Shown here: positions 1 through 64,000 of the stretch, piece by piece | Layout of the letters: every line of letters begins with the position of its first letter | How positions within the stretch are numbered: the first letter of the stretch is position 1 | Assembly: GCF_027942865.1 (NCBI RefSeq) | Contig: NC_134524.1 | Span: 3,012,536-3,076,535, forward strand | Direction of reading: 5' to 3' | Length of the DNA: 64,000 nt | Source: Odontesthes bonariensis | Lineage: Eukaryota > Chordata > Actinopteri > Atheriniformes > Atherinopsidae | Translations under genes and position numbers: made by a program | Notes under the pieces: generated by a model | What the model was told of the DNA's origin: nothing | Databases searched by the model: none | Seen by the model: only the letters and a program-made list of their open reading frames with translations

Positions 1-269
1 ATAAAGTTTCAAATTATTTTTAAAAAAATTTCGTTAATAAATATTTCATGAGTAATAGTTGTCTTGTCACACTGTATTTGGCATTAGTAAATAATAATGA
101 ACATTTACAGATATTTTACATGATATGAGTGATAACACGTGTTGTAAGGGCTAATTTGCACAATAGGTGTGCCTTGAGATTTTTCCTTGTCCTTTGGTGT
201 GCCTTGGGCACAAAAAGTTTGGGAACCACTGGGCTAGTGAGACCAAAACCTGTCTTCCAATTCATTACA

Positions 270-370
270 TTTTTTTGTGGTAAAAGTATCGGCATCGGTA
301 CCGGCAAGTACTCAGATCCAAGTATCGGTATCGTATCGGTTTGAAAAAAAGTGGTATCGCTGCATCCCTA
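270..370. mobile_element. Right end of a hAT-like element
   Basis: AGTATCGGTATCGTATCGG words ending GCTGCATCCCTAG are typical of a fish hAT-type transposon end (inverted CTAGGGATGCAGC). The other end is probably in the first 250 bases or outside. Confidence 0.4.
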
Positions 371-829
371 GAAAATATGACTTAGAAAAGCATAACCAGT
401 TGTCAAACATGGTTAAGTGCAGCTTACTTATGTGAGATTTCTCTCTTTTTTAAATATAATACTGCACCATTAACAATGAATGTGGCATTATACATTCTGC
501 TATTATTGTAAACATTATATAAAAGATTTAAATCATTACAAGTCAATGACTGAGCACAAAAGGTTAAGTTATTTATCAAATACTACCTGGAAAAATAGCA
601 GGGTTGGTGGAGCCCTGGGTTTCATCTTTGCCTCGCAAGGCGAGCTCGAAAATCCCGCAAAATTCTTCCAAACTTCCTTCTCCGCATCAGTACGACGACT
701 AAAGGGAACTTCTGTCAGAAACACTACCGTACTGTTACACTCGCCACTCGCCATCTTCTTCGTAGAATGTTTTTTTTTCTTTATTGAAAACCACAATGTT
801 ACAACAACAACGTAGAATGTTCATGTTCC

Positions 830-1600
830 CGCGCAGCAGAAATATGACGAAAGCACGTTGTGCGTCGTTTGTGCGAGCACATAAACCCTCATAGAGAATG
901 CATTGGGAGCAGGATTTTTGAAAAAAACTGACGTACCATTCATGTCAATGGGAGATTTCTGGTGCAAATTCGACCCTGACAGAAATTGCCCCAAATGGGC
1001 GTGGCAACTTGCCTGACTACGTCATACTCACGATTCTAGTCAGAATGTGAGTCTGATACCGCTCAATAGAGTTCTGAGTATGGGGCGTGTTTCAACCGAA
1101 CCAGGAGAAAAAATGCCTCTTCGCTCAATTGGATAGACCTACAACCAATCAGAGCAACGTAGTATGTGACGTAGATTAAGCAACACACACTTGTTGTAGG
1201 AAGGACGGCAAAAACATCTTTTCTATCGATAAAAGCCTTTATCGCGTTCCTCTGTTCGTCTTTCAAAACGAATGCAATGTGGAGATCCTGTAGAACAGAC
1301 TCGATGGCAGAATCTACACACCCTAGCTCTCCAGCGGCAGCCGTGTTTGTTTCAAACTAATTCAAACCAAGCGCTCTTTGGTGACGTAGTCGATAATGTC
1401 CCTGTTGATCATCTGTCCATCATCGTATAAAGCCCGCCCTGGCAATCTGATTGGGTCGACCGATTCTTGGTCGGGCATAATGATTTCCCAACTGAGCAGA
1501 GCCAGACCCAACTTCCCGACCAAATCTTTTATGGGCGGGGCTAAGTTCGGCTGGCACCCAGGCTACGTGGCAACACCAGGCGCCAACCTTAATCTGACAC
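830..1600 (-). mobile_element. Transposon-like segment with RecQ-type helicase remnant
   Basis: Minus-strand frame around 1330-1210 reads AIESVLQDLHIAFVLKDEQR then NAIKAFIDRKDVFAVLPT, the start of a RecQ-like helicase up to the Walker A motif, where GxGKS is lost. The flanks contain AATGGGAGATTTCTGGTGCA-type sequence often seen in fish repeats. Ends not defined. Confidence 0.45.
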
Positions 1601-1605
1601 TGAGT

Positions 1606-1710
1606 CACACTGAGTCACACTGAGACACACTGAGTCACACTGAGACACACTGAGTCACACTGAGACACACTGAGACACACTGAGTCACACTGAGACACAC
1701 TGAGTCACAA
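1606..1710. repeat. 10-bp minisatellite ACTGAGTCAC/ACTGAGACAC
   Basis: About ten copies with T/A alternation. Confidence 0.95.
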
Positions 1711-1994
1711 GACCAGAGCTCTAACCCTGAGCTCAGCGTATTTTGAGTACAGGTAATTCACTTTTACAGGGTTATTATTACTTTGTACACTGGTGGATTA
1801 ACTGAGTAAGTTCACTGGAAACTACACTATTGGGATAATAGGGTTCCATTGTTCACAGGGTCTCATAAATGTTCACCTTTTTTCATAAGTTTTTTTTTAC
1901 TTACGTTATGGTTTAAATACTTAATCTTACATTGAGGTATTTTTCTATATACCTTTCCCTTCCACTTGGCCCTTACGCTCCTCTTCAAAGCTAT

Positions 1995-2080
1995 GCTGTG
2001 CTACTTTTTTATGCTATGCTATGCTATATGCCCTTTTATGCTATGCTATGCTGTTCTATGCTAACTGTTCTACGCTAATC
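1995..2080. repeat. Microsatellite CTATG
   Basis: Interrupted runs of CTATGCTATG. Confidence 0.85.
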
Positions 2081-3383
2081 TTCTCTGCCATCCCTTAGAG
2101 TTCACCTGGAGGTCATCAGCTCTGCTCCATCACCTTTTGTCTTTGTGCGCTCGTTGTTCCTGCTCCTTCTCATCCGGAGATCCTCCTACATTTTTATTAA
2201 TGACTTTACAAATGCCCGTTTGTCACAGTTGATGAGGAATGCCGCTGTTGAAAGGAGTAATTAGCATTTGGGCCCCGAGCAGACCTCCACCGATTTGTAA
2301 TCATTAAAGTTATTTTAGCCTTAAGGAGTTTCTGTTTTTAGTTCTGGGTAAGTTGTGTTGCCGTCGGGGCCGAAGAAGAAGAAGAGTTGTGGACTAAAAC
2401 AACATGAGCAGCGCGACTGAGAGCATCTGAGATAACAGCAGAATGTCTGTTGGGTAAATCTGCTCAGTACATGATTGTGTGAGTAACTGAGCAGTTGTAG
2501 AAGCAACAAACAGATCAGTTCAGTTTTCTCGTGTTAAACGGTTCAATTCAAAGTAGCGTTAGCCTGCTTAGCTGCCTTTTCCCTCAGTGCAGCCATGACG
2601 TTTGGACTAAAATGCGTTCACACGTCTGATTCCAACACAACAGACATTTGAAAGAGTTTCACAGCTTGAAGTTGAGCCTCGTGCCCTTTTAGTGTTGGAA
2701 CAGCCTTAACTTTCAGCTTCAGTCATGAGCATCATACAGCTGTCTGCGAAGTACAGGGAACAACTCCAAACCTTTTTCAGACTGCGTTAAAGATTTCTGG
2801 GTCTTTGGGGAAGATGATAAGGGTCAACTTTCCCTCGTAACCAAACACACATTTTCTTCAAAAATATCTGTGTAGCAAGAACATGAAAAGCATGAGAAAA
2901 GTTAACATCTGCCCTTTAATGAAATGCAGAACAATGAAATACAGACGAGTGTAAAGCTCGACTTCACATCAAACTGAAATGATATATTGCTTCTTCAGAT
3001 GTTTACAGAAATACCCACAGCTGGTGCAAAGCTACTTTGTGGATTTTAACTTTAAACAAAAAAATATGTTCAGTATAACAGAATAAACATGTTTCTACTT
3101 TCAAACAGACTGCATTTTGTTCTGTCCATCAACTCACAATTGATGCCATGTTTGTCTTGAACGTCGGGAGATCCGTCCCCAGTTAAAGCAATCCCAACAA
3201 ATTATAAAGCACTTTCAATGGTTCTTCAAACATGTGCTCCCCACAGAACATTCAGAACTAAAGTCCTGACAAGATAAGGTGGTAATCCACAAAGAAGATT
3301 TTTAATCTGAACAAAGGCAAGGCTTCTGATTGGTAGTTCCTGTTTGCTTATTTGCCGTAAAAATTGTTGTTGATTTAAGCCAA
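2081..3383. other. 3' flank of the zinc-finger gene
   Basis: No gene. Carries one copy of the dispersed repeat (2615-2860). TTTATT at about 2192 would read AATAAA on the minus strand and could end the zinc-finger transcript, but nearer signals are possible. Confidence 0.4.
2615..2860 (+). repeat. Dispersed repeat, first copy of 53435-53695
   Basis: Shares CGTCTGATTCCAACACAAC and CCTTTTAGTGTTGGAACAGC with the copy in fbxo41 intron 8. About 250 bases, non-coding. Confidence 0.7.
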
Positions 3384-4754
3384 TCATTTCTCTGCAGTGT
3401 TTCTACGTTGGTGTCTCTTTAGACTAGATAATGCAGTGAAAGCTGCCCCACACTGACCACAGATGAAAGGTTTCTCTCCTGTGTGAATACGTTGGTGTGT
3501 CTTTAGATTACCTAATCTAGTGAAAGCTGCCCCACACTGACCACAGCTGTATGGCTTCTCTCCTGTGTGAATACGTTGGTGTGTCTTTAGATGACCTAAT
3601 TGAGTGAAAGCTGCCCCGCACTGACCACAGCTGAAAGGTTTCTCTCCTGTGTGAATACGTTGGTGTGTCTTTAGATTAGGTAATGTAGTGAAAGCTGCCC
3701 CACACTGACCACAGATGAAAGGTTTCACTCCTGAGTGAATACGTTGGTGTGTCTTTAGACTACCTAATTCAGTGAAAGCTGCCCCACACTGGCCACAGAT
3801 GAAAGGTTTCTCTCCTGAGTGAATACGTTGGTGTGTCTTTAGACTACCTAATTGAGTGAAAGCTGCCCCGCACTGGCCACAGCTGAAAGGTTTCTCTCCT
3901 TTGTGAATACGTTGGTGCGTCTTTAGACTAGATAATCTAGTGAAAGCTGCCCCACACTGACCACAGATGAAAGGTTTCTCTCCTGAGTGAATACGTTGGT
4001 GTCTCTTTATACTACCTAATTGAGTGAAAGCTGCCCCACACTGAACACACCTGAAAGGTTTCTCTCCTGAGTGAATACGTTGGTGTGCCTTTAGATGAGA
4101 TAATGTAGTGAAAGCTGCCCCACACTGACCACAGATGAAAGGTTTCTCTCCTGTGTGAATACGTTGGTGTCTCTTTAGACTACCTAATTGATTGAAAGCT
4201 GCCCCACACTGAACACAGCTGAAAGGTTTCTCTCCTGAGTGAATACGTTGGTGTCCCTTTAGATGAGATAATCTAGTGAAAGCTGCCCCACACTGACCAC
4301 AGCTGAAAGGTTTCTCTCCTGTGTGAATACGTTGGTGTCTGTTTAGATGAGATAATGCAGTGAAAGCTGCCCCACACTGAACACAGCTGAAAGGTTTCTC
4401 TCCTGAGTGAATACGTTGGTGTGTCTTTAGATGAGATAATGCAGTGAAAGCTGCCCCACACTGACCACAGCTGTATGGTTTCTCTCCTGAGTGAATAAAT
4501 TGGTGTGTCTTTAGATTAGATAATCGAGTGAAAGCTGCCCCACACTGACCACAGATGAAAGGTTTCTCTCCTGTGTGAACACGTTGGTGCGTCTTTAGAT
4601 TAGATAATTGAGTGAAAGCTGCCCCACACTGGTCACAGCTGTATGGCTTCTCTCCTGAGTGAATTATCTGATGATACCTCAGATTTGATCGTTTGATAAC
4701 TTTCCCACAGTCCTTACAGCAGTGCCATCCGGATCCCTCTTGGGCTCTACGTTT
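3384..4754 (-). CDS. Zinc-finger exon, 16 C2H2 fingers
   Basis: Acceptor CTCTGTCATTGCAG, so the exon starts at 4754 with KRRAQEGSGWHCCKDCGK; the upstream TTG is not a start. Fingers 2-16 share one backbone, CxQCGAAFTxLxxLKxHQRIH, joined by TGEKP or SGEKP linkers (one KGEKP, one SGVKP). Finger 1 differs (KDCGKVIKRSNLRYH). In finger 16 the last His is Asn (KRHQRRN), so it probably binds zinc poorly. Stop TGA at 3386-3384. Confidence 0.95.
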   Translation of the reverse strand, partial: KRRAQEGSGWHCCKDCGKVIKRSNLRYHQIIHSGEKPYSCDQCGAAFTQLSNLKTHQRVHTGEKPFICGQCGAAFTRLSNLKTHQFIHSGEKPYSCGQCGAAFTALSHLKTHQRIHSGEKPFSCVQCGAAFTALSHLNRHQRIHTGEKPFSCGQCGAAFTRLSHLKGHQRIHSGEKPFSCVQCGAAFNQLGSLKRHQRIHTGEKPFICGQCGAAFTTLSHLKAHQRIHSGEKPFRCVQCGAAFTQLGSIKRHQRIHSGEKPFICGQCGAAFTRLSSLKTHQRIHKGEKPFSCGQCGAAFTQLGSLKTHQRIHSGEKPFICGQCGAAFTELGSLKTHQRIHSGVKPFICGQCGAAFTTLPNLKTHQRIHTGEKPFSCGQCGAAFTQLGHLKTHQRIHTGEKPYSCGQCGAAFTRLGNLKTHQRIHTGEKPFICGQCGAAFTALSSLKRHQRRNTAEK

Positions 4755-7700
4755 CTGCAATGACAGAGAGGAAGAAGACTTAGATCCTTTTGAAGTTCAC
4801 ACAAAAGATTTCTCTAAGCTAAACTACGCTAACCAACATATTCTAACTGGAGCTGGACAGACCGAGCCACACAGGTCTCAATATCTCAGATTAAACATGA
4901 ACGCTGAGGGTGCGTTTATAAGTGCCCTCAGCTATCAGCACTGTGCTCTGATGTGTTCTGCACACGTTCAGCTTTTTAAGCAGTAAACTCTTGCTTTTTG
5001 CTCTTTTACTAATTCTTTTTGTCATGATGAAACTCTGAATAGGAACTTGAGCTATGTGTTTTGTGTTTTATGATCAACTTCAGACAATCTTAAATCACTG
5101 CAACTCGAAAAAGGAAATCATCCTACTCGCTGATTCAGGAAAAAAATTAAACAGCTGATGGATGAGTGCAATTTGACAAATCATAAAAGGACCGACAAGA
5201 ATAACTAATACGTCAAATACAACAATTGATCTAATATTTACTAATAATCCTGAAAGAATCTCTAAGACTTTGAATCTATTATCAGGCCTGTCAGATCACA
5301 ATTTTATCTTGTGCTCATGGAAAATTAAGAGGAAGCATTTAATGGCATCCACCAGAGGTCACCAGTTCTACTTCATACCCAAAAGCCGGCAACAATTCCT
5401 GAATGAGGAAATCCAAAATCTAGAAGGTCTAATATTCTGGAAAATAACGACACTGAGGCTCGCTCAGATAACTTTATTAAATAAGTCAATGATATTATAA
5501 CGATTCACAAAAAAAAAGGTAAATCCAAGCAACATAGAAATAATCTGCCCTGGTGTAACAATGAATTTATAAAATTAATGAAAAATAGAGATAAAGTCTT
5601 AAGGATGACCCATAAGGTGAAAGCAGATTCTATATTGAGGCAATAAATGGGGCAAATGGTGATTAAAAGCTAATATGGAACAATTTAAATGAGTTATCTC
5701 CCCATCTTAGTGATCTACAGCTCCAGGTAAATGATGAGCTAACTGACTATCTGGAGATTACTGTGAGTTATCAATAGATTTTTCATTGGCTCAGTTGAGG
5801 AACTTTCGAAGCCCTTTAAATGCTCACATATTTCATCTCTAAAAAGGCCAGAGATTCATTTGGTCTTACTCGTGACCTTTTAAAGACCAATAAACAGGCT
5901 CTTGCTGACCCAGTTGCACATCCTGTAAATCTATCCATAAAACAGGAACAGTACCATCGACATGGAAGATTGCTCGGGTCACCCCCGTCTTTAAGGCCGA
6001 CAAAATCTATCCACCCATAAGTATTTTACCTAGAATTTCCAAAGTAAGCAGAGAAATGGGTTACCACAGAACTGACTGAACACTGAAATAATGGCCATGC
6101 CAGTCTTCATCCAATGCAGTTTGGATTTAGGAAATTCCATTCAGCAGAGACAGCTACCTGTTATTTCCTAGAAAACTTAAAGAGCTTGTTGGATCAGGGT
6201 GGCTTTGTAGCTGCTGTATTTCTTGATTTAAAGCGTGGTTTTGACACCATTAATCATGATGTGCTTATTGCTAAATCTGCTCATTTCAACTTTTCAAAAT
6301 AGTGCCCTCTGCTGGATGAAATCATACCTGTCGCACAGGAAACAGGCCGTTCAAATTGGTGATTCGCCATCTTCATACCTCACTTCTTCTGCTGGAGTAC
6401 CACAGGGCTCAATATTGGGTCCTGTTTCATTCAGCCTAAATGCCCATAACTTACCAAATGTCTGTAGAAATATAAAGATGCAACCATATGCTGACGACAC
6501 AGTATTATACTGTCATGCCAATTCAATTCAAGAAGCTGCTGCCATTCTCTCAGGAGCCACGGTGCCAGTGTCCTATTGGCTCCAAAACTGTTGTTTACAT
6601 TTGAATAAAAAAATAAACAGTCTGTATGTTTTACTCCCGGCAGCCAACAGAGGGACAGCAACCATCAGTCAAGGTGGATGCAGAGACACTTGATGTGTTT
6701 CAACACTTTAAGTACCTCAGGTAATTCTGTGGCTGCCCCCCGTCTCTGGAACTCTCTCCCCGTCTATCTGAGAGCTCCACAACCACTGGGCGACTTCAAA
6801 AGAGGCTTAAAGACTTTTCTTTTTAAGCAAGCCTACTCTGCCGCCACATGATTTTTATGATGTTGATTTTATCCCTGATTTTAGTTGTACTTTGTAGCAC
6901 TTTGAGATTTTTGCTAATGAAAAGTGCGTTACAAATTTGATTTATTATTATTATTATTATTATTATCTTTGATTCTAATCTTAATTTTAAGCAACACGTT
7001 AAAAAAGTAACAAATAAAATAAAATTTAACTTATCAAATTTAAAAGACATGAGACGCTTCCTGACTATGGAGTCAGCGAAGACTTCCACGCATGCAGTGA
7101 TACTTCCTCGTATTTCCTGCTGTTATACAACATGGTCACATACATCAGAGTGCAAAATCTTGGACTTTGATAGCTATCAGCTGTTTCTGGATGTCTGTCT
7201 CATCTTTAAGGTTTCCAAAGGATTAGCCCCTCCACTATTACAGGATTTCATAAAGACAGAATCCTCTAGAATAAACCCCAGAGCACTAGAGGAGACTGAT
7301 GTGCAATGATGCAGGACTAAGTTTGGCCAAATGGTGGAGTCCATCAGAGGAACAGTGCTGGAACACACTGCCAACTCGTGATAGAAACTGGGACAATTCC
7401 ACCACCTTTAAAAAGAGCCTTAAACAGTGGTTGCAAACAGCCAGAGCTGCTCTCATGGGTCACCTCTCCGTCTTTTCCCTTTTGTGTACGGACTCTTAAC
7501 TTTGATGTGAATCTTTCTAAAGATTTTCTGTTTGTTTGTTCTTTAGTTTTTTGTCATGGTGTATTGTCTGTATGTTTTTATGATACCTGCCTGAGGACAA
7601 CGGATGAAATTTAGCAGCTGTGCTAACTCCGGCATATTTACATGGATGCTTTGCTGATATGTTGTTAATGTGCAGAGTCCTAACCAAATAAATAAGAAAT

Positions 7701-8307
7701 AAAATAAAAACCTCCTCCACACTGACCTGTGGCCCGGTGGACCCAGAGGATGAGCCGGCTCGTTTCCTGGTGGAGGGGTTCTGCTCCTGGTTCTGCTCCT
7801 GGTTCAGCTCCTGGTTCTGCTCCTGGTTCAGCTCCTGGTTCTGGTTCTGCTCCTGGTTCTGGTTCTGCTCCTGGTTCTGCTCCTGCTTCAGCTCCTGGTT
7901 CAGCTCCTGGTCCTGCTCCTGGTCCTGCTCCTGGTCCTGCTCCTGCTCCTGGTTCAGCTCCTGGTTCAGCTTCTGGTTCAGCTCCTGGTCCTGCTCCTGG
8001 TCCTGCTCCTGGTTCTGCTCCTGGTTCTGCTCCTGGTTCTGATCCTGGTTCTGATCCTGGTTCTGATCCTGGTTCAGCTCCTGGTCCTGCTCCTGGTTCT
8101 GCTCCTGGTTCTGCTCCTGGTTCTGCCCCTGGTTCAGCTCCTGGTTCAGCTCCTGGTTCAGCTCCTGGTTCAGCTCCTGGTTCAGCTCCTGGTTAAGTTC
8201 CTGCTTCAGCTCCTGCTTCAGCTCCTGGTTCAGCTCCAGGTTCAGCTCCAGGTTCTGCTCCTGGTTCTGCTCCTGGTTCAGCTCCATTCTGGTCCGACTG
8301 ATGGACT
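3384..8307 (-). CDS. C2H2 zinc-finger protein with repeat-rich N-terminus (model of two coding exons)
   Basis: A nuclear DNA-binding protein of the large fish poly-zinc-finger family; the exact gene is not recognised. The last exon 4754-3384 has 16 fingers. An upstream exon 8307-7727 fits it in phase 0 (GPQ/KRR). ATG at 8287 with a strong context would give 643 residues: about 165 residues of NQEL/NQEQ/DQEL repeats, RKRAGSSSGSTGPQ, then the fingers. No SCAN, KRAB or ZAD domain is seen. A 5' non-coding exon may end at 12976. The join of the two coding exons is inferred from splice sites and phase only. The intron contains an L2-like LINE. Confidence 0.5.
5020..7711 (+). mobile_element. L2/CR1-like LINE, degraded, 5' truncated
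   Basis: The end of the endonuclease domain is seen at about 5100-5330 (TIDLIFTNNPERI, LSGLSDHNFI) and reverse transcriptase at 6110-6690 (QFGFRKFHSAETATCYF, FLDLKRGFDTINHD, GVPQGSILGP, YADDTVLY). The 3' region runs to 7500, with a tail of AAATAAATAAGAAATAAAA at 7687-7711. Several frameshifts; inactive. Its tail stops about 15 bases before the donor of the Glu/Gln-rich exon on the other strand. Confidence 0.85.
6728..6967 (+). mobile_element. Nested LINE 3' end with ATT microsatellite
   Basis: Encodes the end of another LINE ORF (PRLWNSLPVYLRAPQPLGDF), followed by GTAGCACTTTGAGATTTTTG and (ATT)n. It splits the host LINE between FQHFKYL and FDSNLNFKQHVKK, so it is a later insertion. Confidence 0.75.
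7727..8307 (-). CDS. Glu/Gln/Asn/Leu-repeat exon, probably of the zinc-finger gene
   Basis: Acceptor GACAGTTGCAG, donor CCACAG/GTCAGTG. Frame from ATG 8287: MELNQEQNQEQNLELNLELN, then blocks of NQEL, KQEL, NQEQ and NQDQ, ending NPSTRKRAGSSSGSTGPQ. The 12-base repeat is uninterrupted by stops. The opposite strand is also open (PGSAPG repeats), which is expected of such a repeat. The non-repeat ends with usable splice sites favour the minus-strand reading. Confidence 0.45.
7780..8285. repeat. 12/6-bp minisatellite (CTGGTTCAGCTC type)
   Basis: About 42 units of 12 bases built from CTGGTT, CAGCTC, CTGCTC and CTGATC hexamers, within the proposed coding exon. Confidence 0.95.
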
Positions 8308-8479
8308 CTGCAACTGTCAGCACATACGATAAGATCCAGCTGTGGCGTGCAGCGTGTTAAACCACACCCACTTTTCTTCTTCTCTTGATAACCTTTCTGC
8401 ACAGTTTTTAACCATCCAGTCACATCCCATTAAACTCATTACTGTGCTTTTTATTTAAATCCCTGTGAACTTAAAAATG

Positions 8480-9235
8480 CTTCTTTATTTTTTATTTCGT
8501 TTATTTGACAGGGACAATACAATCAGACATAGTTACAAATCAAAGCTTGTATACAGAGTATAGCAACAAGTGCTAATTTACAACTCCCGTCCCTGGTTAG
8601 GCTTTTCTATGCTGACACAAGACCTAAAATAGACATTAAAATAAACCTAAAATAGACATTAAAATAAACCTAAAATAGACACTAATTTACATAAGAACAT
8701 TAATCTATAAATACAACAGTGCTGTTCAAACTTTCATCTCATTCATTCACTCTCACATTTTTACAAGTGAGTACAGTTTTGGTTGGTTTTAAGCCAAAAT
8801 TGAAGTTTAAAGGTGAACAATTTAAACTCACTGATGGACTTAATATCTGTGGGCAGTGAGTTCCAGAGTTTACAGCTTTTGTAAGAAAAGACCGACTGTC
8901 CAAACGATGTTCTGCACTTAGGGATTGTACAGTTGTGGTTGGAGCTGCCTCCCTGAGTGGTTCTGGAGCCAAATTGTGATTTAAGCATTTAAAAAATAAT
9001 TTGAGAAAACACAAATTGCTAAAACTGTCAAAGCTCAAGAAATTATTTTTGTAGAGGATTTGACAATGGTGATAACGGATTGGTTTTCTGTCCATCATTT
9101 TGAGTGCTTGATTGTAAAGTGAACCAATGCGCTTTGTGGCTGAGGGAGCTGCCTGGGCCCATGCTGTCATGCAGGAGGAGATCTGAGGAAATATCATCCC
9201 ATGCATGGCAATGGGATGATATTGATCTAATGATC
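8480..9235 (-). mobile_element. L2/CR1-like LINE, 3' part
   Basis: Minus-strand frame 9251-8739 has IRYHHCQILYKNNFLSFDSF and LKLFFKCLNHNLAPEPLREA, the C-terminus of the LINE ORF. The 3' UTR follows with TGTATTGTCCCTGTCAAATA and an A-rich end near 8480. Probably the 3' end of the copy at 10330-12500, which is interrupted by two DNA elements and has lost part of its middle. Confidence 0.75.
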
Positions 9236-9307
9236 TAAATGGCAATTTCACACGTTGCCATGTCTATACTGGCTTATTTTAAACAAAATAAGGTTAAACC
9301 AGAGCCG

Positions 9308-9766
9308 CGTTACACTGGCTGTCATTCAGCTGACCCGGGATGATTCTCAAATCAATTCAGCCTGATTGGCGTGCGTGCCTGAAACATTTGGACATATTTG
9401 AGGACTAATGCACATATTCCTTTTTTTTTTTTTTTTTTTTTTTGACCTCCGACATGTTCCTATGTTTATGCGTCTCGCATTCACTAGCTTACCACGCGTG
9501 ACAAAATATCTAAATCGTCGCATATTTAATGACGTGTGGAACGCAATGTGTAAGAATATCCGATCTGCCTGTTTACACGGCGGTCGCATCGTCACATATC
9601 CAATTCGTATCTGATAAATTTCCACATATGAAGGAGGCCTGTATCCGATCTCAAAATATCCGAATGCATGCGTCCTCGTCCTATTTACATGGTCAAAAAA
9701 ACATATCCGATCTGTGTCACATGAGAGCAAAAAAATCAGAATTGGGTAACATTTAACTGACAGTGT
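9308..9766. mobile_element. Inverted-end DNA element (MITE-like) in the LINE
   Basis: TTACACTGGCTGTCA at the left and TGACAGTGTAAA at the right are imperfect inverted ends. The inside carries CATATCCGATCTGTGTCACA, typical of fish non-autonomous transposons, plus a T run at 9421-9443. Target duplication not clear. Confidence 0.5.
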
Positions 9767-9774
9767 AAATGTAG

Positions 9775-10329
9775 TAGGGTTGGGCGAAAAAAATCAATTC
9801 ATGTACATATCGTGATTTTTTTAATGGGATGATTTTAAAAATCGATTTTTCTCCCCTGAATCGATATATATATATATATATATATATATTTTACCCTTGT
9901 CCGGTCCAGAATTATGGCAGCAGAATTGTAATCTGAATAGCATTTATGCTAAACACATTTGCTATGCCATGGGAAGCTTTATCAATTATATTACGTCATA
10001 TCCGTGTCCAGATAAACTTCATCAATTCATCACATTAAGTTATGTTAAAACTAGCCCACATTTGTGCTGTGTGGACGTTTCAATTCATTTTGTAACTGTA
10101 AACTTTAAAAAATGCCTCCTTTTGTCTCAGTTGAAATAAATGTCAGCTGCTGGACTGACTGACACAGACTGATGTGCATTGTTTATGGGAACGACATTCA
10201 TTCTAGGAGTGTATGATTCAACTTGTTTGTTTTTTTAAGGAGGAAGAAAATCGCAATAATTGGAGAATCGCAATTATCAAGAATCGTGATACAATCGAAT
10301 CGTGACCAAAGCATATCGTCCCACCCCTA
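9775..10329. mobile_element. hAT-type non-autonomous element, 8-bp TSD AAATGTAG
   Basis: Ends TAGGGTTGGGCGA and (reverse complement) TAGGGGTGGGACGATA, flanked by AAATGTAG at 9767-9774 and 10330-10337. Inside are AATCGATTTTT-type words and a TA microsatellite (9867-9889). No coding potential. Confidence 0.88.
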
Positions 10330-12500
10330 AAATGTAGCCTAATTGATTTTTGAAGAGCCACTGACTAACCTCAGCCATGCATGCAGATAAAACATCTGCA
10401 GCTTGCTCTGGTGTCTTTGCGCCTGCATAAAAAAATACATCGTCCGCGTTAAGTTGGCAGCGGACACCTGGGAAAATCAAAGGCAGATCATTTATAAAGA
10501 GACTGAAAAGCAGTGGCCCTAGTATGGAGCCCTGCGGTATGCCCATTGAGATGTTTCTCTGAGAGGATTTGTCCTGGGCCACTCTCACACACTGCATGGC
10601 CTCAGGGGAGATCTTAAGTGTAGACATTTTGGCTAAAAGGAGGCTATGGCTGACTGTTTCGAATGCCTTTTTAAGATCAAGAAACACAGCTCCAACCACT
10701 TCACCCTTATCTAATGATTTTTTTATGTTTTCTATGAAGCAGCAGTTGGCGATCTCAGTTGAATACCCTGCTCTAAAGCCAAACTGCTGTGGGTGGAGGA
10801 GTTGATTCTCCTCCAGGTGCTCAGTTAGTTGAGCTGCCACCACTTTTTCAATCATTTTTGACGGTACAGGTAAAATTGCTATCGGCCTATAATTGTGCAT
10901 TGAGTCTTGCTCTCCTGATTTAAAAATTGGGACAATCGCAGCTTTTTTCCACCCTGAAGGAAATTTACATTTTCTAATAGACAAATTGGAAAGATGTGTC
11001 AAAGGTTTAACGAACAAGTTACCGTAACGTTTGAGAAAGCAGGAGTTTATATTATAAATATCATTTGCTTTGGAGTTAGACAGTTTTTGGATGGTCCTTG
11101 CTACCTCAGTCTCGTTCACTTCTTGTAGACAAAAGTATTCAGAAGAAGACTGCAATGATGTGACTCTCTCAAAATCTTTTGTGAGCTCTTCTATTGATTG
11201 TACAAAGTGCTTATTAAATTCATGAGCCATGATGGCGTTTTCATTAATAATTTTGCTGTTAATTCCTTAATTCTTGGTATTTTTATTAGTCAGATTATTT
11301 AAATGTTTCCAAAGGGAATTATTGTTGCCGATAGAATTGCCTATAAGGTTTGTATAATATGAAGCTTGTGCTTTTCTGAGCTCTTTCACTTCTTTATTTC
11401 TCAAGCTTTTAAAAGTAAAATTGTCTGTGCTGAGTTTGGATTGTAGTGATTTCTTCAGGGCTAGATCTCTCTTTTTCATGAGATTCCTTATATCATTATT
11501 TAGCCACGGGAGACTATTTTCCTTTTCCTTGCACTTTTTTTTTATTGGTAAATTTGTTAATTAATTGAGTGCTCGCTGCAGTGATTGAATTCCAACATTC
11601 ATCAACATCTTCCAAGGCTAAAATATGTTCCCAATTGAGATGTTTTAGTTCCCTCTCAAACTGTGGGATTTTGGATTTCGTGCCATTGTCATTGTTCTTT
11701 AATTTACCAAAGTCTCTTTTTAGTCAGCTTCCTAGCAGTCAAAGTCAAATTGTGGTCAGATAGTCCCGTTATTAAGTTATATGTTTTTATAATGCGCTCA
11801 GGTTTGTTTGTAAATGCCATGTCCATTAAGGTTTTTGACCGTCAGGTGATCCTGGTGGGCCCTTTAATCATTTGATGGTAATTAAGTTTTGTCATGATTG
11901 TTTTAAGTCTTTGTTTGCAAACTTTTTCAGTCCAGTTAATGTTAAAATCCCCGTACCATATTGTTTCTCTGTAAGTCTCAAGCTGCTTAATTGCACGAGT
12001 TAATTCATCATAAAAAGACACATTATGAGAAGGTGGGTTATAGAGAACAACAACGTTAAAATTCATGGATTGTGACAAAATTATATTTAAGGCTAGACAT
12101 TCAAGAGGAGTGTTAAGTTCAATTACTTTACAATTAAATTGATCTTTGATATAAATTAGAACTCCTCCTCCCTTCCCAGAGTCTCTGTCCTTTCTGAAGC
12201 ATTGATATCCTTTAATATCCATCATATCAGTAGGAATATTGCTATGAAGCCACGATTCAGTCAAACAGAGGTAATCCAAATGGGAATCCACGAGGAGAGC
12301 GGCAATCTTCGGATGTTTAGTTGCCCCCCAAGAATTCCCTTTGGTTTGCATTTAGGTTCCCATAGCACTCTGGCGTGATTCAGTTTGAAAGAATAGATAT
12401 TGCTTTTGTTTTTGCACTGCGTGATTGTCTTTGGAACGCATTTGAGCTGTGTTTTCTGCACCAATTTTAAAGACCCACTAAGGTCACAGTTCAAAATATG
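10330..12500 (-). mobile_element. L2/CR1-like LINE, endonuclease and reverse transcriptase
   Basis: Endonuclease (12351-11842) with YLCLTESWL, GKGGGVLIYIKD, YGDFNINW and GPTRIT. Reverse transcriptase (11230-10340) with QQFGFRAGYSTEIANCCF, FLDLKKAFETVSH and GIPQGSILGPLLFS. The catalytic motif reads NADD in place of YADD. There are frameshifts at about 12350, 11840 and 11250. It is cut at 10330 by the hAT element. Confidence 0.88.
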
Positions 12501-13549
12501 TGTAGCTTTTTGATCAAATTCAGAAAAATAATGTAATAATAACTCTGTAGACCGACAGCCACTGTGTGCAATATCCCATAAATCTCATCTGAGTCAGTGG
12601 AACACCATCAACTTAAATCATTTTACTACATTAAGACAATGATCCCGTTTGAGGAAAGGGTCCCAATATCATCCCAAAGACTGAGGTTCAGATTCTCTCC
12701 GTTTCTAAACCGGTTCTCATTTCCAGAACCTTTTTATCATGTGCTCAGTCCTTGTTGGTTTGTGGATGGTTTAACGCTGTAACGGTTAGCATTAGCTTTA
12801 GCGTTAGCAGGCCGGGCTAACTGTGAATAGCAGCCAGATTATCTGAACTTTTTACTCTCTGCTGCATGTTCTGACTGCCCGTGTCCAGCAGCAGGAATCA
12901 CACCAATGACACAGAGCACTTTGAAGACATTTCTGCTAACGTCTGACCGCTAAATTCATTCTTTCCTGGACTCACCTGCATGCAGCTTTCTGTTGCTATG
13001 CTACCAGATGTTCCGAGATGAGCCGAGATGAGCCGAGGCTTCGCAGTGTGTGTCGGGTAATGGGCCGTTTCTCAATGTGCGTATTTGTCTGTAGTGATGT
13101 TTCCAACAGGGTCTTGACTGAAGCGCGTGTCCAGTAACTTCGGATGTATTTTGTGAAGCTCGTACCGAGGCGCGTGCCGATGACTATCTGTACCATGTGA
13201 CCGGTTTAGGAAGGTTTTATTTCTTAATAAACTTTATTGTTCCATGTAAATGTACAAAAAGCATGGCATACAAAACATTGTACAGATATCTGTAGTGTTG
13301 AGCTGACTGTAGAAAAATCAACATAATAAACATGTTGTATGAGTGTATGAGTCTTTTATGTCACAACAACCATCTTTTTTCTTTTTTTCCCGTTTGATCA
13401 CGTGATTGATGACGTCAGAAGCGCAGAACGCATTGTTTGGTGGAACCACGGTTCAGAGGTCTCTCATCATTTGAACACTTGGGGGCGCTGTTCTCTACAA
13501 AAGTAAAACATATCAGTGATAGAGAGAATGTCAATATTTCTCCCAGATT
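12501..13549. other. No coding gene recognised
   Basis: Contains the possible non-coding exon at 12976. A CCGAGATGAG doublet occurs at 13014-13036. No other element. Confidence 0.5.
12976..13040 (-). other. Possible 5' non-coding exon (zinc-finger gene)
   Basis: Strong donor CATGCAG/GTGAGTCC on the minus strand, preceded by AACATCTGGTAGCATAGCAA. It is the nearest upstream donor for the exon at 8307. The upstream limit and the link are not shown by the sequence. Confidence 0.25.
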
Positions 13550-14150
13550 AAAAACAGTTTTTAAATCACTGGTTAACGCGTGATCTTTCTATACTCAGTC
13601 GCATATTGCTGTCCAAAGCTGAGGGTCTGTCAAGACTTATTTATCCCTGTCACTCAATGTTTATCTCTCCAAAGGCAATAAAGTTGTCCAACTCTATCAT
13701 TTTTAATTTCACTTGGAAAAATAAAACTCATTATATACGCAAATCACAATTAGTTAAAGATTATAAAAATGGAGGTTTGAATGCGTTAGATTTTGAGTTT
13801 ATTGTTGCAGCTTTCAGAATCAAATGGTTGAAAGAATGCATTACCCAGCCTCAAGCGATGTGGTTTCATATTCCCAATATAATTTTTAATGAGGTTGGAG
13901 GGCTAGAGTTTTTGTTTAATTGTGACTTTGAAGTTTCTAAGATATCTTTAAAGTTGTCAAGCTTCTACAAAGCAAGCATTAGATTTTGGGAAGTTGCTTT
14001 TTACTCACAACTTCTCCCCTCACAATTGTTTATTATGGAAAAACAGGGTTGTAACTATCAACAGGAAGTCTGTTTAAATCTGATTGGTATGATAACGGCA
14101 TATGTTTTATTCGTGATTTATTATATACAAATGGAATGTTGTCATACAAT
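13550..14150 (+). mobile_element. L1/Tx1-type LINE fragment (ORF2 C-terminal region)
   Basis: Reads KNKTHYIRKSQLVKDYKNGG, LNALDFEFIVAAFRIKWLKE and WFHIPNIIFNEVGGLEFL, the conserved stretch after the reverse transcriptase in fish L1-type ORF2. Frames shift at about 13590 and 14090 (DWYDNGICFIRDLL in another frame), so it is dead. Both ends are truncated. Confidence 0.75.
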
Positions 14151-14277
14151 GACAGTATGCAGTATGTAGTATGCAGTATGGAAGTATGCAGTATGCAGTA
14201 TGTAGTATGCAGTATGGAAGTATGCAGTATGTAGTATGAAGTATGTAAGTATGCAGTATGTGGTTTCGAACACAGCC
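14150..14277. mobile_element. Right-end copy of the AGTATG-array element
   Basis: A short AGTATGCAGTATGTAGTATG array ending in GTGGTTTCGAACACAGCC, matching the right end at 34304-34322. Confidence 0.75.
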
Positions 14278-14631
14278 TGTCTGGAACTAGGTTGAACGGT
14301 GGCCCTGAAGTGCCAATCACAACGGCCAATCAAAAATCTCTGCAGATACAAGCAAACAGGCTGCGCGTTAACCACAGCTAGTTAGCGATTAGCTCGTGGG
14401 TCACGGAGCTGCAGATAGTTCCACACACCAGCAGTTCCACCGCTGAACAAGGTAACAAACAGCTTCGTGTCCTCCAAAATAAGAGCTGAATCAAATGTTT
14501 GAACACATGAAAAACTAACCTTTATACGGTTGGTATTTACTGCAGGACGGGTAGTTTGGTTTCATTCCTTTATTTAGTGTCATTCAGACACTTGAGATTA
14601 AGATCGATTGAGAGACAGAACAGGAAACTAT

Positions 14632-14769
14632 TCACATTATTATTAACTGCAGAACATTGGTGAAAACAACCATTTCCCCTTTGCACTGCTGACACTCCTG
14701 CTGCTCTTCATGTGTTCGGGGGGGGCGGATCCATGACCTGGTTGGTGGAGCTGGCTGATGATGGGGGGG
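14632..14769 (-). CDS. Possible last exon of the THAP gene
   Basis: Acceptor TTTTATGTTGGCAG. Joined in phase 1 the frame reads APPSSASSTNQVMDPPPP and then stops at a TGA after a run of eight Cs (14718-14725). One base less in that run would open the frame to HEEQQECQQCKGEMVVF and a stop at 14634-14632. So it is either a short end, a frameshift, a sequencing slip in the C run, or no exon at all. Confidence 0.25.
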   Translation of the reverse strand, partial: PPHHQPAPPTRSWIRPPRTHEEQQECQQCKGEMVVFTNVLQLIIM

Positions 14770-14904
14770 CTGCCAACATAAAATGGAGTTAATTCATCAC
14801 CCACCAGAGCTAATGCAAGCATGGCAGCAGCTTTCTCAGATGCATGAAGATAAGAGCTCAGTGAAATGCATTCCTGAGCAGGACTCCCACCCAACGTCCC
14901 CACG

Positions 14905-15001
14905 GGGCAAAGCAATTTATTTATACAGCACAATTCATACACAGGGCAACTCAAAGTGCTGCACAGCTACATAAAATCACAGGAAGGCAATAAAATGTTA
15001 G
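14905..15001 (-). mobile_element. Retroposon 3' fragment at the array edge
   Basis: AATTTATTTATACAGCACAA followed by CTCAAAGTGCTGCACAGCTA is a common fish LINE/SINE segment, here on the minus strand. The first array copies follow directly, so the unit may derive from the next part of this element. Confidence 0.55.
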
Positions 15002-17683
15002 AGCATCATACTAGAAGACAGTTCCAGATGTTAGGAGCATCAAACTGAAAGGCTGTTCCAGATGTTAGAGCATCAAACTGAAAGGCTGTTCCAGATGTTG
15101 GGAGCATCAAACTGAAAGACTGTTCCAGATGTTAGGAGCATCAAACTGAAAGGCTGTTCCAGATGTTAGGAGCATCAAACTGAAAGGCTGTTCCAGATGT
15201 TAGGAGCATCAAACTGAAAGGCTGTTCCAGATGTTAGGAGCATCAAACTGAAAGACTGTTCCAGATGTTAGAGCATCAAACTGAAAGGCTGTTCCAGATG
15301 TTAGGAGCATCAAACTGAAAGGCTGTTCCAGATGTTAGGAGCATCAAACTGAAAGGCTGTTCCAGATGTTAGGAGCATCAAACTGAAAGGCTGTTCCAGA
15401 TGTTAGAGCATCAAACTGAAAGACTGTTCCAGATGTTAGAGCATCAAACTGAAAGGCTGTTCCAGATGTTAGGAGCATCAAACTGAAAGGCTGCTCCAGA
15501 TGTTAGGAGCATGAAACTGAAAGGCTGTTCCAGATGTTAGGGGCATCAAACTGAAAGGCTGTTCCAGATGTTAGGAGCATCAAACTGAAAGGCTGTTCCA
15601 GATGTTTGGAGCATCAAACTGAAAGGCTGTTCCAGATGTTAGGAGCATCAAACTGAAAGGCTGTTCCAGATGTTAGAGCATCAAACTGAAAGGCTGTTCC
15701 AGATGTTAGGTGCATAAAACTGAAAGGCTGTTCCAGATGTTAGGTGCATAAAACTGAAAGACTGTTCCAGATGTTAGGAGCATCAAACTGAAAGGCTGTT
15801 CCAGATGTTAGGAGCATCAAACTGAAAGGCTGTTCCAGATGTTAGGAGCATCAAACTGAAAGGCTGTTCCAGATGTTTGGAGCATCAAACTGAAAGGCTG
15901 TTCCAGATGTTAGGAGCATCAAACTGAAAGGCTGTTCCAGATGTTAGGAGCATCAAACTGAAAGGCTGTTCCAGATGTTAGAGCATCAAACTGAAAGGCT
16001 GTTCCAGATGTTAGGAGCATCAAACTGAAAGGCTGTTCCAGATGTTAGGAGCATTAAACTGAAAGGCTGTTCCAGATGTTAGAGCATCAAACTGAAAGGC
16101 TGTTCCAGATGTTAGGTGCATAAAACTGAAAGGCTGTTCCAGATGTTAGGTGCATAAAACTGAAAGGCTGTTCCAGATGTTAGGTGCATAAAACTGAAAG
16201 ACTGTTCCAGATGTTAGGAGCATCAAACTGAAAGGCTGTTCCAGATGTTAGGAGCATCAAACTGAAAGGCTGTTCCAGATGTTAGGAGCATCAAACTGAA
16301 AGGCTGTTCCAGATGTTAGAGCATCAAACTGAAAGGCTGTTCCAGATGTTAGGTGCATAAAACTGAAAGGCTGTTCCAGATGTTAGGTGCATAAAACTGA
16401 AAGACTGTTCCAGATGTTAGGAGCATGAAACTGAAAGGCTGTTCCAGATGTTAGGAGCATCAAACTGAAAGGCTGTTCCAGATGTTAGGAGCATCAAACT
16501 GAAAGGCTGTTCCAGATGTTAGGAGCATGAAACTGAAAGACTGTTCCAGATGTTAGGAGCATCAAACTGAAAGGCTGTTCCAGATGTTAGGAGCATCAAA
16601 CTGAAAGGCTGTTCCAGATGTTAGGAGCATCAAACTGAAAGGCTGTTCCAGATGTTAGGAGCATGAAACTGAAAGACTGTTCCAGATGTTAGGAGCATCA
16701 AACTGAAAGGCTGTTCCAGATGTTAGGAGCATCAAACTGAAAGGCTGTTCCAGATGTTAGGAGCATCAAACTGAAAGGCTGTTCCAGATGTTAGGAGCAT
16801 AAAACTGAAAGGCTGTTCCAGATGTTAGGAGCATCAAACTGAAAGGCTGTTCCAGATGTTAGGAGCATCAAACTGAAAGGCTGCTCCAGATGTTAGGAGC
16901 ATGAAACTGAAAGACTGTTCCAGATGTTAGGAGCATGAAACTGAAAGGCTGTTCCAGATGTTAGGAGCATTAAACTGAAAGGCTGTTCCAGATGTTAGGA
17001 GCATGAAACTGAAAGGCTGTTCCAGATGTTAGGAGCATAAAACTGAAAGCCTGTTCCAGATGTTAGGAGCATGAAACTGAAAGGCTGTTCCAGATGTTAG
17101 GAGCATAAAACTGAAAGGCTGTTCCAGATGTTAGGAGCATGAAACTGAAAGGCTGTTCCAGATGTTAGGAGCATGAAACTGAAAGGCTGTTCCAGATGTT
17201 AGGAGCATAAAACTGAAAGGCTGTTCCAGATGTTAGGAGCATGAAACTGAAAGGCTGTTCCAGATGTTAGGAGCATAAAACTGAAAGGCTGTTCCAGATG
17301 TTAGGAGCATGAAACTGAAAGGCTGTTCCAGATGTTAGGAGCATAAAACTGAAAGGCTGTTCCAGATGGTAGGAGCATGAAACTGAAAGACTGTTCCAGA
17401 TGTTAGGTGCATAAAACTGAAAGGCTGTTCCAGATGTTAGGAGCATGAAACTGAAAGGCTGTTCCAGATGTTAGAGCATTAAACTGAAAGGCTGTTCCAG
17501 ATGTTAGAGCATAAAACTGAAAGGCTGTTCCAGATGTTAGGGGCATCAAACTGAAAGGCTGTTCCAGATGTTAGAGCATAAAACTGAAAGGCTGTTCCAG
17601 ATGTTAGAGCATAAAACTGAAAGGCTGTTCCAGATGTTAGGGGCATCAAACTGAAAGGCTGTTCCAGATGTTAGGAGCATGAA
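15002..17683. repeat. 34-bp minisatellite, about 79 copies, in the THAP gene
   Basis: Unit AGGCTGTTCCAGATGTTAGG followed by AGCATCAAACTGAA. A 33-bp form (TTAGAGC) and variants TGCATAAAAC and GCATGAAAC occur in clusters, showing block-wise growth. The left edge joins a LINE/SINE-type 3' segment (14905-15001). Confidence 0.97.
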
Positions 17684-17697
17684 AAACGCAGCCTCAC

Positions 17698-17905
17698 CTT
17701 GTTTCGTCCTGAGTAACCCGGGGCAGTAGGTGTGGTCAGTGGTGAGCGGATCCACGGGCGGCGGAGGTTCTGGGGGGCTTCTCAGCGCGGGAGGCTTCCT
17801 CCTCCTGGGTTGTGGCCGGTGGGCGAACAGGGTGGGGACAGCGTCGGCCCTCAGCTTCACGCCGCCCTTCTTAGTTGTGGTGAACTGCTCGTCCTCAAAA
17901 TGTGC
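17698..17905 (-). CDS. THAP gene exon 3 (second coding exon)
   Basis: Acceptor ACTCTGCAG, donor ACAAG/GTGAGG, 208 nt, phase 0 to 1. Encodes AHFEDEQFTTTKKGGVKLRA, DAVPTLF and a basic Pro-rich tail. The donor is 15 bases from the edge of the 34-bp array; without splicing the frame would run into the array. Confidence 0.8.
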
Positions 17906-18139
17906 CTGCAGAGTCGCTCTGAGTTCACGTCACTGACAGAGAGGCGCGTGGGACAGGTGTGAAGCGCAGCAGAAACTCACCTCACACAGCTTTCTGTTGT
18001 TGGCTCTGCTGATGCTCAGGTTGCTCCTGCGGACCATGGCCAACCATTTCTTTCTTCTTTCGGCGTCTTTAGGGAAGCCGTACATTCTGAACCCGTTCTC
18101 CGACCGATTGGTGCATCCAAATGCAGCACAGCCCACCAT
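17698..18139 (-). CDS. THAP-domain protein (two exons certain; 3' end uncertain)
   Basis: THAP proteins are zinc-dependent DNA-binding factors, many derived from transposases. The coding start exon is 18154-17981, with ATG at 18139 in CACCATGG context. It joins 17905-17698 in phase 0. The C2CH signature is complete: C4-x4-C9, P23, W32, C52-x2-H55 and the closing AVPTLF at residues 75-80. A Pro/Arg-rich tail (RRRKPPALRSPPEPPPPVDP) follows. The frame leaves through a GTGAGG donor after ...LLRTKQ in phase 1. The next intron holds the whole 34-bp array. A candidate last exon is at 14769-14632. Whether this is a full gene or a short THAP protein cannot be decided from sequence alone. Confidence 0.8.
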
Positions 18140-18154
18140 GGTGAGACCCTCCAC
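17981..18154 (-). CDS. THAP gene exon with start codon
   Basis: Acceptor CCTTTTATAG at 18157-18155, 15 bases of 5' UTR, ATG at 18139, 53 codons, donor TGTGAG/GTGAGT. Encodes MVGCAAFGCTNRSENGF and the rest of the zinc-binding fold up to LCE. Confidence 0.85.
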
Positions 18155-19627
18155 CTATAAAAGGTTCATTTAAATCCTTAGATACACTTTTCTAAAGACT
18201 CGAGCCTGTTCTGTGTGGACACAACACTGGTTCATCCCTTGAGTTAGGAGCTTTTTTCCTGCCTGAATGGTTCACAGCTCAGAGTTAAGTGGCTTAACAA
18301 AGAAAAAACTGGGCTGAAGATGAGTGAAAAGGCAGAAAATGTCCAAAGAAAAACGCTGAAAGACCTTCAGAAAGTGTTGAAACTGTTGCTGAAGATCACT
18401 TAAGCTGCTTGGATGCAAAATATAAAGAAATAAAAGGCGTCTCATGACCAAAATGCTTCAAAAACCACATAAAAGACTTAATATGGCTGTCAAAATCATA
18501 CAAATGTAGTTGGAAATTAATTGTTATGCAAGAAATTATAATTAAATGTCTGTTTCTGTTCATTTTAGGCCACTATTTGAGCAAATTAATTTAAAAAAAA
18601 ATCTACTAATTTTTTGTTGCTCGTCTGACTCCAAATCTGAGGGAATTTTATTCCTGTTTGGTGATATAAAGTCCTGTTTTTCACTCTCACTGGAGGAGAA
18701 AAAGGAGCCTTTTCCCTGCCTGAATGGTTCACAGCTCAGAGTTAAGTGGCTTAACAAAGAAAAACTGGACTGAAGATGAGTGAAAAGGCAGAAAATGTCC
18801 AAAGAGAAACTCTGAAAGAGCTTCAGGAAGCTGCAGAACTGCTGATCAGGATCATTAATTTCAGCCTGAATGTAACACAGTCGCCCTTCTACTTTAGTTT
18901 ATTTAATTTAATATTTAATGTAATCTGATTACACGAGTTAATTCCTTAAAGCAACACACATTCAGGCTTTTCCGGCTGTGATGATGTTTCTCTGCTGCTG
19001 TTCTCAGGGAGGTCAGCAGGTGGACCGTCAGCCCTCATTAGCTCATTTCTACAGTGTTCAAACCCTTAAATCTGATCAAATACAGCCCAATGTTGCAGAT
19101 TAAACTACCAAACACTGTAAAAAGCAGTAAAAAGCTGTTTGTTTGTGCACATCTGAGTAACTCTGGGAACAGACAGTAACATCATGCTCTGTATCTGAAG
19201 GTAGGCTTCACATGTTTAAGTATAAAGCAGGAAAAGGTACAGCTGTACACCCTCTACCATTTAAACATCAGAAATGTGTCGCTCCAAAGAAGAAAAACTT
19301 TGATTAAACACACAAGACCGAGAGTTCCGACACTCCTTGAACTACCCAACACGTCGTCACGTGGTTCATGCAGCTCCGAATAGTTCCAAACTTCTTCTTC
19401 ATTCAATCCTGAACCAGGATAGTTCAACATGGGCTGAATTACACAGTAATACACAGTAAACCCGTTCAGACCCGCCGTGCTCACATTAACTAGCTGAAGC
19501 TAAGCTACAACTAGCTGCTTAACACGATTAATGAACTAAAAGTGGCTGCATGAAATAACGCCGTTGACTTAACTAGTTAAAGAGCAGTCAGCTAATGCCA
19601 AACAATGTCTTAATGTCATCAACTTAC
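18155..19627. other. THAP gene intron 1, with a tandem segmental duplication
   Basis: 18250-18400 and 18710-18850 are about 90% identical (both with TGAATGGTTCACAGCTCAGA and AAAAGGCAGAAAATGTCCAA), a local duplication about 460 bases apart. No gene seen. Confidence 0.6.
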
Positions 19628-19730
19628 CGGAGACAAAGTTCAGAAACACCAAAAATCACAATGAACAGTGGAACTGCTGGAGTTTGGAACTATCTGCAGC
19701 TCCGTGAGCCACGTGACTTCCGCATTCCTT
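19628..19730 (-). other. Probable 5' non-coding exon of the THAP gene
   Basis: Strong donor CTCCG/GTAAGTTG at 19628, preceded on the minus strand by CACGGAGCTGCAGATAGTTC. It lies 1.5 kb upstream of the THAP coding exon with its CCTTTTATAG acceptor. Part of it is repeated in opposite orientation at 14396-14450. The 5' limit is not visible. Confidence 0.45.
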
Positions 19731-21569
19731 TCTTTCTATAGAAGTCTGTGAGAGTGTCGCCTCTCTTTTTATAGCCCTCTGCCGCCACCTAGTGGTGAGG
19801 AGTGTGGCTCAAACACTCACTGAGGTTAATCTCACTCTGATTTCCCTTTTGATCAGATGTTCATATTTCACTTTATTTCCCCTTTTCTTTCTGCACACCT
19901 CCATCTTTCTCTGATTTCTGTGAAAACTCTTCTTCCCACTGTTTCTGCCATCTTTTCTATGTGAAACCACTTCATTCTCTGACTGGTTCGCTTTTCAAAG
20001 CAGAGATTTCCATCCGACGTGGTGCCTGCAACAGCAGCTGGTCGGCTCAGATGATCAGCAGTCACAGTCTGAATCAGATCTACTTTCCAGAACATCCGAG
20101 TCCTTGTTGAAGTTGCTTCCTGTGTTCTCGGCTCTGTGAAACCAGAGTTGCATCTGCAACCTCAGAGGCTGGAGGCAGAGTGTGATCATGACTTCCTGTG
20201 AGCATATCTAAACAACAAGCAACCTATCGGCTGACGTAAGAAAAACAAACTGTTTACACATTCCTGAAGGGACGGAAACATTCTTTCTGCTGCACGAAAC
20301 CATTCAAGTTGTTTCCTGATGTTTTGCGTTCCAGCAGCATCTCCACAGGAGGGGAAAGGTCGGGACTTTCCATTAACTTTGGACAGTCGGCCAATCAGAC
20401 TGCGGCACGAGGCTCCTCTTAGATGAAAAACCAGTTCAGCTCTGTTTGCATTAGAGTACTGTCCCTTTAAATGTGAAGAAACAAACACAGAGGAGGGAAA
20501 ACACGTCCTCCTTCAGCCCGAAGGCAGATGTGACGCAGTTAGAATTCACTTCAGCCTCAGCCTTGCTGTTCAAACAGGTTTCTTATCCATGTTTGTTAAT
20601 AAATGCCCTCTGATCTGAAGTCTGATCCGTCCTTTTTCCAGATGATCAGAAGCTAAAGGGTGAACTGTGGCCTCAGACTGGGATTTCCCAGAAGCAGGGA
20701 TGTCGATAATCAGGATTCTTCTAACCCTTCATGTGTAAACCTACCTGCAGTAAACACCTTTAGGGAAGCACCCGTCCACAATAGGCAGAAAATAACCCTA
20801 AAGCTCACCGAGGCATCAGCAGTGCAGCTCACAGGGTGGAACATCAGCCGAAACCTTAAGAACATTAAAGTGTGGACGTCACTGCTGATGAGCTGCTTCA
20901 ACAAAAGAGTCTGAAGTATTCTGAGCATCACTGCAGTTTAATGAATACATGACATTTCTCTGATTACAGTGTGTAAATAATAAAAAGCAACATGCGTAAA
21001 AAGATAAAACATTTCATTGTAAATCATCTGTTACTTTATGTGCAAAATGACTGAAGCTCTGCATCTGTTCTGCAACAACACATTTAAGTTTAAGCAACAA
21101 AAATCAGTATTTAAATCAGACTTTTACGAGGACACGTTTATCTGTAGCTAATTCTGCGGATTCAAATGAGCATAATCTACAAGCTAATTAAAACTATTAC
21201 AGCTTTGCTAAAATAAAACAAACAAAAAGGTCTCACAGCGTGATGAGACTGAAGCCAGACTTCAACAATACCGAGGACGATCGGCAGCGTTCACCGTTAA
21301 TAACAACAGCAAGTCTTCCTGTTTTCCCTTCAGACACCGGCTGCATCTCACAGTTCACTGACCCCGATTCAACTGCATCAGAGCGTCTGCGCTGGAATAT
21401 TTCAACAGGAAAACGTGGCACATCTTTTCTGAACTGCTCTCAGTCTGGCTCATCACCTGCGACCGGTTGGCCGTGGGAAGCTCTGCGAGGAGCCGAGCGC
21501 CCGAGACAACGTCGCTCCCAGGATCCTGTGAGCTCACAAACCCCTCCGCCACGATGAGGCGGCGATTCA
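19731..21569. other. Gene-free stretch between THAP gene and 56-bp array
   Basis: No coding exon, array or recognisable transposon on either strand. It probably contains the THAP gene promoter at its left end. Confidence 0.5.
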
Positions 21570-21794
21570 AGGAGCGGACGCATTCATGCAGGAGTTTCAG
21601 GTAAGAAACCTCCACCTTTTTAAGGAATCGATTTAAGGAGGTGGTGCATTCACGTATTAATGCGAGTTTCGTGTCACTCACCTCCACCTGTTGAAGGAAT
21701 CGATTTAAGGAGCGGACGCATTCATGCAGGAGCACGAGTTTCATGTATTATGGCCACACACACCTTCACCTATTCAAAGAATAGATGTAAGGAG
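21570..21794. repeat. Diverged units at the edge of the 56-bp array
   Basis: Three or four degenerate units with CACCTCCACCTGTTGAAGGA and GCATTCATGCAGGAG words grade into the uniform array. In one frame they encode three copies of an LHECVRSLNRFL-type peptide, which is a product of the repeat and not a gene. Confidence 0.7.
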
Positions 21795-22890
21795 GTGCAT
21801 ATACTCATTAATATGAGTTTGACCACACACACCGCCTATATAAGGTGGAGGTGCATATACTCATTAATATGAGTTTGACCACACACACCGCCTATATAAG
21901 GAGGAGGTGCATATACTCATTAATATGAGTTTGACCACACACACCGCCTATATAAGGTGGAGGTGCATATACTCATTAATATGAGTTTGACCACACACAC
22001 CGCCTATATAAGGTGGAGGTGCATATACTCATTAATATGAGTTTGACCACACACACCGCCTATATAAGGAGGAGGTGCATATACTCATTAATATGAGTTT
22101 GACCACACACACCGCCTATATAAGGTGGAGGTGCATATACTCATTAATATGAGTTTGACCACACACACCGCCTATATAAGGAGGAGGTGCATATACTCAT
22201 TAATATGAGTTTGACCACACACACCGCCTATATAAGGAGGAGGTGCATATACTCATTAATATGAGTTTGACCACACACACCGCCTATATAAGGTGGAGGT
22301 GCATATACTCATTAATATGAGTTTGACCACACACACCGCCTATATAAGGTGGAGGTGCATATACTCATTAATATGAGTTTGACCACACACACCGCCTATA
22401 TAAGGAGGAGGTGCATATACTCATTAATATGAGTTTGACCACACACACCGCCTATATAAGGTGGAGGTGCATATACTCATTAATATGAGTTTGACCACAC
22501 ACACCGCCTATATAAGGAGGAGGTGCATATACTCATTAATATGAGTTTGACCACACACACCGCCTATATAAGGAGGAGGTGCATATACTCATTAATATGA
22601 GTTTGACCACACACACCGCCTATATAAGGTGGAGGTGCATATACTCATTAATATGAGTTTGACCACACACACTTTCACCTATCTTACGAAAAGATGTAAG
22701 GAGGTGCATATACTCATTAATATGAGTTTGACCACACACACCGCCTATATAAGGTGGAGGTGCATATACTCATTAATATGAGTTTGACCACACACACCGC
22801 CTATATAAGGTGGAGGTGCATATACTCATTAATATGAGTTTGACCACACACACCGCCTATATAAGGTGGAGGTGCATATACTCATTAATA
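21795..22890. repeat. 56-bp minisatellite, about 20 copies, 3' of the Ig gene
   Basis: Unit GAGGTGCATATACTCATTAA followed by TATGAGTTTGACCACACACA and CCGCCTATATAAGG(T/A)G. Each unit carries the inverted pair ACTCAT/ATGAGT and a TATA-box-like CCTATATAAGG. Copies are nearly identical except GGTGG/GGAGG. Older, diverged units continue leftward to about 21570. Confidence 0.96.
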
Positions 22891-23015
22891 TGACTTTTGC
22901 TTTGAATGTATCCACAAGAGAAGAGAAGCTTTTTGACGGTGATCCAGGTAATATTCATACCCAACTATACTTTCTGTCAGACTTTCTCTCTCTTTCGGTC
23001 ACATTCACATTCGAC

Positions 23016-23212
23016 TCAAACAACTGAATTTTCACCAGAGGAAGAAGGAATTTTTGAATTCTCCTTCAACCTTATTTTACAGTTTACATAAAGAGCAATA
23101 ACTGCAACTGTAAAAATGATTGCTGAAACAATTAGCCCATAACCTCCACCATTTTCACCCTTGCTGCTTCTATCCTTGGATTCTCCGTTGTCTCTGCTTC
23201 CGTCAGTGTGGC
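23016..23212 (-). CDS. Ig receptor exon 4: stalk, membrane span, short tail
   Basis: Acceptor TCTGACCTGCAG, 197 nt, stop TGA at 23018-23016. Encodes a charged Gly/Ser stalk, the 19-residue span and tail NCKIRLKENSKIPSSSGENS followed by VV. Confidence 0.8.
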
Positions 23213-26200
23213 CTGCAGGTCAGAAACAGGAGACGATGTTTCACTCTCACATCAACAACCAGGAAGCTGCTTCAGCTCTGATCCAGAGACAAACACATAA
23301 ACTCACCTGCTGGGACAACTTCCAGGAAGATGATGATGGGATCAGAGGTCAAATTAGCTCTCCTTCTGCGTTTTGTTCCTTTCTGCTTAACTCGACACTC
23401 ATATGTTCCTCTGTCAGCAGTCGTCACATTTCTCAGAATCAGAGACACGTCTCCATCCTTCATCTGTCTGTCCTGCAGATCCACCCGGTTCTTAAAAGAT
23501 GGATGCTGGTTATGTGGATCATAGTGACCATCTCTGTACAGCAGAACATATTCTTTATCCAGATCAGCTCTGCCCCACTCTACAGCAACGATGGGGATGT
23601 TGTTGTTGTTGGGAGCTCTACATGTCAGAGTAACATCCTGTCCAGGTTCAGCTGTGATGATTTTCTGTTCTGCAGGAGAGGAAACAACACAGAGCAGAGA
23701 GGTTAAAGAGGTGTGGTTACCAGCTGTCAGGTGGGTGATGACTGAAGAACATTTCCTCTTCAAATTGCTGTCCCACATCATCTCCTGCACTCAGACCAGC
23801 TGCTTTCTGCAGAGTCTCATCAACAACATCTTTAGAAAACACCTGAAACATCTGATCTGAGATGTTTCACTCTCACATCAACAACAGGAAGCTGCTTCAG
23901 CTCTGATCCAGAGACACACTCACACTCACCTGGTTCAACAACTGCCAGGTGGATGAAGGTGCTGGTCTTTTCTCTCTCCTGGTTTCTTCCTTCCTGGACG
24001 ACTCGACACTCATATGTTCCTCTGTCCTCAGTCGTCACATCCTTCAGAATCAGAGACACGTCTCCATCCTTCATCTGTCTGTCCTGCAGATACACCCGGT
24101 CCTTAAAAGATGGATGCTGGCCTTCAAGATAAAACTGACCATCTCTGTAGACAAGAACATATTCTTCACCCAGATCAGTTCTGCTCCACTTCACAGCTAT
24201 GATGGTGTTGTTGTTGTTGGGAGCTCTACATGTCAGAGTAACATCCTGTCCAGGTTCAGCTGTGATGGTTCTGTGTTCTGCAGGAGAGGAAACAACACAG
24301 AGCAGAGAGGTTAAAGAGGTGTGGTTATCAGCTGAAATGGAAATGCTTTAAAGTGAGCTGACATGAAGTCTTAATGGGCTGATTATCAGTCCCAGTTTCT
24401 GACAGAACAAACAGAAAAATCTGCGAATGAGAGCAGCTGAAATGGGGAATTCAGCTCAAAGAGCGCCAAAATTACCTATTTTAGAGGCCTTATAACTCAG
24501 CCATACAGCATCGCACAGACCTCATTCACAGTTTATATGTGACAGGAGACACTCGGCTTTAACTGAACCAAAGGGTTTGTTGATAGATAATACAGCTTTG
24601 ACACAATGGCAGTTTCCGTTTTAGGAAGACATCATCTCGGCCGAGGTGTCTCTCCCACTCACTGTAAATTCAATACTGCACCAATTCCTCGAACAAATGT
24701 CTCTCATGTCCAAAATATCTGCCCGATCTGGACAAATTTTACTTCAAAATGTAGGCATTTTTGTCCTCTTTCACCCAAAGTCACCCTCATTGAGCTCTGC
24801 CACACAGATTTATCACAAATTGCCTCCGAGCCCAGAGGTCGCCTCTCCATTATAAAGGCCTAAAATCATAAAATACAGGTGAAAATGATTTTAAAAATGC
24901 CATAAAAAATGAGCCACACATAGTAGCCAAATGAAAATTATAACGCTGGCTTCTGCTGTCTCTTGGGGCGCTGACGGTTCAAGAATTATTCGGATACGAC
25001 TTTTACTTTTCGAACAGCGACCGTTTGTTCGAGACAGTCGAGTGCAGGTAAAATTATAGTGCAATTTTAAGAAGCCACAGTGAGCGTACATATCTCAGTT
25101 TGCTCTCTGTCTAACACAGACGAGCCGCACCTGCTCCTGTTACCGGGGCAACACCTTGTTAGCCTGCTCTGTTCAAAGACTGCTTATGAGGGCAGAGCCA
25201 AGATGGCTGCCCTGTTATAACAGCTTCATGCTATAAATCTGATCTGCTTTTCTCCTTTAAACTGATAGTGAGGGGAAGTTTGAAAATGCCCACAATGCAA
25301 TGGGAAAATGCATTGAAAAGCACTTACCGAGGCCATTTTGAAAATGCCAAAAAAGCTGTATTTTAAACAGGACCTTGATAAAAAAAAAATGACATAAATG
25401 TCCTCTGAAATAATTCAATGGGAAAATCGATCGAAAAGCACTTAACTAGCCAAAAATGCCAAAAATTTTGGAGGCTTCATAACTCAGCCATACGACATCA
25501 CAGAGACCTCATTCAAAGTTTATATGTGACAGTAGATTGGCACCCATCAAAATTTCTTCCTCCAGCTCTTCTGGGGGGACCCCGAGGCGTTCCCAGGCCA
25601 GCCGAGAGACATAGTCTCTCCAACGTGTCCTGGGTCTTCCCCGGGGTCTCCTCCCAGTGGGACGGGCCTGGAACACCTCACCGGGGAGGCGTCCAGGAGG
25701 CATTCTCACCAGATGCCCGAGCCACCTCATCTGACTCCTCTCGATGCGGAGGAGCAGCGGTTCTACTCCGAGCCCCTCCCGGATGACCGAGCTTCTCACC
25801 CTATCTCTAAGGGAGAGCCCAGCCACCCTGCGGAGGAAACTCATTTCGGCCGCTTGTATTCGCGATCTCGTTCTTTCGGTCACTACCCACAGCTCGTGAC
25901 CATAGGTGAGGGTAGGAACATAGATTGACCGGTAAATCGAGAGCTTCGCCTTCTGGCTCAGCTCCTTCTTCACCACGACGGGCCGGTGCAGAGCCCGCAT
26001 CACTGCAGACGCCGCACCGATCCGCCTGTCAATCTCCTGCTCCATTCGTCCCTCACTCGTGAACAAGACCCCGAGATACTTGAACTCCTCCACTTGGGGA
26101 AGGATCTCATTCCCGACCCAGAGAGGGCGTTCCACCCTTTTCCGGCCGAGGACCATGGTCTCAGATTTGGAGGTGCTGATGGTCATCCCAGCCACTTCAC

Positions 26201-28070
26201 ACTCGGCTGCGAACCGCTCCAGTGAGAGCTGAAGGTCACGGCCTGACGACGCCAACAGAACCAAATCGTCCGCAAAAAGCAGAGACCCGATTCTGAGGTC
26301 GCCAAACCGGACCCCCTCAACGCCCTGGCTGCGCCTAGAAATTCTGTCCATAAAAATTATGAACAGAATCGGTGACAAAGGGCAGCCCTGACGGAGTCCA
26401 ACCCTCACAGGAAACATGTCCGACTTACTGCCGGCAATGCGGACCAAACTCTGACACTGGTCATACAGGGACCGAACAGCCCATATCAAGGAGTCCGGCA
26501 CTCCATACTCCCGGAGCACCCCCCACAAGAGTCCCCGAGGGACACGGTCGAACGCCTTCTCCAAGTCCACAAAACACATGTAGACCGGTTGGGCGAACTC
26601 CCATTATATATTGAGGTCCTTCTGCTTAAAATGGCACCACTCAGGAGATATCTTTTCCTAGAAACTTTGCATAGTGATGAACCTGGAGACAAGGATGAAG
26701 GCCCATCATCCTCAATACAGCATTCAACAGGTAAATAAACCATAAAGCAATTAAATATAGTGCTAAATGTGTGCTTAAACACAATACGAGACAACAAGAT
26801 TAAAGATATGCCTTATTTATGCGTAGGCTAATATACCATTCAGTTTCTAAACACTGTATGCCATTAGGGCTGGGCGATATGGACCAAAAGTCATATCCCG
26901 ATATATTTAGGTTGAATATCGATATACGATATATATCCCGATATTTTTTCCGCAAAGTGAGAGCTGTGAAATGAAATGCTCAGTCAAAGTCAAAGCCAAA
27001 TACGAGTAGATTTATTGAAAACTCACTATAAAATGTAAACATAAACACTGTATAACAAAGCTCCGTAAGGTGCACATTTAAATAAAAAAAATATCTTGAA
27101 TAAAATTGGCCTATAAAATAAAATAGGTAAATCTTTTTCTGAGGGCAGCATTTATATATAAAGAGATAACATAATAAAGTGCTCAGTTTAAGAAAAATGT
27201 TTTTAAACATCAGCTTGAGATTACCTGTTTCCGATATTTGAACTATATCGATATATGCGATATGGTCTAATTCCATATCTTATTTAAAAATATATCGATA
27301 TATCTTAAATATCGATATATCGCCCAGCCCTGTATGCCATACTGTTTTATGTGTAATGTACCATTTTAAATTACACACCGAAATCCTGGAGAGACAGGAT
27401 TGGAGATTCTTATTTAATTTCTTTAGGCCATATTAGTCAACGTTTAATGGTATCTCATTTACAACTCACATACTGAAATTAAATGAATGAATGAATGAGA
27501 CTATCGTAGGACGTTATAAACCTTTTCTGTATGTCAATACAATATGCCACCCCTCTACAGATTGTGACCCTCTGGCCCCCAAAGAAAAAAATCCTAGACA
27601 CGCCCCTGCTAATGAAAACCTGATACTTCCTCATTTCAACCAGCTGAAGGAGAGTTAGAGCAAACAGTGTCAAACCAGTCAAAAACAGCCACTTGGTTCA
27701 GATTTTATATCAAACATTCATATAAAATGGGTTAGGGTTGCACATCCATCCGAAGCTCAGCACTTTACTTGATGTCGGATGAAGGTACCGGAGGAACTTT
27801 ATAAATTCAGTAAATAAAGTCATCACGTCTCGGACTTTTCCAGAAGCAGAGCGACGTCACAGGAATAAAACTCTGAACCAGTTAAATCCAGAATCAGCCG
27901 GTAAAATGTGAGCTCATTCTTCCGCAGATTCCAACACAATAATCAGAAATTCTCACTTTAAATGTTTCATCGGTCTCTGTGCAGAAAGATTAGTGCGCGC
28001 GGCAGAGCTTACCTCCAAACACCGAGGCGGCTAAACTCAGACACATCCCGAGCAGCGCGAAGTTCTCCAT
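23016..28070 (-). CDS. Immunoglobulin-superfamily receptor with two V-set domains (4 exons, 321 aa)
   Basis: A type I membrane protein of the fish V-set (B7/butyrophilin/MOG-like) immune-receptor kind; its ligand and exact orthologue are unknown. Exons 28070-28013, 24277-23930, 23669-23307 and 23212-23016 are all phase 1 and join without a stop. The signal peptide is residues 1-19 (MENFALLGMCLSLAASVFG). V1 (20-135) and V2 (136-256) each have the VTLTC cysteine, a core Trp (AVKWS, AVEWG) and the DRGTYEC cysteine. A Gly/Ser stalk is followed by the membrane span YGLIVSAIIFTVAVIALYV (281-299) and a 22-residue tail without ITIM or ITAM tyrosine motifs. V1 and V2 are tandem exon duplicates. Intron 1 carries an RTE-like LINE and a hAT element. 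Arrays flank the gene on both sides. Confidence 0.85.
23307..23669 (-). CDS. Ig receptor exon 3: second V-set domain
   Basis: Acceptor TCTCCTGCAG, donor GCAG/GTGAGTT, 363 nt, phase 1 to 1. Very similar to exon 2 (shared AEPGQDVTLTCRAPNNNN and LQDRQMKDGDVSLIL), with a basic KGTKRRRR loop near the end. Confidence 0.92.
23930..24277 (-). CDS. Ig receptor exon 2: first V-set domain
   Basis: Acceptor CCTCTCCTGCAG, donor CCAG/GTGAGTG, 348 nt, phase 1 to 1. Contains DVTLTCRAPNNNN, AVKWS, LQDRQMKDGDVSLIL and DRGTYECRV, the disulfide-bonded V-set core. Confidence 0.92.
24480..25514. other. Ig receptor intron 1, duplicated segment
   Basis: A stretch with CATAACTCAGCCATACGACA and CAGTTTATATGTGACAG-like words occurs near 24490-24560 and again near 25480-25535, in the same orientation. 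The second copy is cut by the LINE. Probably an unclassified repeat; no gene seen. Confidence 0.45.
25515..26620 (-). mobile_element. RTE-like LINE, reverse transcriptase fragment (5' truncated)
   Basis: A long intact frame (26579-25509) starts in the reverse transcriptase palm (CFVDLEKAFDRVP). It has GLRQGCPLSPILF and the catalytic FADDLVLL, then a thumb and C-terminal part (SFLRRVAGLSLRDRVRSS, RWLGHLVRMPPGRLP). The endonuclease is missing. This is a family very common in fish; I place it near RTE/Rex3, but the clade is not certain. The lack of stops suggests a young copy. It is in Ig receptor intron 1. Confidence 0.85.
26865..27332. mobile_element. hAT-type non-autonomous element, 8-bp TSD TATGCCAT
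   Basis: Ends TAGGGCTGGGCGATAT and its inverted partner ATATCGCCCAGCCCTG, flanked by TATGCCAT at 26857-26864 and 27333-27340. It is AT-rich inside with many ATATCGATAT words and has no coding potential. Confidence 0.9.
27341..28012. other. Ig receptor intron 1, 5' part
   Basis: No gene or complete element seen. TAGACACGCCCCTG near 27595 resembles a transposon end. Confidence 0.4.
28013..28070 (-). CDS. Ig receptor exon 1: signal peptide
   Basis: ATG in a GCCATGG context, donor GGAG/GTAAGC, phase 1. Encodes a typical signal peptide with hydrophobic core and small residues before the cut. Confidence 0.85.
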
Positions 28071-28530
28071 GGCTGCGGCTGTTCAGCAGGAAGCTGCGGA
28101 GCTTTTCACCGGCTCAGCTGTTTACACAAGCGGCGTCACTCCTGTCAAAGCCGCCCAAAGCGCGCCTTCCCTTCTCAGGTGGCACTGTGGACCTGCGGCA
28201 GCGCGCACAGATAACCCGCTGAAGCCGCGCGGATCGGACCGGAGCGGCAGTAAAACTGGGGAAAGTTAGACTGAAGATGGCTGATCGAGCTGTTTCATCA
28301 TTTAGGGATGATGTTATCCGGTAAATTAACGTCACGCGTGATGTCAGCACGTCGTCTTCGCGCTGCAACGCTACCCAGCTTTTATTGTTCTCACGTCAAA
28401 AACACGTTTTCATATATTTTTAAACTGAATTATTACCCTGAAAGCATATTTCTAAAGAATATATTTTAATTATATTCATATTAGATTAGATTATAAATTT
28501 AAATTAGATTATATTTATATTTACTGTCCT
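28071..28530 (-). promoter_or_regulatory. 5' flank of the Ig receptor gene
   Basis: GC-rich up to about 28370, then AT-rich. This is the expected promoter position; no TATA box or specific element could be assigned. Confidence 0.3.
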
Positions 28531-29508
28531 ACAGACATCAGGTGGGTTCAGCCGACTGTCCTTCAGACATCAGGTGGGTTCGGCCGGCTGTCCTTCAGAC
28601 ATCAGGAGGGTTCGGCCGGCTGTCCTTCAGACATCAGGAGGGTTCGGCCGGCTGTCCTTCAGACATCAGGTGGGTTCGGCCGGCTGTCCTTCAGACATCA
28701 GGAGGGTTCGGCCGGCTGTCCTTCAGACATCAGGAGGGTTTGGCCGGCTGTCCTTCAGACATCAGGTGAGTTCGGCCGGCTGTCCTTCAGACATCAGGTG
28801 AGTTCAGCTGGCTGTCCTTCAGACATCAGGTGGGTTCGGCCGGCTGTCCTTCAGACATCAGGTGGGTTCGGCCGGCTGTCCTTCAGACATCAGGTGGGTT
28901 CGGCCGACTGTCCTTCAGACATCAGGTGAGTTCGGCCGGCTGTCCTTCAGACATCAGGTGGGTTCGGCCGGCTGTCCTTCAGACATCAGGTGGGTTCGGC
29001 CGACTGTCCTTCAGACATCAGGTGGGTTCGGCCGGCTGTCCTTCAGACATCAGGTAGGTTCGGCCGGCTGTCCTTCAGACATCAGGTGGGTTCGGCCGGC
29101 TGTCCTTCAGACATCAGGTAGGTTCGGCCGGCTGTCCTTCAGACATCAGGTGGGTTCGGCCGGCTGTCCTTCAGACATCAGGTGGGTTCGGCCGGCTGTC
29201 CTTCAGACATCAGGAGGGTTCGGCCGGCTGTCCTTCAGACATCAGGTGGGTTCGGCCGGCTGTCCTTCAGACATCAGGAGGGTTCGGCCGGCTGTCCTTC
29301 AGACATCAGGTGGGTTCGGCCGGCTGTCCTTCAGACATCAGGTGGGTTCGGCCGGCTGTCCTTCAGACATCAGGAGGGTTCGGCCGGCTGTCCTTCAGAC
29401 ATCAGGTGGGTTCGGCCGGCTGTCCTTCAGACATCAGGAGGGTTCGGCCGGCTGTCCTTCAGACATCAGGTGGGTTCGGCCGGCTGTCCTTCAGACATCA
29501 GGTGGGAA
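28531..29508. repeat. 32-bp minisatellite, about 30 copies, 5' of the Ig gene
   Basis: Unit GGTTCGGCCGGCTGTCCTTC followed by AGACATCAGGTG. Very uniform, with T/A variation (CAGGTGGG or CAGGAGGG). It begins about 460 bases upstream of the Ig receptor start codon. Long open frames here are only the array read in three phases. Confidence 0.96.
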
Positions 29509-29519
29509 AGAATCCCTGA

Positions 29520-31850
29520 TGCTGCCGTCAGCTCAAAGAGCCAAGAAGAAGAAGAAGTCCAGCTGCCCTTACTCCAGCTTTTAGGGTTAGTTCTCAGATT
29601 CTGCTGTGGCCCATCCTGTGTGTGTGAATCTAACGCAGAAATATTAGAAGCCGTTTTGAACCCCATCTCCCTCGCAACAAAGCGCTTGGAAACATTTATT
29701 AATCATTTACCGATTTATTAAACGGCTATTTTGGGTTTACATATTTAAACAACAGCGATTCAATGCGATGGTCCATCTAACTGTGTTCAGCATCAAATAC
29801 AAACAGATACATTAGATTTTCTCCGTCAATGCAACTGAAATAGTATTCCGTGAAGTTTAAAATTTCTATTAGTGCTACGCAGTTTAAGTAAATACTCTTC
29901 TTCTCGTTGGTCCTTGAGACGTACATACAGAGGAATGTACGCTGTCGCCCCCTGTGGTCGCACAATTTGGGGTAACACCTGCATGTCATCAGTGCAAAAT
30001 GTTTTGGGTAAAAAAATAGGCAATTAAAGGAAGTGTCGGAAAGGCGGGATGTTTAAACAAAATGAAACATAGCGTCATTCCGACCATCGGAGGAAAAAAG
30101 TGTCGGAATGATGGGACGTTTGATAAAAAATGAAGTCTTGCCATTACGACTATTTGAGGCCCATGTCGGACTGGTGGGATGTCAGCATGTGACCCTCCCA
30201 GCATGATTAACTCCAGTGTGACTTCGGTGCTTAGTTAGGAGCTGCATGGCTGTGCTTCCTGCTCGCTCCCGTCTGCACCATCACTTGTCCTTGTATTTTT
30301 GTGTAAATAATTTCGTATATCCATGTTTATAAGCGGCCATTTACAGCTCCGGCGACCGGTGACTGTAATGTTCTTATTCTTCTGTAGAATAAAACATCAA
30401 GAGGAGCTTCTTGTGCTAGTTTCAGCTAGCTCTTTTATTGTTCTTCTTCTTCTATTTTATGTACATACCGTATTTCACGAACTCCCCCTAGCGGTAGATT
30501 CTTTAATAGCAACTATCATTACAGTGACCATAACCCTTTGTAATTGGCTAACACAACCCAACCTTCGTTCGTTGGTTTATCATTATCTTTATCATGTAAA
30601 TATGAGCTGCTTATGTGTTGATCATCGTGTGAAAAGTGAAGTTTTCTGTGTGGTTTCACTTCTTTACCTGATGGAGGGAAATCAGCTGATGGTTCAGAAC
30701 ATGGGCGTCCATTGGGTATGCCAGCTGCCACACCTCGGCTCCAGGGGAAAATGTAAATGTTCGTTTTTATTTTTATTTTTAAAAACGAATTTATGGAATT
30801 ACTCTGTGTCAATTTGTATTGATTATTCTATTATTTAATACATATAAATGAACTACAAATGAAATTCTGAACAACATAATCAATTTATCTAAGTATCATC
30901 TTCCCTTTTGAAATGTGATATCTCCCAGCCCCCCCCCTCCCTCCCACGAGATGACGGAGCCTGGAGGTCAAAGCTGATGTTATTAGCGGGATTTTTTGTT
31001 TGCTAATTAATGTAAAATATGAAAAGGAAACAGAAAACTTTAGATTTATTTATCACCAAAAAAAGGGGTCCAATGTTGCCCCAGCGGCGGAGGAAGGAGG
31101 ACCAGGAAGTGAAGGCGGGATTCAGGCTGTTAGCCGCTAATGCTAATGCTAATGCTAACAGGGAGACGGAGACGAGTCCATTGTTATGTTAGCGGGGTGT
31201 GAGTGAGACTGCATTTGCACACAGATAAGCTACATAGCAGACTTTTGTGGTGATTATTTGCTGGGCATGTATATTTATACTGTAGTCATGTGACTATAGT
31301 GACCTTGCCATACCATAGCTTTGGCTGAATTGACGCTGCTGGTTCAGAACCAGTTTCAGCTGTTCTGTTGCTTCACTTCATCAGGAATAAAACTGCTGTT
31401 GGAGCTTTTCTCCTCAGAGTTCAGTTGTTTTCTAAGATGTTGCAAAGATCCAGCCTTTAACGTGGTTGAGCTGAAATTAAAAAGCTTTAACAGCTGCTTA
31501 AGAGGTTTGCTGCACTTCATGTTGGATTTTACAGCTCTTGATTTGTTTCTGCTTCATTTCTAATGTAATTTGATCTAATTGTGAAGAAAACTCACAGACG
31601 GGCCCATCTTTGCAGCCTCTTTTGGGTATTTTATTCACATATTCAGTTAGCAGAGCAGCAGGTTCCTGAACACAATAGATTGTTGGAGTCTTTATGTCTC
31701 TTGAAAACACGCTGGAGCCTCCATGTTTGCATCTTCTGTAATAGTTCCAACAATCAAAGCCTTAAAACCTGCATAAAGTGTGAAGATGTTTAGTTTCTTT
31801 CTGAATTAAACCATCAGAAACCATGAAAGTCAGTTAGTAAAACATAAAAT
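29520..31850. other. Between the Ig gene and the gltpd2-like gene; no gene recognised
   Basis: Several short open frames, none resembling a known protein. 31141-31160 is a GCTAAT microsatellite. 30220-30480 carries TAGAATAAAACATCAAGAGG and could be a piece of an LTR, but no partner was seen. 31859-31915 has two copies of a 25-base repeat just past the gltpd2-like stop. Confidence 0.5.
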
Positions 31851-31981
31851 GGTAACAAAGAGTCTGGGCGCCTGGTTGGAGCTCCTCAGGGCGCCTGGTT
31901 GGAGCTCCTCAGGTTGTATGTTGGCCTGTCTCCGGCTCTCTGAAACGGGTTCGCACCGTTGGGAGGGCGCTGCTCGCCGGT

Positions 31982-32210
31982 TCAGGGCAGCTCCAGCATC
32001 TCGTACTCGGCCAGGATCTGTTGGGTTCGCGTGTGCACCAGCGTCAGGGCGTGGATGATGATTGTCAGGATGGGCGTGGCCTCCTGCTGCGTCCGCACAC
32101 ACACCAGCTGCAGGAAGTACCGCCTGTCAGGGAGGGCCAGGAAGACCAACTCTGCGGCCTGACGGAGCAGCCAGGGGTGGTGGGGGGCCAGCGCCACCCT
32201 GTAGGCGTCC
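31982..32210 (-). CDS. gltpd2: gltpd2-like exon 6: C-terminal GLTP helices
   Basis: Acceptor GTCTTGGCTCAG, stop TGA at 31984-31982, 229 nt. Encodes DAYRVALAPHHPWLLRQAAE and ends in EYEMLELP. An inverted-repeat element begins only about 26 bases upstream of the acceptor, leaving the pyrimidine tract intact. Confidence 0.92.
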
Positions 32211-35200
32211 CTGAGCCAAGACACCAGAAACAGACCGGCTGTGTTCAAAACCGCATTCTTCTCCTACTACTCATACTAACTTTAACTTTTTTTAAGTTCC
32301 CGGATGCATACTAGGTTCTCCGAAATGTTGGGTATGCATCATGAGGTTACTACTCATACTCAAACTACCCAAGATGCAACGTAACTTGACGTCGCCGATC
32401 GTCATTTCCTGTCAAAACGGCAGTTTCAAGCTAGCTACAACGAGGGTAGGTTCACTTCCTGTTTTCAAAACAAAAGCACCAATTGTATGGTAATGGCTTT
32501 CCCTATGATAAAAGGCAACGGGTATTTTATTTTGTGAAAATAACCGGAAGTGCGTTGCTCACTGCGGCTAGCTTTAGTAGCGCCCAATTCGTGGGAACAA
32601 AATTGTAAACAGCCGGTATTTTGTCAGGTTTTCAACACGTTGGGGATCTAAACGACTACTTTCTCACCTGAAAATGTTTCAAATGTTGCTAAAGTTTACA
32701 GAGTTTAGAGCTTAAGAGAAATCAGCTTCAGGCCGGCTGATTTCAGCTCGGGAAAGAGCGAAATGCATTGTGGGTAAACACTCTGCATACTGTCTGATCG
32801 ATCAGTATGCAGAATGCAGTATGTAGTATGTAGTATGCAGAATGTAGTATGTAGTATGGAAGTATGGAAGTATGTAGTATGCAGAATGCAGTATGGAAGT
32901 ATGCAGAATGTAGTATGTAGTATGCAGTATGTAGTATGCAGTATGTAGTATGGAAGTATGTAGTATGTAGAATGCAGTATGGAAGTATGTAGTATGTAGT
33001 ATGCAGAATGCAGTATGGAAGTATGTAGTATGTAGTATGCAGTATGTAGTATAGAAGTATGTAGAATGCAGTATGGAAGTATGTAGTATGCAGAATGCAG
33101 TATGGAAGTATGTAGTATGTAGTATGGAAGTATGTAGTATGCAGAATGCAGAATGGAAGTATGTAGTATGTAGTATGCAGTATGGAAGTATGTAGTATGT
33201 AGTATGCAGTATGTAGAATGCAGAATGGAAGTATTTAGTATGTAGAATGGAAGTATGTAGTATGTAGTATACAGTATGCAGAATGCAGTATGGAAGTATG
33301 TAGTATGCAGAATACAGTATGGAAGTATGTAGTATGTAGTATGTAGTATGGAAGTATGCAGTATGTAGTATGCAGAATGCAGTATGGAAGTATGTCGTAT
33401 GGAAGTATGTAGTATGTAGAATGCAGTATGGAAGTATGTAGTATGTAGTATGCAGAATGCAGTATGGAAGTATGTAGTATGTAGTATGGAAGTATGTAGT
33501 ATGTAGTATGCAGAATGCAGTATGGAAGTATGTAGTATGTAGTATGCAGAATGCAGTATGGAAGTATGTAGTATGTAGTATGGTAGTATGTAGTATGTAG
33601 TATGCAGTATGTAGTATGTAGTATGCAGTATGTAGAATGCAGTATGGAAGTATTTAGTATGTAGAATGGAAGTATGTAGTATGTAGTATACAGTATGCAG
33701 AATGCAGTATGGAAGTATGTAGTATGCAGAATACAGTATGGAAGTATGTAGTATGTAGTATGTAGTATGGAAGTATGCAGTATGTAGTATGCAGAATGCA
33801 GTATGGAAGTATGTCGAATGGAAGTATGTAGTATGTAGAATGCAGTATGGAAGTATGTAGTATGTAGTATGCAGAATGCAGTATGGAAGTATGTAGTATG
33901 TAGTATGGAAGTATGTAGTATGTAGTATGCAGTATGTAGTATGCAGAATGCAGTATGGAAGTATGTCGAATGGAAGTATGTAGTATGTAGAATGCAGTAT
34001 GGAAGTATGTAGTATGTAGTATGCAGAATGCAGTATGGAAGTATGTAGTATGTAGTATGGAAGTATGTAGTATGTAGTATGCAGAATGCAGTATGGAAGT
34101 ATGTAGTATGTAGTATGGTAGTATGTAGTATGTAGTATGCAGTATGTAGTATGGAAGTATGTAGTATGCAGAATGCAGTATGGAAGTATGTAGTATGTAG
34201 TATGGTAGTATGTAGTATGTAGTATGCAGTATGTAGTATGTAAGTATGTAGTATGTAGTATGCAGAATGCAGTATGGAAGTATATTGTATGGAAGTATGT
34301 AGTATGCGGTTTCGAACACAGCCACTAACTCTGCAGCTCAGATTTATTCATTCATCTGTAAACTCAGGTGCTGCTACCTGCTCAGCTCTCCGGGCGTTTT
34401 GAATCGTCCGTCAGCGTCCGGTCCCTCAGACAAACCCTCCAGCATCAGCTTCAGCCAGAGGAGGGATCGATGCAGCCGCAGCAGCGTCCTGCAGCCCGAA
34501 TCTGTGCGGTGGTAGAAGCTGACAGCCCCCGCCTTTAGCTCCGCCTCCACCATGGACCGAACGGATCGAAACGCCTCAAGGAAGGAAGCGTGAAAGATTA
34601 GCTGCGTATATCAGCATCGTGTCGGCATGTGTCAGCTATGAACTGCCGCCTCACCCCGCTCTGCAGACCAAACGCTGCCGGGGTCTGCAGTCCAGAACCA
34701 GCCGGTTTCCCACGAGCCTCCAGACTCTGCCTCAGAGACAGCTGACGGATCAGGGAAATCTTTTCTTTCACCTTCTGAGAGAAGAAACTGACCACCGTCC
34801 CGAGAGACTCCATGAAGCTGAGGACGGAAACAGCTAAAGCTGAAGCAACTATAGCTAAATGCTCGGTTCCTACTAAGTTTAATTGTGGTGTGTTTCCAAT
34901 ATGCAGTCCGGTACGGGTCGGTTCAGAACAGTTCGCTTATTTCAGTGTTTCCACTACCACCAAAGCGTACCGGTCCCATGGAACCCGTTACCATGGAACC
35001 CGTTACCATGTCTGTAACCCTTCTGTTCCCGCCGTCAGGCGGTTGCCGCTCTCCACAGCTACACACCCTCCTCTACTGGCTATGTTAGCCGTTTGCACAA
35101 ACATTTGCACAGACTCCGTCATCATGCACTCTGTCATTTGCACTGCCCACACTATATCGTGCACTATTTGCACTATTCGCACATTCAGCACAAGATCACT

Positions 35201-38200
35201 TCCCCCTGGGGCACTCACACCGACACAAACATTGCCTCCATCCCACTCTTCTTCTTGTTTTGTGTATGTGAACTGTGATCTGTGATTTTAGTATGCTGTG
35301 TTGCATTTTGTCTTCTGATTTAAGATCCGATCCGATTTATTGGACATGCATACACGCGAAATTTGTCCTCCGCTTTTAACCCATCCAGGTTGGCTCCTGT
35401 TGACGCACACGCACACGCACTCAGAGACAGATGCCAACCTGGAGCGGTGGGCAGCCATTCAGCGGGGGAGCATGGGGGTACGGTGCCTTGCTCAAGGGCA
35501 CCTCAGCCGTGACAAGGAGGTGGACTGACACCCCTCCAGCTATCAGTTCCACCAATCTTTTTTGAGTGGCGAGAGTGGGAATCGAACCGCCAACCTTCCG
35601 GTTATTGGACGACTAAGGTGCTGTTTACACATACCCGGGTATTTTGATAAACGAAGACCTTTCCCTTCGTTTGTGCCTTTCGTTTATACACAAACGGAGT
35701 TTTTTCCTCCGAAAACGAGGCATAAAAAAAACTCCGGCGGAGATTTTTTAAAAACTCCGTTTAGCGTTTGTGTATAAACTGGTTGAAAGAGACAAAAACG
35801 GAGTTTTGGGCAATTGAGAATGAGGAGTTGTCGTCATAGTACAGAGCCCCGCCCCTATCCGCCATGTTGGCAGGATGCTAGCGTGAAAACGCCATTCTCT
35901 CCTTTCGTTTACAGTGTACGCGTGTGTTTTTAAATCAGTAAGTTTAAACAGTCCGGAGTTGCAAGAACATGCCTGGAAATCACTGCTGTGTGAAGAACTG
36001 TCCCAGTACCTCACATAATACGTTTGGGAAACATAGGAACAACGAAATACATTTTTTTGAAGTTCTTCCTGTCAGCGGTTCTCTGTTAGGCTTCTGATTG
36101 GCTTGTGTGGAATTCTAATTGTTCTAACACTGCCACCGTCAGGCTTGGCGTAATTTAACAGCTCTTGATAGCGTTTTCATGCTGATCAATGTAGACGTGT
36201 TTTTTTTTTTAAAACGGGGCTGTGTGCACCTAGTTATTTTTGCAAACGAAGGTTAGAAAATATGCGTTTATCAACATACCCGGGTATGTGTAAACAGCAC
36301 CTAACTCTAACCACTGAGCCACGGCTGCCCTTTGTAATCAGTGTATTGTGTATTCTGTGTCTGTCTGTTGCACTGACTGTATAAGCTACTGGATCCTTAA
36401 ATTTCCCTCGGGATTAATAAAGTATCCATCTATCTATCTTTGTACAGTGGGAACGCAAACCGACCCGACCCGTACCGTTCCGTTCCGTTCCGTTCCGACC
36501 CGTACGGTACCTGACTGCATAGTGGGAACGAGGCTTTGGTCATAGATTAGTTACAGAAGTGTTTCCTCCTTTGTTCACCTTGAAGACGTTGATGTTAACA
36601 TGCTGAGATTAGGTCTAAGCAACAATATTCTGTTTAAATATCTACAAACAAACTGCGCTGTCGCTGTTGGTCTGCAGTTCTGATTGGAAACACTGAATCT
36701 GACACAGTTCCTCCCCCTGGTCCCACCTCTCTGTCTTATACTTAAAGTCTCCCTTTTCTTTAAGGGACCCAGATGGTCATCGAAAAGGCCCCAAAGCCCC
36801 GAATGAGGGGATGATGACCACGACTAACTGATCCATCTCACCTCTTTAAAGCAGAGAGTTGTGGCTCAGAGGAGGAATCTAAGGCTTATCTTATCTAACG
36901 CCCCTAAGACGCTGCCGAGCTGCTTACTTGAGGAGCTGATCCCAGCCCTGCAGGTATGACTCCAGCAGGATGTCGTCCTCATCAGCCATGCTGGACCTGA
37001 GATGCTGGAGCAGACGCCAGGTCTGAAACGACTGATCCGGGCACTCTTTGATGAGGCGTCGGTCTTCCTCCGGCACCGCCCAGCCCTCCATTGGAGGGAC
37101 CAGCGGAGGATCGGCCTGAAAGATAAAGAAGCAAACAACTGTAGGAGATGTAACTTTAACTGTTTAACAAGGCGTCCCCTCAAAAAGAGGATCTGTGTGA
37201 TACCTGAGAAATTACTGCGGTCTTAAATTTAGTTTTCTGTCATCAGATTTCCATCTTTTAAACGCAAGAGGCGAGTTTATTTGCTCATTCAGCGCGACGA
37301 ATAGCAAAGTTACAGCAGATCATATGAAACACATCCTGTTACTGAGGTAAGACCAAACAGAATGACATCACTGTAGCTCAGGAAGGGTTAGCATTTACAC
37401 TTCTGACCGGTTAAAGGTTAAAGAAACCCACACAGATACACTTTCATCCCCCTAAGTCAGAGAACTCGTTCAAAGTCCAGTTTGCAGATTGAGATAAAGT
37501 AGGCCATGCTCATGGTTCAACATTTGAAGTTCGGTAGAAAATGTTACCAAATTGATTTTCATTTCAAAAGTACGTCACTCCTTTAGTTGACTCCGCCTCC
37601 TCTGTTAAGCCCCGCCCCCTCACATCCACCCTGCTGGACGGATGAAGCCAACTTCTGGTGGAAATGATCTGCTGTCAGCTGCACTGAGGAGCATGCATCT
37701 TCCATCCAGCAGCAGCCTCAGAGGATATCAGAGCCCAGTGGATAAACTCTATCTGAGGCTAATGTCCCAGCAGAGTTAGCTACAGACTGTGGATGAACGC
37801 TATCTGAGGCTAATGTTCCAGCAGAGTTAGCTACAGACTGTGGATGAACTTTATCTGAGGCTAAAGGCGGTAGCATGGTTGCCGCGTCTGTCACGGCGGT
37901 GGTGGACCGTGACGTCAAAATGACGTTTCAGGCATGGCGCTTCCCTTGAAAAGACGGCGCTGCGCGTTGTCGTGCACCAGTCGATTTTTGTAACTTGGCG
38001 GCGCCGAGCACAACGAACCGGATGAGCCGATGTGAGACCAGGCTCAGTGAGGAGGTGCGTTTGTACAGACAGCTGTACGAAACTGCAGTGAAACAGCACA
38101 GGGAGCACGTAAACTCCCCAAACTGGTGGACAGAGATGGGCAGAACTTTGGGGAAAGAGGGAGAGTTCTGTAAGAATGTGTGGAAGAAGCTACGGGACAG

Positions 38201-41200
38201 ATACGTGAAGGCAAAGAAGAGGGCAGAGACTCTGTTGATGCCGGGGGCTTCAAACCTTCACCTCTTTTAACTGAATTAAAAAATTAAAATGATCCGAAAA
38301 CTGCAGCAGCATGATTAATTACAGTATTCTTGTTCTTGACAGCGGCATTGTTTTCTTCTCCACTTTCGTGGTTGTAGAGTAGAGGTAACCTTCACGCAGC
38401 AGCGCCACCTCTGTGACGGAGAAAATTGCAACTACTGGCGCGCAACGACTTGCGCCACTATATAGGGTCCTATGGCGGGCACGAACTCGTGACGTCATCA
38501 ACACCGCTCGCGCGAGCAGACGCGGCAACCATGCTAGAGCCTTAATGTTCCAGCAGAGTTAGCTACAGACTGTGGATAAACTCTATCTGAGGCTAAAGTT
38601 CCAGCAGAGTTAGCTAAAGACTGTAGATGAACTCTATCTGAGGCTAATGTTCCAGCAGAGTTAGCTAAAGACTGTGGATGAACTCTATCTGAGGCTAATG
38701 TTGCAGCAGAGTTAGCTACAGACTGTGGATGAACTCGATCTGAGGCTAATGTTCCAGCAGAGTTAGCTACAGACTGTGGATGAACTCTATCTGAGGCTAA
38801 TGTTCCAGCAGAGTTAGCTACAGACTGTGGATGAACTCTATCTGAGGCTAATGTTCCAGCAGAGTTAGCTACAGACTGTGGATGAACTCTATCTGAGGCT
38901 AATGTTGCAGCAGAGTTAGCTAGACTGTGGATGAACTCTATCTGAGGCTCATGTTCCAGCAGAGTTAGCTACAGACTGTGGATGAACTCTAGCTGAGGCT
39001 AATGTTCCAGCAGAGTTAGCTACAGACTGTGGATGAACTCTATCTGAGGCTAATGTTCCAGCAGAGTTAGCTACAGACTGTGGATAAACTCTATCTGAGG
39101 CTAATGTTCCAACAGAGTTAGCTACAGACAGTGGATAAACTCTATATGAGGCTAATGTTCCAACAGAGTTAGCTACAGACTGTGGATAAACTCTATATGA
39201 GGCTAATGTTCCAGCAGAGTTAGCTACAGACTGTGGATAAACTCTATATGAGGCTAATGTTCCAACAGAGTTAGCTACAGACAGTGGATAAACTCTATAT
39301 GAGGCTAATGTTCCAACAGAGTTAGCTACAGACTGTGGATAAACTCTATATGAGGCTAATGTTCCAACAGAGTTAGCTACAGACTGTGGATAAACTCTAT
39401 ATGAGGCTAATGTTCCAACAGAGTTAGCTACAGACTGTGGATAAACTCTATATGAGGCTAATGTTCCAGCAGAGTTAGCTACAGACTGTGGATGAACTCT
39501 ATCTGAGGCTAATGTTCCAGCAGAGTTAGCTAAAGACTGTTAATGAACTCTATCTGAGGCTAATGTTCCAGCAGAGTTAGCTACAGACTGTGGATGAACT
39601 CTATCTGAGGCTAATGTTCCAGCAGAGTTAGCTAAAGACTGTGGATGAACTCTATCTGAGGCTAATGTTCCAGCAGAGTTAGCTACAGACTGTGGATGAA
39701 CTCTATCTGAGGCTAATGTTCCAGCAGAGTTAGCTAAAGACTGTTAATGAACTCTATCTGAGGCTAATGTTCCAGCAGAGTTAGCTACAGACTGTGGATG
39801 AACTCTATCTGAGGCTAATGTTCCAGCAGAGTTAGCTAAAGACTGTTAATGAACTCTATCTGAGGCTAATGTTCCAGCAGAGTTAGCTACAGACTGTGGA
39901 TGAACTCTATCTGAGGCTAATGTTCCAGCAGAGTTAGCTACAGACTGTGGATGAACTCTATCTCAGGCTAATGTTCCAGCAGAGTTAGCTAAAGACTGTG
40001 GATGAACTCTATCTGAGGCTAATGTTCCAGCAGAGTTAGCTAAAGACTGTTAATGAACTCTATCTGAGGCTAATGTTCCAGCAGAGTTAGCTACAGACTG
40101 TGGATGAACTCTATCTGAGGCTAATGTTCCAGCAGAGTTAGCTACAGACTGTGGATGAACTCTATCTGAGGCTAATGTTCCAGCAGAGTTAGCTAAAGAC
40201 TGTTAATGAACTCTATCTGAGGCTAATGTTCCAGCAGAGTTAGCTACAGACTGTGGATGAACTCTATCTGAGGCTAATGTTCCAGCAGAGTTAGCTACAG
40301 ACTGTGGATGAACTCTATCTGAGGCTAATGTTCCAGCAGAGTTAGCTAAAGACTGTTAATGAACTCTATCTGAGGCTAATGTTCCAGCAGAGTTAGCTAC
40401 AGACTGTGGATGAACTCTATCTGAGGCTAATGTTCCAGCAGAGTTAGCTAAAGACTGTTAATGAACTCTATCTGAGGCTAATGTTCCAGCAGAGTTAGCT
40501 ACAGACTGTGGATGAACTCTATCTGAGGCTAATGTTCCAGCAGAGTTAGCTAAAGACTGTGGATGAACTCTATCTGAGGCTAATGTTCCAGCAGAGTTAG
40601 CTACAGACTGTGGATGAACTCTATCTGAGGCTAATGTTCCAGCAGAGTTAGCTACAGACTGTGGATGAACTCTATCTCAGGCTAATGTTCCAGCAGAGTT
40701 AGCTAAAGACTGTGGATGAACTCTATCTGAGGCTAATGTTCCAGCAGAGTTAGCTAAAGACTGTTAATGAACTCTATCTGAGGCTAATGTTCCAGCAGAG
40801 TTAGCTACAGACTGTGGATGAACTCTATCTGAGGCTAATGTTCCAGCAGAGTTAGCTACAGACTGTGGATGAACTCTATCTGAGGCTAATGTTCCAGCAG
40901 AGTTAGCTAAAGACTGTTAATGAACTCTATCTGAGGCTAATGTTCCAGCAGAGTTAGCTACAGACTGTGGATGAACTCTATCTGAGGCTAATGTTCCAGC
41001 AGAGTTAGCTAAAGACTGTGGATGAACTCTATCTGAGGCTAATGTTCCAGCAGAGTTAGCTACAGACTGTGGATGAACTCTATCTGAGGCTAATGTTCCA
41101 GCAGAGTTAGCTAAAGACTGTTAATGAACTCTATCTGAGGCTAATGTTCCAGCAGAGTTAGCTACAGACTGTGGATGAACTCTATCTGAGGCTAATGTTC

Positions 41201-43176
41201 CAGCAGAGTTAGCTAAAGACTTTTAATGAACTCTATCTGAGGCTAATGTTCCAGCAGAGTTAGCTACAGACTGTGGATGAACTCTATCTGAGGCTAATGT
41301 TCCAGCAGAGTTAGCTACAGACTGTGGATGAACTCTATCTCAGGCTAATGTTCCAGCAGAGTTAGCTAAAGACTGTGGATGAACTCTATCTGAGGCTAAT
41401 GTTCCAGCAGAGTTAGCTAAAGACTGTTAATGAACTCTATCTGAGGCTAATGTTCCAGCAGAGTTAGCTAAAGACTTTTAATGAACTCTATCTGAGGCTA
41501 ATGTTCCAGCAGAGTTAGCTACAGACTGTGGATGAACTCTATCTGAGGCTAATGTTCCAGCAGAGTTAGCTACAGACTGTGGATGAACTCTATCTCAGGC
41601 TAATGTTCCAGCAGAGTTAGCTAAAGACTGTGGATGAACTCTATCTGAGGCTAATGTTCCAGCAGAGTTAGCTAAAGACTGTTAATGAACTCTATCTGAG
41701 GCTAATGTTCCAGCAGAGTTAGCTACAGACTGTGGATGAACTCTATCTGAGGCTAATGTTCCAGCAGAGTTAGCTACAGACTGTGGATGAACTCTATCTG
41801 AGGCTAATGTTCCAGCAGAGTTAGCTAAAGACTGTGGATGAACTCTATCTGAGGCTAATGTTCCAGCAGAGTTAGCTACAGACTGTGGATGAACTCTATC
41901 TGAGGCTAATGTTCCAGCAGAGTTAGCTACAGACTGTGGATGAACTCTATCTGAGGCTAATGTTCCAGCAGAGTTAGCTAAAGACTGTTAATGAACTCTA
42001 TCTGAGGCTAATGTTCCAGCAGAGTTAGCTACAGACTGTGGATGAACTCTATCTGAGGCTAATGTTCCAGCAGAGTTAGCTAAAGAGTGTGGATGAATTC
42101 TGTCTGTTGCTCACCTACAGCTACACTGCTAAACTATTTCCCTCTGGGATCCATAGACTCAGAGTGAGCTGCTGACCTCAGCAAAAAGTGTTAGGTTTAG
42201 GAAAACAGATTGACAGGCTGAGACAGAGCCGCTGTGCTTAAACCAACATTTTGACCAAAGCTTGTCTCATATATTTCAATAAGACCTCAGAAAATTGTGT
42301 TAAATCATTAAAAAGGACAGAAAACATGACCTTTAATTTTACTTTTGGGGACAAAGTTCTTGCATTTAAACCTGCCAAAAGGACTCAAATACGTTTGATT
42401 AAAAAGAAGGACTTTTTGTCCTGAAAAGATCATGTTTTAACTTTTTAAATCACAGTTTGATTTTAAGTGTCCTGATGGTGGGTGGAGCCCATTATGTGCA
42501 ATATAACAAGGGTAAATCCGGAGAGCTCATTAAGAAATAAAATGAATATATTTAAGAGCAGTTTTGTGTGTGTTGGTCGTACCGTTTGGCTGTAAGAGGT
42601 CAAACATGGCAGCCAGGCGGAGCCACAGTCCGGTACTCCAGCCTGAGCTGTGGAACAGAAGAAAAACTGGTAAAGTTTTGATAACCCTATAGGGTTAGGG
42701 TTATCAATTCTATCCGGTATTAATTTAAATTTGATTTAACATTCAAATCTAAACAATAGAAGGTGGAGTAGCAGAAACTGGAAACATTAAAACAGACCAG
42801 TTTTCTTTATTTTGTCTGAAATTATACGATAAACTTTGTGTTTTACTGACAGTTCTCACAGCAGAAGCTTCCAGAAAGCCGGCCAATCAGAAGATAGTAG
42901 GCTTTTCAGGAGGTGGAGCTTAAAGAAACAAGAGCTAACGTCACCCGTTGTGCTAAAAAGGATATTTGTTTAACTTCGAGGTGAACGTAACGCAGCAGGT
43001 CCCCTTTAAATACTCTGTAAATAGTTGAACTAAGTGAAGGTGGAGCCAAAATGGCCGAACAGTTCGAGTGACGGAGGAAACTCACGTAACCAGAAGGAGC
43101 TGATGAAGAGGAGCAGCGTCAGCATGGCCGACAGCATCAGGTAACGAAGCAGCGGCGTCTGTCTGAGGATAACCAT
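31982..43176 (-). CDS. gltpd2: Glycolipid transfer protein domain-containing protein 2-like (6 exons, 310 aa)
   Basis: GLTP-fold proteins carry sphingolipids between membranes; the nearest relatives I recognise are GLTPD2 and the ceramide-1-phosphate transfer protein CPTP. Exons 43176-43086, 42647-42583, 37115-36928, 34817-34655, 34574-34378 and 32210-31982 join in phase to a complete 310-residue protein. Residues 10-29 (LRYLMLSAMLTLLLFISSFW) are a signal anchor or signal peptide. The GLTP domain runs from about residue 95 (LLESYLQGWDQLL) to the C-terminal LELP. Visible lipid-headgroup residues are R198 and R202 in CRTLLRLHR, W209, and H245/H246 in PHHPW. The helix that normally carries an Asp-x3-Lys pair reads K130-x3-K134, so the Asp is replaced by Lys. 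Intron 2 holds the 51-bp array and a Harbinger element, intron 3 a nest of four elements, intron 5 a terminal-inverted-repeat element. The assignment to gltpd2 rather than another GLTP paralogue rests on the DAYRVALAPHHPWLLRQ segment and the N-terminal membrane segment. Confidence 0.88.
32237..34322. mobile_element. Inverted-repeat element with expanded AGTATGT-type array, in gltpd2-like intron 5
   Basis: GGCTGTGTTCAAAACCGCA at 32237 and its inverted partner TGCGGTTTCGAACACAGCC at 34304-34322 mark the ends. Inside the right part, 32800-34310 is a 1.5-kb array of AGTATGT, AGTATGCAG and AGTATGGA words. A target duplication was not recognised. A right-end copy of the same family is at 14150-14277. 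Confidence 0.75.
32800..34310. repeat. AGTATG-based minisatellite
   Basis: Permutations of AGTATGT, AGTATGCAGAATGC and AGTATGGA over 1.5 kb, with larger blocks repeated (for example 33280-33420 and 33690-33830). It lies inside the inverted-repeat element. Confidence 0.95.
34378..34574 (-). CDS. gltpd2: gltpd2-like exon 5: core GLTP helices
   Basis: Acceptor TTCCTTCCTTGAG, donor GAGCAG/GTAGCA, 197 nt, phase 0 to 2. Encodes AFRSVRSMVEAELKAGAVSF and CRTLLRLHRSLLWLKLMLEG, with the conserved Arg and Trp residues. Confidence 0.92.
34655..34817 (-). CDS. gltpd2: gltpd2-like exon 4
   Basis: Acceptor CCGTCCTCAG, donor AGCGGG/GTGAGG, 163 nt, phase 2 to 0. Encodes FMESLGTVVSFFSQKVKEKI, the helix where the headgroup-binding Asp would be expected, then a Ser/Gly-rich loop. 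Confidence 0.88.
35617..36301 (+). mobile_element. TAA-flanked inverted-repeat element with THAP remnant
   Basis: Ends GGTGCTGTTTACACATACCC are perfect inverted repeats of about 26 bases, flanked by TAA on both sides, as for PIF/Harbinger-type insertions. It is non-autonomous, 685 bp, and inserted in the SINE. Confidence 0.85.
35969..36097 (+). pseudogene. THAP-domain N-terminal fragment in the transposon
   Basis: 42 codons starting MPGNHCCVKNCPSTS and continuing HRNNEIHFFEVLP: a C-x4-C start and an HFF(E/K) segment as in THAP zinc fingers of transposases (P-type and related DNA transposons). It stops before the second zinc pair, so it is a remnant first exon. Confidence 0.6.
36332..36441 (+). 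mobile_element. LINE-type 3' tail with TATC microsatellite
   Basis: TTCCCTCGGGATTAATAAAG followed by ATCTATCTATC is the usual 3' end of a fish LINE family. The matching upstream part appears to be about 34990-35330, separated by the SINE insertion. Confidence 0.5.
36928..37115 (-). CDS. gltpd2: gltpd2-like exon 3: start of GLTP domain
   Basis: Acceptor TTATCTTTCAG, donor CTCAA/GTAAGC, 188 nt, phase 0 to 2. Encodes a Pro-rich linker, CPDQSFQTWRLLQHLRSS and DDILLESYLQGWDQLL, the first GLTP helices. Confidence 0.88.
37865..38542 (+). mobile_element. PIF/Harbinger-type element, TAA target duplication, with MADF-type ORF
   Basis: Ends AGGCGGTAGCATGGTTGCCG and the reverse complement AGGCTCTAGCATGGTTGCCG are inverted over about 26 bases. 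TAA flanks both sides, and removing 37865-38545 restores an uninterrupted satellite unit (GGC-TAA-TGTTCC), so the insertion site is exact. No DDE transposase is present, so it is non-autonomous. Confidence 0.9.
38022..38270 (+). pseudogene. MADF/Myb-like DNA-binding ORF of the Harbinger element
   Basis: 82 codons from ATG. RLSEEVRLYRQLYE, NWWTEMGRTLG and CKNVWKKLRDRYVKAKK follow the MADF pattern (paired aromatic residues, C-x3-W-K-x-L-R-D-x-Y). Harbinger-type transposons carry such a second gene, which helps the transposase bind DNA. The frame may continue upstream without an ATG (to 37995). No downstream transposase exon survives here. Confidence 0.7.
42583..42647 (-). CDS. gltpd2: gltpd2-like exon 2
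   Basis: Acceptor CTGTTCCACAG, donor AACG/GTACGA, 65 nt, phase 1 to 0. Encodes QAGVPDCGSAWLPCLTSYSQ, a short lumenal or linker segment after the membrane helix. Confidence 0.78.
43086..43176 (-). CDS. gltpd2: gltpd2-like exon 1: start and membrane segment
   Basis: ATG at 43176 (GCCATGG context), 30 codons, donor TTAC/GTGAGT, phase 1. The same frame upstream has only a GTG, so this ATG is preferred. Encodes the hydrophobic N-terminus. Confidence 0.85.
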
Positions 43177-43400
43177 GGCGACGACAACGCTGTTTCCCTT
43201 CTGTTTCAGGTTAGAAAACACACATTGTTTATGAGCCGTCACCTCATCACATGCTCGTTCATTTCCACAGAAACACGCCTCAGCTCAACCTTTGAACTTG
43301 ACCTTCGTCCTCTCAGCCGGTTTTATCTCACGCAAACACACACAGTCTTCCTCTGTGGAATGTGCCGGCTTTTTCTCAGATTTCAGTCAGATCGGTGAGA

Positions 43401-43497
43401 ACTGGAGGGCCTGGAGGGCCTGGAGGTCCTGGAGGGCCTGGAGGTCCTGGAGGGCCTGGAGGTCCTGGTGGGCCTGGAGGTCCTGGTGGGCCTGAGC
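43401..43497. repeat. 18-bp minisatellite
   Basis: About five copies of GGCCTGGAGGTCCTGGAG just upstream of the gltpd2-like gene and next to the solo inverted-repeat arm. Confidence 0.85.
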
Positions 43498-43499
43498 AG

Positions 43500-43796
43500 G
43501 CAGTGATACGAAGGGAGAGAAAATAGGGCCAAGAGATTGTGAGGTCTGACTTTCTCCTGGAGAACCATTTTGTGATGCAAATGTATTACTCTGTTGAACG
43601 CATATTGTTTTGAGAAGCAAAACGCTTTATTTTTTAAACCCCAGCCAACTAGCCGGACTACCTTCATCAACACCAAAACGAGGCTGGAACTCTGCTCACA
43701 GGACGCAGCAGGGGGTAAGAAGATGTTCAGAAATGATGCTGCTGATATGGGATGTCATACAGCTTCATGTCAAAAGAGGCGAACTGTCCCTTTAAG
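43500..43796 (+). mobile_element. Single arm of the TTAA inverted-repeat family
   Basis: Nearly identical to 56300-56586: both contain CAACTAGCCGGACTACCTTC and end GCGAACTGTCCCTTTAA. The other arm is absent. It lies between fbxo41 and the gltpd2-like gene. Confidence 0.8.
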
Positions 43797-44042
43797 TTCC
43801 TGAACGAGCATGTTGGAAGAGGAAATGAAAAAGCAGTTTGGATAATTTATTATTCATTTTATTCAAATATGCTGATAAATAAATATTCTGAAAATGTAAA
43901 AAGCATTTTAATTTGTTTTATTATTCAACCTCCGTCTGTCATCACTGCAGAGATGAAGCTCTGTTTCTGGGGCACAGCGCCCCCAACCTGTCCGGGTGTG
44001 TAACTGAGCAACAAAAACGACACAAAAGTGATGACAAAGTGA

Positions 44043-44048
44043 TTTATT
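44043..44048 (-). promoter_or_regulatory. Probable poly(A) signal of fbxo41
   Basis: AATAAA on the minus strand about 940 bases after the fbxo41 stop. The stretch 44049-44987 has no gene on either strand and fits a 3' UTR. Its short direct repeat at 44440-44500 (AAGTGGTCAGATTTTACCCT, two copies) is local. Confidence 0.45.
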
Positions 44049-44987
44049 GGTGGTAAAATGACACATCAGCACATCTGCAAACCTAACTCACACATCGATG
44101 TGTTCAATGCGCCTCGCCCTCCTTGTGCAAAAAGAATTTGTGCATACGTGTTCTTGTGCTTATCTTTGAGGTAAAACTAAAGGTTTGATCAAATCTAAGG
44201 GAAGAGCAAAGGTTTTCCAACACTTTGGATCAGGATTCATGGCTTTTCAGGCAGGATTTGGGTTTTCTGTTGGTTGGAAAGTGCAAAGGTGAAAATAAAG
44301 CTGTTAAATAGTGGAAAAAGGGGCTTTTTGGGTTAAAATTCAGAGTTTCTGAGAGTTTTACGGGGAAGGGTTGCAGGAGTCTGCAGGATAAACTACTTCG
44401 GTGTGGAAGGAGAAGGAGCTGTGACACATTACGGGAATAAGAAGTGGTCAGATTTTACCCTGAAAGGTTCATAAAGTGGTCAGATTTTACCCTGAAAGGT
44501 TCATAAAGTCTCATTTGTTCAGTCCAAAGCAGTCGAGCGTCTGAAAGGTCACAGAGTTGGTTTGAAAGGTGTCGTGAGGACGATCAGGGAGTAAATCAGA
44601 GCCCTGTTTGATGGTATGAGGCAGTGGATTCAGCAGTTATTCAGACAGAGCTGAGCTTTTTCCTTCTTATTCTGTTTAAACCATCATCCCAGCTCATTTC
44701 AGCCCGGATCCATGAGTCGTGTTTCACTGACTCCACCCCTGATCACCTCCGGAGTCGTTTTCCATGATTCTCTTCAACGTTTGTCTGTAAAAACGCTGAA
44801 ATGAGCTGGTTTCTGCTTCCAGGAACCCTGAAGCCTGAGCCCTGCACCCACATGCAGTGATTTATCAAAACGCTGTTTTCTGCTGTGTCTGTCGTCACGT
44901 TCTCTGAAGGCTCGGCACGGACTCGGACTTCAGCCTCGACCGCGTTGGAACTTTGATTCGGAGGTGAAGACCGTTTCAGGTGAAGTT

Positions 44988-45050
44988 TCAGGAGAATCCT
45001 TCAGCTCGGACCTGCAGGACGTCGCTGAGCTCCGGATGAGTCTGAAGAAC
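44988..45050 (-). CDS. fbxo41: fbxo41 last exon (C-terminus and stop)
   Basis: Acceptor GTGGTCTGCAG, 20 codons VLQTHPELSDVLQVRAEGFS and TGA at 44990-44988. It matches the family's C-terminal pattern in length and in the LxxxPxxSxxLxxxxEG spacing. It is 2.8 kb from exon 14, across the intron holding the hAT element. Confidence 0.85.
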   Translation of the reverse strand, partial: VLQTHPELSDVLQVRAEGFS

Positions 45051-48000
45051 CTGCAGACCACACAGAACACGTTAAAAAACGCTTCGATTTAAACACGGTT
45101 TTATGTGGCTTTAACCTTCTGGGGTCCAGAGAATTATTTACGTTTATTTTTCACCTTAAAAACGGTTTATTTTGCACGTTTGGTGTCATTTTTCAACCTC
45201 GCACGTGTGACTTTACTGGTATTTTTTAAACACTTTGGGCCTAAAAATCACACAAAAAGCATCAAATCCGAGAAGGAAACATTTATTTACTGTGAAAACC
45301 GCAGCGATAAACATGAAAAACATGAAAAACATGAAAAACATGGCGTATTTCCATAAACCGGGTTTCATCTGGCCTGCCAACACGACTCTGCGTCTCACTG
45401 CTGCGACACTTTAAATCCTTCAGATGATGATCGACTCCAGAGGCTTAAATGGGACAAAATGTCACCTGGAAATGTCAGCTGATGCTCTTTAAGAACAAAC
45501 CCTGGAAAAATATCAGCGCTTCCTGTTGGTTCCTGTTTTTTCTCTCAGAGCAAAGAAAACGTGATTTATCCTGTGTAAACCAAACAGAGTGAAGTTATAA
45601 AGCCTCAGATCCAGAGGTGGGTAGTAACGAGTTACATTAACGTAAGTTTTTGAAAACATTATACTTCCAGGAGTAGTTTTAAATCTCTATACTTTTTACT
45701 TTTCCTTGAGTAGATGTGTGCAGCAGAAACTGTCCTCTTACTCCGCTACATTAGGCTACAATGAGCTGGTTACTTTTCTTCTTACCTCTTTGGTATTCTA
45801 CGCCTCATTTTAATGTTTTATCCTGACAGAGAGAGAGACTTCCACCAAAGGCTCTACCACCTGACTGTGTTCCACCAATCAGACGCAGCCGTGCAGTCTG
45901 GTCACGTGACCGTACTCGATCTCAGCGGCGGGACGGGTTAGCTTTAGCATTAGCAGTCGTAGCAAACAAAGAAAGAAACAGATGAAAAATGTCAGAACCA
46001 ACGGTGGGAAATGAAGACGCAGACGAGGCCTCATACTGAAAGCATGTTTACCTTACAAAGAGTGAGAAACAGCAGCTACATTATGTGTCTTCTGTGGCAA
46101 CCAAAACAAACGCACATTTCAGCAGAAACTCAACATCTAACTTGAGGAAACATGTAGCGCTAAGTTTCCTAAACTCGTTTTTCCCCCCATGGATAGGTGA
46201 ATGTTTGTTTTTTAGGTTACATATGGGTTACATATGTTTTAAACATTTCCTAAGTCTCTTTTATTTTTTAAATCTAAACTTATGACCCACCCTTTTTAGA
46301 CTGGCGTTCTCTGATTAGGACCACTATGCATCACTTCTATCCGCTTTTTTTTCAATTATCTTAATTTTATACAAATTTTATTCAATTCATTTTATTGCAC
46401 TTGTGGAAGGCTTTTAATGCCCTGCAGCACTTTTAGCACTTTTAACATTTCTGAATCATGTTTTATGTATTGTTTTTTTTTATTCTGTTGGAAAGCACTT
46501 TGAGTACCAGTTGGATATTGTAAAGGGCTATATAAATAACGTTTGATTGATTGATTGATTTTATTTTTTATTGAAGTTCTTGAATTTACCTGGATTATTT
46601 TAATTTAAGCTTTTTTTTGTAATTAATTCATTTTAATTCATTTTATCAATTGGATGAACTCTAATTTGCCTAAAGATGATTATTTAGTATGTTTGTCTGT
46701 CTGATTGAATGCTTGTGTTAACAAATAAATCAGACGTTACTCAACAGTTACTCAGGACTTGAGTAGTTTTTTCACCAAAAGTACTTTTTTACTCTTACTC
46801 AAGTAATTATTTGGATGACTACTTTTTACTTTTACTTGAGACATGTATTTCTGAAGTAACAGTACTTTTACTTGAGTACTTTTTTGGCTGCTCTACCCAC
46901 CTCTGGTCTAAACTAAGTGATTACATGAAAAACTGGGACATTAATGCTGGTTTCTATGCGTTGACTGATTCTGATTTTATAGAACTGTGACTGACAGAAG
47001 TGCTAAAAAAACTCTTGATCACCGCAGCTTGAAGCCATTTTAGGTTCAGTTCTTGTGTTTTAAGCTAACTTTGAGCTCACATCAGTGTTTTAAACTCATG
47101 AAGGATTTAAGTCTTTTTGTGCTGAGGTTGATTTTTCTTTAATGACACTTTTTCAGCTCGATGGCAGAAATACTTTTAAAACCTGGAAGTTTCGCCTAAA
47201 TCCTTTACTTATCAGCCTCTAAAGAAACTAGAAAGATTAAATAAATATAAAAAACTTCAGATTTTCAGGAGATTGGAGAAAATTCTTCTCCTCGTCCGTA
47301 TGAGCACAGGAACTTTGGACGTATCGTAGTTAAAAATAGTAAAAAAATATTAGAGCAGCACCTGTTTTTGTGTTACATGTTTTCGGATAGTTTGGTGTAA
47401 ACATATCAGTATTATTAGGTTTTTATACGAATTTGGTTTTTTTTGTGCTACTTTTGTCTTTTAACGTTATCATCTTATGGTAACGTTTGTTTCTATTTTT
47501 TAATTAGTTTTTAATGGTTTTGCTAACATCAGTGCTAATATTGGCTTTATGAAGCTAATGTTAGCTTTGATTCGTTACTGATGTTATTTTTTAAGCTAAG
47601 CATAGAAATCTTTTTATATTCACATTTTTATGAAGCTAATCTTATTTTATACAGGTGTTATTTCCAATGTTGGGGGCATTTTTTGTTTGTTAGCTTTTTT
47701 TAGGCTAATGTTTTCTTTTATGTCACTTTCTGATGTTAGTTAATAGTTTAGGTTGCGTGTGGTTAAAGTTAAACAGCACAGGTGACTCTTCTGCAGTAAT
47801 CCAGGTGTCTAATTTAACAGCCAATCACAGGGCAGTACAAACCAGGTGTGGCAGACGGTATAACACACCTTCAGCGTGCTGAGAATCTCTCTGAACAGGT
47901 GTTGAGCCTCCTGAGTATCCGGTTCTTCGAAGTAATCCTTCGCTGACACCTCAACCACAATGGACCTGATGTTCTCACACACACCTGCACAGGTGGAAGG

Positions 48001-51000
48001 AGGAGGAAGAATAATCACATCCAGGTGACAGAGGAGCATTTTTAAAGTCTGATTCAACACAAAGCAGGAGGCTGTGAGTCTCACTGTGGAAGTGCAGGAT
48101 GGCCTGACCGCTGACCGGCGTGTGCGTCAGGATCAGCGTCTGCAGGCTCTTCAGTCCAGCTTTGCACAGCTCCGTCGCCACCTGCAGGCTGAGGTCAGTA
48201 ATGCGCTCCAACTCCAGCACCTGCAGGTCAGCGCAGCTTCGCACTGAAAACACACAACCAGCATAATCAGGAACATTTTTAAAAACTTCCCTCTGTCACC
48301 ATTTCTACGCCAAACTTTATTAGATTTAAGAAAATTATATTAAAGTTTAATTATTTCTCAGTGTTCAGTTCTTTAATTTTTTCCCCACCGAACGGGGCAT
48401 TAGGAGAGGACACGTTTTAACTCTTTGCAGATTTATTTAAACTTTTTCAGTTGTCCACAAATAGAAGGTTATAAACCTGTGGAACAGAAAGGTTTATAGT
48501 GTAAAAGCAGTACTGATAGCCATGTACATAATATGTCATCAAATTTGAATAATGTAAATATACATATAAATATAAGTATACACACAATATGTCCATGCTC
48601 TACACTATTAGAGTTTAGTTTTATAAATAATATAATTAACGAGTGACTAAGCAAAGCACAAGTTTTTTACCACAGCAATGCAACAACTTCACACATAAAT
48701 ACTGCACATTAAACGCTGCATTTTCCACACACAAGCCACATTAATTAAACTGTGTCAATGTAGTTTTTTAAATTGCAACGTCAAGCACATCAAACCAGTA
48801 CCAACAAAGCAATTAACTACATTACCCAGCCTGCAGTGCGAGCGGGAAAGCAGCCAATCATGAGAAACTACACCGTAGAACAGGAAGTGGACTCGCGACA
48901 GTAAAAGTGCTACAACTCAAACATTGGAATATATTTACGGACATTACAAGCAATATTAAAACCCCAAACCACAAACAATGCCTGTCAGCGTGACTAAAGT
49001 AAGCCAACAAGCATATGAACCGTGCATACACAGCGGCAGCACCAACAAGCAAATTTAACCCGCAGCTCAATGAATGGAACCAGCAACTTACCGGTGGCGT
49101 ATCTCTCCTAACGAGACGACATCTCAAACTTAGTGATCGCTCCCGTTTATAGCCCGTGCTCATTCAACAGTGGATTCTGTCATGCTGCTTTGGGATTTAA
49201 TTGGTTCATGCTTCAGTATTTCAGGTGAGTGAACCTCCCACTTATTCACCTGCATTTAATTGCTATGACGCACCCGTGATGCAGTGAGCGCAACACTCAG
49301 GCACTAACTTTAGACCGATGTCATGACAGGAAACACTGGTAGAAAATGTCCAAATATGTCCTGTATCGCCAATTTATTCACAAATATAGATATTTTTACC
49401 ACATTGCTCACTTCTTCTGTCAATAGTTATAATTAATCAATTGGTTGTAATAAAAAAGGGCAGACAAATGTCGATAAATGTAAGTTTTCACTCACTGAGA
49501 GCGACCAATCCCTGAGTACTGCAGCCAGCCCCGCCCACACTGAGTGAGCGGAGGTGTGGCCAGCATCGACCAATCGTCTGCAAGCAGCGGTTACCGAATC
49601 GAGTCGGCTGTTGGCTGAAACAAGGAAAAAGGGAGATTAATGGTTAAAAGATTGACTTTTAATTAACCTAATTTATTTGGTATTTATAATACAATACATT
49701 AAAAACATAATGAGGTAAAATATCAATTCTTCAGTTAATACGTAAGATAAATGTAAAAGAAAAGCAAAATATATTTATTAATGAGACTCATTCAGATGGA
49801 ACAGATTCAGGTGCTTTCTGAGGATTATGGGGACGTCTAAAGAACAACATTCCCTCACAGCCTTTTTCTCTGGTTAGAATCGCACCATAAACAGGAAGTG
49901 ATGTAATAACTTTAAGAATAGTCAACATCTCATGATAATTCCTCCATTTCTCATTGGTTTAATGAACTGTCGTTCCATTCTTCTGTGTTTTGTCACAGGT
50001 TTTTATAAGGAAGTGTAAATCTGAGCCAGTCATCTCACATCTGGCTTCCCATGACGGTTCCCGTCTTGTTGGGAAAGCAGATACTCATAATTTCACACCT
50101 AAACGTCCCTACAAACTACAATTTTCCAAAGTTTCTGTGATGAAGACACAAACTAACAACAACAAGGTTCCTGTAGCATGAAAACATGGAAACCCCTGAA
50201 ACTGTCCTACATGAACTAAATTTAGTCTCGGATCCTTTGGTGTAAACACAGCATTAGTTCATGAATATTTAAAAGCCTTCGATCCTTAGAAAATCCTTTC
50301 ATTGTGGTCAATGAGGACCCCCCGGAGGACCCCCCCCCCTGGATCCTAATAAAGTTAAAAAGTATTCATGTTGGCTGCGAGGTGTGTCTGTACTGACCAG
50401 GGATGAGCTGGGGCCACCTGCAGGCTGCTGATGCTCCTGCAGCCTGCACCCAGGGCCCAGAGAACCTCATGGCCCAGAGGATCTGAAGAACTCCTGCAGG
50501 TGAACAGACAGACAGGTGAACAGACAGACAGGTGAACAGACAGACAGGTGAACAGACAGAAAGGTAAACAGACAGACAGGTGAACAGACAGACAGGTAAA
50601 CAGACAGACAGGTGAACAGACAGACAGGTGAACAGACAGAAAGGTAAACAGACAGACAGGTGAACAGACAGACAGGTGAACAGACAGACATGTGAACAGA
50701 CAGAAAGGTAAACAGACAGACAGGTAAACAGACAGACAGGTAAACAGACAGACAGGTGAACAGACAGACAGGTGAACAGACAGAAAGGTAAACAGACAGA
50801 AAGGTAAACAGACAGACAGGTGAACAGACAGACATGTGAACAGACAGAAAGGTAAACAGACAGACAGGTGAACAGACAGAAAGGTAAACAGACAGAAAGG
50901 TAAACAGACAGACAGGTGAACAGACAGAAAGGTAAACAGACAGAAAGGTAAACAGACAGACAGGTGAACAGACAGAAAGGTAAACAGACAGAAAGGTAAA

Positions 51001-54000
51001 CAGACAGACAGGTAAACAGACAGAAAGGTAAACAGACAGACAGACAGGTAAACAGACAGAAAGGTAAACAGACAGACAGGTGAACAGACAGAAAGGTAAA
51101 CAGACAGACAGACAGACAGGTAAACAGACAGAAAGGTAAACAGACAGAAAGGTAAACAGACAGACAGGTAAACAGACAGACAGGTAAACAGACAGAAAGG
51201 TAAACAGACAGACAGGTAAACAGACAGACAGAAAGGTAAACAGAGACAGGTGAACAGACAGACAGGTAAACAGACAGACAGGTAAACAGACAGACAGGTA
51301 AACAGACAGAAAGGTAAACAGACAGACAGGTGAACAGACAGACAGGTGAACAGACAGACAAGTAAACAGACAGACAGGTAAACAGACAGACAGAAAGACA
51401 GACAGACAGGTGAACAGACAGAAAGGTAAACAGACAGACAGACAGACAGGTAAACAGACAGAAAGGTAAACAGACAGAAAGGTAAACAGACAGACAGGTA
51501 AACAGACAGACAGGTAAACAGACAGAAAGGTAAACAGACAGACAGGTAAACAGACAGACAGAAAGGTAAACAGAGACAGGTGAACAGACAGACAGGTAAA
51601 CAGACAGACAGGTAAACAGACAGAAAGGTAAACAGACAGACAGACAGGTAAACAGACAGAAAGGTAAACAGACAGAAAGGTAAACAGACAGACAGGTGAA
51701 CAGACAGAAAGGTAAACAGACAGACAGACAGACAGGTAAACAGACAGAAAGGTAAACAGACAGAAAGGTAAACAGACAGACAGGTAAACAGACAGACAGG
51801 TAAACAGACAGACAGGTGAACAGACAGACAGGTAAACAGACAGACAGAAAGACAGACAGACAGGTGAACAGACAGACAGGTGGGGTCTCACCTGTATGTG
51901 AGTGCCTGCAGGTTCCTGCAGTAGCAGCTGGCCAACCACAGCGTCCTGTCGGTGAGGATGTGGGGGCACTGGGAGACGGACAGGTGGAGCAGACTGCCCC
52001 CTGCTGACCTCAGCAGCGCCTCCATCCCCGGCTCCACGCAGCCCCTGAGAGACACACAGGTCAACTACAACACCCACAATGCAACACCTGGGCAGCTCTC
52101 TGCTCCACTAACTTGTTAAGTTTAGTTTTTTTCTGCTCGTTTTGATGGTTTTCAGAAGTTTGCTCCGACCAATCACACGACATCTGGACTCTCTCTGGAA
52201 CTGGATGCTGTTGCCATGGCAGCGTGCACATTTTTATTTCAGGAAGATAAGGAAAGCTTTCCATTTCCTCAGAGCGAGCTTCACTGAGCGTTAATCCCCC
52301 AGAGCTGCATGTGTGTGTTTATTTTACTGCTTTTGTGGGGACACAAACAGTTCAAACAGTCTCACTGTGGGGACTTAGCCTCCTTATGGGGACACTAACA
52401 GTTCAAACAGTCTCGCTGTGGGGACTTAGCCTCCTTATGGGGACACAAATAGTTCAAACAGTCTCACTGTGGGGACTTATCCTCCTTATGGGGACACAAA
52501 CAGTTCAAACAGTCTCACTGTGGGGACTTAGCCTCCTTATGGGGACACAAATAGTTCAAACAGTCTCACTGTGGGGACTTATCCTCCTTATGGGGACACA
52601 AACAGTCTCGCTGTGGGGACTTATTCTCCTTATGGGGACACAAACAGTTCAAACAGTCTCACTGTGGGGACTTAGCCTCCTTATGGGGACACAAATAGTT
52701 CAAACAGTCTCACTGTGGGGACTTATCCTCCTTATGGGGACACAAACAGTCTCGCTGTGGGGACTTAGCCTCCTTATGGGGACACAAACAGTTCAAACAG
52801 TCTCGCTGTGGGGACTTATTCTCCTTATGGGGACACAAACAGTCTCGCTGTGGGGACTTAGCCTCCTTATGGGGACACAAACAGTTCAAACAGTCTCGCT
52901 GTGGGGACTTAGCCTCCTTATGGGGACACAAACAGTTCAAACAGTCTCACTGTGGGGACTTAGCCTCTCTATGGGGACACAAACAGTTCAAACAGTCTCA
53001 CTGTGGGGACTTAGCCTCCTTATGGGGACACAAAACCGGTCCCCCGATACTGGAAGGTAACAGTTTGAGGTCTAAAATCCCCTTTGTGAGGACTTTCTGG
53101 CAGCTCAGGGTTGGAATCCCTTTGAGGAACGTCAGCAACAGTCCTAATAAATATAGTAAGGTGAACATCTGTGTGTGTTACCGTGTGTTTTTGTGGTAAT
53201 CCTCCCGCGTCTCATTAGCACGACGGCTTCGAGGCTTCAGGCTGCTGAGAACCAAAGACTGAGTTTGGGTGCACCACTGGGACAGAGTGGTCAGGAACTA
53301 CACCCCAAGCACAGAAACACAGAAAACATTTAGAGAAAGAACAGTTCACACTCCATAACTCCAGGGGGAGCTTCTCCTCCTGAGAAGCATCTGACTAAAG
53401 CGTAACCATGATGTTTGTAGTAAAACCCGTTGGTACGTCTGATTCCAACACAACTCGGACAGTTAAAGGTTCAGACTCGTGTCCTTTTAGTGTTGGAACA
53501 GCCTCCACGTTCAGCTTTAGCCTCTCTGAACAGCCTTCCTGGTTCCTGTTCATAAAGCTGTCGTCTGTGAAGTGAAGCGAACGAATCTAAACCTTTTCCC
53601 GGCTGGGAAAACAAACTGATCCAAGTTTCTGAGTCCATATGGAAGCTGAAAAGGGTCAAATTACCCTCACAGCCAAAAACAAAGTAGCTGCTCTGGTTCA
53701 TATCAGTGGATCCCTGTTTCCACCTTTGTTTTTAAGATGCTTGCGGTGGATAACGTGCACGCTCTTGCTCTTACTGACATGCACAAACTAAATGGAAATC
53801 CTGCCTTTTACTCACTGTGACGATTGAAAAGTTGCAGAAGAAAGTCTGAAAGACGACTGGATAAAACAGCATTAAAAATACTAAAATATCTTTTTATTTT
53901 TTAGCTTTGGGGGACATTTAAGGTGATAATACATCATTTTAACACTCCGGATGAGCCAGAAAAGCATCAAAAAGCATGACGTGGGCCCTTAAACTGAGCA

Positions 54001-57000
54001 CATGTGGTTGTAATCATTGTAAATATACGGACGTAGATATAAATATTAGCATTTCTACTGGAATCAGCCTTTTATTTTCAGCCTTTTTGACAGTTTGTTC
54101 TGCTAAGAAAGTCACCTGTTACTGCTGCTACCTGCCTGCAGAGGGCAGCACTGCTGTTAAAACCTTTATTTTTACTGGTTTAAATGTTCTTTCTGTCTGT
54201 AGTACTTATAATTTGTAGTACTTATAAATACACCTGGTTATTTCTACAACTTCCTGTTAATAATTCTGAGCTGAGCTGAGTGACTGCTGAATGTTTGATG
54301 ATGTTTAACGAAGAAGATGGAAGCTCGTCTACCTCTGTCGACACTCTCGCGTTCTCCAGTCGGAGGCGTGTCCACACCGCAGGATGCCTGGCAACGAACC
54401 GCCAATCAGAGCACACCTCGGCCGCACGCAGCAGTGAGCGCACGTCCAAATATGGGAAGACGCAGAAAAGCCCCGCCCTCAATCTCAAGGTGTCTGCCCC
54501 CAGATGCCGGTCGCCATAGCGATGGGAGGGGGTGGAGCGGATGGAGGAGGGGGCATCTGAACGGGGCAGGAGAGAAAAAGGAGTAAAAGAGGCGGAGCTT
54601 CTGTTGTCATGGAAACAGGAAGTGTGACAGGCAGGTGAAGATAGAGAGAAGTGTGTCACCTGATCCAGGTGTGTGCGTCCTGGCAAAGAGGAGGCCTCTC
54701 CACATACCATCCTCTTCCTCCTCTTCCTCTTCCTCTTCCTCCTCCTCCTCCTCTTCCTCGGTGCTGTGGTGACGAAGGTTTCTTTTGCTCCAGGTTCTCC
54801 CCCATCCCTCCTCCCCGACCCTGCAGAAAGAGGCAAAGAAAGATCCTTTCATGGAGTAAATAATCGTCCCTTTAACCACGAAAGTATCAAAACGAGCAAC
54901 AAGATCAACTTAAAGAACAGCTTCGGTCAAACTTTCTCTCCAATCCACCAAGAAACCTTTTTGACAAAGTTATTCATATAATCTATTTACATAATTCCAA
55001 AATGGCGCCGCCATCTGTTATGATGTGTAACCACGGCAACAAGAAGGTTGCTAACCTGTTGGAGCAGCTAACTAAGCTTTATAAATCCCAATAAATGGCT
55101 GGAAAAAGACCCCAAAGTTGAAGAGGAGGCGTCTAGGATGCAGAGCAGGAACAAAATGGTGGGTAAAATGGACGAGCTTGGAGCCCTGATGAGGACACAG
55201 CAGGAATATCAGGCAGAGACCTGGCTGCAGGAACAGCTCTGACAGCTCTCTGCTCAGCTTTAAGACTATCCGGGCAGACAGAGACTGCAGACAGAGCGGT
55301 AACAGGAAAGGAGGAGGATCACAGAGCTGGTTAACAGCAGATGCTGTAATCCTGGACGTCTCTCTGCACCCCAGCACATCTTTAAAAATAATTAAATAGG
55401 TTCCCTTCAGGAATTAGTGAAACAGATTTAATTTAATTAACAGTTTGGTGCAGGAGGGTTTGGGTTTCGTCCACAACAAAAGTCAACGCGCTGCTAAACG
55501 AGTCAGAAGGTTCACAAACTTCTCTTCCCTCATCGTCAGATTACGTACCAGACCCTCTCCCTCCGCCCGTCTCCGCCTCTCTCACGCCAAAGCGAGGGCG
55601 GAGCATAGTGCGGTGGATGGAGGAAGGCAGCTCCGCCCTCACAGTCCCACCCTCCTGATCCCAGAGACATGGTCCTCATCCGTCCCGTCAGGCCGCTGGA
55701 AGAGACAAATGGAGAGGAGCCATCAGGGGGGAGGGGGAGGGTGGGGGGGGGTGTTCAGGTTCTGCTGGAAAAGGTGTGATGTGTTCAGGTACCCGTAGTG
55801 GCTGTACGGCTGCTCCCCCAGCCTGTAGGAGCCTGAGACGCTGTAACTCCTCTGCAGGCCATGTGGACAGAAAGAAGAAGCCATTAGACGTTCAAATCTC
55901 ACTCCATGACCCACTAATTCACTTAAAGGGATAGTTCGCCTCTTTTGACATGAAGCTGTATGACATCCCATATCAGCAACATCATTTATGAACATCTTCT
56001 TACCCCCTGCTGCGTCCTGTGAGCAGAGTTCCAGCCTCGTTTTGGTGTTGATGAAGGTAGTCCGGCTAGTTGGCTGGGGTTTAAAAAATAAAGCGTTTTG
56101 CTTCTCAAAACAATATGCGTTCAACAGAGTAATACATTTGCATCACAAAATCCTCCCTCCAGAAAAAGTCAGAGCTCACATCGCTTGGCCCTATTTTCTC
56201 TCTCCCTTTGTATCACTGCCTGCTGTGTAAACTTTGCAGACCGAGCAGCAAACAACGTAACAGGTGTGGCTGTCGCAAGGTGGCTGTACGCATCGATATG
56301 AAGGGAGGCAAAAATAGGGCCAAGCGATGTGAGGTCTGACTTTTTCTGGAGGGAGGATTTTGTGATGCAAATGTATTACTCTGTTGAACGCATATTGTTT
56401 TGAGAAGCAAAACGCTTTATTTTTTAAACCCCAGCCAACTAGCCGGACTACCTTCATCAACACCAAAACGAGGCTGGAACTCTGCTCACAGGACGCAGCA
56501 GGGGGTAAGAAGATGTTCAGAAATGATGTTGCTGATATGGGATGTCATACAGCTTCATGTCAAAAGAGGCGAACTGTCCCTTTAAATTGCTACGGTGTTC
56601 GTATCCCACCCTGTTCCCGATGCTTCCCTGCATCTTATCGGCGATGATGTCATCCGTGCTGCCGTCCAGACTGCGTCCACCTCGTCCGGGCTCAGGCGAG
56701 TACGGCTCAGACGCTGCGTACGGGTCGGCGTACGCGTACCTGTCGCCGAACAGGAAGTGGTTGTGGCTCAGCAGCAGCAGCTGCCTCTCAGCGCGGTCGG
56801 CTCGCTCCAGCAGCGTCTCTATGAACACCTGAAACAGGAAGCAGCGTCTCCATGAACGCCTGAAACAGGAAGCAGCGTCTCCATGAACACCTGAAACAGG
56901 AAGCAGCGTCTCTATGAACGCCTGAAACAGGAAGCAGCGTCTCCATGAACGCCTGAAACAGGAAGCAGCGTGTCCATGAACGCCTGAAACAGGAAGCAGC

Positions 57001-60000
57001 GTGTCCATGAACGCCTGAAACAGGAAGCAGCGTCTCTATGAACGCCTGAAACAGGAAGCAGCGTCTCCATGAACGCCTGAAACAGGAAGCAGCGTGTCCA
57101 TGAACGCCTGAAACAGGAAGCAGCGTGTCCATGAACGCCTGAAACAGGAAGCAGCGTGTCCATGAACGCCTGAAACAGGAAGCAGCGTGTCCATGAACGC
57201 CTGAAACAGGAAGCAGCGTCTCTATGAACGCCTGAAACAGGAAGCAGCGTCTCTATGAACGCCTGAAACAGGAAGCAGCGTCTCCATGAACGCCTGAAAC
57301 AGGAAGCAGCGTCTCTATGAACGCCTGAAACAGGAAGCAGCGTCTCCATGAACGCCTGAAACAGGAAGCAGCGTCTCCATGAACGCCTGAAACAGGAAGC
57401 AGCGTGTCCATGAACGCCTGAAACAGGAAGCAGCGTCTCCATGAACACCTGAAACAGGAAGCAGCGTCTCTATGAACGCCTGAAACAGGAAGCAGCGTCT
57501 CCATGAACGCCTGAAACAGGAAGCAGCGTCTCCATGAACGCCTGAAACAGGAAGCAGCGTCTCCATGAACGCCTGAAACAGGAAGCAGCGTGTCCATGAA
57601 CGCCTGAAACAGGAAGCAGCGTGTCCATGAACGCCTGAAACAGGAAGCAGCGTCTCTATGAACGCCTGAAACAGGAAGCAGCGTCTCTATGAACGCCTGA
57701 AACAGGAAGCAGCGTCTCCATGAATGCCTGAAACAGGAAGCAGCGTCTCTATGAACGCCTGAAACAGGAAGCAGCGTCTCCATGAACGCCTGAAACAGGA
57801 AGCAGCGTCTCCATGAACGCCTGAAACAGGAAGCAGCGTGTCCATGAACGCCTGAAACAGGAAGCGGCGTCTCTATGAACGCCTGAAACAGGAAGCAGCG
57901 TCTCCATGAACGCCTGAAACAGGAAGCAGCGTCTCTATGAACGCCTGAAACAGGAAGCAGCGTCTCTATGAACGCCTGAAACAGGAAGCAGCGTCTCCAT
58001 GAACGCCTGAAACAGGAAGCAGCGTCTCCACGAACGCCTGAAACAGGAAGCAGCGTCTCTATGAACACCTGAAACAGGAAGCAGCGTCTCCACGAACGCC
58101 TGAAACAGGAAGCAGCGTCTCTATGAACACCTGAAACAGGAAGCAGCGTCTCTATGAACGCCTGAAACAGGAAGCAGCGTCTCCACGAACGCCTGAAACA
58201 GGAAGCAGCGTCTCCACGAACGCCTGAAACAGGAAGCAGCGTCTCCATGAACGCCTGAAACAGGAAGCAGCGTCTCTATGAAAGCCTGAAACAGGAAGCA
58301 GCGTCTCCATGAACGCCTGAAACAGGAAGCAGCGTCTCCATGAACGCCTGAAACAGGAAGCAGCGTCTCTATGAACGCCTGAAACAGGAAGCAGCGTCTC
58401 CATGAACGCCTGAAACAGGAAGCAGCGTCTCCATGAACGTCTGAAACAGGAAGCAGCGTCTCCATGAACGCCTGAAACAGGAAGCAGCGTCTCCATGAAC
58501 GCCTGAAACAGGAAGCAGCGTCTCCATGAACGCCTGAAACAGGAAGCAGCGTCTCTATGAACGCCTGAAACAGGAAGCAGCGTCTCCATGAACGCCTGAA
58601 ACAGGAAGCAGCGTCTCTATGAAAGCCTGAAACAGGAAGCAGCGTCTCCATGAACGCCTGAAACAGGAAGCAGCGTCTCCATGAACGCCTGAAACAGGAA
58701 GCAGCGTCTCCATGAAAGCCTGAAACAGGAAGCAGCGTCTCCATGAACGCCTGAAACAGGAAGCAGCGTCTCCATGAACGTCTGAAACAGGAAGCAGCGT
58801 CTCCATGAACGCCTGAAACAGGAAGCAGCGTCTCCATGAACGCCTGAAACAGGAAGCAGCGCCTCCATGAACGTCTGAAACAGGAAGCAGCGTCTCCATG
58901 AACGCCTGAAACAGGAAGCAGCGTCTCCATGAACGCCTGAAACAGGAAGCAGCGTCTCTATGAACGCCTGAAACAGGAAGCAGCGTCTCTATGAACGTCT
59001 GAAACAGGAAGCAGCGTCTCCATGAACGCCTGAAACAGGAAGCAGCGTCTCTATGAATGCCTGAAACAGGAAGCAGCGTCTCCATGAACGCCTGAAACAG
59101 GAAGCAGCGTCTCTATGAACGCCTGAAACAGGAAGTAGCGTCTCCATGAACGCCTGAAACAGGAAGCAGCGTCTCCATGAACGCCTGAAACAGGAAGCAG
59201 CGTCTCCATGAACGCCTGAAACAGGAAGCAGCGTCTCCATGAACCCCTGAAACAGGAAGCAGCGTCTCCATGAACGCCTGAAACAGGAAGCAGCGTCTCC
59301 ATGAACGCCTGAAACAGGAAGCGGCGTCTCTATGAACGCCTGAAACAGGAAGCGGCGTCTCTATGAACGCCTGAAACAGGAAGCAGCGTCTCCACGAACG
59401 CCTGAAACAGGAAGCAGCGTCTCTATGAACGCCTGAAAAAGGAAGCAGCGTCTCTATGAACGCCTGAAACAGGAAGCAGCGTCTCCATGAACGCCTGAAA
59501 CAGGAAGCAGCGTCTCTATGAACGCCTGAAACAGGAAGCAGCGTCTCCACGAACGCCTGAAACAGGAAGCAGCGTCTCTATGAACGCCTGAAAAAGGAAG
59601 CAGCGTCTCTATGAACGCCTGAAACAGGAAGCAGCGTCTCTATGAACACCTGAAACAGGAAGCAGCGTCTCTATGAACGCCTGAAACAGGAAGCAGCGTC
59701 TCTATGAACGCCTGAAACAGGAAGCAGCGTCTCCATGAACGCCTGAAACAGGAAGCAGCGTCTCCATGAACGCCTGAAACAGGAAGCAGCGTCTCTATGA
59801 ACGCCTGAAACAGGAAGCAGCGTCTCCATGAACGCCTGAAACAGGAAGCAGCGTCTCCATGAACGCCTGAAACAGGAAGCAGCGTCTCCATGAACGCCTG
59901 AAACAGGAAGCAGCGTCTCCATGAACACCTGAAACAGGAAGCAGCGTCTCTATGAACGCCTGAAACAGGAAGCAGTGTCTCCATGAACGCCTGAAACAGG

Positions 60001-63000
60001 AAGCAGCGTCTCTATGAACGCCTGAAACAGGAAGCAGCGTCTCCATGAACGCCTGAAACAGGAAGCAGCGTCTCCATGAAAGCCTGAAACAGGAAGCAGC
60101 GTCTTCATGAACACCTGAAACAGGAAGCAGCGTCTCCATGAAAGCCTGAAACAGGAAGCAGCGTCTCCATGAACGCCTGAAACAGGAAGCAGCGTCTCCA
60201 TGAATGCCTGAAACAGGAAGCAGCGTCTCCATGAACGTCTGAAACAGGAAGCAGCGTCTCCATGAACGCTGAAACAGGAAGCAGCGTCTCCATGAACGCC
60301 TGAAACAGGAAGCAGCGTCTCCATGAACACCTGAAACAGGAAGCAGTGTCTCCATGAACGCCTGAAACAGGAAGCAGCGTCTCCATGAACGCCTGAAACA
60401 GGAAGCAGCGTCTCCATGAACGCCTGAAACAGGAAGCAGCGTCTCTATGAACACCTGAAACAGGAAGCAGCGTCTCTATGAACGCCTGAAACAGGAAGCA
60501 GCGTCTCCATGAACGCCTGAAACAGGAAGCAGCGTCTCCATGAAAGCCTGAAACAGGAAGCAGCGTCTTCATGAACACCTGAAACAGGAAGCAGCGTCTC
60601 CATGAAAGCCTGAAACAGGAAGCAGCGTCTCCATGAACGCCTGAAACAGGAAGCAGCGTCTCCATGAATGCCTGAAACAGGAAGCAGCGTCTCCATGAAC
60701 GTCTGAAACAGGAAGCAGCGTCTCCATGAACGCTGAAACAGGAAGCAGCGTCTCCATGAACGCCTGAAACAGGAAGCAGCGTCTCCATGAACACCTGAAA
60801 CAGGAAGCAGTGTCTCCATGAACGCCTGAAACAGGAAGCAGCCCCGTCCGTCCTCACATCCTTCAGTTTGATTTCACAGCTTAAATTTCTTTATCTTTTC
60901 TGGAATAATGACATTAACTGACCCTCACAGGTACGTTTGAGGAGAGCATCTGATTGGTTGAGTCATCGGCAGTTTTGATGTTTTCCCGCCTCTGTGAGGA
61001 CCTGATTATCTTAATTAGTGTAAAGTGCTGCAGTTTTAACTCTTTGCTTCCCGGTTTTTAGTGACTTTGTGGGAGTAAAACCTGACAGTAAGTTAGGAAT
61101 GTCACACTAAAAACCATAACGTTGTATTATAGGACAGCAGTAAGATCTGGGGTCACATGATCTTCTGTTGCTTTGAACTTTCCTAACTGAGGGATCTTTG
61201 AGCTCAAAGGAAAGAAGCTCCAGAGCGGAGGATGCACAGCTCCATCATTTATGAGAGAAAGGAGGCTTTAAGGCCTTAATATTTTCATCCATTTGCACTA
61301 ACTGTGATTCCTGTGGATCAATACGAGGAGTTTGAGCTTTCCTTCATTTTTTAACTTAATAATATTTCTAATTTGATAACTATAAGAGTACCTTTATGTA
61401 ACGTGATAAAACTGAATTAGACCGAGTATCTGAAGCACTTTTTATAGAATATTTACTGAACATTTCAGAGCTGCATCACAGCTGTTTCCTTTAAATCTCA
61501 CATTCATGTAAGCAGGTTCTCCTCCTAAAGTTAATCTCTACGTTACGTTAATTTAGAATCATTTAGAATCATTTAGCATCATGTAGCTTCATTTAGCATC
61601 ATTTAGTGTCATTTAGCATCATGTAGCTTCATTTAGCATCTCTTAGCGTCATTTAGCATCATGTAGCGTCATTTAGCTTCATTTAGCATCATTTAGCATC
61701 ATCAGCTTCATTTAGCGTCATTTAGCTTCATTTAGCGTCATTTAGCATCATGTAGCGTCATTTAGCATCATTTACCTTCGTTTAGCATCATTTAGCATCA
61801 TGTAGCTTAATTTAGCATCATGTAGCTTCATTTAGCATCATTTAGTATCATGTAGCTTCATTTAGCTTCATTTAGCATAATTTAGTATCATGTAGCTTCA
61901 TTTAGCATCATTTAGTGTCATTTAGCATCATGTAGCTTCATTTAACATCTCTTAGCGTCATTTAGCATCATGTAGTGTTATTTAGCTTCATTTAGCGTCA
62001 TTTAGCATCATTTACCTTCGTTTAGCATCATTTAGCATCATGTAGCTTCATTTAGCATCATTTAGTGTCATTTAGCATCATGTAGCTTCATTTAGCATCT
62101 CTTAGCGTCATTTAGCATCATGTAGCGTCATTTAGCTTCATTTTGCATCATTTAGCATCATCAGCTTCATTTAGCGTCATTTAGCTTCATTTAGCGTCAT
62201 TTAGCATCATGTAGCGTCATTTAGCATCATTTACCTTCGTTTAGCATCATTTAGCATCATGTAGCTTAATTTAGCATCATGTAGCTTCATTTAGCATCAT
62301 TTAGTATCATGTAGCTTCATTTAGCTTCATTTAGCATAATTTAGTATCATGTAGCTTCATTTAGCATCATTTAGTGTCATTTAGCATCATGTAGCTTCAT
62401 TTAACATCTCTTAGCGTCATTTAGCATCATGTAGCGTTATTTAGCTTCATTTAGCATCATTTAGCTTCATTTGGCATCATTTAGCTTCATGTAGCGTCAT
62501 TTAGCATTATGTAGTGTTATTTAGCATCATTTAGCTTCATGTAGCATCATTTAGCTACATGTAGCATCATTTAGCATTATGTGGTGTTATTTAGCATCAT
62601 GTAGCATTATTTAGCTACATGTAGCATAATTTAGCATTGTGTAGTGTTATTTAGCATCATTTAGCATCATTTAGCATCATCAGCTTCATGTAGCATCTTT
62701 TGGCATCATGTAGCATCATTTAGCATAATTTAGCATCATTGAGCATCATTTAGCATCATCAGCTTCATGTAGCATCTTTTAGCATCATGTAGCATCATTT
62801 AGCATCATTTAGCTTCATTTAGCATCATGTAGCATCATTTAGCATCATATAGCATCATTTAGCATCATTCAGGGTGATGTGGGGTTCACTTTGAGGACAC
62901 TGATGATCACAGAAACGCAGCCACCTGAAGTCTGGATTTGGCCTCGGCCTCTTTCTCCGCCGTCTCCCTCAGAAAAAGCTCGATGTCCGTCATCTCCCTG

Positions 63001-64000
63001 TAAGACAGGACGAACATGAGATCCAGAGACACGGTCGGGTTAAACACCAGGTGTAAACGTGCACAAAGAACAGAATGATTAAAGAAACAGATTTCCATGT
63101 GAACAGACGTGAGATAAAGTGGAACGCATGAAGCCGCGCTGACCTCAGCCGGACGCCTCGGGGCTGCTGAGCCTCGCTGTCGCTCTGTGTTTATCACAGC
63201 AAGACGTGTCCTCCTGCTTTACCCACTCAGGGTTTCATTTTATTCACGTGATGTGACAACAGAACTCTTTCTCTTTTAGCTCATATCCGCCTCACTGCAT
63301 AAATCAGGCTTCATCCACCCGGTTCCACTGGTTTCTGTACCTACTGGGACACAAAAGGAGGGAAACCTTCAGGATACTGACTGTTGGCGCTGACTCAGCT
63401 CCTTCTCTCTCCCCGTCAGGTCCTTCTTCAGTCGCTCCATCATCGCCACGGCAGCAGACACCTGCGGGGTGAATGAAACGCTGCTGAAACATCAGAAACC
63501 CGGTGAAACTGCGGTGTGGGCTCAGAGCTCCGCCCACCTCTCTGGACAGGTACGCCGCCCTCTGCTCCACCTCCTGCTTCTCGCTCTTCAGGCGTTCCCC
63601 GTCTCTTCTCTCCCACTCGAGCTCCGCCTCCCTCCTCTGTAGCTCCGCCTTCAGCCGCCCCACGCGGCGGTTCACCCGCTCCTCCACCTCCGCGAACGTC
63701 CGGGCGATCTTACGGTCCAGCCCCAGTCCCAGCCGCTCCTCCAGGCCGATCCCCACCGACAGGCCAAAGTCCAGCCCCAGGTGGAGCCCCAGCTCCCCCC
63801 GGGTCTCTGGGGGAAACGGGTCCAGGCGCCCAGGCAGGGCCACAGCGGTGGAGGGGTCCACCGGCCGGGCCCGGTCCGAGGAGCCGAACATGCCCCTGAG
63901 CAGCTGGGCCGAGGCAGACGATGAGGCCAGGTCCAGGCAGGCCAGCGGCAGGGGGAGGCTGCAGGGCTGCGTGCCCAGAGAAGGGCTCTGACTCTGGGAT
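44988..64000 (-). CDS. fbxo41: F-box only protein 41 (15 exons in window, 5' end outside)
   Basis: F-box proteins are substrate adaptors of SCF (SKP1-cullin-F-box) ubiquitin ligases; FBXO41 is known as a neuronal member with an N-terminal coiled coil, an F-box and a C-terminal leucine-rich part. Fifteen exons join with consistent phases: 64000-63538, 63461-63382, 62997-62925, 56828-56610, 55851-55793, 55695-55549, 54820-54708, 54556-54333, 53297-53182, 52044-51892, 50493-50398, 49614-49496, 48243-48085, 47984-47869 and 45050-44988, giving 733 codons against roughly 875 residues in the mammalian protein. Diagnostic pieces are the coiled coil ending in LLERADRAERQ, the F-box exon with AAEVCSDWRFVARHPAVW, and LRR-type exons with SQCPHILTDRTLWLASCYC. 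The reading frame is still open at the right edge, so the N-terminus lies beyond it. The middle exons 4-6 are the least certain. Introns carry four minisatellites, a hAT element and an inverted-repeat element. No in-frame stop was seen in the joined exons, so the gene looks functional. Confidence 0.93.
45611..46906 (+). mobile_element. Defective hAT-type element with BED-finger remnant
   Basis: Ends are inverted CCAGAGGTGGGTAG / CTACCCACCTCTGG, with ACTTGAGTACTTTT-type subterminal repeats at both sides. Inside (46100-46200) is a transposase BED-finger fragment split over two frames: CVFCGNQN in one and STSNLRKHV in the next. The rest of the transposase is missing. It sits in the last fbxo41 intron. 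A clean target duplication was not found. Confidence 0.75.
46385..46562 (+). mobile_element. LINE/SINE 3' tail nested in the hAT element
   Basis: Carries GAAAGCACTTTGAGTACC, then a GGGCTATATAAATAA stretch and a GATT microsatellite tail, the common 3' end of fish retroposons. It interrupts the hAT-type element. Confidence 0.55.
46920..47860. other. fbxo41 intron 14 remainder, nothing recognised
   Basis: AT-rich, GCTAAT-containing sequence without genes or clear elements. Confidence 0.5.
47869..47984 (-). CDS. fbxo41: fbxo41 exon 14
   Basis: Acceptor CCACCTGTGCAG, donor CTGAAG/GTGTGT, 116 nt, phase 1 to 0. Encodes CENIRSIVVEVSAKDYFEEP and QEAQHLFREILSTLK. Confidence 0.92.
48085..48243 (-). 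CDS. fbxo41: fbxo41 exon 13: leucine-rich repeats
   Basis: Acceptor GTGTTTTCAG, donor CCACA/GTGAGA, 159 nt, phase 1 to 1. Encodes RSCADLQVLELERITDLSLQ and SLQTLILTHTPVSGQAILHF, LRR-type strands and helices. Confidence 0.92.
48370..49330 (-). mobile_element. Possible LTR-like or unclassified transposon segment
   Basis: A block of unlike composition in fbxo41 intron 12. On the minus strand it carries GGGCTATAAACGGGAGCG, which looks like a TATA box, followed by a promoter-proximal stretch and ACCGGTAAGTTG, a donor-like site. This could be a solo LTR, but paired ends and a target duplication were not found. Confidence 0.25.
49496..49614 (-). CDS. fbxo41: fbxo41 exon 12: leucine-rich repeats
   Basis: Acceptor CCTTGTTTCAG, donor CTCA/GTGAGTG, 119 nt, phase 2 to 1. 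Encodes QQPTRFGNRCLQTIGRCWPH and LRSLSVGGAGCSTQGLVAL. Confidence 0.92.
49621..50340. other. fbxo41 intron 11, nothing recognised
   Basis: AT-rich; no gene or clear element. It contains a run of nine Cs near 50330. Confidence 0.5.
50398..50493 (-). CDS. fbxo41: fbxo41 exon 11: leucine-rich repeats
   Basis: Acceptor TTCACCTGCAG, donor CCCTG/GTCAGT, 96 nt, phase 2 to 2. Encodes SSSDPLGHEVLWALGAGCRS and ISSLQVAPAHP. Its pyrimidine tract is supplied by the last copies of the 16-bp array. Confidence 0.9.
50499..51885. repeat. 16-bp minisatellite filling fbxo41 intron 10
   Basis: Units CAGACAGACAGGTGAA and CAGACAGAAAGGTAAA with occasional 12- and 20-base versions. The marker CAGAGACAGG recurs at 51241 and 51571, so a 330-base block is duplicated. 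The intron is 51891-50494, so virtually all of it is array. Confidence 0.96.
51892..52044 (-). CDS. fbxo41: fbxo41 exon 10: leucine-rich repeats
   Basis: Acceptor GTCTCTCAG, donor TACAG/GTGAGA, 153 nt, phase 2 to 2. Encodes GCVEPGMEALLRSAGGSLLH then HILTDRTLWLASCYCRNLQA. The donor lies a few bases from the 16-bp array that fills the next intron. Confidence 0.92.
52325..53035. repeat. 51/42-bp minisatellite in fbxo41 intron 9
   Basis: Unit CAGTCTCACTGTGGGGACTT followed by a GCCTCCTTATGGGGACACAA stretch; a 9-base ACAGTTCAA insert is present or absent, giving 51- or 42-bp units. Because both lengths are multiples of three, the array stays open in one frame, but it lies inside an intron of the opposite-strand gene. 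Confidence 0.93.
53182..53297 (-). CDS. fbxo41: fbxo41 exon 9: after the F-box
   Basis: Acceptor GGGTGTAG, donor ACACG/GTAACA, 116 nt, phase 0 to 2. Encodes FLTTLSQWCTQTQSLVLSSL and KPRSRRANETREDYHKNTR, closely following the family pattern. Confidence 0.9.
53435..53695 (+). repeat. Dispersed repeat, second copy of 2615-2860
   Basis: Shares CGTCTGATTCCAACACAAC and CCTTTTAGTGTTGGAACAGC, and in the same order the AAACCTTTT and GGTCAA stretches, with the segment at 2615-2860. No coding potential; family unknown. Confidence 0.7.
54333..54556 (-). CDS. fbxo41: fbxo41 exon 8: F-box
   Basis: Acceptor CCCCGTTCAG, donor ACAGAG/GTAGAC, 224 nt, phase 1 to 0. Encodes the F-box with core LFCVFPYLDVRSLLRAAEVC then DWRFVARHPAVWTRLRLENA. 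The Leu-rich start, the central Leu-Leu and the Trp pair are the expected SKP1-binding features. Confidence 0.92.
54708..54820 (-). CDS. fbxo41: fbxo41 exon 7: basic stretch and poly-Glu tract
   Basis: Acceptor CCTCTTTCTGCAG, donor GATG/GTATGT, 113 nt, phase 2 to 1. Encodes TWSKRNLRHHST followed by 16 glutamates from a GAG/GAA microsatellite (54712-54759). The RxxRHSTE context agrees with the mammalian protein, where the acidic run is broken and shorter. Confidence 0.85.
54821..55548. other. fbxo41 intron 6, nothing recognised
   Basis: No gene, array or clear mobile element seen on either strand. Confidence 0.5.
55549..55695 (-). CDS. fbxo41: fbxo41 exon 6: linker
   Basis: Acceptor TTTGTCTCTTCCAG, donor TCTG/GTACGT, 147 nt, phase 2 to 2. 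Encodes a Gly/Arg/Pro-rich linker including RMRTMSLGSGGWDCEGG. This linker varies in the family, so the call rests on splice sites, phase and an open frame. Confidence 0.6.
55793..55851 (-). CDS. fbxo41: fbxo41 exon 5: Tyr/Ser-rich linker
   Basis: Acceptor GGCCTGCAG, donor CTACGG/GTACCT, 59 nt, phase 0 to 2. Encodes RSYSVSGSYRLGEQPYSHYG. The donor is chosen because the frame reaches a TGA at 55723 if it is not spliced. The resulting 97-bp intron ends in a strong pyrimidine tract. Confidence 0.6.
55924..56588. mobile_element. TTAA-flanked element with about 290-bp inverted repeats
   Basis: The left arm (from AAGGGATAGTTCGCCTC) and right arm (ending GGCGAACTGTCCCTT) are reverse complements over nearly 300 bases, around a 75-base unique centre. 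Both ends are flanked by TTAA, the target typical of piggyBac-type elements. It has no coding capacity. The right end lies about 20 bases from the 3' border of fbxo41 exon 4. A single arm of the same family is at 43500-43796. Confidence 0.8.
56610..56828 (-). CDS. fbxo41: fbxo41 exon 4: end of coiled coil and linker
   Basis: Acceptor CCTGTTTCAG, first codons VFIETLLERADRAERQ, then a Tyr/Ser/Pro/Gly-rich linker. The 3' border is taken at AACAGG/GTGGGA, which keeps phase 0 into exon 5; a donor 13 bases further on (ACC/GTAGCA) cannot be excluded. The first 20 bases of this exon plus 11 bases of its acceptor are the unit of the 31-bp array that fills the upstream intron. Confidence 0.82.
56811..60842. 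repeat. 31-bp minisatellite, about 130 copies, made of the fbxo41 exon 4 splice junction
   Basis: On the minus strand each unit reads TCCTGTTTCAG followed by GCGTTCATGGAGACGCTGCT. This is the 11-base 3' end of the intron plus the first 20 bases of fbxo41 exon 4, with few substitutions. The last copy runs straight into the true exon at 56828. Near the distal end a 464-bp block (15 units, one with a 1-base deletion) is present twice, marked by GTCTTCATGA at 60101 and 60565, so part of the array grew by block duplication. Units differ mainly at C/T, T/C and G/A positions. Confidence 0.97.
60843..61545. other. Unique intronic sequence of fbxo41
   Basis: About 700 bases between the two arrays. 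No open frame, repeat or recognisable element was seen on either strand. Confidence 0.6.
61546..62872. repeat. 10-bp minisatellite ATTTAGCATC with 459-bp higher-order duplication
   Basis: About 130 degenerate copies of ATTTAGCATC (variants TGTAGCTTC, TTTAGCGTC). The variant ATTTAGTGTC recurs at 61601 and 62060 and, separately, at 61910 and 62369, both 459 bases apart, so a long block was duplicated in tandem. It lies in the same fbxo41 intron as the 31-bp array. Confidence 0.95.
62925..62997 (-). CDS. fbxo41: fbxo41 exon 3: coiled coil
   Basis: Acceptor CTTACAG, donor CTTCAG/GTGGCT, 73 nt, phase 2 to 0. Encodes MTDIELFLRETAEKEAEAKS, which corresponds to the conserved FLKETA-type segment of FBXO41. 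Confidence 0.88.
63382..63461 (-). CDS. fbxo41: fbxo41 exon 2: coiled coil
   Basis: Acceptor CCCCGCAG, donor CAACA/GTCAGT, 80 nt, phase 0 to 2. Encodes VSAAVAMMERLKKDLTGREK and the start of the next heptads, which continue the coiled coil. Confidence 0.85.
63538..64000 (-). CDS. fbxo41: fbxo41 exon 1 of window (partial): Pro/Leu-rich then coiled coil
   Basis: Open from the window edge to a GTGGGC donor after ...YLSRE (phase 0). The first half is Ser/Leu/Gly-rich; the second is heptad-like (VEERVNRRVGRLKAELQRRE), matching the family's coiled coil. An internal Met at 63891 is unlikely to be the start, because the frame continues upstream without a stop. Confidence 0.85.

Follow-up and report, generated by a model that had tools for sequence, protein, structure and literature searches.

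In what we take to be fbxo41, a name that rests on a Pfam F-box-like match and on background knowledge of FBXO41, the 3' splice site of exon 4 has become a tandem array of some 130 near-equal copies, and judging from the sequence we think it probable that this is a mirage-type minisatellite, born by slippage, expanded, tolerated as intron and spliced at its last copy. The array lies within a 64,000-nt stretch (C24:3012536-3076535; hereafter the window) of a genome of 945 Mb in 187 contigs. TRF, run on the window, reported 130.2 copies at a period of 31 with 96% matches, and cutting the minus strand of the array at each TTTCAG yielded 130 acceptor-like sites, the last one and 129 upstream of it, which bears out the proposal of a first-pass annotation that about 130 tandem copies of this splice site are present. 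The same annotation described the minus-strand unit as TCCTGTTTCAG joined to 20 nt from the start of exon 4, as we also find; it placed the end of the array exactly at the exon, but the array takes in those 20 nt of the exon as well, its last copy being the presumed acceptor (Table 1).

Table 1. Coordinates of the features discussed; positions are those of the window unless a locus is given.
Feature	Position	Strand	Remarks
Frame with F-box-like domain	54225..54848	-	PF12937, 7.4e-09; in downstream exon
fbxo41 exon 3, 73 nt	62925..62997	-	ends ..CTTCAG/GTGGCT
fbxo41 intron 3, 6096 bp	56829..62924	-	~87% is 31-bp and 10-bp arrays
fbxo41 exon 4, 219 nt	56610..56828	-	both ends in phase 0; array covers its first 20 nt
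AG of presumed authentic 3' splice site, last array copy	56829..56830	-	C4 copy contiguous
31-bp minisatellite, x130.2	56809..60842	-	unit = last 11 nt of intron 3 + 20 nt of exon 4 start
GCTGCT, intron-side array edge	60837..60842	-	flank sequence
GCTGCT, exon-side array edge	56809..56814	-	flank sequence; 20 nt into exon 4
Extension from 3rd upstream acceptor	56829..56921	-	+93 nt, 31 aa; in frame, open
Extension from 6th upstream acceptor	56829..57014	-	+186 nt, 62 aa; in frame, open
10-bp minisatellite, x132, intron 3	61551..62869	-	56 bp from its near end to exon 3's last base
16-bp array, fbxo41 intron 9 (1398 bp)	50497..51881	-	fills all but 10 nt 5' and 3 nt 3'
fes 51-bp acceptor array	L010:6923-7353 (C27)		unit = 22 nt intron end + 29 nt exon
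fes 67-bp acceptor array	L010:8204-9761 (C27)		23 CTCTAG acceptors, presumed real one included

The position of the authentic acceptor is indicated by a second gene copy, which lies on contig C4 of the same genome. In the window's copy, on C24, the end of exon 3 translates as ..SRLQ and exon 4 begins V-FIETLLERADRAERQ; in the C4 copy, intron 3 is absent and exons 3 and 4 are fused, so that the sequence runs unbroken over the junction (EVAQIDQFLQETAAREANAKVRLQ-QFIEELLDRADRAEKQLQ) and reads VRLQ-QFIEELLDRADRAE with zero inserted residues, which fits use of the last array copy. On this reading the real acceptor is very likely to be the array's last copy. The donor of exon 4, AGG/GTGGGA, was picked by eye.

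Successive acceptors are separated by 129 units, 127 of 31 nt and two of 30 nt, and the first base past the acceptor lies at plus-strand position 60825 for the first site and 56828 for the last. TTTCAG is kept at all 130 sites, the 20 nt upstream of the acceptor are identical at 109 of them (one base off at 20, two bases off at one), and 48 of the 127 full-length units match the consensus exactly. The consensus unit also contains a match to yTnAy, UUCAU, whose A occupies unit position 7, or -25 from the next exon start; UUCAU occurs 123 times in the 4014-nt array and is absent from six units that carry G in column 7. To judge from these motifs, most copies (123 of 129 units) are complete short acceptors with a putative, branch-point-like UUCAU, a pyrimidine tract and CAG. 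Leaving aside the exon's own copy, 20 unit variants are present in a structured order, and one stretch of 12 units has an exact second copy 15 units away, an internal duplication that suggests ordinary minisatellite turnover; in the exon copy two bases depart from the consensus, a pair shared by four inner units. No known RNA family reached its gathering score between positions 47500 and 64000, and the exact 36-base unit had no match in viral contigs.

The two edges of the array carry the same hexamer, GCTGCT, and the pair, presumably the endpoints of slippage, points to slippage as the mode of birth. In a single-copy ancestor the two hexamers would have been 31 bp apart, the arrangement that either slippage or unequal exchange calls for. 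We propose that the array would have started when a 31-bp segment lying across the boundary between intron 3 and exon 4 was duplicated once, primed by this 6-bp direct repeat on each side, and that ordinary minisatellite turnover, in a chromosomal region dense in repeats, would then have grown it to 130 copies.

Because most sites share the same 20 upstream nt, site strength can hardly choose the winner, and with acceptor strength and branch point similar among copies, position relative to the exon 4 donor is the remaining distinguisher. Splicing at the last copy gives an exon 4 of 219 nt, and successively more distant copies give 250, 281, 312 and up to 4216 nt; since the copies are nearly equal and the last yields the shortest exon, the spliceosome is predicted most likely to take the last copy by exon definition. 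The array constitutes a natural competition test, 130 near-identical acceptors before one exon that differ almost only in their distance from the donor, and could gauge the strength of the preference that exon definition gives to the nearest site. RNA structure was rejected as a chooser among acceptors, as two 111-nt folds of the array showed no excess stability (z 0.12 and 1.09).

The first-pass annotation also held that every third upstream copy preserves the reading frame, and this is correct for phase but not for openness: 42 of the 129 upstream copies are in phase, of which the third and sixth are open and 40 run into a stop, and all 87 out-of-phase copies are stopped as well. Two 30-nt units alter the phase at the far end of the array. 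Premature stops thus result from 127 of the 129 upstream acceptors, each stop lying upstream of the exon 4/5 junction by over 55 nt, and transcripts from leaky upstream splicing would be expected to be lost mostly to nonsense-mediated decay, by which the array would be tolerated as intron. These frame and stop counts bear on coding consequence alone. When the order of units was shuffled 2000 times, 1614 runs contained zero to three open decoys, so that the two observed are ordinary. With nearly all upstream sites leading to stops and an open count like that of shuffled arrays, the array resembles a tolerated accident and not a tuner; the part of the earlier interpretation that survives is the conversion of a 3' splice site into an array of near-equal copies, and its suggestions of fidelity tuning and coiled-coil variation are not supported.

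The setting of the gene is rich in repeats. Counting arrays with a period of 7 or more and a length of 90 bp or more, minisatellites occupy 19680 of the 64000 bp of the window (30.7%) and 161 of 150000 bp in interior sequence (15 samples of 10 kb). The window lies 3 Mb from its contig start, which we take to be near a chromosome end. On four contigs, eight samples of 3 kb placed 0.5 and 3 Mb from the contig start contained 2979 bp of minisatellite in 24000 bp, all in three of the eight. Minisatellites crowd near contig starts, an observation that is new here; repeat density is nevertheless patchy, with just 306 of 10000 bp in the 10 kb adjoining the window (L012), and this patchiness counts against our explanation. 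At a load of 30.7%, some repeat over some splice site is not improbable; 130 copies are beyond chance.

Among the scored candidates, a related array was found at one other place, on contig C27 (69-74% identity, 31-bp period), where the 30 kb chosen for this match contained 18874 bp of minisatellite in 30000 bp. By eye this array sits in an intron of a fes-type gene near the contig start, whose hand-joined exons match the Fes/Fps chain 4dyl over 280 residues (E 1.1e-65). We rejected it as kin of the fbxo41 array, since the two have mainly the motif CTGCTTCCTGTTNCAG and the period in common and no fbxo41 exon was found in the 30 kb around it.

The fes-type gene carries two further arrays that overlap acceptors. 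The 51-bp array contains six intact upstream acceptors and one in which AG has become GG; all six intact sites are in frame and open, and each adds 17 residues. The presumed real acceptor of the 67-bp array is pinned down by an in-frame TAG immediately before the exon; seven of the array's 22 upstream sites are in phase, with no open site among them. The two genes examined therefore hold three acceptor arrays (31, 51 and 67 bp) in one genome, with different unit lengths and coding consequences, the 51-bp array in frame and the 67-bp array closed; no donor array was seen by eye in fbxo41 or fes. For the two genes, with 19 array ends, 34.4 kb and about 43 splice sites (of which 22 are an estimate for fes and 21 were listed), a rough count gives 0.83 array ends expected at splice sites by chance (P about 0.05), so a heavy minisatellite load would lead one to expect about this many overlaps, and a special affinity of arrays for acceptors is not established. 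The broader proposition that minisatellites near the chromosome ends of this genome repeatedly capture 3' splice sites, reshape introns and may add alternative exon sequence seems to us unlikely.

Given that the C4 copy lacks intron 3, the array may be tied to a gain of that intron, which could have arisen by tandem duplication around a coding TTCAG/GTG and have left the array as its remnant. TTCAG/GTG stands at both splice sites of intron 3, and the exons are fused in the C4 copy; moreover, in the portions of the literature drawn on here, intron gain from mirages is proposed for amphioxus globins (PMC3087553) and novel introns are reported at boundary repeats in human genes (PMC2812944). However, CAG/GTG is near consensus at both sites, the beginnings of intron 3 and exon 4 look unlike each other by eye, the two arrays leave about 760 bp of the intron uncovered, and loss of the intron in the C4 copy is equally possible; we regard this origin of intron and array as improbable.

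Weak competition from upstream copies might instead act as a rheostat, in which the length of the array sets the unproductive share of splicing and hence the amount of fbxo41 protein. Such a role would be consistent with acceptors that all retain TTTCAG and with upstream uses that are unproductive at 127 of 129 sites. The acceptor part of the unit also shows fewer changes, 13 distinct changes falling in the 20 exon-derived columns versus one in the 11 intron-derived columns (P 0.019, or 0.057 without CpG transitions, both post hoc), a weak contrast that could hint that acceptor signals are kept and that we note against a purely neutral reading without building on it. Set against these points, open decoys are about as many as shuffled order yields, which gives no sign of selection on frames, amphioxus mirages are described without disturbed splicing in the sections of the reports we cite, and the two fes arrays are unlike in phase and in outcome, so that no common design is seen. 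We therefore consider a rheostat quite improbable and retain the reading of a slippage-born array that is tolerated as intron.

An assembly artefact, whether a misassembled array or an inflated copy number, would be in keeping with the exact repeat of a 12-unit block, but the structured order of the 20 variants, the direct repeat that forms the array's edges, contigs of 33-48 Mb and the acceptor-spanning arrays at two other exons make it very improbable. Least credible is a coding VNTR in which upstream copies 3 and 6, being in frame and open, provide isoforms with 31 or 62 additional residues in a predicted coiled-coil part, because the added 31-residue peptide is un-coil-like (one Pro, two Cys, one Trp and four Phe) and is simply the unit translated through its three frames, copies are closed from the ninth onward, and the C4 copy has no counterpart.

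Two other known arrangements of acceptors were considered and rejected. NAGNAG tandem acceptors offer alternative AGs three nt apart, and the acceptors of the fbxo41 array are 31 or 30 nt apart. A recursive splice site is an acceptor directly followed by a good donor; AG/GTG is present at 12 of the 130 sites, each time followed by TTC, and none of them reads GTRAGT.

Minisatellites that span an exon-intron boundary are a rare kind that has already been described, and the present array is a long example; the first-pass annotation's view that nothing of the sort had been reported is overturned by precedents in amphioxus, in human boundary minisatellites and in IFI6, which we give here as far as the cited portions of the papers describe them. 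Amphioxus mirages occur in Adh3, with units of 10-72 bp, and in the globins BflGb6 and BflGb9 (PMC3087553), and in lancelets also in troponin C and PGBD5 (PMC3902484), and splicing is reported to be undisturbed (PMC3087553, PMC3902484). As in mirages, the fbxo41 repeat crosses the exon-intron boundary, with 11 intron and 20 exon nt per unit and the boundary backed by the C4 copy, and its copies contain splice signals, TTTCAG in each of the 130. The BflGb6 mirage lies on the acceptor side, like the fbxo41 array, and has six and three copies in its haplotypes (PMC3087553), whereas the fbxo41 array has 130, occurs in what is probably a bony fish and is known here from one assembly.

In human duplicated genes, minisatellites at exon-intron boundaries have units of about 30 bp on average and variable repeats, and 27 intron modifications remained after manual inspection, with changed gene structure (PMC2812944). 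Unlike the fbxo41 array, they are described in that account as averaging about four repeats, as belonging to recent primate paralogues and as having RNA-supported altered transcripts (PMC2812944). The minisatellite of human IFI6 (6-16) has units that carry splice sites, of which two downstream units are used (PMC4526556); as presented there it lies on the donor side, in contrast to the acceptor-side array of fbxo41, whose units contain no 5' splice sites, the duplicated boundary being the acceptor and the exon 3 donor lying 2083 bp off.

No bony-fish mirage was recognised in literature searches that covered subscription journals thinly; work on sea bream describes minisatellites within introns and an allele for which one more acceptor is predicted, and the portion of it considered here reports no boundary-spanning array. 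The extreme copy number, the two fes acceptor arrays and the absence of intron 3 from the C4 copy are new here, and our findings extend the mirage phenomenon of amphioxus to a probable bony fish, at extreme copy number. Elsewhere in fbxo41, the 16-bp array of intron 9 contains no AG, and the only two AGs in that intron are those of its donor and its acceptor.

Beyond the 31-bp array of fbxo41, a minisatellite that repeats the 3' splice site of exon 4, two further acceptor-spanning arrays were found, both in a fes-type gene on C27, another contig of the same genome (G000). Almost an entire intron of this gene, judged by eye, is taken up by 162 copies of a 37-bp unit, and the exons flanking that intron are SH2-like on one side and kinase-like on the other.

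Intron 9 of fbxo41 presents the opposite of the 31-bp array: its 16-bp repeat (minus-strand unit TCTGTCTGTTTACCTG) is 77% pyrimidine, and no AG occurs in the array sequence from donor to acceptor.

Arrays and other features (L009 and L010, stretches of C27; other coordinates, window)
Feature	Position	Strand	Detail
fbxo41 intron 9	50494-51891	-	16-bp array occupies nearly all
51-bp acceptor-spanning array, fes-type gene	L010:6923-7353		7 intact acceptors
67-bp acceptor-spanning array, fes-type gene	L010:8204-9761		23 acceptors
37-bp array, fes-type gene intron	L009:2369-8344		x162
34-bp array	14995-17684		x79.5
Inverted repeat, fbxo41 intron 4	arms 55923-56197 + 56311-56585
Reverse-transcriptase frame	10277-11266		PF00078
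Reverse-transcriptase frame	25509-26603		PF00078
C2H2 zinc-finger frame	3387-4796		15 C2H2 stretches

The 34-bp array ends, by eye, about 14-25 bp from a likely minus-strand donor, AAG|GTGAGG, whose exon has a weak THAP match.

Within fbxo41 intron 4, the 275-nt arms of an inverted repeat are 99% complementary and lie 113 nt apart, and a piece at 43383-43754 carries almost the same translated stretch; the repeat looks like a short inverted-repeat transposon. Separately, the reading frame of fbxo41 exon 5 changes within a C-rich stretch (55720-55760), possibly through a homopolymer error, a real frameshift or an unrecognised small intron.

Another fbxo41-like gene lies on contig C4 (C4:12452501-12453500, L036), where intron 3 is absent and exons 3 and 4 are fused.

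Across G000, minisatellites occupied 2979 of 24000 bp near contig starts (eight samples from four contigs, with all of it in three of the eight samples), whereas 15 samples of contig interiors yielded 161 of 150000 bp.
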